Part shown: piece after piece, positions 1-64,000 of the stretch | Layout: each line of letters opens with the position of its first letter | Position numbering within the stretch: position 1 is the first letter of the stretch | Origin: Anaeromyxobacter dehalogenans 2CP-C | Lineage (GTDB): Bacteria > Myxococcota > Myxococcia > Myxococcales > Anaeromyxobacteraceae | Reading direction: 5' to 3' | Assembly (NCBI RefSeq): GCF_000013385.1 | Contig: NC_007760.1 | Location: forward strand, 3,446,001-3,510,000 | DNA length: 64,000 nucleotides | Translations under genes and position numbers: made by a program | The notes under the pieces: generated by a model | Told to the model about the DNA's origin: nothing | Databases searched by the model: none | The model's input: only the letters and a program-made list of their open reading frames with translations

Positions 1-19
1 CCGGGCATGGCGCGCCGGA

Positions 20-1915
20 TCAGGCGGGCGGGGCCGCCGGCGCCTGCTCGCCGCCGGCGCCCGGCGCCTGGCGCAGGTTCCACTCCAGCGACCACCGCTC
101 GTCGGGGCCGACGCACTCCAGCTCCAGCGTGCCGATCTCGGTGACGTGCGCGTGCAGCCGCACCGGCACCACCTCGCCCGCCGGGCGGGTGCCGGCCGCG
201 ATGGTCGCGGTCACCGGCGGCCCCTCCTCCAGCGACCCGGCGTCCTCCACCACGTCGCCGGGCCGGTCCTCGCGCCGCACCGAGGAGCTGAACAGGCGGA
301 AGTCCACCGGCTCGCCCACGATGAGCCCGAGCGGCTCGCCCGGCAGCTCCGCGCGCGTGCCCTCCTCCATGCCCATGGGCGCGAGGCACACCGCCCGGAG
401 CGGCGGCGCGACGCCCGGCACCGCCGGCATCGACGCCTCCACGCCCACGTAGTACGCGCGCGAGGTGCCGCCGCGGATCCGGATCCCGTGGCCGGCGCGG
501 ACGCGGCCGTACACCGCCGCGCCGCGCGCCACCGCCAGGTCGAGATCGGCGGCCGGGAGCACGCGAGGGGGCGGCGCGCCCTCGCCGGCGAGCCAGCCCG
601 CCAGCACCTCCACCACGCGCGCGGCGAGCGGCGCCGCCTTCATGACGCCGCCGTTGAAGAGCACCGCGGTGGGGTGGAGGAACGCGCCGCCCGCCAGCGG
701 GACCTCGGCGTGGCCGCCCGAGCCCAGCGCGGCGCGGTGGCGGGCGAGGAACGCTGCGAGGTGGCGGGTGATGCCCGGGTCCGCGGCGTACGGCAGGCCG
801 AGCGTGGTGAGCGCGGCGCGGCGCGGCGCCTGCGGCCGGGCGGCCGCGTCCACGCGGGGGAAGAAGCCGTCGGTGAGCACCGCCTCCAGCTCGGCGCGGC
901 GGAGCGCGGTGCGCAGCGCGCCGCCCACCAGCGACGACCCGCGCCCGGGGATGGCCACCGGCAGCTCCTCGAGCGACGGATCCGCGAACATGGCCTCCTT
1001 GGCGCGCCGGGCGGAGTGCCCGAGCGCGAGCAGCTGCCAGCGATCCAGCGTGCGCCCCTCGCGCTCGAGGCTGCCGGCGAGCGCGTGCGCGAGCGCGAGG
1101 TCCATGTTGTCGCCGCCGAGCAGGATGTGGTCGCCCACCGCGACGCGCTCGAGGCCCAGGTCGCCGCCGCGGTCCACCACCGCGACCAGCGAGAGGTCGG
1201 TGGTGCCGCCGCCCACGTCCACCACCAGCACCAGGTCGCCGGGGCGGACCGCCTTCCGCCACCCCTCGCCCATCGCCTCCACCCAGGCGTAGAGCGCGGC
1301 CTGCGGCTCCTCCAGCAGCACCACCTGCGGGAGGCCGGCGAGGCGCGCCGCCTCGACCGTCAGCTCGCGCGCCACCGCATCGAACGAGGCCGGGACGGTC
1401 AGCGTGACCCGCTGCGCCGCGAGCGCGCGGGCGGGATCGCCGGCGGCCACCTCGCGATCCCAGGCCGCGCGCAGGTGCGCGAGGTAGCGCGCGGCGGCCT
1501 CCACCGGCGAGACGCGCGGGACCTCCGGCGGGGCGGCCGCCGGGAGCGTCGCGGCCCGCCGGTCGAGCGTGGGGTGCGAGAGCCAGCTCTTCGCGGACGA
1601 CACCAGGCGGATGGGCGTCTGCGCGCCCAGGTCGCGCGCCAGCTCGCCCACGATCTCCGCCCCCGCGTCCGCCGCCCCGCCCTGCGCCCACGGCAGGGCG
1701 GCCGCGCCGGGCGGCAGCTCGGCCGGGTGCGGGAGGTACAGGAACGACGGGAGGAGCGGGCGCGCCTCCACCTCGCCCGGCCGGACGAGCTGCGGGACCG
1801 CGAGCGGCTCCGCGCGCCCGCCGTCCGGCCCCGGGCCGGCCTCCACCGCGCACCACGCGATGGCGCAGTTGGTGGTGCCGAGGTCGATCCCGACCGCGAG
1901 CGGCGCGTCCGCCAT
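20..1915 (-). CDS. Hsp70-family (DnaK-like) protein
   Basis: A 631-residue protein of the actin/Hsp70 ATPase superfamily. The first phosphate loop GIDLGTTNCAIA is at residues 9-20, the second phosphate loop GGGTTDLSL near 234, and the adenosine-site motif NGGVMK near 420. The part after the ATPase is shorter and unlike the DnaK substrate-binding and lid regions, so this is a divergent Hsp70, not the main DnaK. The ATG at 1915 lies 10 nt after the DUF2760 gene stop, so the two are probably co-transcribed. A further ATG at position 9 on the same strand may begin another operon gene outside the window. Substrate unknown. Confidence 0.9.
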   Translation of the reverse strand: MADAPLAVGIDLGTTNCAIAWCAVEAGPGPDGGRAEPLAVPQLVRPGEVEARPLLPSFLYLPHPAELPPGAAALPWAQGGAADAGAEIVGELARDLGAQTPIRLVSSAKSWLSHPTLDRRAATLPAAAPPEVPRVSPVEAAARYLAHLRAAWDREVAAGDPARALAAQRVTLTVPASFDAVARELTVEAARLAGLPQVVLLEEPQAALYAWVEAMGEGWRKAVRPGDLVLVVDVGGGTTDLSLVAVVDRGGDLGLERVAVGDHILLGGDNMDLALAHALAGSLEREGRTLDRWQLLALGHSARRAKEAMFADPSLEELPVAIPGRGSSLVGGALRTALRRAELEAVLTDGFFPRVDAAARPQAPRRAALTTLGLPYAADPGITRHLAAFLARHRAALGSGGHAEVPLAGGAFLHPTAVLFNGGVMKAAPLAARVVEVLAGWLAGEGAPPPRVLPAADLDLAVARGAAVYGRVRAGHGIRIRGGTSRAYYVGVEASMPAVPGVAPPLRAVCLAPMGMEEGTRAELPGEPLGLIVGEPVDFRLFSSSVRREDRPGDVVEDAGSLEEGPPVTATIAAGTRPAGEVVPVRLHAHVTEIGTLELECVGPDERWSLEWNLRQAPGAGGEQAPAAPPA

Positions 1916-1925
1916 CAGCCGTTCC

Positions 1926-2732
1926 TCACAGCTCGACCTCGGCCGGCGCCACGACGGTCAGGTCCTTGCCGTCCGGCGGCGGCGGCAGCTTCACCTCGCG
2001 CGCGCGCCAGCCGTGGTGGCGCAGGGCGCCCTGGAACGGCGGCTGGCCGACCACGTTGCCGCTCAGGCGGATCGCGCCCGCGTCGAACCCGGGCGCGACG
2101 GTGACCCGCGCGCCCTCCGCCTCGCGGAACACCGGCTCGAGCTGGAACATCGCCTCGATGGCCCGCTTGCACCCTGCGTGAACGGTGCGCGCCGCCGCGC
2201 CGATCGACGCGTCGGGGAAGCCGGTGAGGTCCTCCTCCAGGAAGTCCACCAGCCGCCCCTCGCGCTGGAGCGCGGCGAGGAGCTGGAGCGCCGGGGCGCG
2301 CGGGTCGGCGCGCGGAGGCTCGGGCGCGCGGACGGCCGCGGGCGCGGGCTTCTCGGGCGCCGGCCTCTCGGCCGCGGCGGGCTTCGCGGGCGCGGGCGTC
2401 GGAGCGGCGGCGGGCGGGATGGGGCCGGTCGGGCCCGCCTTCGCCGGCTCGGCGGCCGGCGTGCGCGTGGACGGAGGCGCCGCGGCCGCGGGCGGCGGCG
2501 CGGGGGCTCGCTCCGGCGGCGTCGGCATCGGCGCGGGCGGCGCCGCGACGGGCGGAGGGGCCGCGTGCCACGGCTCCGGACCGGCGGGCGGGGGCGGCAG
2601 CCCCTGCGCACCCTGCGTCACGCGGAGCATGTGGACGGCGCGGGCCACGTCGGGCCGGAAGAGGACGGCGAACAGCGCCCAGAACGCGAGGACCAGGCGC
2701 TGGACGGGCGTGAGCTCGAGGGGATCGGACAT
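1926..2732 (-). CDS. DUF2760 domain-containing protein
   Basis: A 268-residue protein. A hydrophobic segment at about residues 10-30 (LVLAFWALFAVLF) is followed by a long Pro/Ala-rich linker (about 40-130) and a conserved C-terminal domain of about 140 residues that matches my memory of DUF2760, a family often found next to Hsp70-like genes. Function unknown; the pairing suggests a membrane-tethered partner of the Hsp70-like protein. The frame stays open to 2789, but ATG 2732 gives the family-like N-terminus. It has no Shine-Dalgarno; a -10-like TACGGT (2740-2745) ends 8 nt before it, consistent with a leaderless transcript. Confidence 0.8.
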   Translation of the reverse strand: MSDPLELTPVQRLVLAFWALFAVLFRPDVARAVHMLRVTQGAQGLPPPPAGPEPWHAAPPPVAAPPAPMPTPPERAPAPPPAAAAPPSTRTPAAEPAKAGPTGPIPPAAAPTPAPAKPAAAERPAPEKPAPAAVRAPEPPRADPRAPALQLLAALQREGRLVDFLEEDLTGFPDASIGAAARTVHAGCKRAIEAMFQLEPVFREAEGARVTVAPGFDAGAIRLSGNVVGQPPFQGALRHHGWRAREVKLPPPPDGKDLTVVAPAEVEL

Positions 2733-2937
2733 GGGGGACACCGTACGGCGGGCTGACCCGCGATGGAGCGTCCGACGGGGTTCCCTCACATGCGGGGAAC
2801 CCGCTCGAACGCCCGGGGCGGGGGACGCTGGAATGTGCGCCCGGACGCTGCGTCGAGGGAGCCCTGACGGCGGGTGTACGGGCGGGCGCTCGCCGGCCGC
2901 TGCGCCCCCAACCGGACGGGCACTTCACGCGGCGCGT

Positions 2938-3693
2938 GTGCAGATCCCACGCGTGCGCCTCCTCACCGGCACGAGCGGCTGGAGCTACCCGGCCTGGCGC
3001 GGGACGTTCTACCCGGCGGGCCTCCCCACCGCGCAGATGCTCCCCGCCTACGCGGCGCGGCTGCGGACGGTGGAGGTGAACAACACGTTCTACCGGATGC
3101 CCGGCCCCGAGCTGCTCGCCGGGTGGCGCGCGGCGGTCCCGCCCGGCTTCACCTTCTCGCTGAAGGCGCCCCAGCGGATCACCCACCGCCTGAAGCTCGC
3201 GAACGCCGACGCCGCGCTCGCCTGGTTCCTCCGCGCGGCGGCGGAGCTCGGCCCGGCCCTCGGTCCGATCCTGTTCCAGCTCCCGCCCTCGATCCGGCTC
3301 GACCTCGGCTTGCTGCGGGACTTCCTCTCGCTGCTGCCGCGGGGCGGCCGGTTCGCCTTCGAGCTGCGCCACCCGAGCTGGCACGCCGACGCGGTGCGGG
3401 CGACGCTGGCCGACGCCGGGGCCGCGCTGTGCATCACCGACGCGGACGAGGACTCCACCCCGCTCGCCGCGACCGCCGCGTTCGGCTACCTGCGCCTCCG
3501 GCGCACCGAGTACGGCGACGCCGCGCTGCGCTCGGCGCTGCACGCCATCGCGGCGCAGCCCTGGACGGAGGCGTACGCGTACTTCAAGCACGAGGACGAG
3601 GCGCGCGGGCCGGCGTTCGCGACCCGCTTCGCCGAGCTGGCCGGCGAGCTTGGCCTCGGCGCCGGCATCGACGCCGGCGCCGACGCGCGGTGA
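2938..3693 (+). CDS. DUF72 (YecE-like) protein
   Basis: A 251-residue protein of the DUF72/YecE family, which folds as a TIM barrel and has no established reaction. Family signatures seen are GTSGWSYPAWRGTFYP near the N-terminus, VEVNNTFYRMP at about residues 45-55 and FSLKAPQRITH near 72. GTG 2938 is chosen because the conserved region begins only five codons later; the same frame is open far upstream but reads as low-complexity shadow of the DUF2760 gene. It is divergent from the DUF2760/Hsp70 pair. Confidence 0.85.
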   Translation: MQIPRVRLLTGTSGWSYPAWRGTFYPAGLPTAQMLPAYAARLRTVEVNNTFYRMPGPELLAGWRAAVPPGFTFSLKAPQRITHRLKLANADAALAWFLRAAAELGPALGPILFQLPPSIRLDLGLLRDFLSLLPRGGRFAFELRHPSWHADAVRATLADAGAALCITDADEDSTPLAATAAFGYLRLRRTEYGDAALRSALHAIAAQPWTEAYAYFKHEDEARGPAFATRFAELAGELGLGAGIDAGADAR

Positions 3694-3718
3694 CCGAACG
3701 CCACGCGGTGACCGAACG

Positions 3719-4705
<987 letters not shown>

Positions 4706-4775
4706 GCGATGCCTCCGGCGCGCCGGAGGGGCGCGGCGGGGCGACACATAACCGCCCGCGCCGCGCTCCGCCGCG

Positions 4776-6119
4776 TCATCCCTGCGCGACCGCGCGGGCG
4801 CCGGGCGCGCCGCCGTGCGTGCGCGCGTACACCTCCAGGATCTCCGCCGGCGTGAGGTCGGTGCCGCGCGCCTCGGCCATGCCCTGGATGACGGCCGCGA
4901 AGCGGACCAGCTCCTCGCGCCCGAGCCTGATCCCGCCGTGCTCCTCCAGCACCCAGCCCACCCCGCCCTTCCCGGACTGGCTGTTCACCCGGATGACCGC
5001 CTGGTAGGTGCGGCCCACGTCCGCCGGGTCCATGGGCAGGTAGGGCATCTCCCAGCGCTCGCCGTCCGTGCGCCGGAGCGCGGCGAAGCCCTTCTTGATC
5101 GCGTCCTGGTGCGAGCCGGAGAAGGCGGTGTAGACGAGCGCGCCCGCGTACGGGTGGCGCGGGTGCACCGGCATCCGCGTGGCCCGCTCCGCCACCTCGA
5201 CCAGCGCGTCGAGGTCGGCGAGGTCCAGCCCCGGGTCCACGCCCTGCGTGTGCAGGTTGAGCGCGAGCGTCACGAGGTCCACGTTGCCGGTGCGCTCGCC
5301 GTTCCCGAACAGCGTGCCCTCCACCCGGTCGGCGCCGGCCATCACCGCCAGCTCGGCCGCCGCCACCGCGGTGCCGCGGTCGTTGTGCGGGTGCACCGAC
5401 AGGACGTAGCGCTCGCGCCCCCGCACGTGCCGCCCGAACCACTCGACCTGGTCCGCGTACACGTTCGGCGTGGACATCTCCACCGTCGCCGGCAGGTTGA
5501 GGATCACCGGCCGCTCCGCCGAGGCGCCCCACGCGTCCATCACCGCCTCGCAGACCTCGGCGGCGAAGTCGAGCTCGGTGCCGGTGAAGCTCTCCGGCGT
5601 GTACTCGAGGATCACCTCGGTCTCCGGCAGCTCCTCCGCCAGCTGGCGCGCGAGGCGCGTCCCGTCCACGGCGATCTGGCGGATCCCGGCGCGGTCCTTG
5701 CCGAACACGACGCGCCGCTGCAGCTCCGAGGTCGAGTTGTAGAGGTGCACGACCGCGCGCGGCGCGCCGCGGATCGCGTCGAAGGTGGCGCGGACGAGGT
5801 GCTCGCGCGCCTGCGTGAGCACCTGGATGGTCACGCCGTCGGGGATGCCGCGCTCGACGAGCTCGCGGACGAACTCCCGCTCCGGCCGGGAGGCGGACGG
5901 GAAGCCCACCTCGATCTCGCGGAAGCCCGCGCGCACCAGCGCGTCGAACAGCAGCCGCTTGCGCTCCGGCCCCATCGGATCCTCGAGCGCCTGGTTCCCG
6001 TCGCGGAGATCCACCGAGCACCAGCGGGGCGCGCGCTCGATGCGGCGCGACGGCCAGCGCCGGTCGGCGAGCGCGACCTGCGGGAACGGGCGGTACTTGT
6101 GGACGGGCATCCTCGGCAT
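4776..6119 (-). CDS. leuA: 2-isopropylmalate synthase lacking the regulatory domain
   Basis: Condenses acetyl-CoA with 2-oxoisovalerate, the first committed step of leucine synthesis. The sequence matches the yeast/actinobacterial LeuA type: KYRPFPQV near the N-terminus, the metal-binding DLRDGNQAL at about 37-45 and the HPHNDRG metal motif near 241. At 447 residues it stops just after the catalytic and linker regions; the roughly 110-residue C-terminal leucine-sensing LeuA dimer domain of this type is absent and is not encoded in another frame, because the next gene begins 70 nt on. ATG 6119 follows GGAGG with 9-nt spacing. A leader peptide and competing hairpins lie upstream. Activity is likely; feedback by leucine at this domain is not. 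Confidence 0.93.
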
Positions 6120-6128
6120 GACGTGATT

Positions 6129-6246
6129 CCTCCGGCGGGTGGGGGCCGGGAGGTCTCTGTTCGTCGTGCTGGGAGCGGTGACCTCTCCGGCCGTGGGACG
6201 GCGAGAGAGGTCGCGCGGTCAGTCGAACCGGGCGAGCTCTCTCGCC
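6129..6246 (-). promoter_or_regulatory. Candidate leuA attenuator: four mutually exclusive stems
   Basis: Reading toward leuA: arm A (6246-6237) pairs perfectly over 10 bp with arm B (6209-6200); B (6212-6205) pairs over 8 bp with arm C (6187-6180); C (6192-6180) pairs over 12 bp with one bulge with arm D (6155-6144); D (6153-6145) pairs with 6136-6129, which contains the leuA Shine-Dalgarno GGAGG. Each arm can pair with either neighbour, as in amino-acid attenuators. There is no T-run after C:D, so transcription versus translation control cannot be decided from sequence. Confidence 0.55.
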
Positions 6247-6284
6247 TGGCGAAGAAGTCGACCGGTCGCGCGCTGCGAATGCAT
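6219..6284 (-). CDS. Putative leuA leader peptide
   Basis: A 21-codon reading frame between a promoter and leuA. It carries two adjacent CTT leucine codons at 6252-6257 and a CTC further on. CTT is rare in this GC-rich DNA, where leucine is nearly always CTC or CTG, so a CTT pair is striking. The second CTT is 5 nt upstream of the first arm of a set of competing hairpins, the right place for a stalled ribosome to act. ATG 6284 is close to the predicted transcription start and has no Shine-Dalgarno; ATG 6293 is in frame but upstream of that start. Inferred from layout only. Confidence 0.5.
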   Translation of the reverse strand: MHSQRATGRLLRQARELARFD

Positions 6285-6294
6285 CGCCGACATG

Positions 6295-6322
6295 GTTATC
6301 CGACCGGGCGCCCGCCCGTCAA
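6295..6322 (-). promoter_or_regulatory. Sigma-70-type promoter of the leuA leader
   Basis: On the minus strand, TTGACG (6317-6322) and GATAAC (6295-6300) are separated by 16 nt. They match 5 of 6 and 4 of 6 consensus bases. The predicted start is near 6287, just ahead of the leader-peptide ATG. Confidence 0.5.
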
Positions 6323-6378
6323 GCCGCGACGTGCCCGCCGGCCGCACCACGCCCCCGCAGGCGTGTAGAATGCCGCCC

Positions 6379-6555
6379 GTGAAGCGCAAGCTCTTCCGCG
6401 GCAAGAGGAACCCGTTCGCCATCGACGCCCCGCTGCCGCCCGCCGGCGCGGCCCGGTGGGCCACCATCGCCGGCCTGGTGGTCGGCGGCCTGGTGGCGCT
6501 GTCGGTCCCGATCTTCTTCGCGCTGTTCCTCCTCGGGATCCTGCGCGGGGAGTGA
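6379..6555 (+). CDS. Small single-pass membrane protein
   Basis: A 58-residue hypothetical protein. A basic N-terminus (KRKLFRGKRNPF) precedes one long hydrophobic segment at about residues 25-53 with a short acidic tail, so it is probably inner-membrane with its N-terminus in the cytoplasm. GTG 6379 is preferred because a -10-like TAGAAT (6366-6371) ends 8 nt before it and would overlap the alternative ATG 6370. No family recognised. It is divergent from leuA. Confidence 0.6.
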   Translation: MKRKLFRGKRNPFAIDAPLPPAGAARWATIAGLVVGGLVALSVPIFFALFLLGILRGE

Positions 6556-6682
6556 AGTCCTCCCGGCCGGCCGTCCGGCGCCCGGGCAGCGGCCCGGGCT
6601 GCGGGCGGTCGTGCGCCCAGCGGCAGCCGGGCGTGCGCCTCGCGCCGCCTGCCCTCATCCTTTCGCGAAGGGGGGACGAGGC

Positions 6683-7366
6683 ATGCACGTGAGAGGAATC
6701 GCGTTCGCGGCGGCGCTGCTGCTGGCGGCAGCCGGCTGCAAGACCGGGACGAGCAGCAGGACCCGCACGGCGAACGCGTCGGGCGACGACAAGGCCACCA
6801 CGGAGATGAGCGGCCGCGAGCGCACCGCGCAGGCCGCGCCGCAGGAGGGCCAGAGCGAGCGCGACGTCGCCGAGGCCCAGGCGGCCGAGGCCGCGCCCAG
6901 CGCGCGCGCGCAGCAGGGCGTGGGCGGGAAGGATCCGCACCCGCTCCCGACCGAGGGCGCGGACGCGACGCCGCGGTACTCCGGCGATCCGGGCGCGGGC
7001 TCGGCGGGCCAGCAGGGCCGCGTGCCCGAGACGATGGAGCCGGGCGCGACCGGCCGGGTGGCCGGCGCCGGCACGCCGGACGCCGCCGCCACGGGCACCG
7101 GCGCCGGGGCCGCCACGACCGGGCCGAGCGAGCTCTCCGGGCGCGTCGCGCTCATCGATCGCGAGCAGCACGAGATCGCCATCGACTCGGGCGACGCGAC
7201 CACGCAGGTGAAGATCGCCGACGACGCGCGCATCACCGTGGACGGCCGCTCCGCCACGCTGGCGGACATCCGGCAGGGCGCCGCCGTCCGCGCGCGCCTG
7301 GATCGCAGCGGCGACACGCCGCAGGCGGTGCAGATCGACGTCACGCCGTCGAAGGCGAAGCCCTAG
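6683..7366 (+). CDS. Lipoprotein with low-complexity middle and small C-terminal domain
   Basis: A 227-residue secreted lipoprotein. The signal peptide ends in the lipobox LAAAGC with Cys at about residue 20. A long Gly/Ala/Thr-rich, probably disordered stretch follows to about 150. The last 75 residues (from GRVALIDREQHEIAID) look like a small beta-rich domain of the DUF5666 kind: a link between a DNA or protein region and outer parts is not indicated. The 5' end is set by ATG 6683 after a GGGGGGACGAGG purine run. A hairpin terminator follows. Function unknown. Confidence 0.75.
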   Translation: MHVRGIAFAAALLLAAAGCKTGTSSRTRTANASGDDKATTEMSGRERTAQAAPQEGQSERDVAEAQAAEAAPSARAQQGVGGKDPHPLPTEGADATPRYSGDPGAGSAGQQGRVPETMEPGATGRVAGAGTPDAAATGTGAGAATTGPSELSGRVALIDREQHEIAIDSGDATTQVKIADDARITVDGRSATLADIRQGAAVRARLDRSGDTPQAVQIDVTPSKAKP

Positions 7367-7387
7367 CACGCGGGGAGCGGGGGGACG

Positions 7388-7426
7388 CAGGGCCCCGGTG
7401 CGCCGGACGCGCGCGCCGGGGCCCTG
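7388..7426 (+). terminator. Strong hairpin after the lipoprotein gene
   Basis: A perfect 11-bp GC stem, CAGGGCCCCGG (7388-7398) with CCGGGGCCCTG (7416-7426), begins 21 nt after the stop codon at 7366. No T-run follows, as is common in such GC-rich genomes. Confidence 0.55.
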
Positions 7427-7442
7427 GCGTTAGGATGGCGGC

Positions 7443-8384
7443 ATGACCGCGCTCCCCCGCTTCCAGCCGCGCCGGCCCCTCGGCCGGACCGGCTTCCCCG
7501 TCACCCGCGTCGGCGCCGGCGACCTCGCCGATCGCAGCGTGCCGAAGGAGCGCTGCGTCGCCACGCTGCGCCGCGCCCTCGACGCCGGCGTGAACGTGGT
7601 GGACACCGCCCCGATGTACGAGGACGGCTACTCGGAGGAGATCGTCGGCGAGGCGCTCCGCGGCCGGCGCGAGGGCGTGCTCGTGGTGGACAAGATCGAC
7701 CACCTCGACCGGCCCGTCGCCCCGCAGCTCGACGAGAGCCTGGGGCGGCTCGGCATGCGCGCCGTGGACCTGCTGGTGTTCCACTCCGTCTCCGAGCCGG
7801 CCGCGTGGGCGCGCCTCGCCGCGCAGGGCGGGGGCATGCAGGAGCTGGCCGAGGAGATCGGGCGCGGGCGGGCGCGCTTCCGCGGCGTCTCCAGCCACCA
7901 CCCCGACGTCCTCGCCGCCGCGCTCGACTCCGGCCTGTGCGACGTCCTCATGTTCCCGGTGGGCCCGTACGTGCACCCGCGGTACGTGCAGGAGATCCTG
8001 CCGCGCGCCCGCGCCCTCGGCGTCGGCACCATCTGCTTCAAGACGTTCGGCGCCGGCAAGCTGCTCGGGGACACCGAGGGCTACGGCCGGGCGCTGGCGG
8101 AGCGCCCGCGCGGGAAGCTCTCGTCGGGCGGGCAGGACGCGGCCGCCCCGACGCTGCCGCGGCTCCCGGTCGAGGCGTGCGTCCGGTACACGCTCACCTG
8201 CGATCCCGACGTGGCGCTGCTCGGCCTCTCGTTCCCGAACGAGCAGGACGCCGCGTTCGCCGCCGCGGCGGCGTTCCGGCCGATGGACGACGCGGAGCTG
8301 GCCGAGACGCGCCGGCGTGCGGCCGAGGCGGTGCAGGGCAAGGGAGCCGTCTGGTGGAACCCACCGGAGCGGCCCGGCGCCTGA
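7443..8384 (+). CDS. Aldo/keto reductase family protein
   Basis: A 313-residue aldo/keto reductase-like protein. RPLGRTGFPVTRVGAGD opens the barrel, NVVDTAPMYEDG carries the Asp and Tyr of the tetrad, VVDKIDHLDR the Lys and DLLVFHSVS the His. It differs clearly from the reductase at 3719-4705 and resembles the ferredoxin-free branch of the family. ATG 7443 has no Shine-Dalgarno; TAGGAT (7431-7436) ends 7 nt before it, suggesting a leaderless transcript. Substrate unknown. Confidence 0.85.
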   Translation: MTALPRFQPRRPLGRTGFPVTRVGAGDLADRSVPKERCVATLRRALDAGVNVVDTAPMYEDGYSEEIVGEALRGRREGVLVVDKIDHLDRPVAPQLDESLGRLGMRAVDLLVFHSVSEPAAWARLAAQGGGMQELAEEIGRGRARFRGVSSHHPDVLAAALDSGLCDVLMFPVGPYVHPRYVQEILPRARALGVGTICFKTFGAGKLLGDTEGYGRALAERPRGKLSSGGQDAAAPTLPRLPVEACVRYTLTCDPDVALLGLSFPNEQDAAFAAAAAFRPMDDAELAETRRRAAEAVQGKGAVWWNPPERPGA

Positions 8385-8450
8385 AGAATTTCCGCGCCCG
8401 CGCCTTGTGCGGCGCGCAGCCTGTGCCGAACCTCCACTCGGAGGAAGGCC

Positions 8451-9017
8451 ATGGCGCGCATCGCATTCATCGCGGACGATCTGTTCGAGGACTCGGAGCT
8501 CCGCGTCCCGTGGGACCGCCTGCGGCAGGCCGGGCACGAGACGGTGCTGGTGGGCCTCGAGAAGGGGAAGCAGATCCGCGGCAAGAAGCAGCGGGAGACG
8601 TTCACCACCGACGCGGCCGCGCGGGACGTCACCGCCGACGACTTCGACGCCGTGGTGGTGCCGGGCGGCTACTCCCCCGATCACCTCCGCACCGACATGG
8701 ACATGGTCCGGCTGGTGCGGACCGCGTTCACCGCCGGGAAGCCAGTGGCGGCGGTCTGCCACGGCCCGTGGATGCTGGTCGAGGCGGACGCGATCGACGG
8801 CAAGACCGTGACCTCCTGGCCCTCGCTCAAGACCGACCTCATCAACGCCGGCGCCCGCTGGGTGGACCGGCAGGTCGTCGAGGACGGGAACGTCATCACC
8901 AGCCGGAAGCCCGACGATCTCGAGGCGTTCTCCGACGCGATCCTGCGCCACCTGGGCGAGGAGGCCCGAGCGCGCCCCGGCGACTCGGCCGGCGCCGAGC
9001 AGGGCGCGGGGATCTGA
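8451..9017 (+). CDS. DJ-1/PfpI family protein
   Basis: A 188-residue class I glutamine-amidotransferase-like protein of the PfpI/YhbO group (intracellular protease, deglycase or stress protein). The nucleophile-elbow Cys is in AAVCHGPWML at about residue 104, with VVVPGGYSPDHLR upstream and the typical TSWPSLKTDL downstream. ATG 8451 follows a clear GGAGGAAGG Shine-Dalgarno. The C-terminus carries a short extra acidic tail. It is on the same strand as the aldo/keto reductase 66 nt upstream but has its own leader. Confidence 0.9.
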   Translation: MARIAFIADDLFEDSELRVPWDRLRQAGHETVLVGLEKGKQIRGKKQRETFTTDAAARDVTADDFDAVVVPGGYSPDHLRTDMDMVRLVRTAFTAGKPVAAVCHGPWMLVEADAIDGKTVTSWPSLKTDLINAGARWVDRQVVEDGNVITSRKPDDLEAFSDAILRHLGEEARARPGDSAGAEQGAGI

Positions 9018-9039
9018 GCCGTCGCCCCTCCGCTCGGGG

Positions 9040-9106
9040 TTCGACGGGCTCACGCCGGGCGCCTTCCGAGAGCCGCTCGCCCTGAGCCCCGTCGAAGGGT
9101 GAGCGG
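9040..9106. repeat. REP-like palindromic element, copy 1
   Basis: Arms TTCGACGGGCTCA (9040-9052) and CCCTGAGCCCCGTCGAA (9080-9096) are near-complementary, and a second hairpin pairs CCGCTC...CCCT with AGGG...GAGCGG (9073-9106). The core TTCGACNGGCTCA/TGAGCCNGTCGAA recurs at 63496-63609, so it is a dispersed intergenic repeat. Confidence 0.65.
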
Positions 9107-9138
9107 CGGACGATGCGGGGGAGTGCTAGACCTCTCCC

Positions 9139-9903
9139 ATGGCCGCGTTCAAGGACCACTTCACCCCGGTGGCGGACGCGTACCGCGCCTTCCGGCCCCG
9201 CTACCCGCGCGCGCTGTTCCGCTGGCTCGGCGAGGTCGCGCCCGCGCGCGGCGACGCGCTGGACTGTGGCTGCGGGAGCGGCCAGGCCTCGCTCGGCCTC
9301 GCCGAGTTCTTCGAGCGTGTGCACGCCGTCGATCCGGGCGAGGCGCAGATCCGGCAGGCGCTCCGTCACCCGCGGGTGACCTACGCGGTGGCGCCCGCCG
9401 AGGACACCGGCCTGCCGCCCGCGTCGGTGGACGTCGCGATCGCGGCGCAGGCCATGCACTGGTTCGACCTCGACCGGTTCTGGGCCGAGCTGCGGCGGGT
9501 CGCGCGGCCCGGCGCCGTGTTCGCGGCGGTGACCTACGGGCTCACCCGCGTGGACCCCGAGGTGGACGCGGTGGTGGACCGCCTCTACCACGGGTTGCTC
9601 GCCCGCGACTGGCCGCCCGAGCGCGTGCACGTCGAGAGCGGGTACCGGACCCTGCCGTTCCCCTTCCCCGAGCTCGAGGCGCCGCCGCTGGAGATCGAGG
9701 AGCGCTGGCCGATGGACGCCTTCCTGGGCTACCTCGGCACCTGGTCCGCGGTGACCGCGCACCGCCGGCGCACCGGCGCCGATCCGCTCGCCGAGATCGC
9801 CCCCGCGCTGCGCGCCGCATGGGGCACGCCGGAGCGGCCGCTCCGCGTCACCTGGCCGATCGCGATCCGGGCGGGGCGGATCCTGCCGCACGCCGGCGGG
9901 TGA
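9139..9903 (+). CDS. Class I SAM-dependent methyltransferase
   Basis: A 254-residue methyltransferase of the Methyltransf_11 type. Motif I is DCGCGSGQAS at about residues 41-50, the acidic end of beta-2 is in HAVDPGE, and the following motifs VAPAEDTGLP and DVAIAAQAMHWFD match the family of which many act on small molecules. Substrate unknown. ATG 9139 has no Shine-Dalgarno; an extended -10 element TGC-TAGACC (9124-9132) ends 7 nt before it, so the transcript is probably leaderless. Confidence 0.85.
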   Translation: MAAFKDHFTPVADAYRAFRPRYPRALFRWLGEVAPARGDALDCGCGSGQASLGLAEFFERVHAVDPGEAQIRQALRHPRVTYAVAPAEDTGLPPASVDVAIAAQAMHWFDLDRFWAELRRVARPGAVFAAVTYGLTRVDPEVDAVVDRLYHGLLARDWPPERVHVESGYRTLPFPFPELEAPPLEIEERWPMDAFLGYLGTWSAVTAHRRRTGADPLAEIAPALRAAWGTPERPLRVTWPIAIRAGRILPHAGG

Positions 9904-9957
9904 GGCCGGCGCCGCCGCGTTCTTGTGCCCGGCCCGGGCCGAGGCGAGACTCCGCGC

Positions 9958-10395
9958 ATGCCGCCCGATCCCGCGATCGCCAACATCACCCGGGTCATCC
10001 AGCTCTCCGTCGCGCCCGTGTTCCTGCTGACCGCCGCCGGGACGCTGCTCGGGGTGTTCTCGACGCGGCTCGGGCGCATCGTGGACCGCTCGCGCCGGCT
10101 CCTGGAGCGCCTCCCGGCGCTGCCGCCCGAGCGCCAGCCCGGCGTGCGCGAGGAGCTGGCCCTGCAGTTCCGCCGGCGCCAGCTCGTCAACACCGCCATC
10201 ACGTTCGCGACCGCCGCCGCGCTGCTGGTGTGCGTGCTCATCGCCGTCGCGTTCATCGCCTCCCTGCTGCACTGGGACTTCTCGCACCCGGTGGCCGGGC
10301 TGTTCGTCGCGGCCATGGTGGCGTTCATCGGCGCGCTGCTCGCGTTCCTCGCGGAGGTGCTGCTGGCGGTCCGGAGCGTCCGGATAGACCATTGA
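9958..10395 (+). CDS. DUF2721 membrane protein
   Basis: A 145-residue integral membrane protein matching DUF2721 in pattern: one transmembrane segment at about residues 14-36 (LSVAPVFLLTAAGTLLGVFS), a conserved basic amphipathic region with RLGRIVDRSRRLLERL, then two hydrophobic segments at about 80-105 and 112-138. Function unknown. ATG 9958 has no Shine-Dalgarno; a weak -10-like GAGACT (9946-9951) ends 7 nt before it, the same spacing as its neighbours. Confidence 0.75.
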   Translation: MPPDPAIANITRVIQLSVAPVFLLTAAGTLLGVFSTRLGRIVDRSRRLLERLPALPPERQPGVREELALQFRRRQLVNTAITFATAAALLVCVLIAVAFIASLLHWDFSHPVAGLFVAAMVAFIGALLAFLAEVLLAVRSVRIDH

Positions 10396-10459
10396 GCGCG
10401 GTCGCGTCCCCCGGAGCGGCCGGCGAGCGGAAGCCCGCGGAACCTGCTAGAACGCGCCG

Positions 10460-12157
10460 GTGACCTTCACCGAGCTCGGCGCCCACCCTGCCCTCGCCCG
10501 CGCGCTGGAGCGGCGCGGCTACTCCGAGCCGACCGCGGTGCAGGAGGCGGTGTTCACGCCCGGGCTCCGCGGCCGGGACCTCCTCGTCTCCTCTGCCACA
10601 GGCTCGGGGAAGACCGTCGCGTTCGGCCTGGTCCTGGGCGGCTCGTTGCTGGGCGATGCGCCCGCGTTCGGGCCCGCCGGCCTTCCGCTCGGCCTGGTGG
10701 TCGCGCCGACCCGCGAGCTCGCCATGCAGGTGCAGCGCGAGCTCGCCTGGCTCCTCGCCGAGGCCGAGGGGCGCGTCGTCGCCTGCGTGGGCGGCATGGA
10801 CGCCCGCCGCGAGGCCCGCGCGCTGTCGGACGGCGCGCACCTGGTGGTCGGGACGCCGGGCCGCCTGCTCGACCACCACCGCCGCGGCGCGCTCGACCTG
10901 TCCGACCTGCGGGCGCTGGTGCTCGACGAGGCGGACGAGATGCTCGACATGGGCTTCCGCGACGAGCTGGAGGCCATCCTCGCCGCCGCGCCCGAGGGGC
11001 GGCGGACGATCATGTTCTCGGCCACGCTCCCGAAGCCCATCGTGGAGCTCGCCCGGCGGTACACGACGGACCCGGCGCGCGTCGCCGCCACGCCCGCCGG
11101 CGGGGCGCACGCCGACATCGCGTTCCGCGCGCACCTCGTCGCGCCGAGCGAGCGCGAGCTGGCGGTGGTGAACGTGCTGCGCGCGCTGGAGCCCCCGCGG
11201 GCGCTCGTGTTCCGCGCCACCCGCGAGGCCGCCCACCACACCGCGTCCAGCCTGTCCGAGCGCGGCTTCGCCGCCGTGCCCATCTCCGGCGAGCTGACGC
11301 AGGCCGAGCGCAACCGGGCGCTGGTGGCGCTCCGCGACGGCCGCGCGCGCGTCCTGGTCGCGACCGACGTCGCCGCCCGCGGGCTCGACCTGCCCGGCCT
11401 CGACCTCGTGCTCCACGCCGATCTCCCGCGCGACCCCGCGGCGCTGCAGCACCGGAGCGGCCGCACCGGGCGCGCCGGGCGCAAGGGCCTGGCCGTCCTG
11501 CTCGCCGCGCCCCCCGAGCGCTACAAGCTGGAGCGGATGCTCCGCGACGCCGGCGTGCGGGTCGAGTGGGCGCCCGTGCCCGCCGCCGAGTCGATCCGGG
11601 CCGCCGACGACGCGCGCCTCGCCGGGGAGGTGGACGCGCTCTCGGAGGACGTGAGCGACGACGAGCGCGCCGCCGCCGCGCGCCTGCTCTCCGGCCGCGA
11701 CCCGCTGCTCGTCGCCGCGGCGCTGGTCCGCACGACGCGCGCCCGCCTGCCCTCGCCCGAGGACCTCACCGAGACCGCCCACGCCGCCCGCCAGGCGCCC
11801 GCGCCGCGCGCCGACCGCGCGCCGCGCCGCGGCCCGCCCGCCGAGGTGGCCTGGTTCCGGATCAACATCGGCCGCGAGAAGAAGGCCGATCCCAAGTGGC
11901 TGCTGCCCCTGCTCTGCCGGCGCGGGGGTGTCACGCGCGACGAGATCGGCAAGATCGTGATCGGCGCCGCCGAGACGCGCTTCGAGGTGGCCCGCGCCGC
12001 CGCGACGCAGTTCGGCGCCGCCGCCCGCCGGCCGGACCCGCGCGCGCCCGGCGTGCGCATCGAGCCGGTGCGCGAGGTCCGTGGGCACGGCGAGCACCGC
12101 GCGGCCGCCGGCGGGGAGCGGCCGCCGCGGGCGCGCCGGCCGGTCACTCGGACCTGA
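10460..12157 (+). CDS. DEAD-box RNA helicase, DbpA-like
   Basis: A 565-residue ATP-dependent RNA helicase. The Q motif region (YSEPTAVQEAVF) is at about 22-33, Walker A ATGSGKT at about 47, the DEAD box VLDEADEML at about 155, SAT near 187 and motif VI HRSGRTGRAG near 331. The last 100 residues contain a DbpA-type RNA-binding domain (WFRINIGREKKADPKWLL...), which in E. coli DbpA directs the protein to 23S rRNA helix 92, so a role in large-subunit assembly is likely. GTG 10460 lacks a Shine-Dalgarno; an extended -10 TGC-TAGAAC (10445-10453) ends 7 nt before it. Its 3' end overlaps the convergent gene at 12144 by 14 nt. Confidence 0.92.
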   Translation: MTFTELGAHPALARALERRGYSEPTAVQEAVFTPGLRGRDLLVSSATGSGKTVAFGLVLGGSLLGDAPAFGPAGLPLGLVVAPTRELAMQVQRELAWLLAEAEGRVVACVGGMDARREARALSDGAHLVVGTPGRLLDHHRRGALDLSDLRALVLDEADEMLDMGFRDELEAILAAAPEGRRTIMFSATLPKPIVELARRYTTDPARVAATPAGGAHADIAFRAHLVAPSERELAVVNVLRALEPPRALVFRATREAAHHTASSLSERGFAAVPISGELTQAERNRALVALRDGRARVLVATDVAARGLDLPGLDLVLHADLPRDPAALQHRSGRTGRAGRKGLAVLLAAPPERYKLERMLRDAGVRVEWAPVPAAESIRAADDARLAGEVDALSEDVSDDERAAAARLLSGRDPLLVAAALVRTTRARLPSPEDLTETAHAARQAPAPRADRAPRRGPPAEVAWFRINIGREKKADPKWLLPLLCRRGGVTRDEIGKIVIGAAETRFEVARAAATQFGAAARRPDPRAPGVRIEPVREVRGHGEHRAAAGGERPPRARRPVTRT

Positions 12158-12500
12158 ACGTCCGGATCCCGAACAGCGTCGAGACCACCCAGGACAGGAA
12201 CGCGAGCGCGAGCGCGAGCAGGAGCGAGCTCCCGAAGCCGAGCCCGTAGCTCGCCGCGATCACGCTCAGCCACACGAGCACGTACAGCAGCCACGGCAGG
12301 ACCAGGAACCAGAGGAACTTCGCGAGCGTCATGTAGTAGGCGATCGACAGGACGATCGACACGACCACCGCGCGCCCGAACGTGTTGAACGGGTTCCCGG
12401 GCGAGACCCACCTCACGGCGAGCCACAGCACGCCCGCCGAGACGACCAGGCGGACGACGAACGCGAGCAGGTGGTTGGACGAGTTCGGCGAGGCGTTCAT
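12144..12500 (-). CDS. Small integral membrane protein
   Basis: A 118-residue hypothetical protein with about four hydrophobic segments: residues 11-32, 43-58, 60-80 and 82-108. No family recognised. ATG 12500 is preceded by a GGGAG Shine-Dalgarno; the frame is open to 12533 but the extra residues are charged and not membrane-like. It converges on and slightly overlaps the helicase gene and shares an upstream region with the hemerythrin-like gene. Confidence 0.7.
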   Translation of the reverse strand: MNASPNSSNHLLAFVVRLVVSAGVLWLAVRWVSPGNPFNTFGRAVVVSIVLSIAYYMTLAKFLWFLVLPWLLYVLVWLSVIAASYGLGFGSSLLLALALAFLSWVVSTLFGIRTFRSE

Positions 12501-12578
12501 GGCGTGCTCCCGGTCGCGGACGCGGTCCAGCATGGATCGGCCTGCGCCCCCGCAGCGTATCCCGGATGGGCGCGCGGC

Positions 12579-12595
12579 CTTAGGGACAACTTAGG
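12579..12595. repeat. Direct repeat CTTAGG-N5-CTTAGG
   Basis: Two exact CTTAGG hexamers start 11 bp apart (12579 and 12590), one helical turn, in the divergent region between the small membrane protein (12500) and the hemerythrin-like gene (12680). It could be a binding site on one DNA face; the sequence alone does not show a regulator. Confidence 0.25.
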
Positions 12596-12679
12596 ATTCC
12601 GCTAGCGAACTTTGAGCACGCGCCCGCGCCGCGCTCCGCCAGATTGGTGCCCGACCACACCGACCTGGAGGAAGCACGC

Positions 12680-13348
12680 ATGTCGCGCATCGATCTGTTC
12701 GGCCCCGTCCACAAGGGCATCCGCACGCTGCTGTTCGACGCCGGGACGCGCCTCGGGCACACCGACTTCGCGGACGAGGCCGGCGCCGGCGCCGCGGCCG
12801 AGCTGGTCCACCGGCTGATCGGGATGCTCGAGGAGCACGCCGCGCACGAGGACCGCTGGTTCATGCCCGAGCTGGCGCGGCTCGCGCCGGAGCTGCACGC
12901 GGCGCTCGCCACCGACCACGCGCGCACCGAGGGGCTGGCGCGCGAGGCCGGGCAGCTCGCGGCCCGGCTCGCCGGCGCCTCCGCCGCCGAGCGCACGGCG
13001 CTCGGGCGGCGGCTGCACGACCGGATCTGGGGGCTCGCGGCCGAGCACCTGCGGCACATGGAGCGCGAGGAGGTCGAGGCCATGCGCGTGCTCCACGCGA
13101 ACTTCGACGACGCCGCGCTGGGCGCCATCCACCGGGCCCTGCTGGAGAGCATCCCGCCGTCGCGGCGGGGCGAGTGGACCGCCGTCATCGTGCGGTCGCT
13201 CAACCTGCCGGAGCGCGCCGGCCTCCTCCGCGGCATGGCCGGGGAGATCCCGCCCGCCGCGTTCGCCCAGGCCACCGCGCCGATCCGGGCCGCGCTCGGC
13301 GCCGAGGAGTGGGCCGCCGCGGCCGCGGCGGCCGGGATCGCCGCGTAG
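12680..13348 (+). CDS. Hemerythrin-like (HHE) domain protein
   Basis: A 222-residue alpha-helical protein with the His/Glu spacing of HHE di-iron proteins: His in FGPVHKGIRTLLFD (about 9), HAAHEDRWFMPE (about 55-66), ATDHARTE (about 85) and HLRHMEREE (about 130-138). Such proteins bind oxygen or nitric oxide or take part in Fe-S repair. The second half (from about 150) is a conserved helical tail without metal ligands. ATG 12680 has a strong GGAGGAA Shine-Dalgarno. It stands alone, with a direct repeat upstream. Confidence 0.8.
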   Translation: MSRIDLFGPVHKGIRTLLFDAGTRLGHTDFADEAGAGAAAELVHRLIGMLEEHAAHEDRWFMPELARLAPELHAALATDHARTEGLAREAGQLAARLAGASAAERTALGRRLHDRIWGLAAEHLRHMEREEVEAMRVLHANFDDAALGAIHRALLESIPPSRRGEWTAVIVRSLNLPERAGLLRGMAGEIPPAAFAQATAPIRAALGAEEWAAAAAAAGIAA

Positions 13349-13501
13349 CCGGGGCCCGCGCCCCGGGGGGAGGCCGCACGGTCGGTGCGCTTCGCCGCGC
13401 GCCTGCCCCGCGCGCGTGGGACGCACTTCCTGGTCGTCCCGACAGGGCGGACGCGGCCGCGTGCCGCAGGTCGTCGCGCGCCCTTACAATGCGCGCCCAG
13501 C

Positions 13502-13987
13502 GTGATCTCCCTCGACCTCTCCGCGTTCCTCGAGTCCGGCGTCTCCATCCTGCTGGCGAGCCGCGACGCCCGGCTCCTGCCCGACTGCGTGCGGGCGGTG
13601 GGCGCGCGCGTGGAGGCAGGCGGGGCCGAGCTGACCGTGCTCGTCCCCGAGGCGAGCGCCGGCCGCTGCCCGGGCGCCCTCCGCGAGAGCGGCCGCGTGG
13701 CGGTGATGTTCTCGCGCCCCACCGACCACCAGTCGATCCAGGTGAAGGGCCAGGTGGCGGCGCTCGCGCCGGCCACGGCGGAGGAGCGCGCGCTGGTGGA
13801 GCGCTACACGTGCGCGCTCGCGCGGGAGCTGGCGCTCGTCGGCGTGCCGCCGCGGCTCACCCTGCGCGTGAACCGCTGGCCGTGCCTGGCGGTGCGGCTC
13901 CGGGTGGACGGCCTGTTCGTGCAGACGCCCGGACCGGGCGCGGGCGCGCCGCTCGGGAGCGCCGTGCCGCCGGAGCGTGCACCGTGA
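13502..13987 (+). CDS. Pyridoxamine 5'-phosphate oxidase-like protein
   Basis: A 161-residue split-barrel flavin- or heme-binding-like protein. ESGVSILLASRDARLLPDC and VAVMFSRPTDHQSIQVKG resemble the first and central strands of small PNPOx-like proteins. GTG 13502 begins the conserved region (VISLDLSAFLESG); a -10-like TACAAT (13485-13490) lies 12 nt before it. Its stop overlaps the next gene start in GTGA, so the two are translationally coupled and probably work together. Ligand unknown. Confidence 0.7.
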   Translation: MISLDLSAFLESGVSILLASRDARLLPDCVRAVGARVEAGGAELTVLVPEASAGRCPGALRESGRVAVMFSRPTDHQSIQVKGQVAALAPATAEERALVERYTCALARELALVGVPPRLTLRVNRWPCLAVRLRVDGLFVQTPGPGAGAPLGSAVPPERAP

Positions 13988-15387
13988 CCGCCCCCGCGCC
14001 GCTCTCCGAGCTGCCGCCCACCTGCTTCCAGGGGATCGTCCCCGCCGCGATCGCGACCTGCTCGCGCGCCGGGGAGCCCAACGTCACGTACCTGTCGCAC
14101 GTGCACCGGCTCGACGATCGCCACGTGGCGCTCTCCTGCCAGTTCTTCAACAAGACCAAGCGCAACGTGCTCGAGCACCCGCACGCCACCGTGCTGCTGC
14201 TCGATCCGCTCACGCTCGACAGCTGGCGGCTGCGGCTCCGGTACGATCACGCCGAGACCGAGGGGCCGCTGTTCGACGGCATGGCGGTCCGCATCCAGGC
14301 CATCGCCTCGCACACCGGGATGGCCGGCGTGTTCCGGCTGCTCTCCGCCGACGTCTACGAGGTGCTCGGCGTCGAGCGGCTGGACGGCTTCCTGATGCCG
14401 CCCGACCCGATGCTCGACGCCGAGCGCGCCGCGCCGGTCGCGTCCGGGCCGCTCACCGAGCTGCGCGGGCTCCAGGCCGTGTCGGAGCGGATCAACCGCG
14501 CCGCGGACCTCGAGGCGCTCCTCTCCGGCGCCATGGCCGCGCTCGACGAGCTGCTCGGGTTCCAGCACGCCATGGTGCTCGTGCCCTGCGAGGCCGGCCA
14601 CCTCGTCGCGATCGCCAGCCGCGGCTACGGGCCCGGCGGCATCGGCGCGGAGGTGGCGCTCGGGGCCGGCATCATCGGCACCGTGGCCGAGCGCCGGCGG
14701 ATGATCCGCGTGGCCGGCGTCGGCGGGGAGCTCCGGTACGGGCGGGCCATCCGCGGGCGGGTGGCCGAGGCCGGAGACGCGGCCGGGCTCGCGCCCGAGA
14801 TCCCCCTCCCCGGCCTGCCCGACGCGCAGGCGCAGCTCGCGCTGCCGCTGCTCGTGGGCGACCGGCTGGTCGGCGTGCTCGCGGTCGAGAGCCGCGATCC
14901 CCTCCAGTTCGACGAATGGGACGAGGCGTTCCTGCAGATCGTCGCGAACCAGATCGCCATGGGCATGGACCGCATGGCGGCGCTGGAGGAGGACGCCGCG
15001 CCTGCCGCCACGCCCGCCCCCGCGCCGCCGCGCCCCGCCCGCCCCGCGCCCCACGCCCGCCGCCGCACGCTCGTCTACTACCGGAACGACGACTGCGTGT
15101 TCGTGGACGGCGAGTACCTGATCCGGAACGTCCCCGGCAAGATCCTGTGGAAGGTGCTCGGCCTCCACCGCGCCGAGGGGCGGACGGAGTTCACCAACCG
15201 CGAGCTGCGGCTCGATCCCGGCCTCGGCCTGCCGCCGGTGAAGGACAACCTGGAGAGCCGGCTCATCCTGCTGCGCAGGCGGCTGCTCGAGAAGTGTCCC
15301 GACGTGCGGCTCGTGCCCGTGCGCCGCGGCCGCTTCGCGCTGGAGCTCGACTGCGCGCTGGAGCTGGTGGAGAAGGAGTGCGGGTGA
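13984..15387 (+). CDS. PNPOx-GAF-winged-helix fusion, likely regulator
   Basis: A 467-residue three-part protein. Residues 1-145 are PNPOx-like (PAAIATCSRAGEPNVTYLSH, CQFFNKTKRNVLEHP). Residues 160-335 form a GAF sensor domain (LEALLSGAMAALDELLGFQHAM ... QIVANQIAMGMDRM). After a Pro/Ala linker, residues 360-467 resemble the winged-helix effector region of DNA-binding regulators (GEYLIRNVPGKILWKVL, LESRLILLRRRL). A soluble flavin- or small-ligand-sensing regulator is a reasonable inference. GTG 13984 overlaps the previous stop by GTGA. The DNA-binding call is the least sure part. Confidence 0.75.
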   Translation: MTAPAPLSELPPTCFQGIVPAAIATCSRAGEPNVTYLSHVHRLDDRHVALSCQFFNKTKRNVLEHPHATVLLLDPLTLDSWRLRLRYDHAETEGPLFDGMAVRIQAIASHTGMAGVFRLLSADVYEVLGVERLDGFLMPPDPMLDAERAAPVASGPLTELRGLQAVSERINRAADLEALLSGAMAALDELLGFQHAMVLVPCEAGHLVAIASRGYGPGGIGAEVALGAGIIGTVAERRRMIRVAGVGGELRYGRAIRGRVAEAGDAAGLAPEIPLPGLPDAQAQLALPLLVGDRLVGVLAVESRDPLQFDEWDEAFLQIVANQIAMGMDRMAALEEDAAPAATPAPAPPRPARPAPHARRRTLVYYRNDDCVFVDGEYLIRNVPGKILWKVLGLHRAEGRTEFTNRELRLDPGLGLPPVKDNLESRLILLRRRLLEKCPDVRLVPVRRGRFALELDCALELVEKECG

Positions 15388-15427
15388 GCCGTCCCGGCGC
15401 GCCGCCGCTGCGGTATCCTCACCCCGC

Positions 15428-15910
15428 ATGAGCAAGATCCCCTCGACCCCCGCCACGCGCCTCCTCCGCGAGCAGGGCGTCGCGTACACCGAGCACCCCT
15501 ACCGCTACGAGGAGCACGGCGGCACGCGCGTCTCCGCCCGCGAGCTGGGCGTGGACGAGCACGCCACCATCAAGACGCTCGTCATGGAGGACGAGGACCG
15601 CGAGCCGCTGGTGGTCCTGATGCACGGCGATCGCGAGGTCTCCACCAAGGCGCTCGCGCGCACCATCGGCAAGAAGACCGTCCAGCCCTCCAAGCCAGAG
15701 GTCGCGAACCGGCACTCCGGCTACCAGGTTGGCGGGACGAGCCCGTTCGGCACCCGCAAGCGGATGCCGGTGTACCTGGAGCGGTCCATCCTCGAGCTCG
15801 AGAAGGTCTACATCAACGGCGGCTCGCGCGGCTTCCTGGTCGGCCTCGCGCCGGCCGAGATCGTACGCGTGCTCGCGCCGGTGCTGGTGGAGGTGGCGAT
15901 CGCGAAGTGA
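15428..15910 (+). CDS. ybaK: YbaK-type aminoacyl-tRNA deacylase
   Basis: A 160-residue YbaK/EbsC protein. This group hydrolyses Cys-tRNA(Pro), a trans-editing step against ProRS mischarging. Family marks are TPATRLLREQGV, IKTLVMEDEDREPLVVLMHGD, the conserved catalytic-site Lys region (IKTL) and GYQVGGTSPFGTRK near residue 98, followed by INGGSRGFLVGLAP. Length matches the family. ATG 15428 follows TATCCT (15414-15419) by 9 nt and has no clear Shine-Dalgarno. Confidence 0.92.
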   Translation: MSKIPSTPATRLLREQGVAYTEHPYRYEEHGGTRVSARELGVDEHATIKTLVMEDEDREPLVVLMHGDREVSTKALARTIGKKTVQPSKPEVANRHSGYQVGGTSPFGTRKRMPVYLERSILELEKVYINGGSRGFLVGLAPAEIVRVLAPVLVEVAIAK

Positions 15911-15920
15911 GCGGCCGCGG

Positions 15921-16706
15921 TCACGGCCGGCGGAGCGCGGCGGCGAGGTCCAGCGCCCCATAGATCGCGACCTGTGCCGCGTAGCGCGCCAGGTGGCCGG
16001 GCAGCGCCAGGCGTTCGACCCCTCGCGCGCGGCGGCAGGCGATGCGGAACGCCTCCCAGGCGCCGGTGCGGTACCGTGCGCCCGTCTTCGACGAGGCGTG
16101 CCAGCGGAACGCCGCGAGCGGCCGCGGCACGAAGACCGGCCGCGCCACCCGGGCGAAGCGCAGCCACAGGTCGTAGTCCATGGCGAAGTGCAGGGACTCG
16201 TCGAGCGCGCCCACCTCGGCGATCAGGTCGCGGCGGAAGAACGTCGCCGGCTGCGAGATGAAGTTCCGCCCGAGCAGGCGCGTCAGCCCGTAGCGGCGCG
16301 CCTGCCCGTTCTTGTAGGCCGTGACGCCGCGGCGGATCTCCTGGTCCTGCTCGTCCACGATCCGGCACTCGCCGAAGCACCAGCGCGCGCCACCCCGGAG
16401 CGCCTCGACGGCGGCCTGGACGGCGCCCGGCTCGTAGGTGTCGTCGGAGTTGAGCCAGGCCACGACCTCGCCCGAGGTCATCCGCAGGCCCTTGTTGATG
16501 GCGTCGCACTGCCCCCGGTCCGGCTCGGAGATCCAGCGCAGCCGCCCCTCGTACCGTCTCAGCACCGAGAGCGTCGCGTCGGTGGAGCCTCCGTCCACCA
16601 CCAGGTACTCGAGCTCGAAGTCGCCGCGCTGGGCCAGCACGCTCTCGACGGTGCGCTCGATGAAGCCGCCCTGGTTGAATGACGGCGTGATGATGGAGAC
16701 TCGCAA
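15921..16706 (-). CDS. Family 2 glycosyltransferase
   Basis: A 261-residue GT2 (GT-A fold) glycosyltransferase. SIITPSFNQGGFIERTVESVL opens the nucleotide-binding half, YLVVDGGSTD is at about 35, EPDRGQCDAINKGL near 65 and the acidic metal motif WLNSDD near 88. No transmembrane segment, so probably cytoplasmic or membrane-associated. The start is TTG 16706, with GGAGGG just upstream. It is the outermost gene of the polysaccharide cluster and divergent from the next one. Sugar and acceptor unknown. Confidence 0.85.
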   Translation of the reverse strand: MRVSIITPSFNQGGFIERTVESVLAQRGDFELEYLVVDGGSTDATLSVLRRYEGRLRWISEPDRGQCDAINKGLRMTSGEVVAWLNSDDTYEPGAVQAAVEALRGGARWCFGECRIVDEQDQEIRRGVTAYKNGQARRYGLTRLLGRNFISQPATFFRRDLIAEVGALDESLHFAMDYDLWLRFARVARPVFVPRPLAAFRWHASSKTGARYRTGAWEAFRIACRRARGVERLALPGHLARYAAQVAIYGALDLAAALRRP

Positions 16707-16783
16707 CCGCCCTCCACGGCAGCGTTCCGGCCGGATGCTGCCCGCTTTTCCCGGTCCCGGGCGTATGCTACGTCATTCCTGCC

Positions 16784-17521
16784 TTGACGCACGCACTCGT
16801 CGCCGAGACGCCGCACGCCCACCCGGCCCGTCTGCTGGTGGTGATGCCCGCGTTCAACGAGGCTCGGGGCATCCGGCGGGTGGTCGAGGCGGTGCGCGAC
16901 CAGGTCGCCGGTGACGTGCTCGTCGTGGACGACGGCTCGGCCGACGAGACCGCCGCCGAGGCGCGCGCGGGAGGGGCCCGCGTGGCGGTCCACCCGGTGA
17001 ACCTCGGCTACGGCGCGGCGCTCCAGACCGGCTACCGGTACGCGCTGCGCCACGGCTACGACGCCGTCCTCCAGCTCGACGCCGACGGCCAGCACGATCC
17101 CGCGTCCATCCCGCGCCTGCTCACGGCGCTCCACGAGGCCGACGTGGTCGTCGGCTCGCGCTTCCTCGACCCGGGATCGTACCGGCCGCCGCTGGCGCGG
17201 CGCATCGGCATGTGGCTGTTCGGGCGGGTGGCGAGCGCGCTGTCCGGGCAGCGGATCACCGACCCCACCAGCGGGTTCCAGGCCATCTCGCGCGAGGCGC
17301 TGCGCTTCTACGCGCACGAGCGATACCCGGTGGACTACCCCGACGCCGACGTGCTCGCGATGGTGGCGCGCGCCGGCCTGCGGCTCACCGAGGTGCCGGT
17401 CCGGATGCTCCCCTCGCCCGAGGGCAAGAGCATGCACGGCGGCATCGTGAAGCCCTTCTACTACGTGTTCCGCATGTCGCTGGCGCTGTTCCTCGTGCCG
17501 CTCCGCAGGGAGAAGCGATGA
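16784..17521 (+). CDS. Polyprenyl-phosphate glycosyltransferase-like GT2
   Basis: A 245-residue GT2 enzyme of the dolichol/undecaprenyl-phosphate transferase type. LLVVMPAFNEARGI, VLVVDDGSADETAAEA and the metal-binding DADGQHDP (about 105) are clear; VVGSRFLDPG and DPTSGFQAISR are also typical. It likely charges undecaprenyl phosphate with a sugar. The start is TTG 16784, without a good Shine-Dalgarno. Its stop overlaps the DUF2304 gene start (ATGA), a common pairing in which the small membrane protein may help the enzyme at the membrane. Confidence 0.85.
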   Translation: MTHALVAETPHAHPARLLVVMPAFNEARGIRRVVEAVRDQVAGDVLVVDDGSADETAAEARAGGARVAVHPVNLGYGAALQTGYRYALRHGYDAVLQLDADGQHDPASIPRLLTALHEADVVVGSRFLDPGSYRPPLARRIGMWLFGRVASALSGQRITDPTSGFQAISREALRFYAHERYPVDYPDADVLAMVARAGLRLTEVPVRMLPSPEGKSMHGGIVKPFYYVFRMSLALFLVPLRREKR

Positions 17522-17901
17522 CCCCCACCCAGCGCGTGTTCGCCATCACGGCCAGCCTCGTCACCTTCGGCGTCATCCTGGAGCTGGTCCGACGCCGCAA
17601 GCTGAAGGAGGAATACTCGTTCCTCTGGATCGTCACCGGCGTCGCCATGATGCTGCTGGCGTCGTGGTACGGGCTGGTCGAGCGGGTCACCGCGCTCATC
17701 GGGGCGGTGACCGTCACCACGACGCTCTTCCTGTTCGGGCTGCTGTTCCTGCTGCTCATCAGCGTGCACTTCTCGACGGTGCTCTCGCGCTTGACGCAGC
17801 AGGTCCGGCAGCTCACCCAGGAGCTGGCCATCCTGTCGGCGGAGCGGGACGAGCCGGCCCGGGAGGCGTCGGCCCAGGACGCGCCGCCGCATCGCGGCTG
17901 A
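17518..17901 (+). CDS. DUF2304 membrane protein
   Basis: A 127-residue protein with three hydrophobic segments (about 5-22, 36-52 and 63-86), the conserved RRRKLKEEYSFLWIVTG motif of DUF2304 at about 25-41 and a C-terminal coiled-coil-like tail (LTQQVRQLTQELAIL). Function unproven; DUF2304 genes usually sit directly behind GT2 genes, as here with a 4-nt ATGA overlap, so a partner role in lipid-linked sugar transfer is likely. Confidence 0.85.
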   Translation: MTPTQRVFAITASLVTFGVILELVRRRKLKEEYSFLWIVTGVAMMLLASWYGLVERVTALIGAVTVTTTLFLFGLLFLLLISVHFSTVLSRLTQQVRQLTQELAILSAERDEPAREASAQDAPPHRG

Positions 17902-17919
17902 TCGGCGGCCCGCGAAACG

Positions 17920-18852
17920 ATGCCATTCCGCGCCTGCCCCACCCTCGAGGAGCTGCCGCCACCGCCGCGCGGAACGCGCGGGTGGCCCTGGACCACGGGC
18001 CCCGCGGCGCCGCCGGCGGCGGGGCCCCTGCCCACCGTCACGCTGGTCACCCCGTCGTTCAACCAGGCGAGCTTTCTCGAGGCGACGATCCGCTCGGTGC
18101 TCCTCCAGGGATACCCTTCGCTCGAGTACGTGATCATGGACGGCGGATCGACGGACGGCTCCGTCGAGATCATCCGCAAGTACGAGCCGTGGCTGGCGGC
18201 CTGGGTGTCGCGGAGGGACCGCGGCCAGAGCGACGCGCTGAACCAGGGGCTCGCGCGCGCCGCGGGTGAGGTCGTGAACTGGCTGTGCAGCGACGACCGC
18301 CTCGTCCCCGGCGCGCTCCACGCGCTCGCGCGCTTCCGCGCCGCGAATCCGGACGCGATCGCCTGGGCAGGCGCGTGTCGCACCGTCACGGTCGAGGGGC
18401 GCTCGTACTACACCAACGCGCCCAGGGGCGCGACGCGCGAGGAGCTCGCCGACTGGGGCCGCTCCGGCAGGATCTCCCAGCCTGCCTGCTTCTTCCGGCG
18501 GGACGCATGGGAGCGTCTGCGCGGCGTGGAGGAGTCCTATCACTACGCGATGGACTTCGACCTCTGGCTCCGGATGTCGGCGCTCGGCCGCTTCGCCCTC
18601 ACCGAGGAGGTCTGGGCCGAGGAGACGATGCACGACGCCACCAAGAGCTTCGGCCAGCGCGGCCGCTCGCTGGCGGAGGTGCACCTCATCCAGATTCGCC
18701 ACGGCTTCGAGCGCGTCGCGCTCGAGCGAATGGGAGAGGCCCTCCAGCAGCGCGAGGACCTGCTCGCCCGGCATCCGGCCATTCGCCTGAAGACGCAGCT
18801 CAACCTCTGGGTGCGGCCATTCCTGGACGCGCTCCGCAAGCCGTCGAGATGA
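17920..18852 (+). CDS. Family 2 glycosyltransferase
   Basis: A 310-residue GT2 enzyme. After a Pro-rich N-terminal stretch, [18 protein letters not shown] starts the fold at about 39, [12 protein letters not shown] is near 70, [15 protein letters not shown] near 100 and WLCSDD near 125 carries the acidic motif. It resembles the enzyme at 15921-16706 in motif order, so they may be related by duplication. ATG 17920 is 18 nt after the DUF2304 stop. The next gene overlaps by ATGA. Confidence 0.85.
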
Positions 18853-19766
18853 GCGCCCCGTCCTTCTCCGTGATCCTCGCCACCGTGCACCGCCCGGAGC
18901 TCGCGACGGCCGCGGCCCGTTCGGTGCTGGGGGGAACCTGGAGCGACCTCGAGCTGCTGGTGGTCGATCAGAGCCGGGACGGCCGCACCCGCGAGGCCAT
19001 GTCGGCGCTCCGCGACCCGCGCCTCGTGTACCTCCACTCCGACGTGATGGGGCTGAGCCACGCCCGCAACCTCGGCGCGGCGCACGCGCGCGGGGCGTTG
19101 CTCGCCTTCCTGGATGATGACGCCGTGGCTGACCAGGCATGGCTGATGGCGTACTCGGCCGCCTTCGCCACGCTCCCTCGCCCCGGGATGGTCGGCGGCC
19201 GCCTTCGTCCGCTCTGGGATGCGCCGCGCCCGACCTGGTTTCCCCCCGCGCACGCCTTCCTCCTGGGACTCTACGATCTGGGCGACGCGCGCTGCGAGTT
19301 CCCGCCGCGGGACCTGCCGATCGGCGCGAACTTCGCGATCCCGGCGGACGTGCTGCGCCGGGTCGGCGGCTTCGACCTGCGGCTCGGATTCGACGCGAGC
19401 CGCTCCGGCTCGCTCGTTGCCGGAGAGGACACCGCGCTCGGCCTTCGCGTCCGCCGCGCCGGGCTCCGCGTGGTCTACGAACCGGGCGCCGCGGCGCTGC
19501 ATCACGTCTCGCCCGGAAAGCTCACGCCGCGCTACTACCTGTCGCGGCTCTACTGGGCCGGGCGAAGCCACGTCCGGACGAGCCGGCTGGTCGGGCCGCG
19601 GGGGGCGCTCGCCAGCGATGCCCCGCACGCGCCGAACCGCGCCCTGCCCTCGGGTGGACCCGCCCAGCGGATCGCACAGGTCGCCGGACGTGCCGCCGTG
19701 CTCGCCGGGGCGGCAGTCGAGCTGCTGTCGTCCCGCGAGCGCAGGCCCGGAGGCGCGCCGGCATGA
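18849..19766 (+). CDS. Family 2 glycosyltransferase
   Basis: A 305-residue GT2 enzyme of the GalNAc/Gal-transferase-like type. [21 protein letters not shown] begins the fold, [10 protein letters not shown] is near 38, [11 protein letters not shown] (about 85) gives the acidic motif and [14 protein letters not shown] near 195 the second conserved region. No membrane segment. Both ends overlap neighbouring genes by ATGA, which makes it part of a tightly coupled operon from 16784 to 23050. Confidence 0.85.
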
Positions 19767-20950
19767 GGGTCCTGCACGTCAGCGGCTGCTACGCGCCAGC
19801 GACCGAGTGGGGCGGCGTGGTGAGCGCCGTGCAGGGCATGCTGCACGCGCTCGCCGGCGCCGGGGTCGAGGTGGAACTGTTCACGACCACCCAGCGTTCC
19901 CGGCGGGATCTTCCGGCCATCGCGAGCGGCCGGCGCACCGTGGACGGCGTTCCGGTGTCGTATTTCCGCTCGGTGCACCAGCTCGGCCGCGCATTCTACG
20001 CGCCGACGCTCGGCCGGGCAGTGAAGGCTCACGTGGAGGGGTTCGACCTCGTCCACCTCCACATGCTCTGGACGGCGGCCGGGATCATCGCCGCGCGTCG
20101 CTGCCAGGCACGCGGCATCCCGTACGTCGTCACCCTGCACGGCGCGCTGAACCCGTGGGCGCTGCGCCAGCGCTCGCTCGAGAAGCGCGTCTTCCTGGCC
20201 GTCGCCGAGCGGCGCAACGTCGAGCGCGCCGCGTTCCTGCACTTCACCACCGACGCCGAGCGGGACGAGGCGCCGACGTGGGCGCGCAAGCGGCCCGCGG
20301 TCGTCGTCCCCGACGTGGTCGAGGCCGAGCAGTTCCTGAGCCTGGGGGACGAGGCCGATCGGGCGCGCAGCTTCGAGGTGCTGCTGCTGTCGCGCATCCA
20401 CCCCGTCAAGGGCTTCGACCTGCTGATCCCCGCCATGAAGCGGGTCCGCGAGCAGGAGCCGCGCGCCCGGCTGGTGATCGCCGGGCCGGACGAGGGGGGG
20501 CACCGCGCCGTGGTGGAGCGGCAGATCGCCGACGCCGGGCTCCACGGCGCCGTCACGTTCACCGGCCTGCTCGACGCCCAAGGCCGTGCCCGCGCCCTCG
20601 CGCACGCCGCCGTCCTGGCGGCGCCTTCTCACCAGGAGAACTTCGGCATGTCCGTCGCCGAGGGCATGGCGGCCGGGCTCCCCGTGGTCGTGTCGGACCG
20701 GGTGAACCTCGCCCGCGAGGTGCAGCGCGCCGGCGCGGGCGAGGTCGTTCCGCTCGAGGCGGGCGCCCTCGCCGACGCCATCCTCCGCCTGCTCCGGGAC
20801 CCGAGCCGGCGCATGGCCATGGGCGCCACCGGCCGCCGGCTGGTCGCCGATCGCTTCTCGACCACCGCTGTGGGCCGCGCGCTGCGCGCTGCGTATGCGT
20901 CGGTGCTCACGGGCCGAGCGGCGCGGGCGGGTCACGCGGAGGCAACGTGA
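19763..20950 (+). CDS. Family 4 glycosyltransferase
   Basis: A 395-residue GT4 (GT-B fold) enzyme. The N-terminal half opens with VLHVSGCYAPATEWGG and contains DLVHLHMLW near 95. In the C-terminal donor-binding half are LLLSRIHPVKGFDLLI at about 210 and the family motif ENFGMSVAEGMAAGLPVV near 295, with the E-x7-E pair. It transfers an activated sugar with retention; donor unknown. ATG 19763 overlaps the previous stop and its own stop overlaps the next GTG. Confidence 0.9.
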   Translation: MRVLHVSGCYAPATEWGGVVSAVQGMLHALAGAGVEVELFTTTQRSRRDLPAIASGRRTVDGVPVSYFRSVHQLGRAFYAPTLGRAVKAHVEGFDLVHLHMLWTAAGIIAARRCQARGIPYVVTLHGALNPWALRQRSLEKRVFLAVAERRNVERAAFLHFTTDAERDEAPTWARKRPAVVVPDVVEAEQFLSLGDEADRARSFEVLLLSRIHPVKGFDLLIPAMKRVREQEPRARLVIAGPDEGGHRAVVERQIADAGLHGAVTFTGLLDAQGRARALAHAAVLAAPSHQENFGMSVAEGMAAGLPVVVSDRVNLAREVQRAGAGEVVPLEAGALADAILRLLRDPSRRMAMGATGRRLVADRFSTTAVGRALRAAYASVLTGRAARAGHAEAT

Positions 20951-21810
20951 ATCCCGTCCGCCTCGACTTCGTGGACTTCTGGCCGGGGTTCGACCGCCGG
21001 AACAACGTGCTGCTCGACGTGCTGCGCACCCGCTTCGCAGTGGAGGTCGTGGACGATCCGGACTTCGTGTTCTTCGCGAACTTCGGATGGCGCCACTGGC
21101 GCTACCGGTGCACGCGCGTCTTCTTCACCGGCGAGAACGTTCGCCCCGACTTCCGCCACTGCGACTTCGCGCTCACGTTCGACCACCTCCCCGACGAGCC
21201 ACGCCACCTCCGCTGGCCCCTGTACAACCTGTACCTCGGCGACCCGCGCTTTCTCCTCGAGCGGCGGCGAGACGTGAACGCGATCGTCGCGGAGAAGACC
21301 CGCTTCTGCAACCTGGTCTGCTCCAACCGGGCAGCCCGTGAGCGGCTGCGGTTCTTCGAGAAGCTTTCAAGGTACAAGCCGGTGGACTCGGGCGGCCGGG
21401 TCCGCAACAACGTCGGCGGGCCGGTGAAGGACAAGCTCGCGTTCATCCGCCAGCACCGGTTCACGATCGCCTTCGAGAACGCCTCGTACCCCGGCTACAC
21501 GACCGAGAAGATCGTCGAGCCGATGCGCGTCGGGTCGATCCCGATCTACTGGGGGAATCCGCTCGTTCACCTCGACTTCGACCTGCGCAGCATCGTGAGC
21601 TGGCACGAGCACGGGAGCGACGAGGCGGCCATCGAGCGCGTCATCCAGATCGACCGCGACGAGGAGCTGTACCGCCACATGCTCCTCCAGCCCTTCCTGC
21701 CCGAGGGACGGCCGACGCCATACTCGGATCCCGGCGTGCTCCTCGACTGGCTCGAGCGCGTCTTCTCGACGCCGCGGCGCGATGCGAGGCCGCCGCGCCG
21801 GTGGTGGTGA
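20947..21810 (+). CDS. GT10-family (alpha-1,3-fucosyltransferase-like) glycosyltransferase
   Basis: A 287-residue protein of the GT10 family, whose known members move fucose from GDP-fucose to GlcNAc or glucose (Lewis-type linkages). The diagnostic signature FENASYPGYTTEKIVEPM is at about residue 176, followed by GSIPIYWGNP. FFTGENVRPDF near 60 matches the N-terminal half. GTG 20947 overlaps the previous stop as GTGA. GDP-fucose synthesis genes are not in the window, so the donor could be fucose or a related GDP-sugar. Confidence 0.85.
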   Translation: MNPVRLDFVDFWPGFDRRNNVLLDVLRTRFAVEVVDDPDFVFFANFGWRHWRYRCTRVFFTGENVRPDFRHCDFALTFDHLPDEPRHLRWPLYNLYLGDPRFLLERRRDVNAIVAEKTRFCNLVCSNRAARERLRFFEKLSRYKPVDSGGRVRNNVGGPVKDKLAFIRQHRFTIAFENASYPGYTTEKIVEPMRVGSIPIYWGNPLVHLDFDLRSIVSWHEHGSDEAAIERVIQIDRDEELYRHMLLQPFLPEGRPTPYSDPGVLLDWLERVFSTPRRDARPPRRWW

Positions 21811-21820
21811 TCGGAGGAGC

Positions 21821-23050
21821 ATGCTGCGCATCTGCATCGACGCCCGGCTGCGGGCAGGTGAGCAGGGCGGCGTGCAGCAGGCGCTCATCGGCCTCGCTTC
21901 CGGCCTCGCGGCGCTCCGGGACGGGGACGAGGAGTATCTGTTCCTCGTCAACGACGACTCGGCCGACTGGCTGGCGCCGCACGTCGCCGGTGCCTGTCGC
22001 ATGCGTGCATGGCCGCGCACGCCCAGGAGCGTCGCCGGAAGCGCGCTGCTCTCCCCGGCAGTCTACGACCGGCTCGCTCGCGCCGTGGTGCGGTGGATGC
22101 CCGTCCGCGTCCCGCCGTCCGACGGTTTCGTCGAGTCGCTCCGCGCGGACGTGGTGCACTTCGCGCTGCAGCACGGGTTCCGCACCTCCGTGCCCTCGAT
22201 CTACGTGCCGCATGACCTGCAGCACGTGCACTTCCCCGGGTTCTTCTCGCGCCAGCACGTCCGCTGGCGCGAGGTGACCTACCGCACGCTGGCCCGGCAG
22301 GCGGCCGCGGTCGTCGCGCTCACGCCGTACGGGAAGCGGGACCTGGTCGAGCACCTCGGACTCGACGCCGCCAGGGTCCACGTGATCGGCTGGGCGCCGG
22401 TGCTCGACGCGTACCCGTCCCCCGACGAGACGGCCCTGCGGCGACTGCGGGATCGCCTGGCGCTCCCCGCGCGCTTCGCGCTGTTCCCGGCCCAGACGTT
22501 CCCGCACAAGAACCACGTCCGGCTGTTCCAGGCGCTCGCGCTGCTCCGCGCGCGAGGGGTCGAAGTTCCGCTCGTCTGCTCGGGGCATCGCGATGCCTGT
22601 CACCCCTCCCTCGTGGCGGAGCTCCGGCGGCTCGATCTCACCCGCGTGGTCCACTTCGTGGGCTTCGTGGAGCCGATCGACCTCGTCGGCCTCTACCGGC
22701 TCGCATCGCTGCTGGTGTTCCCGAGCCTGTTCGAGGGCTTCGGCATGCCCGTCCTCGAGGCGTTCCGGTCAGGCCTGCCGGTCGCGTGCTCCGGGACGTC
22801 ATCGTTGCCCGACGTCGCCGGGGGTGCGGCCGAGATGTTCGACCCGACGGACGTCGCGGCCATGGCGGCGGCCATCGAGCGGGTCTGGACCGATCCCGCT
22901 CGCGCGAGTGCGCTGGTCGATCACGGAAGACGGCAGGTCGCCAGGTTCACCTGGGACCGGACCGCCCGCGCGTATCGCGCGCTGTACCGCGCCGCCGCGG
23001 GGCGTCCGCTGGACCGCGTCGATGCGCGGCTGCTCTCAGGAGGAAGCTAG
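21821..23050 (+). CDS. Family 4 glycosyltransferase
   Basis: A 409-residue GT4 enzyme. ICIDARLRAGEQGGVQQAL begins the acceptor domain, IYVPHDLQHVHFPGFF is near 125, FPAQTFPHKNHVRLFQAL near 225 begins the donor domain and FPSLFEGFGMPVLEAFRSGLP near 305 is the E-x7-E motif. It resembles mannosyltransferases in layout. ATG 21821 has a GGAGGAG Shine-Dalgarno. Last gene of the plus-strand operon; its 3' end overlaps the convergent gene by 4 nt. Confidence 0.9.
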   Translation: MLRICIDARLRAGEQGGVQQALIGLASGLAALRDGDEEYLFLVNDDSADWLAPHVAGACRMRAWPRTPRSVAGSALLSPAVYDRLARAVVRWMPVRVPPSDGFVESLRADVVHFALQHGFRTSVPSIYVPHDLQHVHFPGFFSRQHVRWREVTYRTLARQAAAVVALTPYGKRDLVEHLGLDAARVHVIGWAPVLDAYPSPDETALRRLRDRLALPARFALFPAQTFPHKNHVRLFQALALLRARGVEVPLVCSGHRDACHPSLVAELRRLDLTRVVHFVGFVEPIDLVGLYRLASLLVFPSLFEGFGMPVLEAFRSGLPVACSGTSSLPDVAGGAAEMFDPTDVAAMAAAIERVWTDPARASALVDHGRRQVARFTWDRTARAYRALYRAAAGRPLDRVDARLLSGGS

Positions 23051-24255
23051 GTGAGCCCCAGCAGGCGGGCGTAGCCGGCAGCGACGTCGTCCCACGTTCG
23101 CAGACGCAGCGTCTTCGCCTGGCGCTCGGCCCGGCCTCGGTACTCGGGGTATCTCGCCTCGAGCTCGGCGAGCTTGGCCGCGAGATCGGCGGGATCCCTG
23201 GGGTCGAACCAGAGGACCTGACCACCGGTCCGCTCGACCATCTCCCGCATGACCGGGATGTCGGAGGCGATCACGGGAATGCCGGCCGTCATCGCCTCCA
23301 GCACCGGGAAGCTGCCGCCCCCCTCGGCGAGCGTCGGCATCACGAGGGCCCATGCCTCGTCGAGGAGCTGCTCGTACGCGCGATCGTCCACGTAGCCGGG
23401 CGCGAAGAGCGATGCGTCGCGCACGAAACCCGATGCCTCCGCGAGCTCCGTCAGCTTGCGGGCACGCGTGCTCCGGGGCGGCCACAGGTCCATCCCGCTT
23501 CCCGTGAGGACGAGCGGATGCCGCGCCCCGGTCCTGCCGAGCGCGCGCAGGAGCACCTCCGCGTTCTTGTGCGGGGTGATGTTGATCGGCGCGAGGAGAT
23601 ACTCCCTTCCCTTGAACGCCAGGTCGCCGCGCGTGACTGGCGCAGCCGGGCGCTCATGACTGCCGGACAGCGGGATCACCTCCAGACGCTCCGCGTCGGT
23701 CCCGAACATCGAGTGCAGCGTGGCGGCGGTCGCGTTCGAGGTGATGGCGATGCGCGCGCCGGACGCGAGCCACGCCCGGACCGTCCCGCGCTCGTCCCGG
23801 CGGATCCACGCAGGGGCGATCTCCGGGAACTGCAGCGTGATGACGTCGTGCAACGTCGCGACGACGCGCCCCGCTCGCGCCCAAGGGATGCGGTGCCGAT
23901 GCAACCACGGAAACCACACCACGTCGGCTCCCTCCAGCAGGTCGCCGGCGACCGCGTGGTGGAAGCGCGCGGTGCCGAGCAGCAAGTTGAGCGGGCCCGC
24001 GCCCGGGATCCCGGCCATGAGCGTCCGCGAACGCCAGGCTTCGACCGGCGGAACATCCACGAGGCGCACGCCTCGATCCCTGCTCAGCAGCGAGGCGTAG
24101 CGCTGCAGCGCTTCGCCGTGGCTCACGAGCTCGATCTGCGGCCCATACATGCGGTGCAGGCCGCGCAGCATCTCGACGGTGAAGCGCACGCCGCCGCCCG
24201 GGTTGGCCACGTAATCGATGACGCGCAGCAGCATCCGTGCCTCACCTTCCGCCAT
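23047..24255 (-). CDS. Family 4 glycosyltransferase
   Basis: A 402-residue GT4 enzyme. LRVIDYVANPGGGVRFTVEML starts the acceptor half; VVATLHDVITLQFPEIAP near 130, LLAPINITPHKNAEVLLRAL near 220 and MPTLAEGGGSFPVLEAMTAGIPVI near 305 are the family marks. ATG 24255 follows GGAGGAGACG directly; ATG 24234 is a possible alternative. It overlaps the upstream flippase gene by 14 nt, so translation is coupled, and converges on the gene at 21821-23050. Confidence 0.9.
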   Translation of the reverse strand: MAEGEARMLLRVIDYVANPGGGVRFTVEMLRGLHRMYGPQIELVSHGEALQRYASLLSRDRGVRLVDVPPVEAWRSRTLMAGIPGAGPLNLLLGTARFHHAVAGDLLEGADVVWFPWLHRHRIPWARAGRVVATLHDVITLQFPEIAPAWIRRDERGTVRAWLASGARIAITSNATAATLHSMFGTDAERLEVIPLSGSHERPAAPVTRGDLAFKGREYLLAPINITPHKNAEVLLRALGRTGARHPLVLTGSGMDLWPPRSTRARKLTELAEASGFVRDASLFAPGYVDDRAYEQLLDEAWALVMPTLAEGGGSFPVLEAMTAGIPVIASDIPVMREMVERTGGQVLWFDPRDPADLAAKLAELEARYPEYRGRAERQAKTLRLRTWDDVAAGYARLLGLT

Positions 24256-25723
24256 CGTCTCCTCCCGCGAGGACGGGGCGCGCCATCCAGGGAAGGATCC
24301 ACGTGAAGAGCCCAGCCGTCACCGCGCCGGACGCGATCACCACGCCGAGCACCTGGAGGCGCGGCGCCAGCCACCAGGTCAGCAGCACGGTCGCGGTCGC
24401 GTTGAGGAACACGAGGCCCACCAGGCCCCAGAGCCGATCGGTGATGGCGAGCAGATCCGAGTGGGCGCCCACCCACGTCACCGAGACCATCATCACCCAG
24501 AGCACGATCCAGGTGGCCGGCGAGAACCATACGTCCGACCGGCGCAGCCAGACGCGCAGCAGCGAGTTCCCGACGAGGACCAGCGCGGCGCCGCCCACCA
24601 GCGCCAGGCCGACGCGCACCCTCACGAAGTTCCCGAAGCTCGCGCGGACCCACGCGTGCTCGCCCCGCTCGACCGCCTCCCGGAAGCTCGGGACGAAGGA
24701 AGAGGTGCTGAGCTGCACCAACCCGAGCGCGATGAGGTAGAGCCGCATGAGGATCGAGTACTCGGCCACGACCGCCAGGTTGCAGCGATGCGCCAGGATG
24801 ATCGCCTGCGTCTCGTTCACCACCAGCGCGCCCACCTGGAACAGGAACATCGGGATGGAGCGGGCCATCACCTCTCGCAGCGCCCCGCGATCCACCGCCC
24901 CGACGCGGAAGCGAAGCCAGGGCATGGCGACGCGCATCGCGTATGCCAGCCCCAGCCCCGAGGCGACGAGCCCGCCCAGGCCGAAGACCAGCACGAGCGC
25001 GGGCAGGCCGGCACCGAGGCCGAGCGCGGCGAGCAGCGCGACGACGCCGACCACGGCGCCGATCATCGCGAACGCGTTCGCGACGTACGCGCGCTGGTAC
25101 GCCGCGTAGATCTGCCCCCCCACCGAGAGCGGCAGCCCGACGATGAAGGTGGCCAGTGCGGCGACCACCGACCAGCGGACCGTCTGCGCGTCCACCGCCC
25201 CGCGGACGGCGAGCACCCGGTCCCACGGGATGCTCCATGCGCTCGCGGCCACCCCCATGGCGAGCACCGCCGCGATGGCGAGGAGCGCCGCGAGCGCCGT
25301 CGACACGTATCGGACCGCCTGGTCGCGCTCGCCGCGCCCGTGCGCCTTCGCGAGGCAGTTCACGAGCCCATTCGCGATCCCGAGGTCGAAGAGCGTCGCC
25401 CAGGCCACGACGGTGGTGATCGTGCTCCACAGCCCGAAGCGCTCCTTGCCGAGGTACGCGAGCAGCAGCGGCACGGTCACCAGGCCGACCGCCGTCCCGA
25501 CCCCGCGAACCGCGAATGCGGAGAGCGTCGTGAGCGCGATCCGCCGGTACCGTTCCTGCGAGCGTCCGTGCGGCGTGTCCTGGTCGAAAGGGCGGAGGCG
25601 TACCATCGACCAGCCCTCTCGCCACCAGGCCCAGATGCGCGCGAGCAGCCGACGTCGCGCCGGCTGGCCGTCCCGGCGGTCCTGCGATCCGTGATCGGGC
25701 GGCACGCGAGGAATGGCAGGCAT
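24242..25723 (-). CDS. Wzx-like polysaccharide flippase
   Basis: A 493-residue MOP-superfamily transporter with about twelve to fourteen hydrophobic segments from residue 65 to 485. The first, LTTLSAFAVRGVGTAVGLVTVP, and YLGKERFGLWSTI are typical of O-antigen and exopolysaccharide flippases, which turn lipid-linked repeats to the outer leaflet. The first 60 residues are charged and cytoplasmic. ATG 25606 (residue 40), preceded by GAGAGGG, is an alternative start with better translation signals. No Wzy polymerase is seen in the window. Confidence 0.85.
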   Translation of the reverse strand: MPAIPRVPPDHGSQDRRDGQPARRRLLARIWAWWREGWSMVRLRPFDQDTPHGRSQERYRRIALTTLSAFAVRGVGTAVGLVTVPLLLAYLGKERFGLWSTITTVVAWATLFDLGIANGLVNCLAKAHGRGERDQAVRYVSTALAALLAIAAVLAMGVAASAWSIPWDRVLAVRGAVDAQTVRWSVVAALATFIVGLPLSVGGQIYAAYQRAYVANAFAMIGAVVGVVALLAALGLGAGLPALVLVFGLGGLVASGLGLAYAMRVAMPWLRFRVGAVDRGALREVMARSIPMFLFQVGALVVNETQAIILAHRCNLAVVAEYSILMRLYLIALGLVQLSTSSFVPSFREAVERGEHAWVRASFGNFVRVRVGLALVGGAALVLVGNSLLRVWLRRSDVWFSPATWIVLWVMMVSVTWVGAHSDLLAITDRLWGLVGLVFLNATATVLLTWWLAPRLQVLGVVIASGAVTAGLFTWILPWMARPVLAGGDDGGR

Positions 25724-25733
25724 CCGGCCGCGT

Positions 25734-26390
25734 TCAGGATCGACGGGTGACCGGCTTCGCGGGTACCCCGACCACCGTCTGGCCCGGCTCCACGTCGGCG
25801 CGAACCACCGCGCCGGCCCCGACCGTCGCGTCCGCGCCGACGGACAGGTTCTCGAGGACCTGGGCGCCCGTCCCGACCAGCACCCGGTCGCCCACGCGGA
25901 CGTATCCGGAGACGTTCACGCTCGGGTTGAACACGTCGAAGGAGCCGATGGTCGCGTCGTGGCCGACGGTGACGTTGAGGTTGAACAGGTTGAAGTCGCC
26001 GATCCGGATGTCGCACGTCATGGCGACTCCAGCAGTGACCACGTTTCCGCGGCCCATCTCCACGCGCCTGAAGTCGAGCGTCGCGGAGGGGTGAACGAGG
26101 TTGGGGAACTGGAAGCGGTCGCCCGCGGCGAGGTAGCGCGACAGGATGGACGCCCTGACCTTCGGATAGCCGACGCCCACGACGAGGTCGGCCTCGAGCT
26201 CCTGCGCCAGCAGCCAGGCGTCGTCCCCGAGCACCGGCCCCAGGCCGAGGTCGCGCCCCTGCTCCTCCATCGACGCGCCCACGAATCCCATGAAGTTCCA
26301 GCGATGCTCGCGCGCGTCGATCTGCTCGGCCACCATGGCCATCTCGCGCGCCAGGCCGGACGACCCGAGGACGATGAGATTCCTGCGCAT
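25734..26390 (-). CDS. NeuD/PglD-like sugar O- or N-acyltransferase
   Basis: A 218-residue acyltransferase. The N-terminal third is a small Rossmann-like sugar-binding domain (LIVLGSSGLAREMAMVAEQ). The rest is a left-handed beta-helix made of hexapeptide repeats (about 95-205: IGDFNLFNLNVTVGHDATIGS, VGADATVGAGAVV) ending in VGVPAKPV. This family acetylates amino-sugars such as those made by the neighbouring aminotransferase. ATG 26390 has an AAGGAG Shine-Dalgarno. It lies 29 nt after the aminotransferase gene. Confidence 0.9.
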   Translation of the reverse strand: MRRNLIVLGSSGLAREMAMVAEQIDAREHRWNFMGFVGASMEEQGRDLGLGPVLGDDAWLLAQELEADLVVGVGYPKVRASILSRYLAAGDRFQFPNLVHPSATLDFRRVEMGRGNVVTAGVAMTCDIRIGDFNLFNLNVTVGHDATIGSFDVFNPSVNVSGYVRVGDRVLVGTGAQVLENLSVGADATVGAGAVVRADVEPGQTVVGVPAKPVTRRS

Positions 26391-26419
26391 GGGCACTCCT
26401 TGCCGAGGCGAGCGCCGCG

Positions 26420-27535
26420 TCAGCGGCGCGCCTCCACGATGGCTGCGGCGACCCGGTCGATCTCCGCGTCGGTCAGCTGCGTATGAGTGGGCAAGTTGAG
26501 CCCGGTCGCGCCGAGTCGATCGGTGACGGGGAGCACCTCCCCGCGTCGGCGCGACTCCTCCCAGAACGGCGGGAGCCGGTGCAGCGGCCGGAAGAACGGG
26601 CGCGTCTCGATGCCGAGCTCGGCCAGGCGCGCCGCCAGCTCGTCGCGCGAGCGCCCGAACTCGGCCGCGTCCACGGTGACGCTGAACAGCCACGGCGACA
26701 GCTCGGCCCAGCTCGCCTGCGGCTGGAAGCCGATTCCCGGAACGCCCGCCAGCGCGGCGCGGTAGCGCTCGTAGATGGCGCGGCGCCGGGCCAGGAGCTG
26801 CGGCGCGCGCTCCAGCTGCGCGCACAGCAGCGCGCAGCAGAGGTTGGTCAGCCGGTAGTTGTAGCCGGTGATGGGGAAGAAGTAGCGCCGGTCCGGATCG
26901 ACGCCCTGCCCGCGGAGCAGCCGCGCCCGGCGCTCCAGCGCGGGATCGTCCAGCGTCACCGCGCCGCCCTCCCCGCTCGTCAGCACCTTGTTGCCGTAGA
27001 AGGAGAACACGCCGATGCGCGCCAGGGACCCGGTGGGCCGACCCTTGTACCGGGCGAAGTGGGCCTCGGCGGCGTCCTCGACGACCCACAGACCGTGCGT
27101 CGCGGCGATGTGGCCGATGGCGTCCATGTCTGCCGGGTGGCCGTACAGGTGCACCGGGATGATCCCCTTGGTGCGCCGCGTGATGCTCGCCTCCAGCCGT
27201 TCCGGGTCCATGCACCAGGTCGCGGGGTCCACGTCCACGAACACCGGCTCGGCGCCGCAGTAACGAACTGCGTTCGCGGTGGCGATGTACGTGAGCGACG
27301 GGACCAGCACCTCGTCCCCGGGCCGGAGGTCCATGGTGAGCAGCGCCAGGTGGAGCGCGAGCGTGCCGTTCGCGACGCCGATCGCCGCGCGCGTGCCGCA
27401 CTGCTCCGCGAACGCCCGCTCGAAGCGGCCGACGAACGGACCCGTGGACGAGATCCAGCTGGAACGCAGCGCCTCGACCACGTAGCGCTCCTCGTTCCCG
27501 GTCAGGTCGGGGGCGGCAACGGGGATGGACGTCAT
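26420..27535 (-). CDS. DegT/DnrJ/EryC1/StrS sugar aminotransferase
   Basis: A 371-residue PLP-dependent enzyme that aminates keto-sugar nucleotides, as in perosamine or QuiNAc/FucNAc pathways. It has APDLTGNEERYVVEALRSSW at the N-terminus, the cofactor region GVANGTLALHLAL near 52, VEDAAEAH near 158 and the Schiff-base Lys in FYGNKVLTSGEGG near 180. ATG 27535 sets the conserved start; AGAAG just before it is a weak Shine-Dalgarno. It heads a four-gene operon (aminotransferase, acyltransferase, flippase, GT4), pointing to an acylated amino-sugar in the glycan. Confidence 0.92.
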   Translation of the reverse strand: MTSIPVAAPDLTGNEERYVVEALRSSWISSTGPFVGRFERAFAEQCGTRAAIGVANGTLALHLALLTMDLRPGDEVLVPSLTYIATANAVRYCGAEPVFVDVDPATWCMDPERLEASITRRTKGIIPVHLYGHPADMDAIGHIAATHGLWVVEDAAEAHFARYKGRPTGSLARIGVFSFYGNKVLTSGEGGAVTLDDPALERRARLLRGQGVDPDRRYFFPITGYNYRLTNLCCALLCAQLERAPQLLARRRAIYERYRAALAGVPGIGFQPQASWAELSPWLFSVTVDAAEFGRSRDELAARLAELGIETRPFFRPLHRLPPFWEESRRRGEVLPVTDRLGATGLNLPTHTQLTDAEIDRVAAAIVEARR

Positions 27536-27655
27536 CTTCTGGAACCCCTGGATTGGCAGGAAAGACCGCAGTCTACACCACGTGACCGCACCTGCTGCCA
27601 TCTCAGCGGCGCCTCGGCCAGGCGCGTCTCGTCCTCCGGCGAGTCGTCGGGGGAA

Positions 27656-27671
27656 GGCGCCGTGCGGCGCC
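27656..27671 (-). terminator. Possible terminator hairpin after the MFS/spermidine synthase gene
   Basis: The palindrome GGCGCCGTGCGGCGCC lies 54 nt beyond the stop codon at 27725 and is followed on the minus strand by TTCCCCC. Short T-run, so weak evidence. Nothing else is seen in the 189-nt gap 27536-27724. Confidence 0.3.
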
Positions 27672-27724
27672 GAGAACGGCGTTGCTAAGCCTCTTGCCGC
27701 ACCCGCCAAGCGCCAGGGAGCGCA

Positions 27725-30676
27725 TCACAGCTCGAGCTGGCACGCGCCCCGGTTCGCCTCCCGCCGAAGGACCTCGCGAACGGCGTCCGCCGTGGCGGCT
27801 CCCTCGGACGCCGCGGCCCGCGCAGCGCCGAGGATCCGGCTGGCGTACTGCGCGGTCTCGTCCTCGAGCTGCTCGTACCGACCGCAGACGATTCGCTTCG
27901 CCCACACCTCACGACCGCCCAGGTCGGCGAACGAGACGAGCACCCGTCCCCGTCCCAGGAACGTGCGGATCGCGGCGAGGCGTACGCGCGTCGGCGCACC
28001 CGACTCGTCGCGCAGGTCGAGCGACGTCTCCGCCACGACGACCGGCTGACGCCGATCCTCGAACTGCGCCTCGTCGAGCAGGAACAGGAGCGGCGCGTAC
28101 CCGGGGTCGCGCACGCGCACCGTGGCGAGCAGGTCCGCGAATCCGGGGCTCGTCTGCTCGCCCGCGAGGTACTGCGCGTGCGCGAGATCGAACAGGCGCG
28201 CGGTCTCCAGGTCGCGCGTCCACCGATCGACCGCGGCCCTCCGAAGGCCTGCCGCGGGCGATCCGGCCAGGTACGGGACCAGGCTCTCTCGCGCGGCCGT
28301 GAGCGCGAGGACGTTGCCCCCCGCCGTCAGCGCGCCCTGGGACAGCGGCGCCGAGAACTCGAGCGTGAGGTTGTCGTCGGTGTTGACCTCGCCACCCCGG
28401 GCGAACTCGCGCGCGCCGGCGTCCCCGAGCACGAAGTAGGCGAGCAGATCTCGGACGGACCCCATGTGGACGGCCGCGAGGTCGTCGCGGATCCTGGGGT
28501 TCGCGAGGCGCCGCTCCAGCTCGCTCTCATCCACGAGGATCGGCTCGTTCGAGCCGATCAGCACGGCGTCGTAGTAGGTGAGCCATACCTGGACGTACGG
28601 GAACGCCTCGGAGAACGTCCGCAACACGGTTCGCACGTCCCCGGTGGAGAGCTCGTATAGCGGAAGCCACTGGCTGACCATTCCGCCCGGCGCGAGGTGC
28701 CCGGCGACCGTGCGGAAGTACTCGACCGTGTAGAGGTAGGCCGCGCCGCCGGACCAGGGGTGGATGGGGTCCGAGGTGATGACGTCGAACTTCCGTCGCG
28801 TGCTGGCGAGGTGGTTCCGGCCGTCGTTGAACACGATGTGCAGCCGGGGATCGTCGAGGACGTGCGCGTTCCACTCCGAGAACGTGCGCGCCACCCCCAG
28901 GACGCCCTTCTCGATCTCCGCCAGGACGATCCGCTCGACCTCCGGATGGATCGAGGTCGCGCCCAGGGTCATCCCGCTCCCGGTCCCGAGGACGAAGACG
29001 CTGCGCGGGTTCCGATGCAGCAACATCGGGAGGTGGCCGAGCGCGCGCTGGAGCTGCACGTCGATGGGCGCGTTGGAGGCCTCCGGCCGCCCGTTCACGA
29101 TGAACGTCTGCTGGATGTCGCCCCGTGCGCGGATCACGCTCACGGTCTCGTCCACGCCCTCGTGGTAGTAGAGGACCTCCGCGTCGTCGAGGCGCGCCTT
29201 CGCGCGCTCCGGGTCGTCCACCGTCCGGCGCATGTTCGAGAAGGTCGCGAAGAACTTCTGATCCCACACGCGTCCCCAGGACGGCACCGCGCCGCGGGCC
29301 ACGACGAGCGCGGCGCCGAGGGCGGCCACGGCCGCGACCGGCCACCGCCGCCGCGAGGCGCTGAGCGCGATCGCCACGCCGCACGTGACGTTCACGAGGA
29401 TCAGCATCTGCAGCGACCGCTCGATCCCGAAGAGATAGATGAGCGCGAACCCGGTGGTCGCCGACCCGAGGATGGCGCCGACGGTGTTGGCGGTGAGGAG
29501 CCGGCCCACCGCCGCTCCCGTTCGTGAACGGCCAGCCGACCAGACGGCCCCCGCGACCGGAAAGGCCAGGCCCATCAGGAAGGACGGTATCAGCAGGTAC
29601 GTGAACGCGATTCCGAACGAGGAGCCGACGCGCTCGGCGAAGCGCGTCAGCTCGAGTCCCGCCAGCAGCGCCCTGGTGTGGCCGGCCGTGAGCGGCAGGT
29701 CGCGCATGAGGACGGTGACGGCGAGCGCCGACACGCCGATCAGGACCTGGATGCACCCGAACACCAGCACGCCCGCGTGCCTCTCACCGCCGAACAGCCG
29801 GCGAACGGGGCCGAACGCGTAGCTTCCGAGCGCGATCCCGACGAGGAACGCCACCAGCATCACGGTGAAGCTGTAGACCGAGGTCCCGACCACCAGCGTG
29901 AGCATGCGCGTCCAGAGCACCTCGTATCCGAGCGCGCAGAACCCGGACAGCCCGATGCCGAGGAGCGTGAGGCGGGCCGCGAAGCCATCCGGTCTGGCGC
30001 GTCCGGCGTCGGCCGCCTCCGGACCGTCGGCCGCGGCCGGCTCGAGCGGCGACGCCTTGGCCAGCGACTCCCCGCGCTGCAGGAGGACCGACGCGGCACC
30101 CGCCGTGATGCTCACCCCCGCGGCGACCAGCAACGTGGCGGTGACCCCGAGGCCCGGCAGCAGGACGAACCCGGCCAGCAGGGCGCCCACGACCGCGCCG
30201 AGCGTGTTGAACCCGTACAGGAGCGAGAGCTGCCTGGCGAGCCCGCCTTCCCGGGCGGCGAAGAATCGGCTCAAGGTGGGGAGCGTGCCCCCCATGAGCG
30301 TCGTCGGGACGATGATCGCGAGCGCCGCGAACGTCGTTCGGACCACGGTCAGGTAGAGAGGGCTCTCCTCCGCGACGCGCGCCAGCGGGACGTACAGCGC
30401 GGGGTAGATGCGCATCAGCCCGACGAAGGCGAGCGCGGACACGCCGATCCCGAGCTCCAGGAGTCCGTACAGCCTCAGCGGCCGTTCGGTGCGGTCGGCC
30501 CGGGCGCCGATCAGCGCCGCGCCGAGCGCCTGGCCGCCCATGTACACCGAGAGGACGGTGGTGACCGCGAGGTGTGACGCGCCGAACACGACGCCGAGCG
30601 AGCGAGCCCAGGCGACCTCGTAGACGAGCCCCGCAGATCCCGACACGAAGAAGAGGAAGAACACGAGGAAGCGCAT
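27725..30676 (-). CDS. Fused MFS-like transporter and spermidine synthase-like protein
   Basis: A 983-residue inner-membrane protein. Residues 1 to about 420 hold some twelve transmembrane segments (FLVFFLFFVSGSAGLVYEVAWAR starts the first). From about 500 to 720 comes a spermidine synthase-like Rossmann domain with VFVLGTGSGMTLGA (about 560), VLAEIEKGV and SDPIHPWSGG (about 637). Another 260 residues follow without a family I recognise. The glycine loop and aspartate are kept, but polyamine activity is unproven; many such fusions have no known substrate. ATG 30676 is 71 nt after the repeat lipoprotein, possibly in the same transcript. Confidence 0.85.
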   Translation of the reverse strand: MRFLVFFLFFVSGSAGLVYEVAWARSLGVVFGASHLAVTTVLSVYMGGQALGAALIGARADRTERPLRLYGLLELGIGVSALAFVGLMRIYPALYVPLARVAEESPLYLTVVRTTFAALAIIVPTTLMGGTLPTLSRFFAAREGGLARQLSLLYGFNTLGAVVGALLAGFVLLPGLGVTATLLVAAGVSITAGAASVLLQRGESLAKASPLEPAAADGPEAADAGRARPDGFAARLTLLGIGLSGFCALGYEVLWTRMLTLVVGTSVYSFTVMLVAFLVGIALGSYAFGPVRRLFGGERHAGVLVFGCIQVLIGVSALAVTVLMRDLPLTAGHTRALLAGLELTRFAERVGSSFGIAFTYLLIPSFLMGLAFPVAGAVWSAGRSRTGAAVGRLLTANTVGAILGSATTGFALIYLFGIERSLQMLILVNVTCGVAIALSASRRRWPVAAVAALGAALVVARGAVPSWGRVWDQKFFATFSNMRRTVDDPERAKARLDDAEVLYYHEGVDETVSVIRARGDIQQTFIVNGRPEASNAPIDVQLQRALGHLPMLLHRNPRSVFVLGTGSGMTLGATSIHPEVERIVLAEIEKGVLGVARTFSEWNAHVLDDPRLHIVFNDGRNHLASTRRKFDVITSDPIHPWSGGAAYLYTVEYFRTVAGHLAPGGMVSQWLPLYELSTGDVRTVLRTFSEAFPYVQVWLTYYDAVLIGSNEPILVDESELERRLANPRIRDDLAAVHMGSVRDLLAYFVLGDAGAREFARGGEVNTDDNLTLEFSAPLSQGALTAGGNVLALTAARESLVPYLAGSPAAGLRRAAVDRWTRDLETARLFDLAHAQYLAGEQTSPGFADLLATVRVRDPGYAPLLFLLDEAQFEDRRQPVVVAETSLDLRDESGAPTRVRLAAIRTFLGRGRVLVSFADLGGREVWAKRIVCGRYEQLEDETAQYASRILGAARAAASEGAATADAVREVLRREANRGACQLEL

Positions 30677-30747
30677 GTGCCGTCCATCGGTGGCGTCGCG
30701 TCGGCTCCGGTCGCGCCGGCCCCGGCGGCGACCGCTCGACCGCGATC

Positions 30748-33700
30748 TCAGGGAGAGGTGACGGTGATGGAGACGGTTCCCGTCGCCGACTGACCGTCGG
30801 TGTCGGTGACCTGGTACGTGAACGCATCCGGCCCGGCGTAGCCGGCCCCCGGCGTGTAGGTGATGGTGCCGTCGGCGTTGGCCACCGCGGTCCCGCTGGC
30901 CGGCGCGCCGGCGATGACGACCGACGCCACGCCGTCGACGACGGCGTCGTTCGCGAGGACGGCGACGATCGTCGGGGTGTCCACCGGCACGGTCGCCGCG
31001 TCGTCCACCGGGACCGGCGGGCCGTCGTCCACCGGCGAGACCGTGACCGACACCGCCGCGGACGCGACCTGACCATCCAGATCGGCCACCTGGTAGGTGA
31101 ACGCGTCCTCTCCGAACCAGTTCGCGGCTGGCGTGTAGACGACGCTGCCGTCCGCCTGCACCGCCGCCGCTCCATGCGCGGGCGGTGCCAGCAGGCTCAC
31201 GGAGGCGGGCGGATCGGCCACGCTGTCGTTCGCGAGGACCGCCACCGCGACCGGCGTGTCCTCCGCGGTCGTCGCCGCGTCCGCCGCCGCCACCGGCGCG
31301 CCGCTGTCCGCCGGCGTCACCGTGACGGTCACGTCCGCGAGCGCGGTCTGCCCGTCGAGGTCGGACACCTGGTAGGTGAACACGTCGGTGCCGTTCCAGC
31401 CCGCCACCGGCGTGTACGTCACCGTGCCATCCGCGTTCGCCACCGCCGTGCCGTGCGCAGGCGCCGCGGCGATCGTGACGGTGGGCGGGAGATCGAGGAC
31501 GACGTCGTTCGCGAGCACCGGCACGATCGCCGGGCTCCCCTCCGCCGTGCTGGCGGAGTCGGCGAGGGCGACGGGCGCGCCGCTGTCCGCCGGCGTCACC
31601 GACACGGTCACGCTCGCCGTGGCGGCCTGTCCGTCGAGATCGGCGACCTGGTACGTGAACGCGTCCGCGCCATTCCACCCCGCCGCCGGCGTGTAGGTGA
31701 TGGTCCCGTCGGCGTTGACGATGGCGGTCCCGTGCGCCGGAGGAGCGAGCACCGTCACGGTCGCGGGAGGATCGAGGACCGTGTCGTTCGCGAGCACCGC
31801 GACGAGGGTGGCGATGCCCTCCCCCGTGGTGACCGAGTCCGCCACCGCCACCGGCGCCCCGCTGTCCACGGGCGTGACCGTCACGTTGACCGTGGCCGAG
31901 GCGGTCTGACCGTCGAGGTCCGCCACCTGGTACGCGAACGCGTCGGCACCGTTCCACCCGGCCGGCGGCGTGTACGTCACGGTTCCGTCCGCGTTCGCCA
32001 CCGCCGTCCCGTGCGCCGGCGCCGAGAGCACGGTCACGGTCGCCGGCAGATCCTGGACCGTGTCGTTCGCGAGCACGGCGACCACGACCGCGGTGCCCTC
32101 CGCCGTGGTGGCGCCATCCGCCGCCGCCACCGGCGCGCCGCTGTCCACCGCGGTCACGGTGATGCTCACGGTCGCGCTGGCGGTCTGCCCATCGAGATCC
32201 GCCACCTGGTACGTGAAGACGTCGGAGCCGTTCCAGCCCGCGGCCGGCGTGTACGTCACCGTGCCGTCCGCGTTCGCGACCGCGCTCCCGTGCGCCGGCG
32301 CGGAGAGCAGCGTCACCGTCGCCGGCGGGTCCTGAACCGTGTCGTTCGCGAGCACGGCGACCGCGATCGCGCTCCCCTCCGGCGTGGTCGCGGCGTCGGC
32401 GACCGCGGCGGGGGTGCCGCTGTCCACCGGGGTGACGGTGACGTTCACGGTCGCGGAAGCGATCTGTCCGTCGGCGTCGGCCACCTGGTAGGTGAAGGCA
32501 TCGGTGCCGTTCCAGCCCGCCGCCGGCGTGTAGGTCACCGTGCCGTCCGCGTTCGCGACCGCGCTCCCGTGCGCCGGCGCGGCGAGCACGGTCACGGTGG
32601 CGGGTCGATCGAGCACGGTGTCGTTCGCGAGCACCGGCACCACGACGGCGGTGCCTTCCGGCGTCGAGGCCGAGTCCGCCACGGCGGCCGGCGCGCCGCT
32701 GTCCACGGCCGTCACCGTGATGTTCACGGTCGCGCTGGCGGTCTGCCCGTCGCCGTCGGTCACCTGGTAGGTGAAGGCGTCCGCCCCGTTGAACGCGGGC
32801 GCCGGCGTGTACGTGATCGTGTGGTCGGCGTTCACGACCGCCGTCCCGCCGGTCGGCCCGGCGATCACCTCGAGCGCGGAGACGCCGTCCACCACCGTGT
32901 CGTTGGCGAGGACCCCGATGACGACGACGCCGCCCTCCGCGAGCGTCACCGCCTCGCCTGCGGCCGTGGGCGGCCCGTCGTCTACCGGGGTCACCGTGAC
33001 CGAGACCGTCGCGGTCGCGACCTGCCCGTCGTAGTCGCTCACCTGGTAGCTGAACACGTCCGCGCCGAACGCATTGGCGGACGGAGTGTACGTGATCGTC
33101 CCGTCGGCGTTCACCGTGGCGGTGCCCTTCCCGGGCGCGGTCGCGATGGCCACCGTCGCAGGGGGATCCTGCACCGTGTCGTTGGCGAGCACGTTCACGG
33201 TGGTCGCGGTGTCCTCGAGCGTCGTGACCGCGTCGTCCACGGCCACCGGCGAGCCGCTGTCCACCGCGGTCACCGCGACGCTCACGGTCGCAGAGCCGGT
33301 CTGGCCGTCGGAGTCGGTGACCTGGTACGTGAACGCGTCCGCGCCGAAGTAGCCCGGCGACGGGGTGTAGGTGACCGTCCGGTCCGGGTTCAGGATGGCG
33401 GTGCCGTTCGCCGGTCCGGCGAGGATCGCCAGCCCCGCCACGCCGTCGGCCACGGTGTCGTTCGCGAGGACGTTCACCACCACGAACGAGCCCTCGGACA
33501 CCGTCACCGCGTCGTCCGCCGCCACCGGGACGCGCATGGCGGCGGTGGTCAGGTCCCAGGTCAGCTGCACCACCCCGGCCGCCGCGCAGTCCAGCGTGTA
33601 CTGGCCCTGCAGGTGATCCTGCGAGATCACCGAGCCGGCGGCGAGCGTCCGCCTGCAGGTCGGGTGGTAGATGCCGAGCGTGTCGAACTGGAGCGAGAGC

Positions 33701-34569
33701 AGCTCGTCATAGGAGGGGCCGCCGGCGTAGCTGCACGAGAGCGGCCACCGCGCCGTGATGCCGAAGCGGAACGCGGGCGAGGCCACCACCTCGGCGATGG
33801 TCGCCTCGAGCTCGAACGCCGTGTCCGCCGCGGTGCAGGCGACGTCGGGGGCGGTGACGGCCGCCGTGTCGAGGGCGAGCGTCCCCCACTGCAGGAAGTA
33901 GGCGCCGGACCCGTCCTCGGCCGCGTAGTTCAGCGCGAGGGTCCCGCTGGCGGTGTAGGTCTTGCTCAGGGTGGAGTCCACCGTGACCGTGCCGTCGAGA
34001 TCGCGGGCGGAGCTCCCCACCAGGCTCCAGTCGCTGAAGTGCAGCGAGGCGACCGTGAGCGTCCCGGCCGCGAGGTCGCGGGCGATGTCGCGGTCGCGGT
34101 ACCGCAGCCAGAAGCCCTGGCGCTCCTGGTACGCGACGGCGATGCCGTCGAGCGGCGTGCCCGCGGGCCCCGCCACGAACGTCAGCTGCACCGGCGACGA
34201 GAAGATCGTCCCCTCCGGGCCGAGGCGGTAGGCCTTGGTCGGATCGATCGCGCCGGGGGCGGTGTTCGTGATCTCGTCCACGGTGAAGGCCACCGGCGAA
34301 GCCACGGCGCCGGCGGGAACCGTGACCGTGAGCAGGCCGTCGGGCGACACGAGGGTCCCGCCCTGGGCGCCGATCGTCGCGGCCGAGGACAGGCCGAGGA
34401 CCCGCCCCTTCGGCGACGGCTGCGGGTAGCCCTTCCCGGAGGAGCTCGATCCGCCGCCCGCGCCGCAGGCGACGAGCAGCGCGAGGACGGCGGCGCCCGC
34501 CAGCGGCGCACCCGCGCGCCGAAGCCTCGTCCCCGCTCGTCCTTCCGGCGCGCTCATGTGCGTCCCCAT
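30748..34569 (-). CDS. Lipoprotein with ten Ig-like (Big_9/VCBS-type) repeats
   Basis: A 1273-residue surface lipoprotein. The signal peptide ends in LLVACG with the lipidated Cys at residue 35. Residues 60-160 resemble a ZU5-like beta domain (PDGLLTVTVPAGAVASPVAFT). After a region of about 150 residues with several Cys, ten tandem repeats of 93 residues fill the last 925 residues, each with VLANDTV, VNADGTITYTP and DAFTYQVADLDGQ. Such repeats usually form extended cell-surface rods. There is no C-terminal sorting domain. ATG 34569 lies 2 nt after the stop of the omcS-like gene, so it is coupled to it; ATG 34557 is an alternative with a GGGGA Shine-Dalgarno. Confidence 0.85.
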   Translation of the reverse strand: MGTHMSAPEGRAGTRLRRAGAPLAGAAVLALLVACGAGGGSSSSGKGYPQPSPKGRVLGLSSAATIGAQGGTLVSPDGLLTVTVPAGAVASPVAFTVDEITNTAPGAIDPTKAYRLGPEGTIFSSPVQLTFVAGPAGTPLDGIAVAYQERQGFWLRYRDRDIARDLAAGTLTVASLHFSDWSLVGSSARDLDGTVTVDSTLSKTYTASGTLALNYAAEDGSGAYFLQWGTLALDTAAVTAPDVACTAADTAFELEATIAEVVASPAFRFGITARWPLSCSYAGGPSYDELLSLQFDTLGIYHPTCRRTLAAGSVISQDHLQGQYTLDCAAAGVVQLTWDLTTAAMRVPVAADDAVTVSEGSFVVVNVLANDTVADGVAGLAILAGPANGTAILNPDRTVTYTPSPGYFGADAFTYQVTDSDGQTGSATVSVAVTAVDSGSPVAVDDAVTTLEDTATTVNVLANDTVQDPPATVAIATAPGKGTATVNADGTITYTPSANAFGADVFSYQVSDYDGQVATATVSVTVTPVDDGPPTAAGEAVTLAEGGVVVIGVLANDTVVDGVSALEVIAGPTGGTAVVNADHTITYTPAPAFNGADAFTYQVTDGDGQTASATVNITVTAVDSGAPAAVADSASTPEGTAVVVPVLANDTVLDRPATVTVLAAPAHGSAVANADGTVTYTPAAGWNGTDAFTYQVADADGQIASATVNVTVTPVDSGTPAAVADAATTPEGSAIAVAVLANDTVQDPPATVTLLSAPAHGSAVANADGTVTYTPAAGWNGSDVFTYQVADLDGQTASATVSITVTAVDSGAPVAAADGATTAEGTAVVVAVLANDTVQDLPATVTVLSAPAHGTAVANADGTVTYTPPAGWNGADAFAYQVADLDGQTASATVNVTVTPVDSGAPVAVADSVTTGEGIATLVAVLANDTVLDPPATVTVLAPPAHGTAIVNADGTITYTPAAGWNGADAFTYQVADLDGQAATASVTVSVTPADSGAPVALADSASTAEGSPAIVPVLANDVVLDLPPTVTIAAAPAHGTAVANADGTVTYTPVAGWNGTDVFTYQVSDLDGQTALADVTVTVTPADSGAPVAAADAATTAEDTPVAVAVLANDSVADPPASVSLLAPPAHGAAAVQADGSVVYTPAANWFGEDAFTYQVADLDGQVASAAVSVTVSPVDDGPPVPVDDAATVPVDTPTIVAVLANDAVVDGVASVVIAGAPASGTAVANADGTITYTPGAGYAGPDAFTYQVTDTDGQSATGTVSITVTSP
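30751..33525 (-). repeat. Ten tandem 279-bp coding repeats
   Basis: Nine full 93-codon units and a final one of 88 codons encode the Ig-like domains of the lipoprotein. Units 4 to 8 are the most alike, which suggests recent homogenisation or expansion in the middle of the array. Confidence 0.85.
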
Positions 34570-34571
34570 CG

Positions 34572-35864
34572 TCACTTCGCGTGACACTTGTTGCAGAGGC
34601 TGGTCTGGAAGCTGGCGAACGCGGTCGGCTCGCGGTCGTACATCGCCCCGCGCGTCTCGGCCCGGGTGCGCCCCTGGGCCACCGGCGCCCGCCCGGCCTC
34701 CCCGATGGCGTCGATCCCCGGCCACTGCCCGCTGGCCACGACGTACTCGCTCTTCACGTTCCAGCGCAGCGATGCGTCCCAGCCCGAGGCGTGCGCGCGA
34801 TGGCAGGAGAGACACATCACGTTCTCCTGCCCGCGCACCGGCCCGGTCCGGACCATCCCGTCGCTGGACGTGCTCGCCGCCAGCGTGGCACGGTCGGCGG
34901 TGCCCTCCTCGTACGGTACCAGCGACGTGTACGCGAGCACGTAGCTCCCGCCGAGGTCACCGGTCTTCACGTAGGCGTTGTACACGTTGGAGAGCATGCC
35001 CAGCTTCGCCGTGCTGCCGGAGGGGTGCATGAACTCCCCCGGACGCGTCGGGTTCGCCGGGGTGTGGATCGCGCCGTGGCAGTTGCCGCACCACTCGGAC
35101 ATCCCGCTGCCGTACGCCACACGGACGTCCGCGATCCGCTCGCCCTGGTTGTAGGCGCTGGGCGCGAGCGCGACGGGCGGATCCGCCGAGAACGCGTTGA
35201 CGCCCGCGAGCGTCCGCGGCTGGTAGCCGACGCCCGCCAGCATGCGGTACGTGCCGATCGCGGTGGTCTGGCTCGGCGTCACGTAAGCGCTGCGATCGCC
35301 GTAGGAGCCGGAGGCGACGACGGGTGCGCCGCCGGTGGCCACGACCCCGCCCTCCCGGACGCGGTACTTGCCGTGCGGATCGTGGCAGCTGACGCACGAG
35401 AGCTGGTTCGAGGGATAGCTGCCGCCCGGCGCGGTGGGGTGCCGGGGATCCGCGAAGCGCCCGTAGTCGGCGGCGACGACGTTGTGGCCGTGGGCGTCCC
35501 CCGGGCTCGTCTCGAGCCCCGCCGTGCCGGCCCAGGACCACGACTTCGTCAGCCACGCGAAGTCGCCGCCCGGCGTCATGTTGAGCGGCGCGGCGCCGGG
35601 CTGCACCGAGAGCGAGAGGACCGAGTGCGGCGCGGAGGACACGCCCGCGTGGCAGATCAGGCAGGTGGAGCTCGCGTCGGCCCCCTGGACCAGGCCCGAT
35701 CCCGAGGTCTTCGCCGCGCTGCCGTGCATCGTGTGGCAGCCTTCGCACCGGGCGGCGCCGCCGGAATGGAACGCCAGGGCGGGCGCTGCCGCGAGCAGCG
35801 CGACCGCTGCGGCGGCTGCGGCCGCGAGTCGACGAACCCCTGGCACTCGCCTCGACGCTGACAC
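34572..35864 (-). CDS. OmcS-like hexaheme c-type cytochrome, copy 1
   Basis: A 430-residue secreted cytochrome with six CXXCH motifs (CEGCH, CLICH, CVSCH, CGNCH, CLSCH, CNKCH). Throughout its length it matches Geobacter OmcS, the subunit of cytochrome nanowires: FHSGGAARCEGCHTMH after the signal peptide (cleavage after residue 31, ALA), NMTPGGDFAWL, GHNVVAADYGRFAD, YGSGMSEWCGNCH, FEEGTAD-like EEGTADRATL, CLSCHRAHASGWD and the C-terminal LCNKCHAK. The mature length of about 399 is close to OmcS (407). His16 of the mature chain, which in OmcS ligates a heme of the next subunit, is present. GTG 35864, behind AGAGGGATC, is preferred to TTG 35900. It is in the operon led by the prolyl isomerase. 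Confidence 0.93.
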   Translation of the reverse strand: MSASRRVPGVRRLAAAAAAAVALLAAAPALAFHSGGAARCEGCHTMHGSAAKTSGSGLVQGADASSTCLICHAGVSSAPHSVLSLSVQPGAAPLNMTPGGDFAWLTKSWSWAGTAGLETSPGDAHGHNVVAADYGRFADPRHPTAPGGSYPSNQLSCVSCHDPHGKYRVREGGVVATGGAPVVASGSYGDRSAYVTPSQTTAIGTYRMLAGVGYQPRTLAGVNAFSADPPVALAPSAYNQGERIADVRVAYGSGMSEWCGNCHGAIHTPANPTRPGEFMHPSGSTAKLGMLSNVYNAYVKTGDLGGSYVLAYTSLVPYEEGTADRATLAASTSSDGMVRTGPVRGQENVMCLSCHRAHASGWDASLRWNVKSEYVVASGQWPGIDAIGEAGRAPVAQGRTRAETRGAMYDREPTAFASFQTSLCNKCHAK

Positions 35865-35965
35865 GATCCCTCTGCCGCCGTCCTGCGGCTTGCTGTCCAA
35901 CCATCCATCGCTTGCGTCCCACGACCGGGCTACGTCGCAACGTTCCGCACCCGGCGCGGCCGCGC

Positions 35966-36928
35966 TCAGCGGCCATGCACAAGGAACGCGCTGACGCCCC
36001 GGTTTCCTCCCTGCGATACGAAGAGCACGCCGTTGCCGACCGCCATGTCGGTGGGGATGACCAGCCCCGCGTCACCGCCTGCGAACTCGCCGAGGAACTT
36101 GAGATCCGGCCCGAACACCATCACCACGCGCCGGAGCTGGTCCGCCACGAAGAGGTTCCCCTCCTCGTCGGCCACGATCGGCCCCACCACGTTGAAGAGC
36201 CCAGGACGGCTGCCGCGCTGGCCGAAGACGCGGAGCGTCCCGTCGGGCGCGAGGATGTACGCGTGGAACTGCGTGGGAATCGTGAACAGGACGTTGCCGC
36301 GGGGGTCCACGCTGAAGCCGTGCAGCTCGTTTCCGTCCGCCGGCACGGCGTCCAGCGCCAGCCGCGCGAGATCGACCGCGCGGACCGTGGCGCCCCGGAG
36401 ATCCGTCACGAGGAGCTTGAGCCTCGTGGTGTCGGCGAGGTAGACGAGCCCGTCCCGGTACGCCAGCCTCGTCGGCGCGAAGGCGCCGAGGCTCGGCGGC
36501 GCCGAGACCTGCAGCTCGCCGGTCTGCGTACCCCGAAAGTCGGCCCGCAGCACCCGAGGCCCATCGCGCTCGGACAGCAGCAGCAGGTCCCCGTTCTCGA
36601 TCACCGCGACCCCGCGCACCCAGCCGAGCTGGCCCTCGTCGCCGAACCGGTAGACCTCGACGCCGGTCCGGTTGAAGACGCGCACCCCCTCGCCCGGGGC
36701 GATGACGTAGAGCTCGCGACGGCCGGCGTCGTAGCCGAGCGTCGCCCAGCTCATGGCGATGGGCCCGTCCAGCGCCGCCACGTCGTACAGGTACGCCAGC
36801 GAGACGGGGCGCCTGGCGTCGCCCTCGCCGGGCGCGGGCTCCGCCGCCCGGGCCGCACGGGGGAGCGCCTGCGCGATCGCGAGCGCGGCAACGAGCGTGA
36901 TCGGGATGCGAGCCACTCGCCTCCTCAC
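35966..36928 (-). CDS. NHL-repeat beta-propeller protein, secreted
   Basis: A 320-residue exported protein. The signal peptide ends near residue 28 (AARAAEP). The mature part is made of six-bladed NHL-type repeats: LGYDAGRRELYVIAPGEGVRVFN, GWVRGVAVIENGDLLLLSE, FTIPTQFHAYILAPDG, VADEEGNLFVADQLRRVVMVF and DMAVGNGVLFVSQGGNRG. GTG 36928 overlaps the stop of the preceding propeller gene (GTGA). Beta-propellers are part of the Geobacter omcS-companion set (OscD), so a part in nanowire assembly or shape is a reasonable inference. It lies 101 nt upstream of the omcS-like gene. Confidence 0.87.
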   Translation of the reverse strand: MRRRVARIPITLVAALAIAQALPRAARAAEPAPGEGDARRPVSLAYLYDVAALDGPIAMSWATLGYDAGRRELYVIAPGEGVRVFNRTGVEVYRFGDEGQLGWVRGVAVIENGDLLLLSERDGPRVLRADFRGTQTGELQVSAPPSLGAFAPTRLAYRDGLVYLADTTRLKLLVTDLRGATVRAVDLARLALDAVPADGNELHGFSVDPRGNVLFTIPTQFHAYILAPDGTLRVFGQRGSRPGLFNVVGPIVADEEGNLFVADQLRRVVMVFGPDLKFLGEFAGGDAGLVIPTDMAVGNGVLFVSQGGNRGVSAFLVHGR

Positions 36929-37827
36929 CGGCCGGTGTCGAAGACCTGGATGCGGTCGTTGCCGCGATCCGCCACGAACACGGCGCCGTCCGGCTCGAAG
37001 CAGATCTGGGCGGGGTAGTAGACCAGGCCGGGGCCCCAGCCGAGCGCGAGCTGCCGCCCCTGGAACGAGCCGTCGGAGCCGAGGATCGCGATCCCGCCGC
37101 CATGCTGGTCCACGGCGTAGAGCTTGCCCTGGTGGAACGCGAGGTAGGTGGGGAAGCTCATCACGTCCTTGCGCGACTCGGTGAGGCGCTTGAACGCGGT
37201 CGCGCTCTTGTCCGCGATCCAGATCGCGGCGCCCACCGCGTCCACGGCGTACACCGTGCCGCCTCCGTCCACCGCCACGTCCGTGAACTGCGCGCCCTCG
37301 CGCGGCAGGTCGAGCTGCCGGATCACCTTGCCGGCCGCGTCGGTCACGAGCACTCGCGGCCCGAGGACGTCCAGGACGTACAGGTTGCCCGCGCCGTCCA
37401 CCTTGAAGCTGCCGGGGAGCACGCCGGCCGGCGCGCCCTGCAGGTCCACGTTGCCGAGGAAGGCTCCCTTCGCGTCGAGCCGCACGATCTTGCGCAGCTT
37501 CTCGTCGAGGACGAGCACCTCGCCCTTGGGATCGAGCTGCACGCGGTACGGGTACGGCACCTGGGCGAGCTTCACCTGGGTCCCGCCGCTGAGGGTCCCG
37601 TCACGGTAAGTGTACAGCAGCAGCCGGGCGTTGCCGGTGTCGGCGACGACGACGGCGCCGCCCGCCCCGCAGGCCACGCCTTCGGGCCGCCGAAGCTGGG
37701 CTTCCTTCGGATCGGAGTAGACGGTGGTCTGGTGGCGGAAGGCCTGGGCGGCGCCCACGGCCGGCCCGAACACCAGCGCGAGCCCCAACACCGACTGGAA
37801 CACGATCGCTCTCGACACGGGCGTCAC
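36925..37827 (-). CDS. NHL-repeat beta-propeller protein, secreted
   Basis: A 300-residue exported protein with a signal peptide ending near VGAAQA (residue 27) and NHL repeats across the rest: RRPEGVACGAGGAVVVADTGNARLLLY, YRVQLDPKGEVLVLDEKLRKIV, FKVDGAGNLYVLD, TDVAVDGGGTVYAVDA and ICFEPDGAVFVADRGNDRIQVFD. It is related to the next gene but distinct. GTG 37827 overlaps the stop of the 16-heme cytochrome gene (GTGA), and its own stop overlaps the next propeller. It is tightly coupled within the cytochrome operon. Confidence 0.87.
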   Translation of the reverse strand: MTPVSRAIVFQSVLGLALVFGPAVGAAQAFRHQTTVYSDPKEAQLRRPEGVACGAGGAVVVADTGNARLLLYTYRDGTLSGGTQVKLAQVPYPYRVQLDPKGEVLVLDEKLRKIVRLDAKGAFLGNVDLQGAPAGVLPGSFKVDGAGNLYVLDVLGPRVLVTDAAGKVIRQLDLPREGAQFTDVAVDGGGTVYAVDAVGAAIWIADKSATAFKRLTESRKDVMSFPTYLAFHQGKLYAVDQHGGGIAILGSDGSFQGRQLALGWGPGLVYYPAQICFEPDGAVFVADRGNDRIQVFDTGR

Positions 37828-39134
37828 CTCTTGAACGACTCGTGGCACTTCGTGCACAGGTCGGTGGTCGTCGGGAACGGCAGCATCTGCGCGTACTCGG
37901 TCCCGTGGGCGCGGTGGCAGCTCAGGCAGTCCACGTTCCGGTTCGGGTTGCGCGGGTCCTTCACCTTCTCGCCGATCGGGTGGGACGAGTGGCGCTGCCA
38001 GTCGTGGCACTTGCCGCACATCTCGATCCGGTTCGCCCCGGTGAGCATGAGCGGCGCGTCGGAGGAGTGCGGATCGTGGCAGGCCCCGCACTCCCCGGCG
38101 CCGACCGGCTCGTGCTTCGCCGGCGAGAGCTTCTGCCGCTTGATGGTGTCCGCGTGGCACTCGCCGCAGACCACCGTCAGGTTCGCCCGCGGCAGGCCCG
38201 CCTGCTTCGACGCGTGCGGGCCGTGGCAGGTCAGGCAGGCGTCGCCCTCCAGCACCGGCCGGTGCACCCGCGCCTTGGCGGTGAACTCGCCGATCTTCGG
38301 CGCGTGGCACAGCTTGCAGAGCTCGACGCCCGCCTGCTTCGGCTTGAAGCGGTTCGGCGAGCCGGGCGGCTCGTGGCACTGGGCGCACTGCCCGCGCGCG
38401 ACCGGCGGGTGGACGTGGTCGTAGAGCATGCCCGGCTTGTTCGAGCCGTGCGGGTCGTGGCAGGTCGTGCAGCGCGCCTTCCCGACCGGGTAGTTCATGT
38501 GCTTCTTCAGGAAGATGGCGCCGTCCGGGCGGTGGCACCCGACGCAGAGGTCCGGCGCGTCCTTCTTGAGCAGGCTCGGCGCGGCCGCGGAGCCGTGGAT
38601 CTCGTGGCAGGTCGCGCAGTCGTTCTCGACCGGCTTGTGCTTCACCTTCGCCGCCACGATGCCGTCCACCAGGTTCTTGTGGCAGCCGGCGCAGAGCTCC
38701 GCCCCGCCCTTCAGCAGGTTGTTCTTGAAGTTCGAGGCGTGCGCGGCGTGACAGCTCGCGCACTTGCCCTCGCTCACCGGGGCGTGGAGGCTCTTCGCCG
38801 AGGCCGGGATCATCCCGCCGTGGCACCGGGCGCAGATCTGACCGCCGGTGTCCGCGAGCAGCTTGCCGTGGTCCGAGGCGTGCGGGTTGTGGCAGCCGAC
38901 GCAGTCGCGCGTCCGGACCGGCGTGTGCACCGACTTCTGCGCGAGCTTCTGCTCGAAGTCCGCGTGGCAGTCGAGGCAGAGCTTGCCCTCGGCGCCGGTC
39001 TTCAGGCGGTACGGGTTGCCCTGCTTCGGCGCGGCCGCGGCGGGCTGGGCCTTCGCCGGCGGAGCCTTGGGCGCGCCCAGCGCCGGGCCGGCCGCGGCGA
39101 GGAACACGAGGAGGAGAGCGGTTCGCGAGCGCAT
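37824..39134 (-). CDS. 16-heme c-type cytochrome
   Basis: A 436-residue exported protein with 16 CXXCH motifs. A signal peptide (LLLVFLAAAGPALG) is followed by a Lys/Pro/Ala-rich linker, then regularly spaced paired motifs in the Paired_CXXCH style (CVGCHNPHASDHGKLL, then CARCH), with the heme sites from about residue 60 to 432. There are many extra His for bis-His ligation. Likely periplasmic or surface, forming a linear heme wire that feeds or connects with the filament. ATG 39134 is 8 nt after the stop of the 26-heme gene. Confidence 0.93.
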   Translation of the reverse strand: MRSRTALLLVFLAAAGPALGAPKAPPAKAQPAAAAPKQGNPYRLKTGAEGKLCLDCHADFEQKLAQKSVHTPVRTRDCVGCHNPHASDHGKLLADTGGQICARCHGGMIPASAKSLHAPVSEGKCASCHAAHASNFKNNLLKGGAELCAGCHKNLVDGIVAAKVKHKPVENDCATCHEIHGSAAAPSLLKKDAPDLCVGCHRPDGAIFLKKHMNYPVGKARCTTCHDPHGSNKPGMLYDHVHPPVARGQCAQCHEPPGSPNRFKPKQAGVELCKLCHAPKIGEFTAKARVHRPVLEGDACLTCHGPHASKQAGLPRANLTVVCGECHADTIKRQKLSPAKHEPVGAGECGACHDPHSSDAPLMLTGANRIEMCGKCHDWQRHSSHPIGEKVKDPRNPNRNVDCLSCHRAHGTEYAQMLPFPTTTDLCTKCHESFKR

Positions 39135-39142
39135 GGGTCCTC

Positions 39143-41113
39143 TCACTTCCCGCCGACCGGCAGGTGACAGCTGTCGCACTGGCGCGCGGCGAAGGGCGGG
39201 TGGACCGCCGTCTTGAGGAACTTCGGGTCCTTGGACGAGTGCGGGTCGTGGCACGCCACGCAGTGCATGACCTTCGCGTCGATGCCGGCGTGGCGGGTCG
39301 AGAACTGCGACGCCTTCACGTCGTGGCACTGCTCGCAGAGCGCCAGCACCGGTTCGCTGGTGAGCTTGGGCTGCGCCGACTGGTGCGGCGAGTGGCAGGA
39401 GAGGCAGTCGTCGGCGGGCGCGTGCCGGGTCTCCCCGGCCATCTTCTCCTTCTGCTTGGTGTGGCAGGAGAAGCAGAGGTCCGGGCCGGCCGCGTTGAGC
39501 AGGCCCTTCAGCTTGGCGCCGTGCGGGTTGTGGCACTTGGTGCACTCCCCCGACGCGAACGCCGCGTGGACGCTCTTGGCCGAGTCGGAGTTCGCCGCCA
39601 CCTTGGCGTGGCAGGACAGGCAGAGCGCCTTCTGGTCCTTCACGATCATCCCGCCGGCGTTCGAGCCGTGCGGATCGTGGCAGGTCAGGCAGGCCCCCTC
39701 GGCGAACGGCTTGTGGACCACGCCGGCGGAGGCGAGCTTCATGAGCTCGCCGTGGCACCCCTGGCACATCTTCGCGCCGTCGGTCTTCAGCAGCTTGGGC
39801 CGGTCGGCCGAGTGGCCCGCGTGGCAGGCGCTGCACTTGCCCTCGATCACCGGCTTGTGCGTGTGCGCCTTCACGAACCGGGTCTCCGCGTCGGCGTGGC
39901 ACCCGAAGCACAGCTTGTCCTGGCGCGACGCGGTCATGCCCGGGAAGTCCGAGCCGTGCGGATCGTGGCAGGTGGCGCAGTCACCGTCCTTGAACGGCAC
40001 GTGGACGACCTTGCGCTTGGCCTGGTCGGCGACCTTCGGGTGGCAGGCGGCGCAGCCCTTCGAGACGTCCGTCGCGAGGAGGCCCTTCACCGGCGCCGCG
40101 TGCGGCTGGTGGCAGCCGAGGCAGGCCTTCGGGCCGGACATCGCCTTGTGGCTGACGAGCTTCCTGGCGTCCTTGCCCGGGTGGCACCCGGCGCAGAGCG
40201 CGGCGCCCGGCGCCCGGGTCATGGCGGGGTTGTTCGAGGCGTGCGGATCGTGGCAGGCGACGCACTCCTCCTTGCGCACGGGCGCGTGGACCACCTTCTG
40301 GCCCTTGGTGACGTCCTTCGCGTCATGGCAGTTGGCGCACAGCTTGCCGCCCGCCTCCTGCACCGCGAACGGCTTCGGGCTGCCCGGCGCGGCGTGGCAC
40401 TGATCGCAGCCGCCGGAGAGCGCCGAGTGGACCGAGGCCTTCATGAGCTTCGGCTGGTCGGACGAGTGCGGCTCGTGGCAGGCGCTGCAGCGCTTCCCGG
40501 CCACCGGGTACCCGCCGTGCGCCTTGGCGAACCCGCCGGAGGTGGGCGCGTGGCACTTCACGCAGAGCTGCCCCTCCTCCGCCTTGAGGAGCGCCTTCTG
40601 CGCCGAGGCGTGGGTGGCGTGGCACGCGCCGCAGCCCTCCTTCGCGAGCACCGGGTGCACGTTCTTCCGCTCGAACGCCTTGCGGTCGTGACACTCCCAG
40701 CAGGCGGCGCTCCCCTCCGCCTTCAGCATGTGCGGCGCGTTCGAGCCGTGGACGGCGTGACACTGCGTGCACGAGCCGGTCTTCAGGACCGCGTGGACGT
40801 TCGGCTGGTCCATGCCGATGGACGCCGGCTTGTGGCACGAGTAGCAGAGCTTGTTCCCGCTCTCCTTGAGCAGGAGCTTCGGGACGATGCCGTGGCGCTG
40901 GTGGCAAGCCTCGCACTCGCCCTTCTTCACCGCCTCGTGCGTGTACCGGAAGGCGGAGAACTTCTTCGCCTCCTCGGTGTGGCAGTCGAGGCACTCCTTC
41001 CGCTTGAACTTGCGATCGGCGGCGCCCGCCCCCGCGGGCGCCAGGAGCACGCCGGCGGTGACGGCCGCCAGCGCGAGGATCCGCCAGAGTCTCATCGTGC
41101 GCGTCACGGCCAT
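39143..41113 (-). CDS. 26-heme c-type cytochrome
   Basis: A 656-residue exported protein with 26 CXXCH motifs, one per 25 residues. A signal peptide (about residues 1-31, cleaved near AGAA) is followed by repeated Paired_CXXCH units such as CHDPHGSDFPGM and CHAGHSADRPKLLK. The sequence relates it to the 16-heme protein next to it, which probably arose from the same unit by duplication. Heme attachment needs the Ccm system, not in this window. The start may be ATG 41113 or 41095. It lies 22 nt after the prolyl isomerase gene. Confidence 0.93.
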   Translation of the reverse strand: MAVTRTMRLWRILALAAVTAGVLLAPAGAGAADRKFKRKECLDCHTEEAKKFSAFRYTHEAVKKGECEACHQRHGIVPKLLLKESGNKLCYSCHKPASIGMDQPNVHAVLKTGSCTQCHAVHGSNAPHMLKAEGSAACWECHDRKAFERKNVHPVLAKEGCGACHATHASAQKALLKAEEGQLCVKCHAPTSGGFAKAHGGYPVAGKRCSACHEPHSSDQPKLMKASVHSALSGGCDQCHAAPGSPKPFAVQEAGGKLCANCHDAKDVTKGQKVVHAPVRKEECVACHDPHASNNPAMTRAPGAALCAGCHPGKDARKLVSHKAMSGPKACLGCHQPHAAPVKGLLATDVSKGCAACHPKVADQAKRKVVHVPFKDGDCATCHDPHGSDFPGMTASRQDKLCFGCHADAETRFVKAHTHKPVIEGKCSACHAGHSADRPKLLKTDGAKMCQGCHGELMKLASAGVVHKPFAEGACLTCHDPHGSNAGGMIVKDQKALCLSCHAKVAANSDSAKSVHAAFASGECTKCHNPHGAKLKGLLNAAGPDLCFSCHTKQKEKMAGETRHAPADDCLSCHSPHQSAQPKLTSEPVLALCEQCHDVKASQFSTRHAGIDAKVMHCVACHDPHSSKDPKFLKTAVHPPFAARQCDSCHLPVGGK

Positions 41114-41135
41114 TCCCTCGCTGGAGGACCCCGCC

Positions 41136-42899
41136 TCAGTTGCCGATGCGGGTGATGAACGTCTCGATGTCGTGCGCGGCGCGCAGCTTCGCGGCCCAGT
41201 CCGTCACCGCGCGGTTCAGCGCCTGCCCGAACAGCTTCTTCTGGATGTCCTTCCGGGCCTCCTCGTACGGCTGGACCTGCGGGTCGGTGCGGGACACCAC
41301 CAGCACCACGTACCCCTGCCCCCGGGGACCCTGGTGCATGCGGTAGTCGCCGACCTGCGCGGACGCGAGCGCCCCCGCGAGATCCTCCGGGAGCCCCTTG
41401 GCGGAGAGGAGCTGGCCCTCGAAGTCGAGCGCGCGCTGTGCCGGGGCGAGCTGCCCCTCCGCGTTCGCCTTGAGCCACTTGAAGTCGGTGCCGCGGGCGA
41501 GCCGCTCGGCGGCCCGCTGCGCGCCCTTCATGTCGGGGAACGCGAGCTGGTCGAGCCGGTACAGCGGCGCCGCGGTGAACTCGTCGCGGTGGCCGTCGTA
41601 GTACGCCCGCAGGTCGGCGTCCTTGATGGAGACGTCCGGCACCAGCACGCGCTGGACGAACGTGCCGAACACGAGCGAGTTCTCCTGGTCCGCGACGGCC
41701 CGCAGGTACTCCTCGGACTGGTCGAGCTTCCGGACGCGCGCCTCCTTCGTGAACACGCGCTTGTAGATGAGCCCGTCGAGCCGCGGCCGCTTGAGCTTGT
41801 CCACCCGCTTCTCCTGCTGCGGCTTCTCCACGCCGTGGAAGAACTTCTCGCCGACCGCGTTGGCGAGGTCGCTGACCGTGATGGGCGCCTCGCCGGCGAT
41901 CCGGGCGATGGGCCGCTTGTCCTTCACGAGCACGGCGAACCCGGGCTTCGGCGCATCGAAGTCGATCTTCCGGAGCAGGGCCTCGTCGATCTTCACGTAC
42001 TTCCGGTCGAGCTCCTTGCGAAACGCGATGAGGATCTGCCCGCCCTGGCGGTCGATGGACGCCGCCTCGGCCTCGGCCCGCTTGGCCGGATCGTCGGGGT
42101 AGACGAGGTCCTCCACGTAGAGGATCGCGAACCCGTTCTGCAGCTTCAGCGGCGCCGTGACCTCGCCCTTGTGCAGCGGCTGGAGCGCGGCCGCCACGGC
42201 GGGCAGGATCTGATCGGGCGGCAGGACCTCCGGCTCGCCGCTGCCGTCCGCCTTCTTCTCCGCGACGAGCTGCTTCGCCAGCTCGACGAAGCTCTTGCCG
42301 CCGGCGAGGGCCGGCTTCACCGCAGCGGCATCCTCCTCCTTCTGGAAGAGGAGCGAGCGCACCTTCCAGCGCCGCACCGACTCCTTGTAGACACGCTCGA
42401 CCTCGAGCGCGTCCGGCTTGACGTCCTTCGTCACCTGCTGCTGCAGCGTCTCGCGTAGCGTCACGTCCTTGAAGACCGCCAGCTGCTCCTTCAGCTCCGG
42501 CAGCTCGTCCAGCCCCATCTCGCGCGCCTCCATGATCAGCAGCCGCGAGTCGATGATGCGCTGGAGCACCACCTTGAAGTCCGGCGCGGTGGCGGCCCCT
42601 GCGCTCCGCTCACCGTGCGTCGAGGCCAGGGCCTCCTGGAGGTCCGCGAGCGGGACGACCTGGTCGTCGATGCGCGCGATCGGCATGCGCGCGAAGAGCG
42701 GCGAGAACAGGGGAGCCTCGATGCGCGCCGTCATCGGCGCCGGCTTGGCGGCGGCCGCCGGTTCGGCTGCCTTCGCCGGCTGGGCCGTCGCGCCGGGGCC
42801 GGACGGTTTGGACGGCTCCGCCGCGAAGATCATGCGGGGCGCGGTGAACGCGAGAACGGCGACGAGCAGGGAGCGGGACGTGACGGGCGGAATGGTCAT
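41136..42899 (-). CDS. Parvulin-type peptidyl-prolyl isomerase (OscH-like candidate)
   Basis: A 587-residue exported protein with a signal peptide (LLVAVLAFTAPRMIFA) and an Ala/Pro linker. A SurA/PpiC-like layout follows: an N-terminal helical chaperone region (about 75-170), a parvulin-like segment at about 185-280 (LLFQKEEDAAAV ... NGFAILYVEDLV) and a second one at about 440-550 (LDQLAFPDMKGA ... GYVVLVVSRTDPQ). It likely helps exported cytochromes fold or stay unpolymerised in the periplasm, the role reported for OscH next to omcS in Geobacter. It heads the operon; ATG 42899 lies just behind a sigma-54-like promoter. Confidence 0.88.
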   Translation of the reverse strand: MTIPPVTSRSLLVAVLAFTAPRMIFAAEPSKPSGPGATAQPAKAAEPAAAAKPAPMTARIEAPLFSPLFARMPIARIDDQVVPLADLQEALASTHGERSAGAATAPDFKVVLQRIIDSRLLIMEAREMGLDELPELKEQLAVFKDVTLRETLQQQVTKDVKPDALEVERVYKESVRRWKVRSLLFQKEEDAAAVKPALAGGKSFVELAKQLVAEKKADGSGEPEVLPPDQILPAVAAALQPLHKGEVTAPLKLQNGFAILYVEDLVYPDDPAKRAEAEAASIDRQGGQILIAFRKELDRKYVKIDEALLRKIDFDAPKPGFAVLVKDKRPIARIAGEAPITVSDLANAVGEKFFHGVEKPQQEKRVDKLKRPRLDGLIYKRVFTKEARVRKLDQSEEYLRAVADQENSLVFGTFVQRVLVPDVSIKDADLRAYYDGHRDEFTAAPLYRLDQLAFPDMKGAQRAAERLARGTDFKWLKANAEGQLAPAQRALDFEGQLLSAKGLPEDLAGALASAQVGDYRMHQGPRGQGYVVLVVSRTDPQVQPYEEARKDIQKKLFGQALNRAVTDWAAKLRAAHDIETFITRIGN

Positions 42900-42917
42900 G
42901 TGGGCGGCCGACCTCGG

Positions 42918-42933
42918 TGCAACGGTTGTGCCT
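42918..42933 (-). promoter_or_regulatory. Sigma-54-type -24/-12 promoter
   Basis: On the minus strand AGGCAC-AACCG-TTGCA matches the consensus TGGCAC-N5-TTGCW at every base but the first, with the GG and GC pairs in exact spacing. The predicted start is near 42907, only about 8 nt before the prolyl isomerase ATG, so the leader would be very short. An AT-rich stretch with the palindrome CGAAAATTTCG lies upstream at about 42954-42964. Confidence 0.6.
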
Positions 42934-43057
42934 CGCAACTACCGTGTAACATACGAAAATTTCGGAAGTTTTTCGCGGGGAGCGAGTCCGTCGGGCGCAA
43001 TGATTGCGCGCCGCGACGGATTCCCGCAGCGGCTGTCGGCGAGCGCGCTCCCGCCCG

Positions 43058-44245
43058 TCATCGGGCCCCGTATTCGCGGCGGGCGGAGCTCCGCGTCCGG
43101 CTTCGCGTGGGAGTCCCATCGGCGCCGCCCGAGCCTGGCGCGATTCGCAGATCCATCCCGTCCACCACCGACGCGGCGACGCGGCACAGGACGTCCGCCG
43201 AGTTCCGGACGAGGCCGAAATCGAACCACCAGACGCCGTCGGCGCCGTCCCCCTCCGACACCGAGCTCCACGCCACGACCTCGTGGGCGCGATCGAGCAC
43301 CTGGACCGTGAGCTCCACCCGCGCGGCGCCGGAGGGCCCCCCATCCTCGTACCGCCGCACCACGCCGGCGATCACCAGGTCGGCATCGAGCTTGTCGAGC
43401 ACCGTGCTCGCGACGTCCACGGAGACGCCGCCCGGCATGAGCAGGCGGTTCGCCAGCAGCACCGACCGGACCAGGCCCGGTTCGACGACCTCGACCGCGG
43501 GCGAGGCCGAGAGCTGCCGGACCAGCTCGAGCGTGGCCGCGTCGCCGGCGCTGCGACGGCGCGTCTCGTTGATGAACGGCAGGACCGCGACCTTGAACGG
43601 CCCCTCGCGCAGCCGGGGCGAGCGGAACACCAGCCGCGGCCGGTAGCGCCGCTCGGGCTCGCACCGGCTGGCGCGCGCGCCGCCGTGAAGGAACGCCCGG
43701 AGCGAGCGGCCGAGCCGGTCGAGCACGATGCGCTGGACGCGCGCCTGATCTCGGATCAGCCCCAGGCCGAGCAGCCCCGGCCGTTCGTCGCCGGAGCGCA
43801 CCGCGCCGTCGATCCAGAGGATCCGCGGCGGCTCGCCGGTGGACACGAGCCGGAGCGTGACCGCGAGCCTGGGAGGGGACTGCGGCTGGTAGGCACCCAC
43901 CGCGGCGATGACGATCGCATCCGCGCCGAGCTCCTCGCGCGCCGCGACCGCGGTCTCCGCGTCCACGCCGCTCGTGTTGCGAACGCGGTGCCGGGCCAGG
44001 AACTCCTCGACCGCCTTGCGCGGCACCACCTCGAGCCCGGCGCGCGCGACGGTGTCCTCGATGGCGCGGTCGAGGTCCTCCGCCGGCGCGGCCCCCCCGC
44101 CGACGTTCACGGTCGGAAACACGGCCACCCGCGCAGGCGCCGGGCCCGTGGCGACGGGTACGCGCGCTCCGCCGCAGCCTGCGCCCGACACCGCGAGCGC
44201 GAGCAGCAGCGCCGTCCTAGTGGAACAGCTGCGATAGGAGGTCAT
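43058..44245 (-). CDS. CsgG/GNA1162-like lipoprotein, two-domain
   Basis: A 395-residue lipoprotein with lipobox SGAGC (Cys at about 24). Two segments look alike in pattern: ARVAVFPTVNVGG...LGADAIVIAAVGAY (about 38-115) and FKVAVLPFINETRRR...LDADLVIAGVVRRYEDG (about 215-310). Each resembles the alpha/beta fold of CsgG- or GNA1162-type lipoproteins, some of which form outer-membrane pores. It overlaps the next upstream gene by 29 nt, with GGAGG before ATG 44245. By position it may form the outer-membrane channel for cytochrome export (compare the channel-like OscEFG). The function is an inference. Confidence 0.7.
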   Translation of the reverse strand: MTSYRSCSTRTALLLALAVSGAGCGGARVPVATGPAPARVAVFPTVNVGGGAAPAEDLDRAIEDTVARAGLEVVPRKAVEEFLARHRVRNTSGVDAETAVAAREELGADAIVIAAVGAYQPQSPPRLAVTLRLVSTGEPPRILWIDGAVRSGDERPGLLGLGLIRDQARVQRIVLDRLGRSLRAFLHGGARASRCEPERRYRPRLVFRSPRLREGPFKVAVLPFINETRRRSAGDAATLELVRQLSASPAVEVVEPGLVRSVLLANRLLMPGGVSVDVASTVLDKLDADLVIAGVVRRYEDGGPSGAARVELTVQVLDRAHEVVAWSSVSEGDGADGVWWFDFGLVRNSADVLCRVAASVVDGMDLRIAPGSGGADGTPTRSRTRSSARREYGAR

Positions 44246-44804
44246 CGACCGCCTCCTCGGTGATCCGGTTCACCGGCTCCCCTCCGCTCCCGAGGAGCCG
44301 GTCGCCGAGCGACACCCCTCCCTTGGTCGACTGCCCCGACCAGACCACCTTCCCGGTGGAGGCTTCGAGCATCTGCGCGCTGATCGAGACCACGTTCGAG
44401 GCGGTCGTGCCGGACCGGACCTCCCCGTACTCCTTGACCACGCCGACGATCACCGCGTCGGCCTTGAGCACCGAGCCGAGCTTCACCACCTCGTCCACGG
44501 AGGGGCTGGTCGGGAGCGCGACGCCGGCGCGCGCGATCCCGCGGGCGACCTCGCCGGGCGGCAGCACGTAGATGCCACCGGTCGCCAGGAGCGCGCTGGA
44601 GAACACGTCGCGTACGCGGTCGGCCGCCGCGGCCTCGCGCGTCAGGTTCGAGAACGGCATCACCGCCACCGTCCGGATCGAGCCGAAGTCCATGTTGGTG
44701 TCGTGGTACACGCGGCCGGAGGAGCGGCAGGCGGTGACTGCGACGAGCAGCGTCAGCGCCAGGCAGGTGGAGACGCAGGTGGAGATCGGGGTTCGGGTCG
44801 TCAT
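44217..44804 (-). CDS. CsgG/GNA1162-like lipoprotein, single-domain
   Basis: A 195-residue lipoprotein with lipobox AVTAC (Cys at about 26). The mature part follows the GNA1162/DUF799 pattern: RTVAVMPFSNLTREAAAADRVRD, GGIYVLPPGEVARGIARAG, LKADAVIVGVVKEYGEV and ASTGKVVWSGQ. These proteins share a fold with the curli secretion channel CsgG. It starts 24 nt after the barrel gene stop and overlaps the two-domain relative; the three probably act as one outer-membrane assembly. Confidence 0.75.
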   Translation of the reverse strand: MTTRTPISTCVSTCLALTLLVAVTACRSSGRVYHDTNMDFGSIRTVAVMPFSNLTREAAAADRVRDVFSSALLATGGIYVLPPGEVARGIARAGVALPTSPSVDEVVKLGSVLKADAVIVGVVKEYGEVRSGTTASNVVSISAQMLEASTGKVVWSGQSTKGGVSLGDRLLGSGGEPVNRITEEAVDDLLSQLFH

Positions 44805-44828
44805 GGCATGCTCGAGCGTGCGTCGCGT

Positions 44829-47042
44829 TCAGGAGAGCGTCAGGAAGAGATGGAGCATGAGCGAGTCCGTTCTCGTCCTGCTCTGCGGGGAACGGTTGTC
44901 GATGTTCGAGTAGTTGAGGTCCAGGTACGCGCTCGGCCGGACGTTCCAGCGAACGCTCCCGCTCGTGGACTTCGTGGTCGCGTCGGCGGCGTCGTCGGAG
45001 GTCTCCTGGTGCTGCGCGGTCAGGACCAGGTCCCCGCCGCGCAGCGGCGCGTACGAGACGAGGTAGTTCCAGAGCAGGCGGGGGCTCGTTCCGGACTGGG
45101 TGGACCTCGTGGCGCCGGCGGTGGCGAGCAGCGCGGGGAACGGGGTGAACGTCACCAGCCCGGAGGCCTGCTGCCCCTCCGAGTCGCGCACGCGCGCTCC
45201 GACCTCCGTGCGCGCCCGGCTGTAGGCGTACGTTCCGGACAGGTTCAGCGCGCGGTTCGGGACGATCGAGGTGGTCGCGGAGGAGAACGTCGTCCGCGTG
45301 GACGACCCCAGCCCCGAGACGTAGGACTGGCCGGCGTTCCCGGTCACGCTCAGCCCCTGGTACAGGTCCGCGCGCGCGAAGACGGTGGCCGCGTTGCGGA
45401 GCTGCTCACCCTCGCTGCGCTGCGACCAGCCGCCGGAATAGGTGGCCCCTGCGGACGCGGCCGGGATCGGGTTGACGCCGAGCGAGGTGCCCCAGTCGAA
45501 CTGCCCGGAGTGCTCGCCGCCGGACTGGCTGTCGGTTCGTGCCACGCGCGCGGTGAGCGTCGCCGTCCGGTGCAGCCGCTGCGTGAGCCCGAGGCCGTTC
45601 GCGACCGTCCACGCCGCGGAGGTCCCGCTGGTCTTGGCCAGCTGGAAGCTGAGATCGTGCCTCAAGGCCGGTGAGTCCAGCAGCCGGGTGGTCACGGTGC
45701 CGCTCACCGCGTTCGTGAGACTGGTGCTTCGACCCGCGACCGACGCCGCGGACACCTCTTCGAACAGCATCACGTCGGTGACGAGGATCGCCCCGAGCGC
45801 CGGGTCCGTGGTCACCGTGGTGGCGATCGGTCGGGTCACGACCTTCAGGTACTTCGACCGGGTCCGCTGGACGGGGATCTCGAAGCGGTTCTGGAACGGC
45901 CCGAACGACACCGCGCCGTCCAGGGGCACCGGCACCCAGTTGACGTTGTCGTCGCTCCGCCAGGCGGACCACTCGACCGCGCGCCAGACCGACTCCGGGA
46001 GCAGTCGATCCACCCAGACCTGCACGAGGTTCACCGGCTCGAGCGGCTCCGCCATCTCGACGCCGAGGTCGCGCTGCGCCGTGTCGCCGGCCAGCGTTCG
46101 CTGGAAGCCGAGGTCGATCCCGACGCTCGCCTGCACGTTCCCGTCCACCAGCGCCGGGTTGGCCCTGAGCGTGTCGGTGGAAGGGATGTCCGGGAACGCC
46201 TCGACGAGCGACAGCCCGGAGAGCGGCGGTCGCTGCGTCCGCACCGTCCCCAGCGCCGAGGTGGCCTTGGTCTGTGAGATCGAGCTCTGCAGCCCGTAGG
46301 TGAGATACGCGTTGGAACGCTCCTCGAAGAAGCGGCGCCGGTACGTCGCGGTCGCGACCTGGCCGAGCGTCCAGGTGCTGGTGTCGTCGACCCGATCATC
46401 GACGGTGCTGTACGTCGTCGCGTAGGAGAGGCCCACCTCGCTCGTCGGCGAGTACGTGGCCGTGACCCCGGCGGTCGTGCTGGACGTGTCGTACTGGGTA
46501 CGAGCCTCGTCGAACTGGTTGGCCCGGCTCAGGCGGAGGTTCAGGCTGGGAAGATCCGCCGGATCCCACCGCATGGACGCGCCGTAGGTCTCGCTGACCA
46601 GCGTGGGCACGCGCGTCCGCTGGCGGCCGCCATTCGCGGACTCGACGCTGTACTTCGCGTCCACGGTGTCGCGATCGTACGTGAAGCTGCCGCCCAGCGT
46701 CCTCCCACCCCACCCGAGCCCCGTCGAGAGCGTCCACTCCTGGCGCGTGCTGTCCGACGACGCGCCTTCGGTGTCGGACCAGACCTCGTCCCGCAGGATC
46801 ATCCCGTTGGCCCGCCACTGCAGGGCCTCGCTGAAGGACTTGTCCAGGCCGAGCCGGTACTGCTGGGTGAGGCTCTGCGAATCGGTCGTGGTCGTGAGGC
46901 CCGTCGCGTCGGTGAGCCGCAGCCGCGTGAGCGCATAGGTCGGCTCGGCGGCGGCGGTGAGGCCGTCGGCGCGGGTGGCGCCCGGTCCGAGCCCGGCGGC
47001 CGCGACGAGGAGGAGGGGCATGGTTCGCAGCGCTCCCCTCAA
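44829..47042 (-). CDS. Large outer-membrane beta-barrel candidate with discoidin-like insert
   Basis: A 737-residue exported protein. The signal peptide is RTMPLLLVAAAGLGPGATRA. The mature chain alternates short polar and aromatic strands typical of outer-membrane barrels (LTQQYRLGLDKSF, TLGGSFTYDRDTVDAKY, GVTATYSPTSEVGLSYATTY), ending with a strand-like C-terminus (SLMLHLFLTLS). About residues 335-430 interrupt this with a F5/8 type C-like stretch (WRSDDNVNWVPV, SKYLKVVTRPI, TDVMLFEEV). TTG 47042 overlaps the previous stop (TTGA) with GGGGAG upstream; ATG 47021 is the alternative. It could be the pore for a porin-cytochrome conduit. Confidence 0.75.
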   Translation of the reverse strand: MRGALRTMPLLLVAAAGLGPGATRADGLTAAAEPTYALTRLRLTDATGLTTTTDSQSLTQQYRLGLDKSFSEALQWRANGMILRDEVWSDTEGASSDSTRQEWTLSTGLGWGGRTLGGSFTYDRDTVDAKYSVESANGGRQRTRVPTLVSETYGASMRWDPADLPSLNLRLSRANQFDEARTQYDTSSTTAGVTATYSPTSEVGLSYATTYSTVDDRVDDTSTWTLGQVATATYRRRFFEERSNAYLTYGLQSSISQTKATSALGTVRTQRPPLSGLSLVEAFPDIPSTDTLRANPALVDGNVQASVGIDLGFQRTLAGDTAQRDLGVEMAEPLEPVNLVQVWVDRLLPESVWRAVEWSAWRSDDNVNWVPVPLDGAVSFGPFQNRFEIPVQRTRSKYLKVVTRPIATTVTTDPALGAILVTDVMLFEEVSAASVAGRSTSLTNAVSGTVTTRLLDSPALRHDLSFQLAKTSGTSAAWTVANGLGLTQRLHRTATLTARVARTDSQSGGEHSGQFDWGTSLGVNPIPAASAGATYSGGWSQRSEGEQLRNAATVFARADLYQGLSVTGNAGQSYVSGLGSSTRTTFSSATTSIVPNRALNLSGTYAYSRARTEVGARVRDSEGQQASGLVTFTPFPALLATAGATRSTQSGTSPRLLWNYLVSYAPLRGGDLVLTAQHQETSDDAADATTKSTSGSVRWNVRPSAYLDLNYSNIDNRSPQSRTRTDSLMLHLFLTLS

Positions 47043-48460
47043 CGGCGCTCCCCGGACAGCGCGAGATCGTAGGGTTCGCGCCCGACCTCGAACAGGCCGA
47101 CCTGGCGCTGCGCGGTGAGATCGACGACCGAGACGGCCCGCCGATCCGGCAGGAGCGCGAACAGCAGGCTCTGCGTCGCGTCGAAGACCAGGAACGAGGC
47201 CGCGCCGCCCACGTCCACGCCGCCGAGCGGCACCAGCGAGAACGGGTCGAACACCGCGAGCGCGGGGCTGCCCGCCTGCGCGACGTAGAGGAGGTCGGTC
47301 CGGGGATCGACGAGGATGGCGGTCGCCCCCAGCCCCACGAACAGGCGGCCCGCCGGCGCGAGCTCGGGGAGCGTGTAGATGGACAGGTAGGCCGACCCGG
47401 CGTGGACCACGAACAGGCGGGAGCCGTTCCGGTCGAGGTCGCCGCGGAGCGGCTCGGGCTCGGCCGCCGCCGAGCCGACGGCGGCGCGGCGCGTGACGTC
47501 CACGGCGGTGACCGTGTTGGAGCGCCGCCCGAACACGTAGGCGCGGTGGCGCTGTGCGTCGAGCCGCAGCGACCAGGGCTCCTCGCCCACCGCCACTCGA
47601 CCCACCTCGACGCGTGCGCTCGTGTCCAGGAAGGAGACGGTGCTGGAGCGCCGGTTCACGACCAGCAGCGTCCGGCCGCCCTCTACGAGGGTGACGTCGA
47701 ACGGACCGTCGCCGGGGCGCAGCCGGATCGGCTCGCGCACCTGCCCGTTCGTGAGGTCCAGCACCTCGATCCGGTCCTCGAGGGAGAGCGCCACGTACGC
47801 GAGGTTGGCGCCTTCGTCCATGGCCACGCCCGCGGGCCCCATGCCCGTCGCGATCGCGGCGGTCACCTGGCGGTCGTACCGGTCGAAGGCGAGGAGCACG
47901 TTGTCCGCGGTGCTCGCGCAGTAGCCGAGCCGCTGCGGGTGCGTCGTCTCCGGCGCCAGCAGCGAGAAGCGCGGCGCGAAGGCGACCTCGTCGCCGGCCG
48001 GCTGCGCCTCGCGGAGGACGAGCCACAGCACCTGGGCGCGGCCGGGCGTGACCGTGAAGGACGCGGGCACCTGCACCGCCTCGGAGCGTACCAGCAGATC
48101 GGCGGGTCCGTCCGGCGTCTCCATGCGAGCGCGCCCGACGTGGAGGCGGAGCCCGGCATAGTTGCCCGCGGGGAGCCGGGCGTGCGCGAGGAGCCGCTGC
48201 CGGCCGTTGCCGTGGCGGCCGACCTCGGAGAGCGCTGCCCGCATCGGCTGCGCGGCGGCCTCCCCCGGCCCGACGGCCTCGACCGCCGTGACGCCGAACG
48301 TCACGTTCTCGACCTCCCGCGCGAGCGGCTGCAGGAAGACGTAGAGGTCGCCGTCGGCGCCGAGCGGCCCCGGGTTCGCGGAGCGTCCGCGCACCGCCGA
48401 GCACCCCGAGCCGCCGATGGCCAGCAGCAGTGCGAGCGCGGCGCCTCGATGTCGGACCAT
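47039..48460 (-). CDS. YVTN-type beta-propeller lipoprotein
   Basis: A 473-residue lipoprotein (lipobox IGGSGC, Cys at about 20). Residues 40-170 form a DUF4382-like beta domain (ADGDLYVFLQPLAREVENVTFGV). From about 180 on come YVTN-like blades: VLLAFDRYDRQVTAAIATGMGP, LAYVALSLEDRIEVLDLTNGQV, RAYVFGRRSNTVTAVDVTRRA, LYVAQAGSPALAVFDPFSL. A propeller fixed to the outer membrane fits the OscD-like role reported for omcS clusters. It starts 81 nt after a strong terminator that separates it from the second omcS-like gene. Confidence 0.83.
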   Translation of the reverse strand: MVRHRGAALALLLAIGGSGCSAVRGRSANPGPLGADGDLYVFLQPLAREVENVTFGVTAVEAVGPGEAAAQPMRAALSEVGRHGNGRQRLLAHARLPAGNYAGLRLHVGRARMETPDGPADLLVRSEAVQVPASFTVTPGRAQVLWLVLREAQPAGDEVAFAPRFSLLAPETTHPQRLGYCASTADNVLLAFDRYDRQVTAAIATGMGPAGVAMDEGANLAYVALSLEDRIEVLDLTNGQVREPIRLRPGDGPFDVTLVEGGRTLLVVNRRSSTVSFLDTSARVEVGRVAVGEEPWSLRLDAQRHRAYVFGRRSNTVTAVDVTRRAAVGSAAAEPEPLRGDLDRNGSRLFVVHAGSAYLSIYTLPELAPAGRLFVGLGATAILVDPRTDLLYVAQAGSPALAVFDPFSLVPLGGVDVGGAASFLVFDATQSLLFALLPDRRAVSVVDLTAQRQVGLFEVGREPYDLALSGERR

Positions 48461-48540
48461 GGGCGACCCCCGACCCCACTTTGCCACGACGCGCGAGCCC
48501 GTTCCATCGGGGCCGGGACGTCCCGGTGGCGATCCGCACA

Positions 48541-48579
48541 AAAGAAAGGAGGGAGCCGCATGCTGCGCGGCTCCCTCCG
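48541..48579 (-). terminator. Strong intrinsic terminator behind the second omcS-like gene
   Basis: A perfect 12-bp stem (48568-48579 with 48549-48560) is followed on the minus strand by TTTCTTTT. It begins 26 nt after the stop codon at 48606. It is the most convincing T-tailed terminator in the window. Confidence 0.85.
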
Positions 48580-48605
48580 AGTCCAGCTACGTCAGCAAGC
48601 GACCA

Positions 48606-49916
48606 CTAGTCCTTCGCGTGGCACTTGTTGCAGAGCGACTTCTGGAACGTCGAGTAGGCGGTCGCCGGGCGGTTCTGGTGCGCCGCCTGGATGATCGCCG
48701 AGCTGCGCCACTCACCGCGGGCGCCGGCCTCGACGCCGTAGTACTCGCCGGCCTCGATGATGAACTCCTTGTCGGCCCAGCGGAGCGCGAACTCGTACGG
48801 CGACGCGTGCGCGCGGTGGCAGGAGAGGCACATCACGCCGCTGGTGCCGGCGACGGCGGTGATGGACGGGGTGCCCGTGATGCCCACGGCCTCGGCCTCG
48901 AGGGAGGCGCGGTCGGCGGCGTGCTGCTCGAAGGGGACGATCGCGTCGTACGCGTTCGAGCCGGTCAGGTCGCCCGACTTGAGGTAGGTGTTGTAGTTGG
49001 CAGCCACCGTGGCGCTCATCGTGGCGGTGTTGCCGGCCGGGTGCTTGAAGATCTGGCCCGAGGTGTTGGTGTTGTTGTGCATGCCGGGGTGGCAGGTGGC
49101 GCACCACTCGGACATGCCGCTGCCGTACGCGACCACGACCTGGCCGGCGCGCGTCGTGGCGTTGAAGGTGTTGAGCTCGGACGAGTTGTAGCTGGACGGC
49201 GCGACGGCGACCGGCGGGCTGACCGTGAACGCCGGCTGCGTGGCCGAGGACTTCGGCTGGTAACCGACGCCGGCGAGGAGGCGGTACGCGCCCATCGCGG
49301 TGCCGGCGGGGAGCGCGCCACCGATCGGGTAAGAACCGGACTCGGCGATCGGCAGGCCCGTCACCGGGGCGCCGGTCGCGTCGAAGCGCGCCTTGCTGTG
49401 CGGGTCGTGGCAGGAGACGCAGGAGAAGTTCGCGCCGTTGTACACGCCGGCAACGTCACCGGCCGGAGCGGCGGCGCGGGTGTCGGCGACCATGCCGGGG
49501 TAAGCGGCCGCGATGACCGAGTGGCCGAAGCGCCGCTGGTTGCGCGTGCCGAAGCCGGTGTTCGCCTGCCAGGCGAAGTCGCCGCCCGGGGTGAAGTTCA
49601 CCATCGTCGCCGTGAAGGTCGCGGTGGTGGCCGTCTGGAGCGAGGGCTCGTAGACATGGTAGCTGCTCACGCCGGCGCGGCCGTGGCAGATGAGGCAGGT
49701 CGAGCTCGGGTCCTGACCCTGGAGCAGGTAGGCGCTGGCCTGCCCGATCGTCGGGTTGTTGCCCATCACCGTGGACGCGGTGCCCGCGCCGGCCGTGGTG
49801 GAGTTGTGCATCGTGTGGCAGCCCTCGCACTGGGCGACGCCGCCGGCGTGGAAGGCATACGCGCGGCCCGAAACGAGCGCGAGCGCTGCAACGATTGCGA
49901 TACGCGTGAACTTCAT
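48606..49916 (-). CDS. OmcS-like hexaheme c-type cytochrome, copy 2
   Basis: A 436-residue exported cytochrome with six CXXCH motifs (CEGCH, CLICH, CVSCH, CATCH, CLSCH, CNKCH). It is the closer of the two to OmcS at the start (AYA cleavage, then FHAGGVAQCEGCHTMHNS) and shares NFTPGGDFAW, LLAGVGYQPKS, VAYGSGMSEWCATCH, CLSCHRAHAS and the final LCNKCHAKD. Mature length is about 415, against 407 for OmcS. His16, the inter-subunit heme ligand in OmcS, is present. ATG 49916 follows AGAGGGGACACG. It stands alone between a 413-nt leader region and a strong terminator, the layout of a highly expressed structural gene. Confidence 0.95.
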   Translation of the reverse strand: MKFTRIAIVAALALVSGRAYAFHAGGVAQCEGCHTMHNSTTAGAGTASTVMGNNPTIGQASAYLLQGQDPSSTCLICHGRAGVSSYHVYEPSLQTATTATFTATMVNFTPGGDFAWQANTGFGTRNQRRFGHSVIAAAYPGMVADTRAAAPAGDVAGVYNGANFSCVSCHDPHSKARFDATGAPVTGLPIAESGSYPIGGALPAGTAMGAYRLLAGVGYQPKSSATQPAFTVSPPVAVAPSSYNSSELNTFNATTRAGQVVVAYGSGMSEWCATCHPGMHNNTNTSGQIFKHPAGNTATMSATVAANYNTYLKSGDLTGSNAYDAIVPFEQHAADRASLEAEAVGITGTPSITAVAGTSGVMCLSCHRAHASPYEFALRWADKEFIIEAGEYYGVEAGARGEWRSSAIIQAAHQNRPATAYSTFQKSLCNKCHAKD

Positions 49917-50069
49917 CGTGTCCCCTCTGCTCCGTTCAATGGAGCCGCCATCCATTGGCGGCCCGGCTGAGTTGCTCCGCTGCGAACCTCTTCGTTGCTG
50001 CCGCGGGGTCGGTCATCCCGGCTCCGGCGGCGGTGCTGCGTCCCCGTCACTACGTCGCGGCGCCTCTGT

Positions 50070-50084
50070 GCATGCGCGGTGCCG
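50070..50084 (-). promoter_or_regulatory. Weak sigma-54-like site upstream of the second omcS-like gene
   Basis: CGGCAC-CGCGC-ATGC on the minus strand keeps the GG and GC pairs in correct spacing with two mismatches to TGGCAC-N5-TTGC. The predicted start near 50058 would give a leader of about 140 nt. In GC-rich DNA this could be chance. Confidence 0.25.
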
Positions 50085-50280
50085 CCGGAGCGTTCGGGCC
50101 GATCGAGTGAAATCGGCGGGATCCGGGGCATTCGCGAGCGGGTGCACGCCGTGAGCTGGGGGATTTCACCCAGGCCGGGGGAAGGCACCCACACCGGAAC
50201 CCCCAACCACGCACCCAGTCCACGACGCCGTGCTGCCGGGGGCCTCGCGCGCGCCAGACGTGGACGCAATCGATGCGCGC

Positions 50281-50307
50281 GACCGCCGCACCTGTTGCGC
50301 GGCGGTC
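50281..50307 (-). terminator. Hairpin behind the TPR membrane protein gene
   Basis: GACCGCCGC (50281-50289) pairs perfectly with GCGGCGGTC (50299-50307), 22 nt beyond the stop codon at 50330. No T-run on the minus strand; the plus strand reads CTCTTTCCC after it. Confidence 0.35.
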
Positions 50308-50329
50308 CTCTTTCCCGATGGTCGGCTCG

Positions 50330-52138
50330 CTAGCGGCCGCGATCGAGCAGCGGCCGCGCGAAGGTCTCGAGACGGAGGGCCATCTCCGGAGATGCGGCGC
50401 GCAGCGCCTCGATCTGGCGCCGCGCCCCGTCCACGTCGCCGAGCATCACCCGCGCGACTCCGAGGTTGAACGCCGCTTCGGCGCTGCCGCCCAGCTTCGC
50501 CCCGGCCTCGTCCAGGACCTGCGCCGCCTCCGCGTAGCGCTGCGCCCGCACCAGCGCGGCCCCCAGGTTCGCGTACGCCTCGGGGTAGTCGGGGCGGAGC
50601 GCGATGGCGCGCCGGAACAGCGCGATGGCGTCGTCGAGTCCGCCGCCCGACTCGAGATAGAGCCGCCCGAGGTTGTAGCAGGACTCCGCGTGTCCCGGAT
50701 CGACGCGCATCGCGGCAAGGTACGCCGCCTCCGCCTCGTCGCGCCGCCCGGCCTGCTCGAGCGCAACCCCCATGTTGTTCAGCGGCCTGGGACTCGCTGG
50801 CGACTTTCGCGCCGCGTCGGCCCAGAGCGTGAGCTGGCTCTCCCAGACCCGGTTGCGGGCGTGGGTGCCGGCGGCGAGCGCGGTGGCGAGCACCGCACCG
50901 GCCACGACGCTCGCCGCGCCGGCGCGCGCGGGCGCCAGCCGCGCCGCCACCCAGCCGATCGCGACCGCCGCGGCCAGGAAGAAGCCCACCGACGGGAGGT
51001 AGACGCGGTGCTCGTTCATCACATCGACGATGGGGACGACGCTCGACTCGACGGTGAGCGCAAGGAGGAACCAGAGCACGCCGAAGCCGGCCAGGGCTGC
51101 CGTCGCGTCGCCCCGGCGCCTCCGCACGACCGCATACAGCGCGAGCGCGGCGGCGAGGAGGAGCGCCGCGCTCGACAGCGCGACTGGCCCGTCCAGGAAC
51201 GAGCGGTGGATCGGGTGCACGTGATCCACGTTCTGCCCGATCGGGAGCAGGAGCAGCCCCACGTACTCGAGGACCACGGTCGTCTCGGTCGCGAGGTACT
51301 CGAGGCGGCCGAGCGTCGTCTGCACGCGGGTCGCGCTCGCGGCGGCGGAGAGCACGTCCGAGACGCCCGCCCCGGCGACCGTTCGCACGCCGATCATGGT
51401 CAACGGGATCGACAGCGCGACCAGCGCGAAGGGCGCCAGCGCGAGCGCACGCCGTCCGGGACGCCCGTCGAGGAACGCGACCTCGAGGAGCGCGAGCGCG
51501 GCGGGTAACGTGACGGCGATCTCCTTCGTCCGCGCAGCGAGCGCGGCGGACGCGACCGCGCCGGCGTAGGCGGCGACGCGGCGCCCGCGCGCGCCGGCGG
51601 GAGCGAGCCGCGCCCACAGGTACAGGACCGCGCTCCCGACATAGAACAGCGTCGCCAGCGAGGTGAGCCGCTGGACGACGTACGTGACGGCCTGGGCCTG
51701 GAGCGGGTGGCACGCGAAGAGCGCTGCCGCCACGAACGCGAAGGCGCGCGGCGACCGGGCGATGCGGGAGCCCGACACCCTGGGCGTGCGGAGGACCAGG
51801 ATCGCGAGCGCGTAGACCAGGCACGCGGTCGCGAGGTGGATCAAGACGTTGACGGCGTGGTAGCCCGCCGGCGCGAGCCCACCGGCGCGGAAATTGAGCG
51901 CGAACGTCAGGTACCCAACCCAGCGGTTCGGGCGCCCCAGGTATCCGTGCCCGCCGGGCAGGTAGCCCGCGAGCCGCCGGATGTCGGGGTTGTGCACGAT
52001 CGAGGGCAGGTCGTCGAACACGAACCCGCAGCCGAGCGCGTTCGCCCACGCGAGCGCGCCCAGCGCCAGGAGCGCCGCGAGGTACGGTGCGTGACGGCCC
52101 GGACCTGGCCCGGCGCCGACTCTCTCGGAGGCGCTCAT
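50330..52138 (-). CDS. TMTC-like membrane protein with C-terminal TPRs, copy 2
   Basis: A 602-residue integral membrane protein. About ten hydrophobic segments cover residues 18-435, and the last 150 residues are tetratricopeptide repeats (RPLNNMGVALEQAGRRDEAEAAY, AESCYNLGRLYLESGG, YPEAYANLGAALVRAQRYAEA). The layout, with acidic FVFDDLPSIVHNPD in the first outer loop, resembles GT-C glycosyltransferases such as TMTC O-mannosyltransferases. It could glycosylate exported proteins; unproven. ATG 52138 is 1 nt past the stop of its paralogue, so the two are coupled. Confidence 0.8.
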   Translation of the reverse strand: MSASERVGAGPGPGRHAPYLAALLALGALAWANALGCGFVFDDLPSIVHNPDIRRLAGYLPGGHGYLGRPNRWVGYLTFALNFRAGGLAPAGYHAVNVLIHLATACLVYALAILVLRTPRVSGSRIARSPRAFAFVAAALFACHPLQAQAVTYVVQRLTSLATLFYVGSAVLYLWARLAPAGARGRRVAAYAGAVASAALAARTKEIAVTLPAALALLEVAFLDGRPGRRALALAPFALVALSIPLTMIGVRTVAGAGVSDVLSAAASATRVQTTLGRLEYLATETTVVLEYVGLLLLPIGQNVDHVHPIHRSFLDGPVALSSAALLLAAALALYAVVRRRRGDATAALAGFGVLWFLLALTVESSVVPIVDVMNEHRVYLPSVGFFLAAAVAIGWVAARLAPARAGAASVVAGAVLATALAAGTHARNRVWESQLTLWADAARKSPASPRPLNNMGVALEQAGRRDEAEAAYLAAMRVDPGHAESCYNLGRLYLESGGGLDDAIALFRRAIALRPDYPEAYANLGAALVRAQRYAEAAQVLDEAGAKLGGSAEAAFNLGVARVMLGDVDGARRQIEALRAASPEMALRLETFARPLLDRGR

Positions 52139-52139
52139 G

Positions 52140-54233
52140 TCACGGGCCCGCGCCGGATCTCAGCCTGAGCGCCGCCGCACGCGCCGCGTCGGCCTGCTCA
52201 CCCGCACCGAGCCTCGCGTACGCCGCGGCCAGCCGGTCGAAGGTCTCGGGGTCGCGTGAGCCCAGCCCCACCGCGAGGCGCAGCTCCTCCGCCGCGGGCG
52301 CGACCTGGTCCATGGCCAGGTAGGCGCCCCCGAGCACCGCGTGCGCGCCGGGGTGGCGCGGGGCGGCCCGGAGCGCCGCCTCGGCGGCGACGCGCGCGCC
52401 GGCGGCGTCGCCCAGCGAGAGCAGCGCGCGGCCGAGGTTCACCGCCGGCTCCGGATCCTCGGGATCCAGCTCGGCGGCCTTGCGGAAGTGCTCGACCGCG
52501 AGGTCGAGCCGGCCAAGCTGCGCGTACGCGACGGCCAGGTTGTTCAGGGCCAGCCGGTGGCGGCCCGACCGACCGAGCACCGTCCGGTACTCCTCGACCG
52601 CGCCGGCGAGGTCCCCGGCCCCATGCAACGCCCGAGCGAGGGCGAAGCGCGACGGCGCGTCGTCGGGCGCGAGCGCGACCGCAGTCCGGAGGTGCTCCAG
52701 CGCCGGCACGACCTGGCCCTGCTGCAGGAGCAGGACGCCTTTGTTCGTGTGCGCCTGGTAGAAGTCGGGCTTGAGGCGGAGGGCGGTGTCGATCTCGGCC
52801 ATCCCGCGCGCGACGTCGCCGCGCTGCGCGAGCGCCTGGCCCAGGTTGCCGTGCGTCCGCGGGTTGGCCGGCGCCTTGGCCGCGGCATCCGCCCAGAGGC
52901 GCACGTCGTCCGCCCAGACCTCGTTCCGCGCGAACGTCGCGACCGCCAGCGCGAGCGCGACGACGAGCGAAGCGGCCACCAGGGGCCGCATCCAGCGCCC
53001 CGGCGCGACGCGCTCGGCCACGAGCCCGGCGCCGGCGGAGGCGGCGACGAACAGCCCGGCCGACGGCAGGTACATGCGGTGCTCGACCATCAGATCCTGC
53101 AGCGCCACCAGCGACTCGAGCGAGAGGCCGAGCAGGAACCAGATGACGCCGAACGCGACGAGCCGCGCCGCCGGATCGACGGCGCTCGGGCCCGCTTCCC
53201 GCCGCCGCGTGGCGGCCAGCAGCCAGGCCGCGACCCCGGCGAGCGCGGTCAGCACGGCCAGGCCGAGCAGCACCAGCGGATCAGCGAGGGAGTAGGTCTC
53301 GAAGCCGTGATCGATGCTCTGCCCCACCGGCAGGATCACCATCCCGAGGTAGCGGGCGATGATGGCCGGCTGCGTGGTCACGTACTCCACGTAGGGCCGG
53401 GCCGCCGTCGTGTTGGCCGCGGCGGCCGCGGCCGCGGCGAGCCGGGCCGCGCCCCCTTCCGCTCCGCCGCCCCCTGCCGCGATGCCGCCGCCGAGCTGGG
53501 TCATCGGGATGACGGCCAAGGTGGCCAGCACGGGCGCGAGGTAGAGGAGACGCCGGCCCGGCGTCGCGCTCAGGAAGCAGAGCTCGTACGCGGCGATCGC
53601 GAGCGGCAGGGTGAGCGCGATCTCCTTCGACCGCATCGCGAGGAGCGCCGTGAGGATCACCGGCACGTATCCGAGCACCGCCCGCGGACCGGCCACCGCA
53701 CCGCGGTGCAGGCGCTCGCGCCAGCGCGCATACAGCACCACCGACGCGAGGTAGAGCAGCGTCGCGAGCGACGTGAGCCGCTGCACGACGTAGGTCACGG
53801 CCTGCGTCTGGAGGGGGTGCGCCACGAACAGCGCCGCCGCGCAGAGCGCGACGGCGCGCGGGGATCGGGCCAGGGCCGAGCCGGCGAGCCGCGGCGCGCG
53901 GAGCGCCAGCAGCACCAGCGCGTAGACGAGCAGCGCGGCGGCCAGGTGGATCCCGACGTTGACCGCCTTGTAGCCGGCCGGATCGAGCCCCCCTAGCCGG
54001 TGGTTCAGCGCGAAGGTGAAGTACGTGAGCGCGCGGTTCGGCGCGGACGCGTACGCGGGACCGCCGGGCAGCCAGCGCGCCGGATGCGCGACGTCTGCGT
54101 TGTCGATGATCGACGAGTGGTCGTCGAGGACGAACGGCCCCCCCAGAGCGTTCGCGTAGGCCGCGATCCCCAGCGCGAGGATCGCGGCGATCGGCAGGGC
54201 CCTCGCGTACCTTCGCGGCGCGGTCGCGTCCAT
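52140..54233 (-). CDS. TMTC-like membrane protein with C-terminal TPRs, copy 1
   Basis: A 697-residue paralogue of the next gene. About ten transmembrane segments cover residues 12-430, with the acidic first-loop motif FVLDDHSSIIDNAD, PNRALTYFTFALNHRLGGLDPAGYKAVNVGIHL and HPLQTQAVTYVVQRLTSLAT shared almost word for word. A longer TPR tail of seven or so repeats follows (about 450-690: NPRTHGNLGQALAQRGDVARG, HRLALNNLAVAYAQLGRLDLAVEHF). A membrane-bound protein glycosyltransferase or an assembly scaffold is possible. ATG 54233 lies 107 nt after the giant cytochrome gene. Confidence 0.82.
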   Translation of the reverse strand: MDATAPRRYARALPIAAILALGIAAYANALGGPFVLDDHSSIIDNADVAHPARWLPGGPAYASAPNRALTYFTFALNHRLGGLDPAGYKAVNVGIHLAAALLVYALVLLALRAPRLAGSALARSPRAVALCAAALFVAHPLQTQAVTYVVQRLTSLATLLYLASVVLYARWRERLHRGAVAGPRAVLGYVPVILTALLAMRSKEIALTLPLAIAAYELCFLSATPGRRLLYLAPVLATLAVIPMTQLGGGIAAGGGGAEGGAARLAAAAAAAANTTAARPYVEYVTTQPAIIARYLGMVILPVGQSIDHGFETYSLADPLVLLGLAVLTALAGVAAWLLAATRRREAGPSAVDPAARLVAFGVIWFLLGLSLESLVALQDLMVEHRMYLPSAGLFVAASAGAGLVAERVAPGRWMRPLVAASLVVALALAVATFARNEVWADDVRLWADAAAKAPANPRTHGNLGQALAQRGDVARGMAEIDTALRLKPDFYQAHTNKGVLLLQQGQVVPALEHLRTAVALAPDDAPSRFALARALHGAGDLAGAVEEYRTVLGRSGRHRLALNNLAVAYAQLGRLDLAVEHFRKAAELDPEDPEPAVNLGRALLSLGDAAGARVAAEAALRAAPRHPGAHAVLGGAYLAMDQVAPAAEELRLAVGLGSRDPETFDRLAAAYARLGAGEQADAARAAALRLRSGAGP

Positions 54234-54340
54234 GAGCAGTCCCGCGGTCCGGGACCGGCGGGCGCGCGACGATAGCACGGCGGCCGCCGCCGCGCGGGAG
54301 GCAGGCCGCCGAGCAGGCCGGCCTGCCCGTTCCGCGCCGC

Positions 54341-57300
54341 TCACCAGTCGGTGTGGCAGTCGGTGCAGGCCAGCGCCTCGACCACCCCGTTCACGTGGCG
54401 GTCCTTGTTCACCGCCTCGTAGCCGGCCTGCGTCTGGTACCCGGCCCCATGGCACTCGGCGCACGCCTTGGCCCCGTGGTAGCGCCGGAACGTCGAGGTG
54501 CCGTGCGCCGGCCCGGTGGTCGGCGGCAGCCCGTGGCACGACCCGCACTCGGCCTGGCTCGGGCCGCCGGTCCAGGACGGGATGACGGTGCCGCCAACCC
54601 TGGCGCCGTGGCACGCGACCGTCGCGCACCCGCTCCCGTCCCACGCCGGCGCGAGCACGCCGCCGCCCGTCGCGAGCACGCCGAACGACACCTGCGCGGC
54701 GCCGTCCGTGTGCAGCATGTCGGTCGGCACCACGTGGCACTCGGTGCACGCGAAGCCGTTGGACCAGCGGCTGCCGGTGAGGTGGGCCTGGTGCGCGCCC
54801 ACCGCGCGGGTGGACGGGTCCGTCTCGCCGCCGGTGCCGATGGGCGGCGCCGCGGCGTTCGTCGGACGGGTGGCGTCGCCGTGGCAGGACGTGCAGGTGA
54901 GGCCGCCCACGTCCAGCCGGCCGTCCACGTGCGTGGCCACGTTCACCGTCGTGGACGTGTAGCCGGTGTGGCACGCGCCGCAGTCCGGGTTCGCGGGGTG
55001 CGGCGGAGGCGGCGGCGAGCCGTGGCAGGTGCCGCAGGCGGCCTGCGTCCCGTCCACCTGCGTCCACGTCGGCTCGACGTTGGTCCCGCCGGCGCGCAGC
55101 GTGCCGCCGTGGCAGTACGTGGACGCGCAGGTGGCGCCGCTCCAGGTCGGCGAGACGTTCCCGCTCGCGGACGCGAGCGCTCCCCACACGATGGCCGGGT
55201 TCCCGTCGATGTGCGCGAGGCCGGTGGGCTTCAGGTGGCACTCGTCGCAGTCGAACGGCCGCGCGATGGCGCTGCCCTGCACGTGCGCCTGGTGCGCGCC
55301 GACCGCGCGATCGGTGGTCGCGGTCTCGCCGCGCGTGCCCGCGGGCGGCGCGGCGGCGCCGACGGGGCGCGAGGCGTCGCCGTGGCACAGCGCGCAGCCG
55401 GCCGCGGTCACGTCCACCTTCCCGTCCACGTGCACGTCGCGCGCGGGCGCGCCGTCGGTGGCGCCGGGGTGGCAGGTGCCGCAGTCGGCGCGCGCCGGGT
55501 GCGGATAGGGCGGGGGCGCACCGTGGCAGGTGCCGCATGCCGCCTGCGTGCCGTCCACCACCGTCCAGGCCGGCCGGACGTTGGTGCCGCCGCCGGCCAG
55601 CGTGGCGCCGTGGCAGTAGGTGGAGGCGCACGTGGCGCCGTCCCACTGGGGCGACCCGCCGCCGCTGGCGAGGGAGCTCCACACCAGGGCCGGCGTGCCG
55701 TCGATGTGGCCGAGGCCGGTGGGGTTCAGGTGGCACTCGTCGCAGTCGAACGGCCGCGCGATGGCGCTGCCCTGCACGTGCGCCTGGTGCGCGCCGACTG
55801 CGCGATCGGTGGTCGTGGTCTCGCCGCGCGTGCCCACCGGCGGTGCCGCGGCGCCGATCGCGCGCGACGCGTCGCCGTGGCAGGACGTGCACGCCATGGC
55901 GTTCACGTCCAGCGCGCCGTTCACGTGAGTGGCCACGTTCACCGAGGTCGCGGTGTAGCCGTCGTGGCAGCGGCCGCAGTCCGCGTTCGCGACGTGCGGC
56001 GGCGGGGGCGGCGCGCCGTGGCAGGCGCCGCACGCGGCCTGCGTCCCGTCCACCACCGTCCAGACCGGTGCGACGTTCGCGCCGCCGGCGCCGAGGGTGG
56101 CGCCGTGGCAATACGTCCCGGCGCAGGTGGCGCCGTTCCAGACGGGCGCCGCGGCGCCGGCGCGCGCCAGCGTGCCCCAGGTCACCGCCGGCGTTCCGTC
56201 CACGTGCGAGAGATCCGCGGGCTGCACGTGGCACTCGGCGCAGCCCAGCGGCCGCGCCAGCGGGCCGCCGAGGACGTGGGCCTCGTGCGCCCCGACCGCG
56301 CGATCGGTGGTGAGCGCCTGCCCGCGGGTGCCGACCGGCGGCGCGGCGGGGTTCACCGAGCGAGAGGGATCGCCGTGGCAGAAGGTGCAGTTCGACTGCC
56401 AGCCCGACCCGTGGCAGGCGCTGCACGACACGCCGCTCGTGCCACCCTCGAGGTCGGCGCCGTGGCAGGTGCGGCAGGAGGCGAGCCCGGCGTTCGCTGC
56501 GTAGCCGTGCTGCGCCGGATCGTTCCAGCCTGCCGGGTGCGTCTCGGAGCGCTCCAGCGCGCCGTTCATGTGCTTGCCGCCGTCCAGCCTCAGGTGGCCC
56601 GCCGCGTCCACGGTCTCCGGATGGCAGGCGCCGCAGTTGGAGAGCTGCGCGTGCGGCGGAGGCGGCGGGAGGCCGTGGCAGGTGCCGCAGGCGGCCTGCG
56701 TCCCGTCCACGGTGGTCCAGCGCGGCGCCTGGTTCGTGCCGCCGGCGGCGAGCGTCGCGCCGTGGCAGTAGGTGGACGCGCACGCGCCGCCCTGGTACGC
56801 GGGGGCGGCGCCGCCGGCCATCGCGAGCGGCCCCCACGTCAGCTCGACCGCGCCGGTCACGTGGGTGAGGTCGGTGGGCACCGTGTGGCACTCCGAGCAC
56901 GGCAGCGGGCCGCGCAGCGTCCCGGCCTGGACGTGCGCGAGGTGCGCCCCGACGGCCGGGGCGGCGGTGCCCAGCTCGCCCTGCGTGCCCACCGGCGGTG
57001 CCGGCTGGTTCACGGCCCGGTTCGCGTCGCCGTGACAGAACGTGCAGTTCGACTGCCAGCCGGCGCCGTGGCAGGCGGCGCACGAGATGCCGGTCCCGCC
57101 GCCGGCCAGGTCCTCTCCGTGGCAGGTCCGGCAGCTCGCCAGATCGCGGTTCGCCGCGTACCCGTGGGCGGTCGGCTCCATCCAGTTCACCGGATGGAAC
57201 TGGTTCACCTGCACCGTCCCGTCCACGTGCATGCCGCCGGCCACGTTCACGGTGCCGTCGCCGTTCACGGTGCCCGGGTGGCAGATCGCGCAGCCGGTGC

Positions 57301-58333
57301 CGCGGGGGTGCGGCGGCGGCGGCGGCGCGCCGTGACAGGTGCCGCACGCGGCCTGGGTGGCCCCCCCGGTCCACACCGGCGTGGTCCGCTCACCGCCGCC
57401 GTTCCGCAGCGTGGCGCCGTGGCAATAGGTGGAGGCACAGGTGGCGCTGGTCCGGTCCCAGGACGGCTGCGCGCCGCGCCGCGCGAGGGCACCGAACGAG
57501 ATCTGGGCCGTGCCGTCGAGGTGCTCGAGGCCGGTGGGGACGGCGTGGCACTCGGTGCACGCGAATGGGCCGGCGAGCGGCCCGGCCTCGAGGTGCGCCC
57601 GGTGCGCGCCGACCGCGACGGCCGACGCATCGGTCTCGCCGTGCGTGCCCCGGGGCGGCGCGGCCGGGTTGCGCGGACGCGTGGGATCGCCGTGACAGTC
57701 CGCGCAGCCGGTGGAGAAGTCCACGGTGCCGTTCAGGTGACGGCCCCCGGCCACGTCGATGGTGCGGAGCGTGCCGGCGAGGATGGTCGCCGGGTGGCAG
57801 ATCCCGCAGTCCGTGGACTGGGGGTGCGGCGCGGGCGGCGGATCGCCGTGACAGGCGCCGCAAGCGGCCTGCGATCCGTCCACGCGCGTCCAGGTCGGGC
57901 GCGTGGCGGCGCCGCCGGCGAGCGAGACTCCGTGGCAGTACGCCGAGCAGGTCGCATCCGCCGGGTTCCAGGACGCGACGGTGCCATTGGCCTTCGCGGC
58001 CACCCCCAGGACGACGCGGGGCTTCCCGTCCACGTGCGCGAGCGGATGCGCCGGATCCGGGACTGCGTGGCACGCCTCGCAGCCGAGCGGCGCGGCGATG
58101 CCGTGCGACCCGGACACGTGCGCGGTGTGCGCGCCGACCGAGATGCGCGTGGTGTCGCTCTCGCCGTGGGCGTCCAGCGGTGGTGCGCCGCTCGTGTTGT
58201 CCGCGCCGCCGTGACAGCGGGTGCACGCCGTACCGTCCGCGCGCTCCTCCGTGGCGGCGTTCCGCGCGGAGTTGCAGCCCGCGAGCGCGAGCGCGAGGAC
58301 GACGGCCGGCAGGCCGGCGGTGCGTCGGGACAT
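54341..58333 (-). CDS. Giant lipoprotein cytochrome with 33 CXXCH and 7 longer heme motifs
   Basis: A 1330-residue lipoprotein (lipobox LALAGC, Cys at about 20). By eye it has 33 CXXCH, six CX4CH (CASTYCH five-fold variants, CATVACH last) and one CX3CH (CSAYCH), so up to 40 hemes. Seven modules of about 150-190 residues repeat the order CTECH, CASTYCHG, QAACGTCHGAPPPPPHP, CGACHP and VDG. This is the Geobacter CxxxxCH/CXXCH protein type. The lipid anchor places it at the outer membrane, as a long electron relay or surface reductase. ATG 58333 is chosen over 58369 because it gives the lipoprotein signal. Probable first gene of an operon with the two TMTC-like proteins. Confidence 0.92.
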   Translation of the reverse strand: MSRRTAGLPAVVLALALAGCNSARNAATEERADGTACTRCHGGADNTSGAPPLDAHGESDTTRISVGAHTAHVSGSHGIAAPLGCEACHAVPDPAHPLAHVDGKPRVVLGVAAKANGTVASWNPADATCSAYCHGVSLAGGAATRPTWTRVDGSQAACGACHGDPPPAPHPQSTDCGICHPATILAGTLRTIDVAGGRHLNGTVDFSTGCADCHGDPTRPRNPAAPPRGTHGETDASAVAVGAHRAHLEAGPLAGPFACTECHAVPTGLEHLDGTAQISFGALARRGAQPSWDRTSATCASTYCHGATLRNGGGERTTPVWTGGATQAACGTCHGAPPPPPHPRGTGCAICHPGTVNGDGTVNVAGGMHVDGTVQVNQFHPVNWMEPTAHGYAANRDLASCRTCHGEDLAGGGTGISCAACHGAGWQSNCTFCHGDANRAVNQPAPPVGTQGELGTAAPAVGAHLAHVQAGTLRGPLPCSECHTVPTDLTHVTGAVELTWGPLAMAGGAAPAYQGGACASTYCHGATLAAGGTNQAPRWTTVDGTQAACGTCHGLPPPPPHAQLSNCGACHPETVDAAGHLRLDGGKHMNGALERSETHPAGWNDPAQHGYAANAGLASCRTCHGADLEGGTSGVSCSACHGSGWQSNCTFCHGDPSRSVNPAAPPVGTRGQALTTDRAVGAHEAHVLGGPLARPLGCAECHVQPADLSHVDGTPAVTWGTLARAGAAAPVWNGATCAGTYCHGATLGAGGANVAPVWTVVDGTQAACGACHGAPPPPPHVANADCGRCHDGYTATSVNVATHVNGALDVNAMACTSCHGDASRAIGAAAPPVGTRGETTTTDRAVGAHQAHVQGSAIARPFDCDECHLNPTGLGHIDGTPALVWSSLASGGGSPQWDGATCASTYCHGATLAGGGTNVRPAWTVVDGTQAACGTCHGAPPPYPHPARADCGTCHPGATDGAPARDVHVDGKVDVTAAGCALCHGDASRPVGAAAPPAGTRGETATTDRAVGAHQAHVQGSAIARPFDCDECHLKPTGLAHIDGNPAIVWGALASASGNVSPTWSGATCASTYCHGGTLRAGGTNVEPTWTQVDGTQAACGTCHGSPPPPPHPANPDCGACHTGYTSTTVNVATHVDGRLDVGGLTCTSCHGDATRPTNAAAPPIGTGGETDPSTRAVGAHQAHLTGSRWSNGFACTECHVVPTDMLHTDGAAQVSFGVLATGGGVLAPAWDGSGCATVACHGARVGGTVIPSWTGGPSQAECGSCHGLPPTTGPAHGTSTFRRYHGAKACAECHGAGYQTQAGYEAVNKDRHVNGVVEALACTDCHTDW

Positions 58334-58543
58334 GGGTGGAGCCTCCCCCGGCTGTGAGATCCGGGGCATCCGGTATCAGCCCACGGCACCTGCCTTCCTT
58401 GCCGCGCGTCAAATTCGTGACCCGTCCGTGTTGACGCGCTGGACGCAGCGGTCGCCGGCAACACCTCTCGGGGGAGCGGCGCATCGCCTCCAGCGGATCG
58501 AGCTTGGTCGATTGCCGTGCCCGCTTCGCGCACGGGGGTGACC

Positions 58544-58774
58544 ATGACCGGCCTCGCGCTCCCGCTCACGATCGTCGTCTCGATGGTGGTCTCGCTCGCC
58601 GCCGTGCTCCTCGCCGGCCGCCGCCGCCGGGCGCGAACTGCGCTCTCGCTCCCGGCGGGGATGCGAGCGCTCGCTTCCAACGTCCGGACGGTCAGCGCCC
58701 TCGGCGCCGACCTCGCGCTGCCTCGGGGGCGGGGTTCGCTCCGCCCGAGCGTCACGCTGACGGCGCTGCGATAG
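58544..58774 (+). CDS. Small membrane protein, hypothetical
   Basis: A 76-residue protein with one N-terminal hydrophobic segment (LALPLTIVVSMVVSLAAVLLA, residues 3-23), then a basic stretch RRRRAR and a soluble tail. ATG 58544 follows a GGGGGTG purine run. No family recognised; short length makes it uncertain. The 210-nt gap before it (58334-58543) separates it from the divergent cytochrome gene and shows no clear promoter. Confidence 0.45.
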   Translation: MTGLALPLTIVVSMVVSLAAVLLAGRRRRARTALSLPAGMRALASNVRTVSALGADLALPRGRGSLRPSVTLTALR

Positions 58775-58935
58775 CGCCCGCCCCGTTCCTCCGCGCCGGG
58801 CGTCCCGCGCGCTCGCGACACGGCCGGGAGCGCTGCGGCCGGCGCGCGCAGCCGCGCCCGTGCTCGCCCTTTGTGGTGTTCCACCCGATGCGCAGGCCGT
58901 GGCTTGCTGCACTTTCCTGCTCGGGGGGAGCAGCC

Positions 58936-59157
58936 ATGCTCGACGATCTCGCCCTCATCCTGACGCTGGTCGGGACCGCCTACGGAGTCGCGCTGCTGGT
59001 GCAGCGGAGGGTGCACCGGCTGCGAAGCGCGCCGGCGCGCGTCGCGGTGGGCCACCGGCTCTACGCCTCGCCGCTGGTGTCGAGCCCGGACACGCTGGTG
59101 CTGCCGCGCACCCGCGTGCGCGGGCTCCGCGGGGCGATCGGCCGGCTGCTCGGCTAG
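58936..59157 (+). CDS. Small membrane-anchored protein, hypothetical
   Basis: A 73-residue protein. A hydrophobic segment at residues 3-23 ([20 protein letters not shown]) is followed by a strongly basic soluble part. ATG 58936 has GGGGGAG 6 nt upstream. Its layout resembles the small gene before it. It converges on pgi and overlaps it by 4 nt. Function unknown. Confidence 0.5.
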
Positions 59158-60806
59158 GACGACGCCGACCCGCCCCGCCGCGCCCGGTATCTCCGGATGA
59201 GCGCGTTCGTGGAGCCGTCGTGCGCGAGCGCCGGGTCCGCGGGCGCCTCCAGCTCCTTCACGATCCGGTTCGCGAGCACCTTCCCCAGCTCGACGCCCCA
59301 CTGGTCGAACGAGTCCACGTCCCAGATCACGCCCTGCGTGAACACGGCGTGCTCGTAGAGCGCGACGAGCGCCCCGAGCGTGCCCGGGCCGAGGCGGTCG
59401 GCGAGGATCGTGCTGGACGGGCGGTTCCCGGGGAACGTGCGGTGCGGCACGAGCGCCTCCGGCGTCCCCTCCGCGCGCGCCTCCTCCGCGGTCTTGCCGA
59501 ACGCGAGCGCCTCGCCCTGCGCGAACAGGTTCGCCATGAGCAGGTCGTGGTGGCGGCCGAGCGGGTTGAGCGTCCGGCAGAAGCCGATGAAGTCGCAGGC
59601 GACGAGGTGCGTGCCCTGGTGGAGCAGCTGGTAGAACGAGTGCTGCCCGTTGGTGCCCGGCTCGCCCCAGTAGATCGCGCCGGTGCCGTGGCCCTCCACC
59701 GGCGCGCCGGACGCCGTCACGCGCTTCCCGTTCGACTCCATGGTGAGCTGCTGGAGGTACGCGGGGAAGCGATCCAGGTACTGGTCGTAGGGGAGCACCG
59801 CGACGGTCTCCGCGCCGAGCAGGCTCGCGTTCCACACGCCGATGAGGCCGACCAGCGCGGGCAGGTTCCGCTCGAGCGGCGCGTCGCGGAAGTGCTCGTC
59901 CATGGCCCGGAACCCGGCCAGCAGCTCGCGGAAGCCGCCGGGGCCGACGGCGATCATGGTGGAGAGCCCGATGGCGGAGTCCATCGAGTAGCGCCCGCCC
60001 ACCCAGTCCCAGAACCCGAACATGTTCGCCGGGTCGATGCCGAAGCGGCGCACCTCGGCCTCGTTCGTGGAGATGGCCACGAAGTGGCGCGCGACCGCGC
60101 GCTCGTCGCCGAGCGCCGCGAGCAGCCACGCGCGCGCCGAGGCGGCGTTGGTCATGGTCTCGAGCGTGGTGAACGTCTTCGAGGCCACCAGGAACAGCGT
60201 CTCGGCGGGATCCAGATCCCGGACCGCCTCGGCGAGGTCGGTCCCGTCCACGTTCGAGACGAAGCGGAACGCGATCTCGCGGGTCGTGTACGCCCGCAGC
60301 GCTCGGTAGGCCATGGCGGGCCCCAGGTCCGAGCCGCCGATGCCGACGTTCACGACGGTGCGGATGCGCCTGCCGGTGAAGCCCGTCCAGGCGCCGCTCC
60401 GCACCTGCTCGGCGAACGCCGCCATGCGATCGAGCACCGCGTGCACCTCGGGCACCACGTCCTTCCCGTCCACCTCGATCCGCTCGCCGCGCGGGGCGCG
60501 GAGCGCGACGTGCAGCGCCGCCCTGCCCTCGGTGGCGTTGACCTTCTCGCCGCGGAACATGGCCGCGCGCCGGCCGGGCAGGCCGCGGGCCTCGGCGAGC
60601 GCGACCAGCAGCCGGACGGTCTCCTCGGTCACGCGCTGCTTCGAGTAGTCGAGGTACAGCCCGGCCCCCTCCGCCGCGAGCCGATCGCCCCTGCCCGGAT
60701 CGCGCGCGAACAGCTCGCGCAGGTGCAGGGGACGGACCTCGGCGAGGTGGGTCTCGAGCGCCCTCCAGGCGGGCGTTCGGAGGAGGGGATCGTTCCGGTC
60801 GGCCAT
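59154..60806 (-). CDS. pgi: Glucose-6-phosphate isomerase
   Basis: A 550-residue cytoplasmic enzyme interconverting glucose-6-phosphate and fructose-6-phosphate, of the usual bacterial length. Seen are [18 protein letters not shown] (sugar-phosphate loop) near 150, SKTFTTLET near 208, [10 protein letters not shown] near 270, the catalytic-region [22 protein letters not shown] near 380 and QWGVELGK near 505. ATG 60806 fits the family N-terminus. Supplies fructose-6-phosphate for amino-sugar and mannose nucleotides as well as central metabolism. Confidence 0.96.
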
Positions 60807-60886
60807 GCGCAGGCTCTTACCGCACCGGGCGGCGCCTGGCACGCGCGGCGGCGGGGCGGCTCCGGGTGGGCACCCGGCCCCGTCAT

Positions 60887-61300
60887 TCACGGTTCGTGAC
60901 GACCGTCCGTGCCCCCCATCCGCTCCGCGGCGTCCAGCAGCCCCTCGCGCGCGCACGCCTCGGCCACGCGCCGCGGCAGCCCCTCGTCGCTGGCGCCGAG
61001 CTGCACCGCCTGCGCGACCACGTGCTCGGCCTCGGCGACGCTGCCCGACATGCAGTGCAGCAGCGCCAGGCGGATGGCCTCGCGCTCGGTGAACGGCTCC
61101 GCCAGGCCCGCCTCGGCGAGCGCGCTCACCTCGTCCCAGGCGCGCCGGCGGGCGGCCTCGAACGCGCGCCACCACCGCGCCTCCCGCAGCAGCGCCTCCG
61201 GCGCGCCGGGCGCCTCCGCGAGCCGCAGCCAGGCCGCCGCCTCCTCGCCGGTGGGGCGCCAGGCCGGATCGCGCGACAGGAGCTCGGGGGTGGGGTCCAC
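60887..61300 (-). CDS. Hypothetical protein
   Basis: A 137-residue, mostly helical soluble protein, rich in Ala, Glu and Arg ([22 protein letters not shown]), perhaps with TPR-like helical hairpins. No family recognised. The start is GTG 61300; it lacks a Shine-Dalgarno but TAGGTT (61308-61313 on this strand) ends 8 nt before it, matching the leaderless pattern of other genes here. It lies 80 nt upstream of pgi on the same strand. Confidence 0.6.
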
Positions 61301-61398
61301 GGGGGAGAACCTACCGCGCCAACCCGGCAGGGCGCGAGCGCGGGGCCGCGCGCCGCTCGACCGCCCGGCGCCGCCGTGGTTACGATGGGCGCCCGACC

Positions 61399-63042
61399 AT
61401 GCCCGGCCCCACCGAGCCCGCCCTGCCCGATACGCGCTTCGACTTCGACTACCTGGTGATCGGCTCCGGCTTCGGCGGCGCGGTGTCGGCGCTGCGGCTC
61501 GCCGAGAAGGGCTGGCGCGTCGGCGTGCTCGAAATGGGCAAGCGCTGGCGCCCGGAGGACTTCCCGCGCACGAACTGGAACCTGCGCAAGTTCCTGTGGA
61601 TGCCGCGGCTGCGGCTGTTCGGGATCCAGCAGATCACGCTCCTGCGCGACGTGCTCGTGCTGCACGGCGCGGGCGTGGGCGGGGGCAGCCTGGTCTACGC
61701 GAACACGCTGCTCGTCCCGCCGGACCGCGCCTTCGACGATCCGCGCTGGCCGGGCGGCGGCTGGCGGGCGCGCCTCGCGCCGCACTACGCGACGGCGAAG
61801 TTCATGCTGGGCGCGGTGGAGGCGCCTGAGGTGTTCCCGGGCGACGAGGCGCTGCGCCAGGCGGTGGACGAGGAGACCGGGCGCGGCCACACGTTCTCGC
61901 GCCACACCGTGGCGGTGCACTTCGGCGACGCGAAGCGGGCCGTGCCGGACCCGTACTTCGGCGGCGAGGGGCCGGAGCGGATCGGCTGCTCGCTCTGCGG
62001 CGAGTGCATGACGGGCTGCCGCCACGGCGCGAAGAACACGCTCGACCGGAACTACCTCCACCTGGCCGAGCGGCGCGGGGCGGAGATCCTGCCGGAGACG
62101 CTGGTCACCGACCTGCGCCCGCTGGCGGGCGGCGGCTGGGAGGTCCACACGCGGTCGTCCACGCACGTGGTCCGGCGCCAGCGGCGCGTGCTCCGCGCGA
62201 GAGGCGTGGTGCTGGCCGCGGGCGCGATCGGCACGGTGCGCCTGCTGCTCCGCTGCAAGGCGGTCGGGAGCCTCCCGGCGCTCTCCGGCCAAGTCGGCAA
62301 CCACGTGCGCACGAACAGCGAGGCGCTGCTGGCGGTGACGGCGCGCCGCGACGACGTGGACTACAGCCACGGCCTCGCCATCACCTCGGGCCTGCAGGCG
62401 GACGACGACACGCACATGGAGGTGGTCCGCTACGGCGCGGGCCACGACTTCATGTCGCTCCTCGCCACGCACCTCACCGGCGGCGGCCCGCCCTGGCCGC
62501 GCCCGCTGCGCTGGCTCGGGAACCTGTTCCGGCACCCGGTGGACTTCTTCCGCGCGCACTGGCCGTTCGGCTGGGCGCGCCGCACCGCGGTGCTGCTCGT
62601 GATGCAGCCGCTCGCGAGCCACCTGCGGCTGCGGCTCGCGCGCCGGCCGTGGGGGCGCTCGCTCACCAGCGCGCTCGACGGCCCGCGGCCGCCGAGCTAC
62701 ATGCCGCTCGCGAACGCGGTGGCGCGCAGGATGGCGGCGCGCATGGACGGGGTGGCGCAGAGCGGGCTCCACGAGGTGTTCCTGGGCGCGTCGAGCACCG
62801 CGCACATCCTGGGCGGCGCGACCATGGGCGCCTCGCCGGCCGAGGGCGTGTGCGACGCGCAGGGGCACGTGTTCGGCTACCAGGACCTCTACGTCGCCGA
62901 CGGCAGCCTGGTGCCGGCGAACCTGGGCGTGAACCCGTCGCTCACCATCACGGCGCTGGCCGAGCACGTCATGAGCCGGATCCCGGCCAACCCGGCCGGC
63001 GGGCAGCGGCCGGCCCCGCGGCCGCCGGGTGGCGCCGCGTGA
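61399..63042 (+). CDS. GMC-type FAD oxidoreductase with four-cysteine motif
   Basis: A 547-residue flavoprotein. The FAD dinucleotide motif GSGFGGAVSALRLAE is at residues 22-36; GAGVGGGSLVYAN near 92 and the C-terminal GGATMGASPAEGVCDAQGHVFGYQDLYVADGS-type region with NPSLTITALAEH agree with the cholesterol-oxidase-like branch. CSLCGECMTGC at about 197-207 has four cysteines spaced as for an iron-sulphur or structural metal site. Substrate unknown (alcohol or sterol). ATG 61399 follows TACGAT (61381-61386) by 12 nt. Confidence 0.88.
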   Translation: MPGPTEPALPDTRFDFDYLVIGSGFGGAVSALRLAEKGWRVGVLEMGKRWRPEDFPRTNWNLRKFLWMPRLRLFGIQQITLLRDVLVLHGAGVGGGSLVYANTLLVPPDRAFDDPRWPGGGWRARLAPHYATAKFMLGAVEAPEVFPGDEALRQAVDEETGRGHTFSRHTVAVHFGDAKRAVPDPYFGGEGPERIGCSLCGECMTGCRHGAKNTLDRNYLHLAERRGAEILPETLVTDLRPLAGGGWEVHTRSSTHVVRRQRRVLRARGVVLAAGAIGTVRLLLRCKAVGSLPALSGQVGNHVRTNSEALLAVTARRDDVDYSHGLAITSGLQADDDTHMEVVRYGAGHDFMSLLATHLTGGGPPWPRPLRWLGNLFRHPVDFFRAHWPFGWARRTAVLLVMQPLASHLRLRLARRPWGRSLTSALDGPRPPSYMPLANAVARRMAARMDGVAQSGLHEVFLGASSTAHILGGATMGASPAEGVCDAQGHVFGYQDLYVADGSLVPANLGVNPSLTITALAEHVMSRIPANPAGGQRPAPRPPGGAA

Positions 63043-63159
63043 CCGGGCGCCGCGCGCCCTCCCGTCTGGGCCCGAATTGGGGCTTGAGTCCGCAGGGCGC
63101 GGGCGCGCACGCTTCGAGAGGCTTCACGCCACGCCGCAGCTCACTTCAGAGGAGGGTCG

Positions 63160-63480
63160 ATGGCCACGAAGGCTGAGCGGTTCCGCTACGAGACCGAGCG
63201 TTCCGGCCCGAAGAAGGCGAAGCAGCCCCGGCCGGCCCGGCGCGACACGCCGGTGGACACCTCGCAGCCGGGCGTGAGCGCCACGCACCGCAAGAGCGCG
63301 CGCCACGAGTCCATCCGCGCCGGGAAGAAGGCGCAGTACGCGCTGGAGGACTCGGCCGGCAAGCCGTCGCGCAAGTCCACCCGCAAGGCCTCCAACCGGC
63401 AGAAGACCGACAGCCAGATGCGCGTGAAGCGCCGCACCGGCGAGATGCGCCCCGAGTCGCGCACGACGCGCGGCCGCTGA
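63160..63480 (+). CDS. Small, highly basic protein
   Basis: A 106-residue protein rich in Lys, Arg, Ser and Thr (KKAKQPRPARRD, RKSTRKASNRQKTD) with no hydrophobic core, so probably disordered and nucleic-acid-binding. ATG 63160 has an excellent AGAGGAGGG Shine-Dalgarno, which supports it as a real gene. No family recognised; a histone-like or DNA-coating role is a guess. Confidence 0.65.
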   Translation: MATKAERFRYETERSGPKKAKQPRPARRDTPVDTSQPGVSATHRKSARHESIRAGKKAQYALEDSAGKPSRKSTRKASNRQKTDSQMRVKRRTGEMRPESRTTRGR

Positions 63481-63495
63481 CGCGCGCGCTGCCTC

Positions 63496-63609
63496 GACCC
63501 GCTCCTGGTTCGACAGGCTCACCAGGAGCGGGCTCCTCCGACCGCTCACCCTGAGCGTAGGCGAGCCGAAGGCTCGCCGGAGTCGAAGGGTCACCCTGAG
63601 CCCGTCGAA
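63496..63609. repeat. REP-like palindromic element, copy 2
   Basis: A 12-bp perfect inverted repeat (63496-63507 with 63519-63530) encloses TCGACAGGCTC; a second hairpin GGCGAGCC-GAA-GGCTCGCC is nearby; and CCCTGAGCCCGTCGAA (63594-63609) closes the element. It shares the TTCGACNGGCTCA core with 9040-9106 and fills the gap between the basic protein and the aminotransferase. Confidence 0.7.
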
Positions 63610-63644
63610 GTCCGAGCGCACTTTCCCCGCCGTTCGGCGATCCC

Positions 63645-64000
63645 ATGGCCCGCCACCCCTCCCCTTCCCCCACCACCGCGACCCTCTCCGACCGCGTCTA
63701 CAGCCCGACCGGCGGACCGGTGCACCTGCCCCAGGGACCGGTCTACGCGCTGAACGTCGGCGACACCTGGCGCGAGCCGCCCGCCTGCGCCCGCGCCGAG
63801 GCGCAGCGCGTGGCCGATCACCCGGGGCTGCACGGGTACGCGCCGGTGCAGGGCGAGCCGGCGCTCCTCGACGCCGTCGAGGAGCGGCTCCGGGCGCGCG
63901 GCGGCGCGCCGGTCGCGCGCGAGGGGCTGCAGGTCATGGTGGGCGCGACCGCCGGGCTGGGCGTGGTGGTGGACGCGCTGCTCGACCCGGGCGACGAGGT
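63645..64000 (+). CDS. Class I/II PLP aminotransferase, N-terminal part
   Basis: The first 118 residues of a fold-type I aminotransferase, cut by the window end. YALNVGDTWREPPA, HPGLHGYAPVQGEPALLDAVEERL and LQVMVGATAGLGVVVDALLDPGDEV match the opening of aspartate/aromatic aminotransferase-like enzymes (substrate entry, GYAP turn and cofactor loop). The Schiff-base Lys lies beyond the end. ATG 63645 follows the REP-like element. Substrate unknown. Confidence 0.8.
   Translation, partial: MARHPSPSPTTATLSDRVYSPTGGPVHLPQGPVYALNVGDTWREPPACARAEAQRVADHPGLHGYAPVQGEPALLDAVEERLRARGGAPVAREGLQVMVGATAGLGVVVDALLDPGDE

Follow-up and report, generated by a model that had tools for sequence, protein, structure and literature searches.

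An osc-type gene cluster with OmcS-like hexaheme cytochromes in Anaeromyxobacter dehalogenans

The window, a 64,000-nucleotide stretch of the Anaeromyxobacter dehalogenans 2CP-C genome, contains an osc-type gene cluster that probably serves to produce and secrete OmcS-type hexaheme cytochromes. These would most likely form filaments outside the cell that pass electrons to minerals or electrodes. The assignment to the osc type is well supported, and the likeness to Geobacter rests on published descriptions of gene classes and order. All genes named in the sequence-only reading were found on the minus strand at 34572-49916, where two OmcS-like hexahemes bracket a block that holds the parvulin, the propellers, the barrel, and the 16- and 26-heme cytochromes in their places. 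Nanowire export and assembly are still termed speculative in recent reviews (PMC12307469), and this cluster, compact and conserved in the complete genome of a second bacterial lineage, offers an independent test case. The features of the locus are as follows.

52140-54158 (start not fixed; homology spans 52434-54158), minus strand: second TMTC-like gene with TPR matches
50330-52138, minus strand: candidate glycosyltransferase, TMTC-like and multi-spanning (GT-C type), with a TPR tail (TPR Pfam matches)
48606-49916, minus strand: OmcS-like hexaheme cytochrome A, oscC position (6 CxxCH; 6EF8 match; 12 His ligands)
48548-48578, minus strand: hairpin separating OmcS-like A from the propeller gene, terminator/attenuator-like
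47039-48460, minus strand: lipoprotein with a YVTN beta-propeller and a weak DUF4382 match, OscD position
44829-47021, minus strand: large outer-membrane beta-barrel, OscE position (predicted structure, fold matches)
44217-44804, minus strand: PelC/GNA1162-like lipoprotein 1, OscF position (Pfam PF05643)
43058-44245, minus strand: PelC-like lipoprotein 2, OscG position (predicted structure and PelC profile)
41136-42899, minus strand: periplasmic parvulin of SurA/PrsA type, OscH position (two PPIase regions)
39143-41113, minus strand: 26-heme periplasmic-type cytochrome with MtrA/DmsE-like repeats, OscI position (26 CxxCH)
37824-39134, minus strand: 16-heme cytochrome, OscJ position (16 CxxCH)
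36925-37827, minus strand: NHL propeller 1, OscK position by order (Pfam NHL E 7e-11)
35966-36916, minus strand: NHL propeller 2 (Pfam)
34572-35864, minus strand: OmcS-like hexaheme cytochrome B (6EF8 match; 12 His ligands)
30748-34569, minus strand: lipoprotein with a ZU5 domain and ten Big_9 Ig-like repeats (Pfam)

The CxxCH counts are exact, with 6, 26, 16, and 6 motifs in OmcS-like A, the 26-heme protein, the 16-heme protein, and OmcS-like B, respectively. Third-position GC is 0.92-0.98 across every frame of the block and intergenic gaps within it range from -29 to 158 bp, which together indicate that the genes are real and operon-like. A sigma-70 promoter scan found none, and in this region of 72% GC none is expected by chance.

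Both hexahemes are homologs of Geobacter OmcS, with 46-49% identity over the full length. Against the OmcS structure in the PDB (6EF8), OmcS-like A matches at E 4e-80 over residues 35-449 and OmcS-like B at E 3.5e-107 over its full length. OmcS has 12 histidine heme ligands, one of which is supplied by the neighbouring subunit (PMC6584659); all 12 are kept in both A and B and are conserved in 19-20 of 20 homologs. The mature N-termini, FHAGG in A and FHSGG in B, share the FH.GG start of OmcS (PDB 6EF8, 6NEF). These likenesses are accompanied by a difference: in a tree that includes OmcS but not its paralogs OmcT, OmcJ, and OscC, OmcS nests among the Myxococcota homologs and is nearest to neither A nor B. 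OmcS homologs of A. dehalogenans have already been published (PMC10954620), so that an osc-type cluster in this organism comes as no surprise.

In Geobacter, the osc cluster is reportedly required for OmcS to fold, to be secreted, and to form filaments of the proper shape. OscD is reportedly a beta-propeller and OscH a prolyl isomerase, as Shen et al. are said to have described in 2025. The gene letters and numbers used here were taken from papers citing Shen et al. 2025, in which oscC is the hexaheme gene GSU2501, followed by an eight-gene block (GSU2500-2493) in which OscEFG serve secretion, oscI (GSU2495) encodes a 26-heme protein, and oscJ (GSU2494) a cytochrome (PMC12977616, PMC13194489). 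In the Anaeromyxobacter cluster, OmcS-like A immediately precedes the block, with 145 bp separating it from the propeller gene, and is followed in the order of the published osc descriptions by the propeller, three channel-type proteins, the prolyl isomerase, the 26-heme protein, and a second cytochrome. NHL propeller 1 takes the place of the last gene (GSU2493, oscK) in all complete Myxococcota copies, a match made by order alone. The proposal of an osc-type cluster outside Desulfuromonadales is thus borne out in gene classes and order, including a count of exactly 26 hemes.

The cluster had also been called enlarged, a description that is weakly supported: NHL propeller 2 occurs in almost all clusters of relatives, which leaves two extras here, the Ig-like lipoprotein and a second gene of the OmcS-like kind. 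The contrasts with the cluster of G. sulfurreducens (GSU2501-GSU2493) concern position and neighbours: (i) omcS and omcT sit 5′ of the Geobacter block, whereas the second OmcS-like gene sits 3′ here, and (ii) the Ig-like lipoprotein and the TMTC-like genes adjoin the Anaeromyxobacter cluster. For some parts and control signals of the cluster, no description was found in the available literature.

The gene order recurs across genera in other Myxococcota. At least three additional phyla show most of it, some gaps aside. Together with the 6EF8 matches of both hexahemes, this conservation shows that the gene block is not a chance finding. Within Myxococcota, 16 of the 18 carriers of an OmcS-like gene also have the barrel gene and 16 of the 17 barrel carriers have an OmcS-like gene, the exceptions being on short contigs. 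The counts of 26 and 16 hemes are invariant in every intact unfused copy, and in one genome (L112) a single 42-heme ORF unites the 16- and 26-heme proteins. NHL propeller 1 keeps its place after the 16-heme gene in relatives, while NHL propeller 2 occupies one of two places, ahead of the OmcS-like gene or behind NHL propeller 1. A scan of genome contigs with OmcS-like A returned Anaeromyxobacter sp. PSR-1 as the sole match. Plasmids yielded no match, and a scan of viral contigs yielded no relative. A whole-genome walk toward Desulfuromonadia, queried with OmcS, an approximate Geobacter-like 16S fragment, and RpoB of the window's genome, met no OmcS close to that of Geobacter in the phyla it reached.

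The barrel candidate is predicted to lie in the outer membrane, to count about 28-29 strands, and to carry a beta-sandwich domain as an insertion (AlphaFold pLDDT 89, pTM 0.69). The two lipoproteins had been read as CsgG-like, a family that was dropped in favour of PelC/GNA1162: neither matches Pfam CsgG at E up to 0.1, and lipoprotein 1 instead matches Pfam PF05643 (E 8e-11) and the PDB profiles of GNA1162 (E 1e-6) and PelC (E 1e-4). Lipoprotein 2 is modelled as a tandem duplication of the PelC fold (AlphaFold pLDDT 86), which superposes on PelC 5T11 with a VIA Z of 16.4 and an rmsd of 2.4 Å over 138 residues and matches the PelC profile at E 3e-6. The likeness to the PelBC exporter (PDB 9H80; PelC 5T0Z, 5T10, 5T11) thus consists of a barrel combined with PelC-fold lipoproteins. 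It differs in having two such lipoproteins, one of them tandem-duplicated, a barrel of about 28 strands, and an expected cytochrome cargo in place of a polysaccharide.

The parvulin matches Pfam Rotamase_2 (E 5e-26), Rotamase (E 3.6e-7), and a SurA profile (E 5e-14). The 26-heme protein resembles MtrA: it scores 311 bits against NCBIfam TIGR03508, the MtrA/DmsE family, where the cut-off is 192, and matches MtrA chain 6r2q_A at E 9e-17. These matches favour a porin-cytochrome conduit of the MtrCAB kind, in which the 26-heme protein would thread through or dock in the barrel and the hexahemes would be non-polymerising surface reductases; the barrel, with about 28 strands, is near MtrB in size and has MtrB (6r2q_B) among its fold matches. 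However, the MtrB score (Z 13.5) is tied with those of unrelated barrels, and LptD, PapC, and small porins match equally well. Homology to MtrB was for this reason not taken as proven; the modelled barrel is of a generic kind that a conduit might also have. A conduit also does not require a SurA-like chaperone or a PelC-like ring, and the hexahemes retain all the ligands, one of which, in OmcS, is a histidine from the neighbouring subunit (PMC6584659). The conduit reading is unlikely. Compared with MtrAB(C) (PDB 6R2Q), the cluster shares MtrA/DmsE-type repeats and a large barrel, but its MtrA-like protein has 26 hemes where MtrA has 10, it adds chaperone and PelC-like parts, and the kinship of its barrel is unproven.

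The hexahemes might alternatively leave the cell as soluble or surface monomers, with wires having arisen only in some lineages, as in Geobacter OmcS. To our knowledge, wire formation has been established in Geobacter for OmcS but for none of the other three of its four homologs, and OscC may itself be a protein that does not build wires. GSU2501 is present in all block-bearing genomes while OmcS is not, and secretion first is one of the options proposed in the same paper, which also warns that its profiles cannot pick out authentic OmcS outside a genus (PMC12977616). The position of A and B away from OmcS in the tree points the same way. Against export as monomers stand the complete ligand set and the full-length identity to OmcS, and the nesting of OmcS inside the Myxococcota homologs means that the ability to polymerise could be ancestral. 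Monomer export is judged quite improbable. A decayed or unused cluster without present function is barely credible, given intact frames throughout, coding-like third-position GC, and an order and heme counts that relatives of 30-60% identity still share.

For the preferred reading, filament export, we infer the mechanistic steps throughout. The parvulin would escort the hexaheme across the periplasm. PelC forms a dodecameric ring under the PelB barrel, and the PelC-like lipoproteins may by analogy form a ring under the barrel that guides the subunit out, so that their fold suggests a concrete exporter model. The propellers would have their role at the exit or on the filament itself. The MtrA-resembling 26- and 16-heme proteins might move electrons over the periplasm to the filament base; as invariant partners with MtrA-like repeats, they suggest a route for charging the filament. 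That all parts form a single combined machine, comprising a PelC-ring/barrel exporter with its chaperone, a 26- plus 16-heme periplasmic bridge, a transcription stop, and a coat made by a TMTC-like O-glycosyltransferase, is a tentative idea and less likely than not.

The transcription stop would be the GC-rich hairpin, which has a 13 bp stem followed by TTTCTTTTGT. It is present at the junction of the OmcS-like and propeller genes in all 17 Myxococcota copies examined and also in genome G235, while shuffled sequence yields 0.05 matches per 19.7 kb. If the hairpin ended most transcripts behind the OmcS-like gene, the subunit would be produced in large excess over the machinery, as is proposed here; this would explain how one operon could yield much filament subunit and little machinery. 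In Geobacter, omcS is transcribed monocistronically as well as within an omcST transcript (PMC2680965).

Filaments of OmcS carry glycans (PMC9473688), and the glycosylating enzyme may be encoded by the TMTC-like neighbours, whose products may act on the filament. In 11 of 15 genomes such genes are found close to the cluster, and none was found in a 400 kb background of the window's own genome. A DD pair in the first loop does not vary across 12 neighbours, one of which matches Pfam TMTC_DUF1736 at E 0.29, below the cut-off; the second gene is 45% identical to the first. Both (50330-52138 and about 52140-54158) lie upstream of the range 34572-49916, which omits them.

The same range omits the Ig-like lipoprotein gene downstream (30748-34569). 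This gene starts 2 bp past OmcS-like B, and its place is kept in two relative genomes (G001 and G004) and is looser in other relatives.

The locus encodes two OmcS-like hexaheme cytochromes (OmcS-like A and B) at its ends and a set of partner proteins between them. The gene classes that a sequence-only reading had placed between the two hexahemes were all found on the minus strand in unbroken reading frames, with third-position GC of 0.92-0.98 and intergenic gaps of -29 to 158 bp.

Features of the locus and its flanks, cluster genes in transcription order and upstream genes last
48606-49916, minus strand, OmcS-like A, hexaheme, first
48578-48548, minus strand, GC-rich hairpin (13 bp stem) then T-run, between OmcS-like A and the propeller gene
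47039-48460, minus strand, propeller lipoprotein, second
44829-47021, minus strand, barrel, third
44217-44804, minus strand, lipoprotein 1, fourth
43058-44245, minus strand, lipoprotein 2, fifth
41136-42899, minus strand, parvulin, sixth
39143-41113, minus strand, 26-heme cytochrome, seventh
37824-39134, minus strand, 16-heme cytochrome, eighth
36925-37827, minus strand, NHL1, ninth
35966-36916, minus strand, NHL2, tenth
34572-35864, minus strand, OmcS-like B, hexaheme, eleventh
30748-34569, minus strand, ZU5/Big_9 lipoprotein (ten Big_9 repeats), 2 bp 3′ of OmcS-like B
50330-52138, minus strand, TMTC-like gene, multi-spanning with TPR tail
about 52140-54158, minus strand, second TMTC-like gene, also multi-spanning with TPR tail

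In Geobacter sulfurreducens, the omcS-companion (osc) cluster is described as comprising the hexaheme OscC (GSU2501), OscI (GSU2495), and OscJ (GSU2494), with roles assigned to OscH in folding, OscE-G in secretion, and OscD in morphology (PMC13194489). Because the letters track the gene numbers (six letters from C to I, six genes from 2501 to 2495), OscD is probably GSU2500, OscE-G 2499-2497, and OscH 2496. An eight-gene block, GSU2500-2493, follows GSU2501 in every Geobacter genome that has the latter, and GSU2495 carries 26 hemes at about 70 kDa (PMC12977616). As far as the published classes extend, the locus agrees with this arrangement in class and position: a hexaheme is followed by a propeller, the barrel, a pair of lipoproteins, the parvulin, cytochromes with 26 and 16 hemes, and another propeller. 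It is taken as osc-type for this reason. This is strong evidence for the osc-type system proposed earlier, the agreement being one of published classes and order rather than of sequence.

Both hexahemes match OmcS (6EF8) across the whole mature protein, A with an E-value of 4e-80 and 46% identity and B with 3.5e-107 and 49%. Of the 17 OmcS histidines, five lack conservation in the family; the other twelve, six from CxxCH motifs plus H2, H16, H110, H147, H257, and H335 (mature numbering), are kept in A, in B, and in 19-20 of 20 homologs. OmcS has twelve axial ligands, one donated by the adjacent subunit (PMC6584659), and because the numbers agree the conserved histidines are probably these ligands. 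A maximum-likelihood tree places OmcS inside the Myxococcota proteins, with A and B each on its own long branch and neither nearest to OmcS. Whether either polymerizes is not decidable from sequence, a caution also voiced in the literature (PMC12977616).

The two lipoproteins, previously read as CsgG-like, proved to be PelC/GNA1162-like instead. Pfam identifies lipoprotein 1 as GNA1162/PelC-like (E 8e-11). For lipoprotein 2 a Pfam search gave no significant family, but its profile matches PelC (E 3e-6) and its model (pLDDT 86) is a tandem pair of PelC folds, for which Foldseek ranks PelC top and a VIA alignment with PelC gives Z 16.4 and rmsd 2.4 Å across 138 residues; CsgG structures scored lower. 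The barrel candidate is indeed predicted to be one, with 29 long strands apart from an inserted beta-sandwich, and the structures it most resembles are those of generic barrels, with LptD, PapC, and MtrB included. The parvulin is SurA/PrsA-like with two PPIase regions.

The 26-heme protein exceeds the MtrA/DmsE family cut-off and matches MtrA in the PDB (6r2q_A, E 9e-17); that chain is labelled "Cystathionine beta-synthase", apparently a deposition error, the entry being the Mtr complex. Heme counts of 26 and 16 are constant across every intact unfused copy. A locus outside Myxococcota (L112 of genome G219, 2602-5748, minus strand) fuses both partners in a single open frame with 42 CxxCH motifs, which suggests that they act as a unit.

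Searches with the window proteins recovered the run from the OmcS-like gene to NHL1 (first to ninth in the list above) in unchanged order in further Myxococcota, at every level of kinship from genus through family and order to phylum, several copies being partial and running off a contig end; some genomes have two copies. Among 195 Myxococcota searched, 18 have the OmcS-like gene, 17 the barrel, and 16 both; the three exceptions (G012, G149, and G023) lie on short contigs ending at the cluster. Recognizable versions also occur in genomes G235, G349, G362, and G219, with some members weak or undetected (e.g., the propeller in G349) and extra genes interrupting the G235 block. Phylum-wide searches showed G235, G219, and Myxococcota to represent three distinct phyla, and since G349 and G362 fall outside all three, the cluster is present in at least four. 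The phylum of G219 (L115-L144) has a rich, divergent set of OmcS-like cytochromes, in 26 of 80 genomes and often several in each.

The locus is filed under a known kind because OmcS homologs of A. dehalogenans are published and because Shen et al. 2025 describe the osc machinery in their title as widespread. The PelC fold, conserved hairpin, TMTC-like neighbours, and MtrA-like 26-heme partner did not appear in the literature covered, which did not include Shen et al. 2025, and are not claimed to be unpublished. The genome published for strain 2CP-C has 5.01 Mb and 68 c-type cytochromes (PMC2330069); OmcS and PpcA-E homologs are published for A. dehalogenans (PMC10954620). One window protein is 97% identical to a protein of Anaeromyxobacter sp. 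PSR-1.

A stem comparable to the hairpin lies at the OmcS-like/propeller junction in all 17 Myxococcota copies examined and in G235; among the Myxococcota copies its position is conserved and the stem sequences differ. A strict scan recovered most junction hairpins with few matches elsewhere in 531 kb, and shuffled sequence gave 0.05 per 19.7 kb. Geobacter omcS is transcribed alone as well as with omcT (PMC2680965). The hairpin is most simply read as a partial terminator that keeps the OmcS-like subunit in excess; alternatively, it could stabilize the mRNA.

TMTC-like genes lie inside the cluster or within about 15 kb of it in 11 of 15 genomes, with several inside the G235 block; none was found in 400 kb of background sequence from the genome that holds the window. 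A DD pair in the first loop is invariant among twelve of the proteins, as in GT-C/PMT enzymes, and one neighbour has a TMTC match below threshold. OmcS filaments are reported to be glycosylated (PMC9473688), and the TMTC-like neighbours may, hypothetically, glycosylate the filament. Loci with such genes are L040, L041, L042, L044, L047, L048/L049, L055, L058, L062, L075-L077, L108, and L109.

Several relatives have regions akin to the N-terminal part of the ZU5/Big_9 lipoprotein close to the cluster, frequently in a different orientation. Two genes upstream of the cluster, the window also encodes a 1342-aa cytochrome that has 33 hemes and GSu_C4xC__C2xCH repeats (54341-58369, minus strand), which is present in genome G004 as well (L039, 8178-12206).
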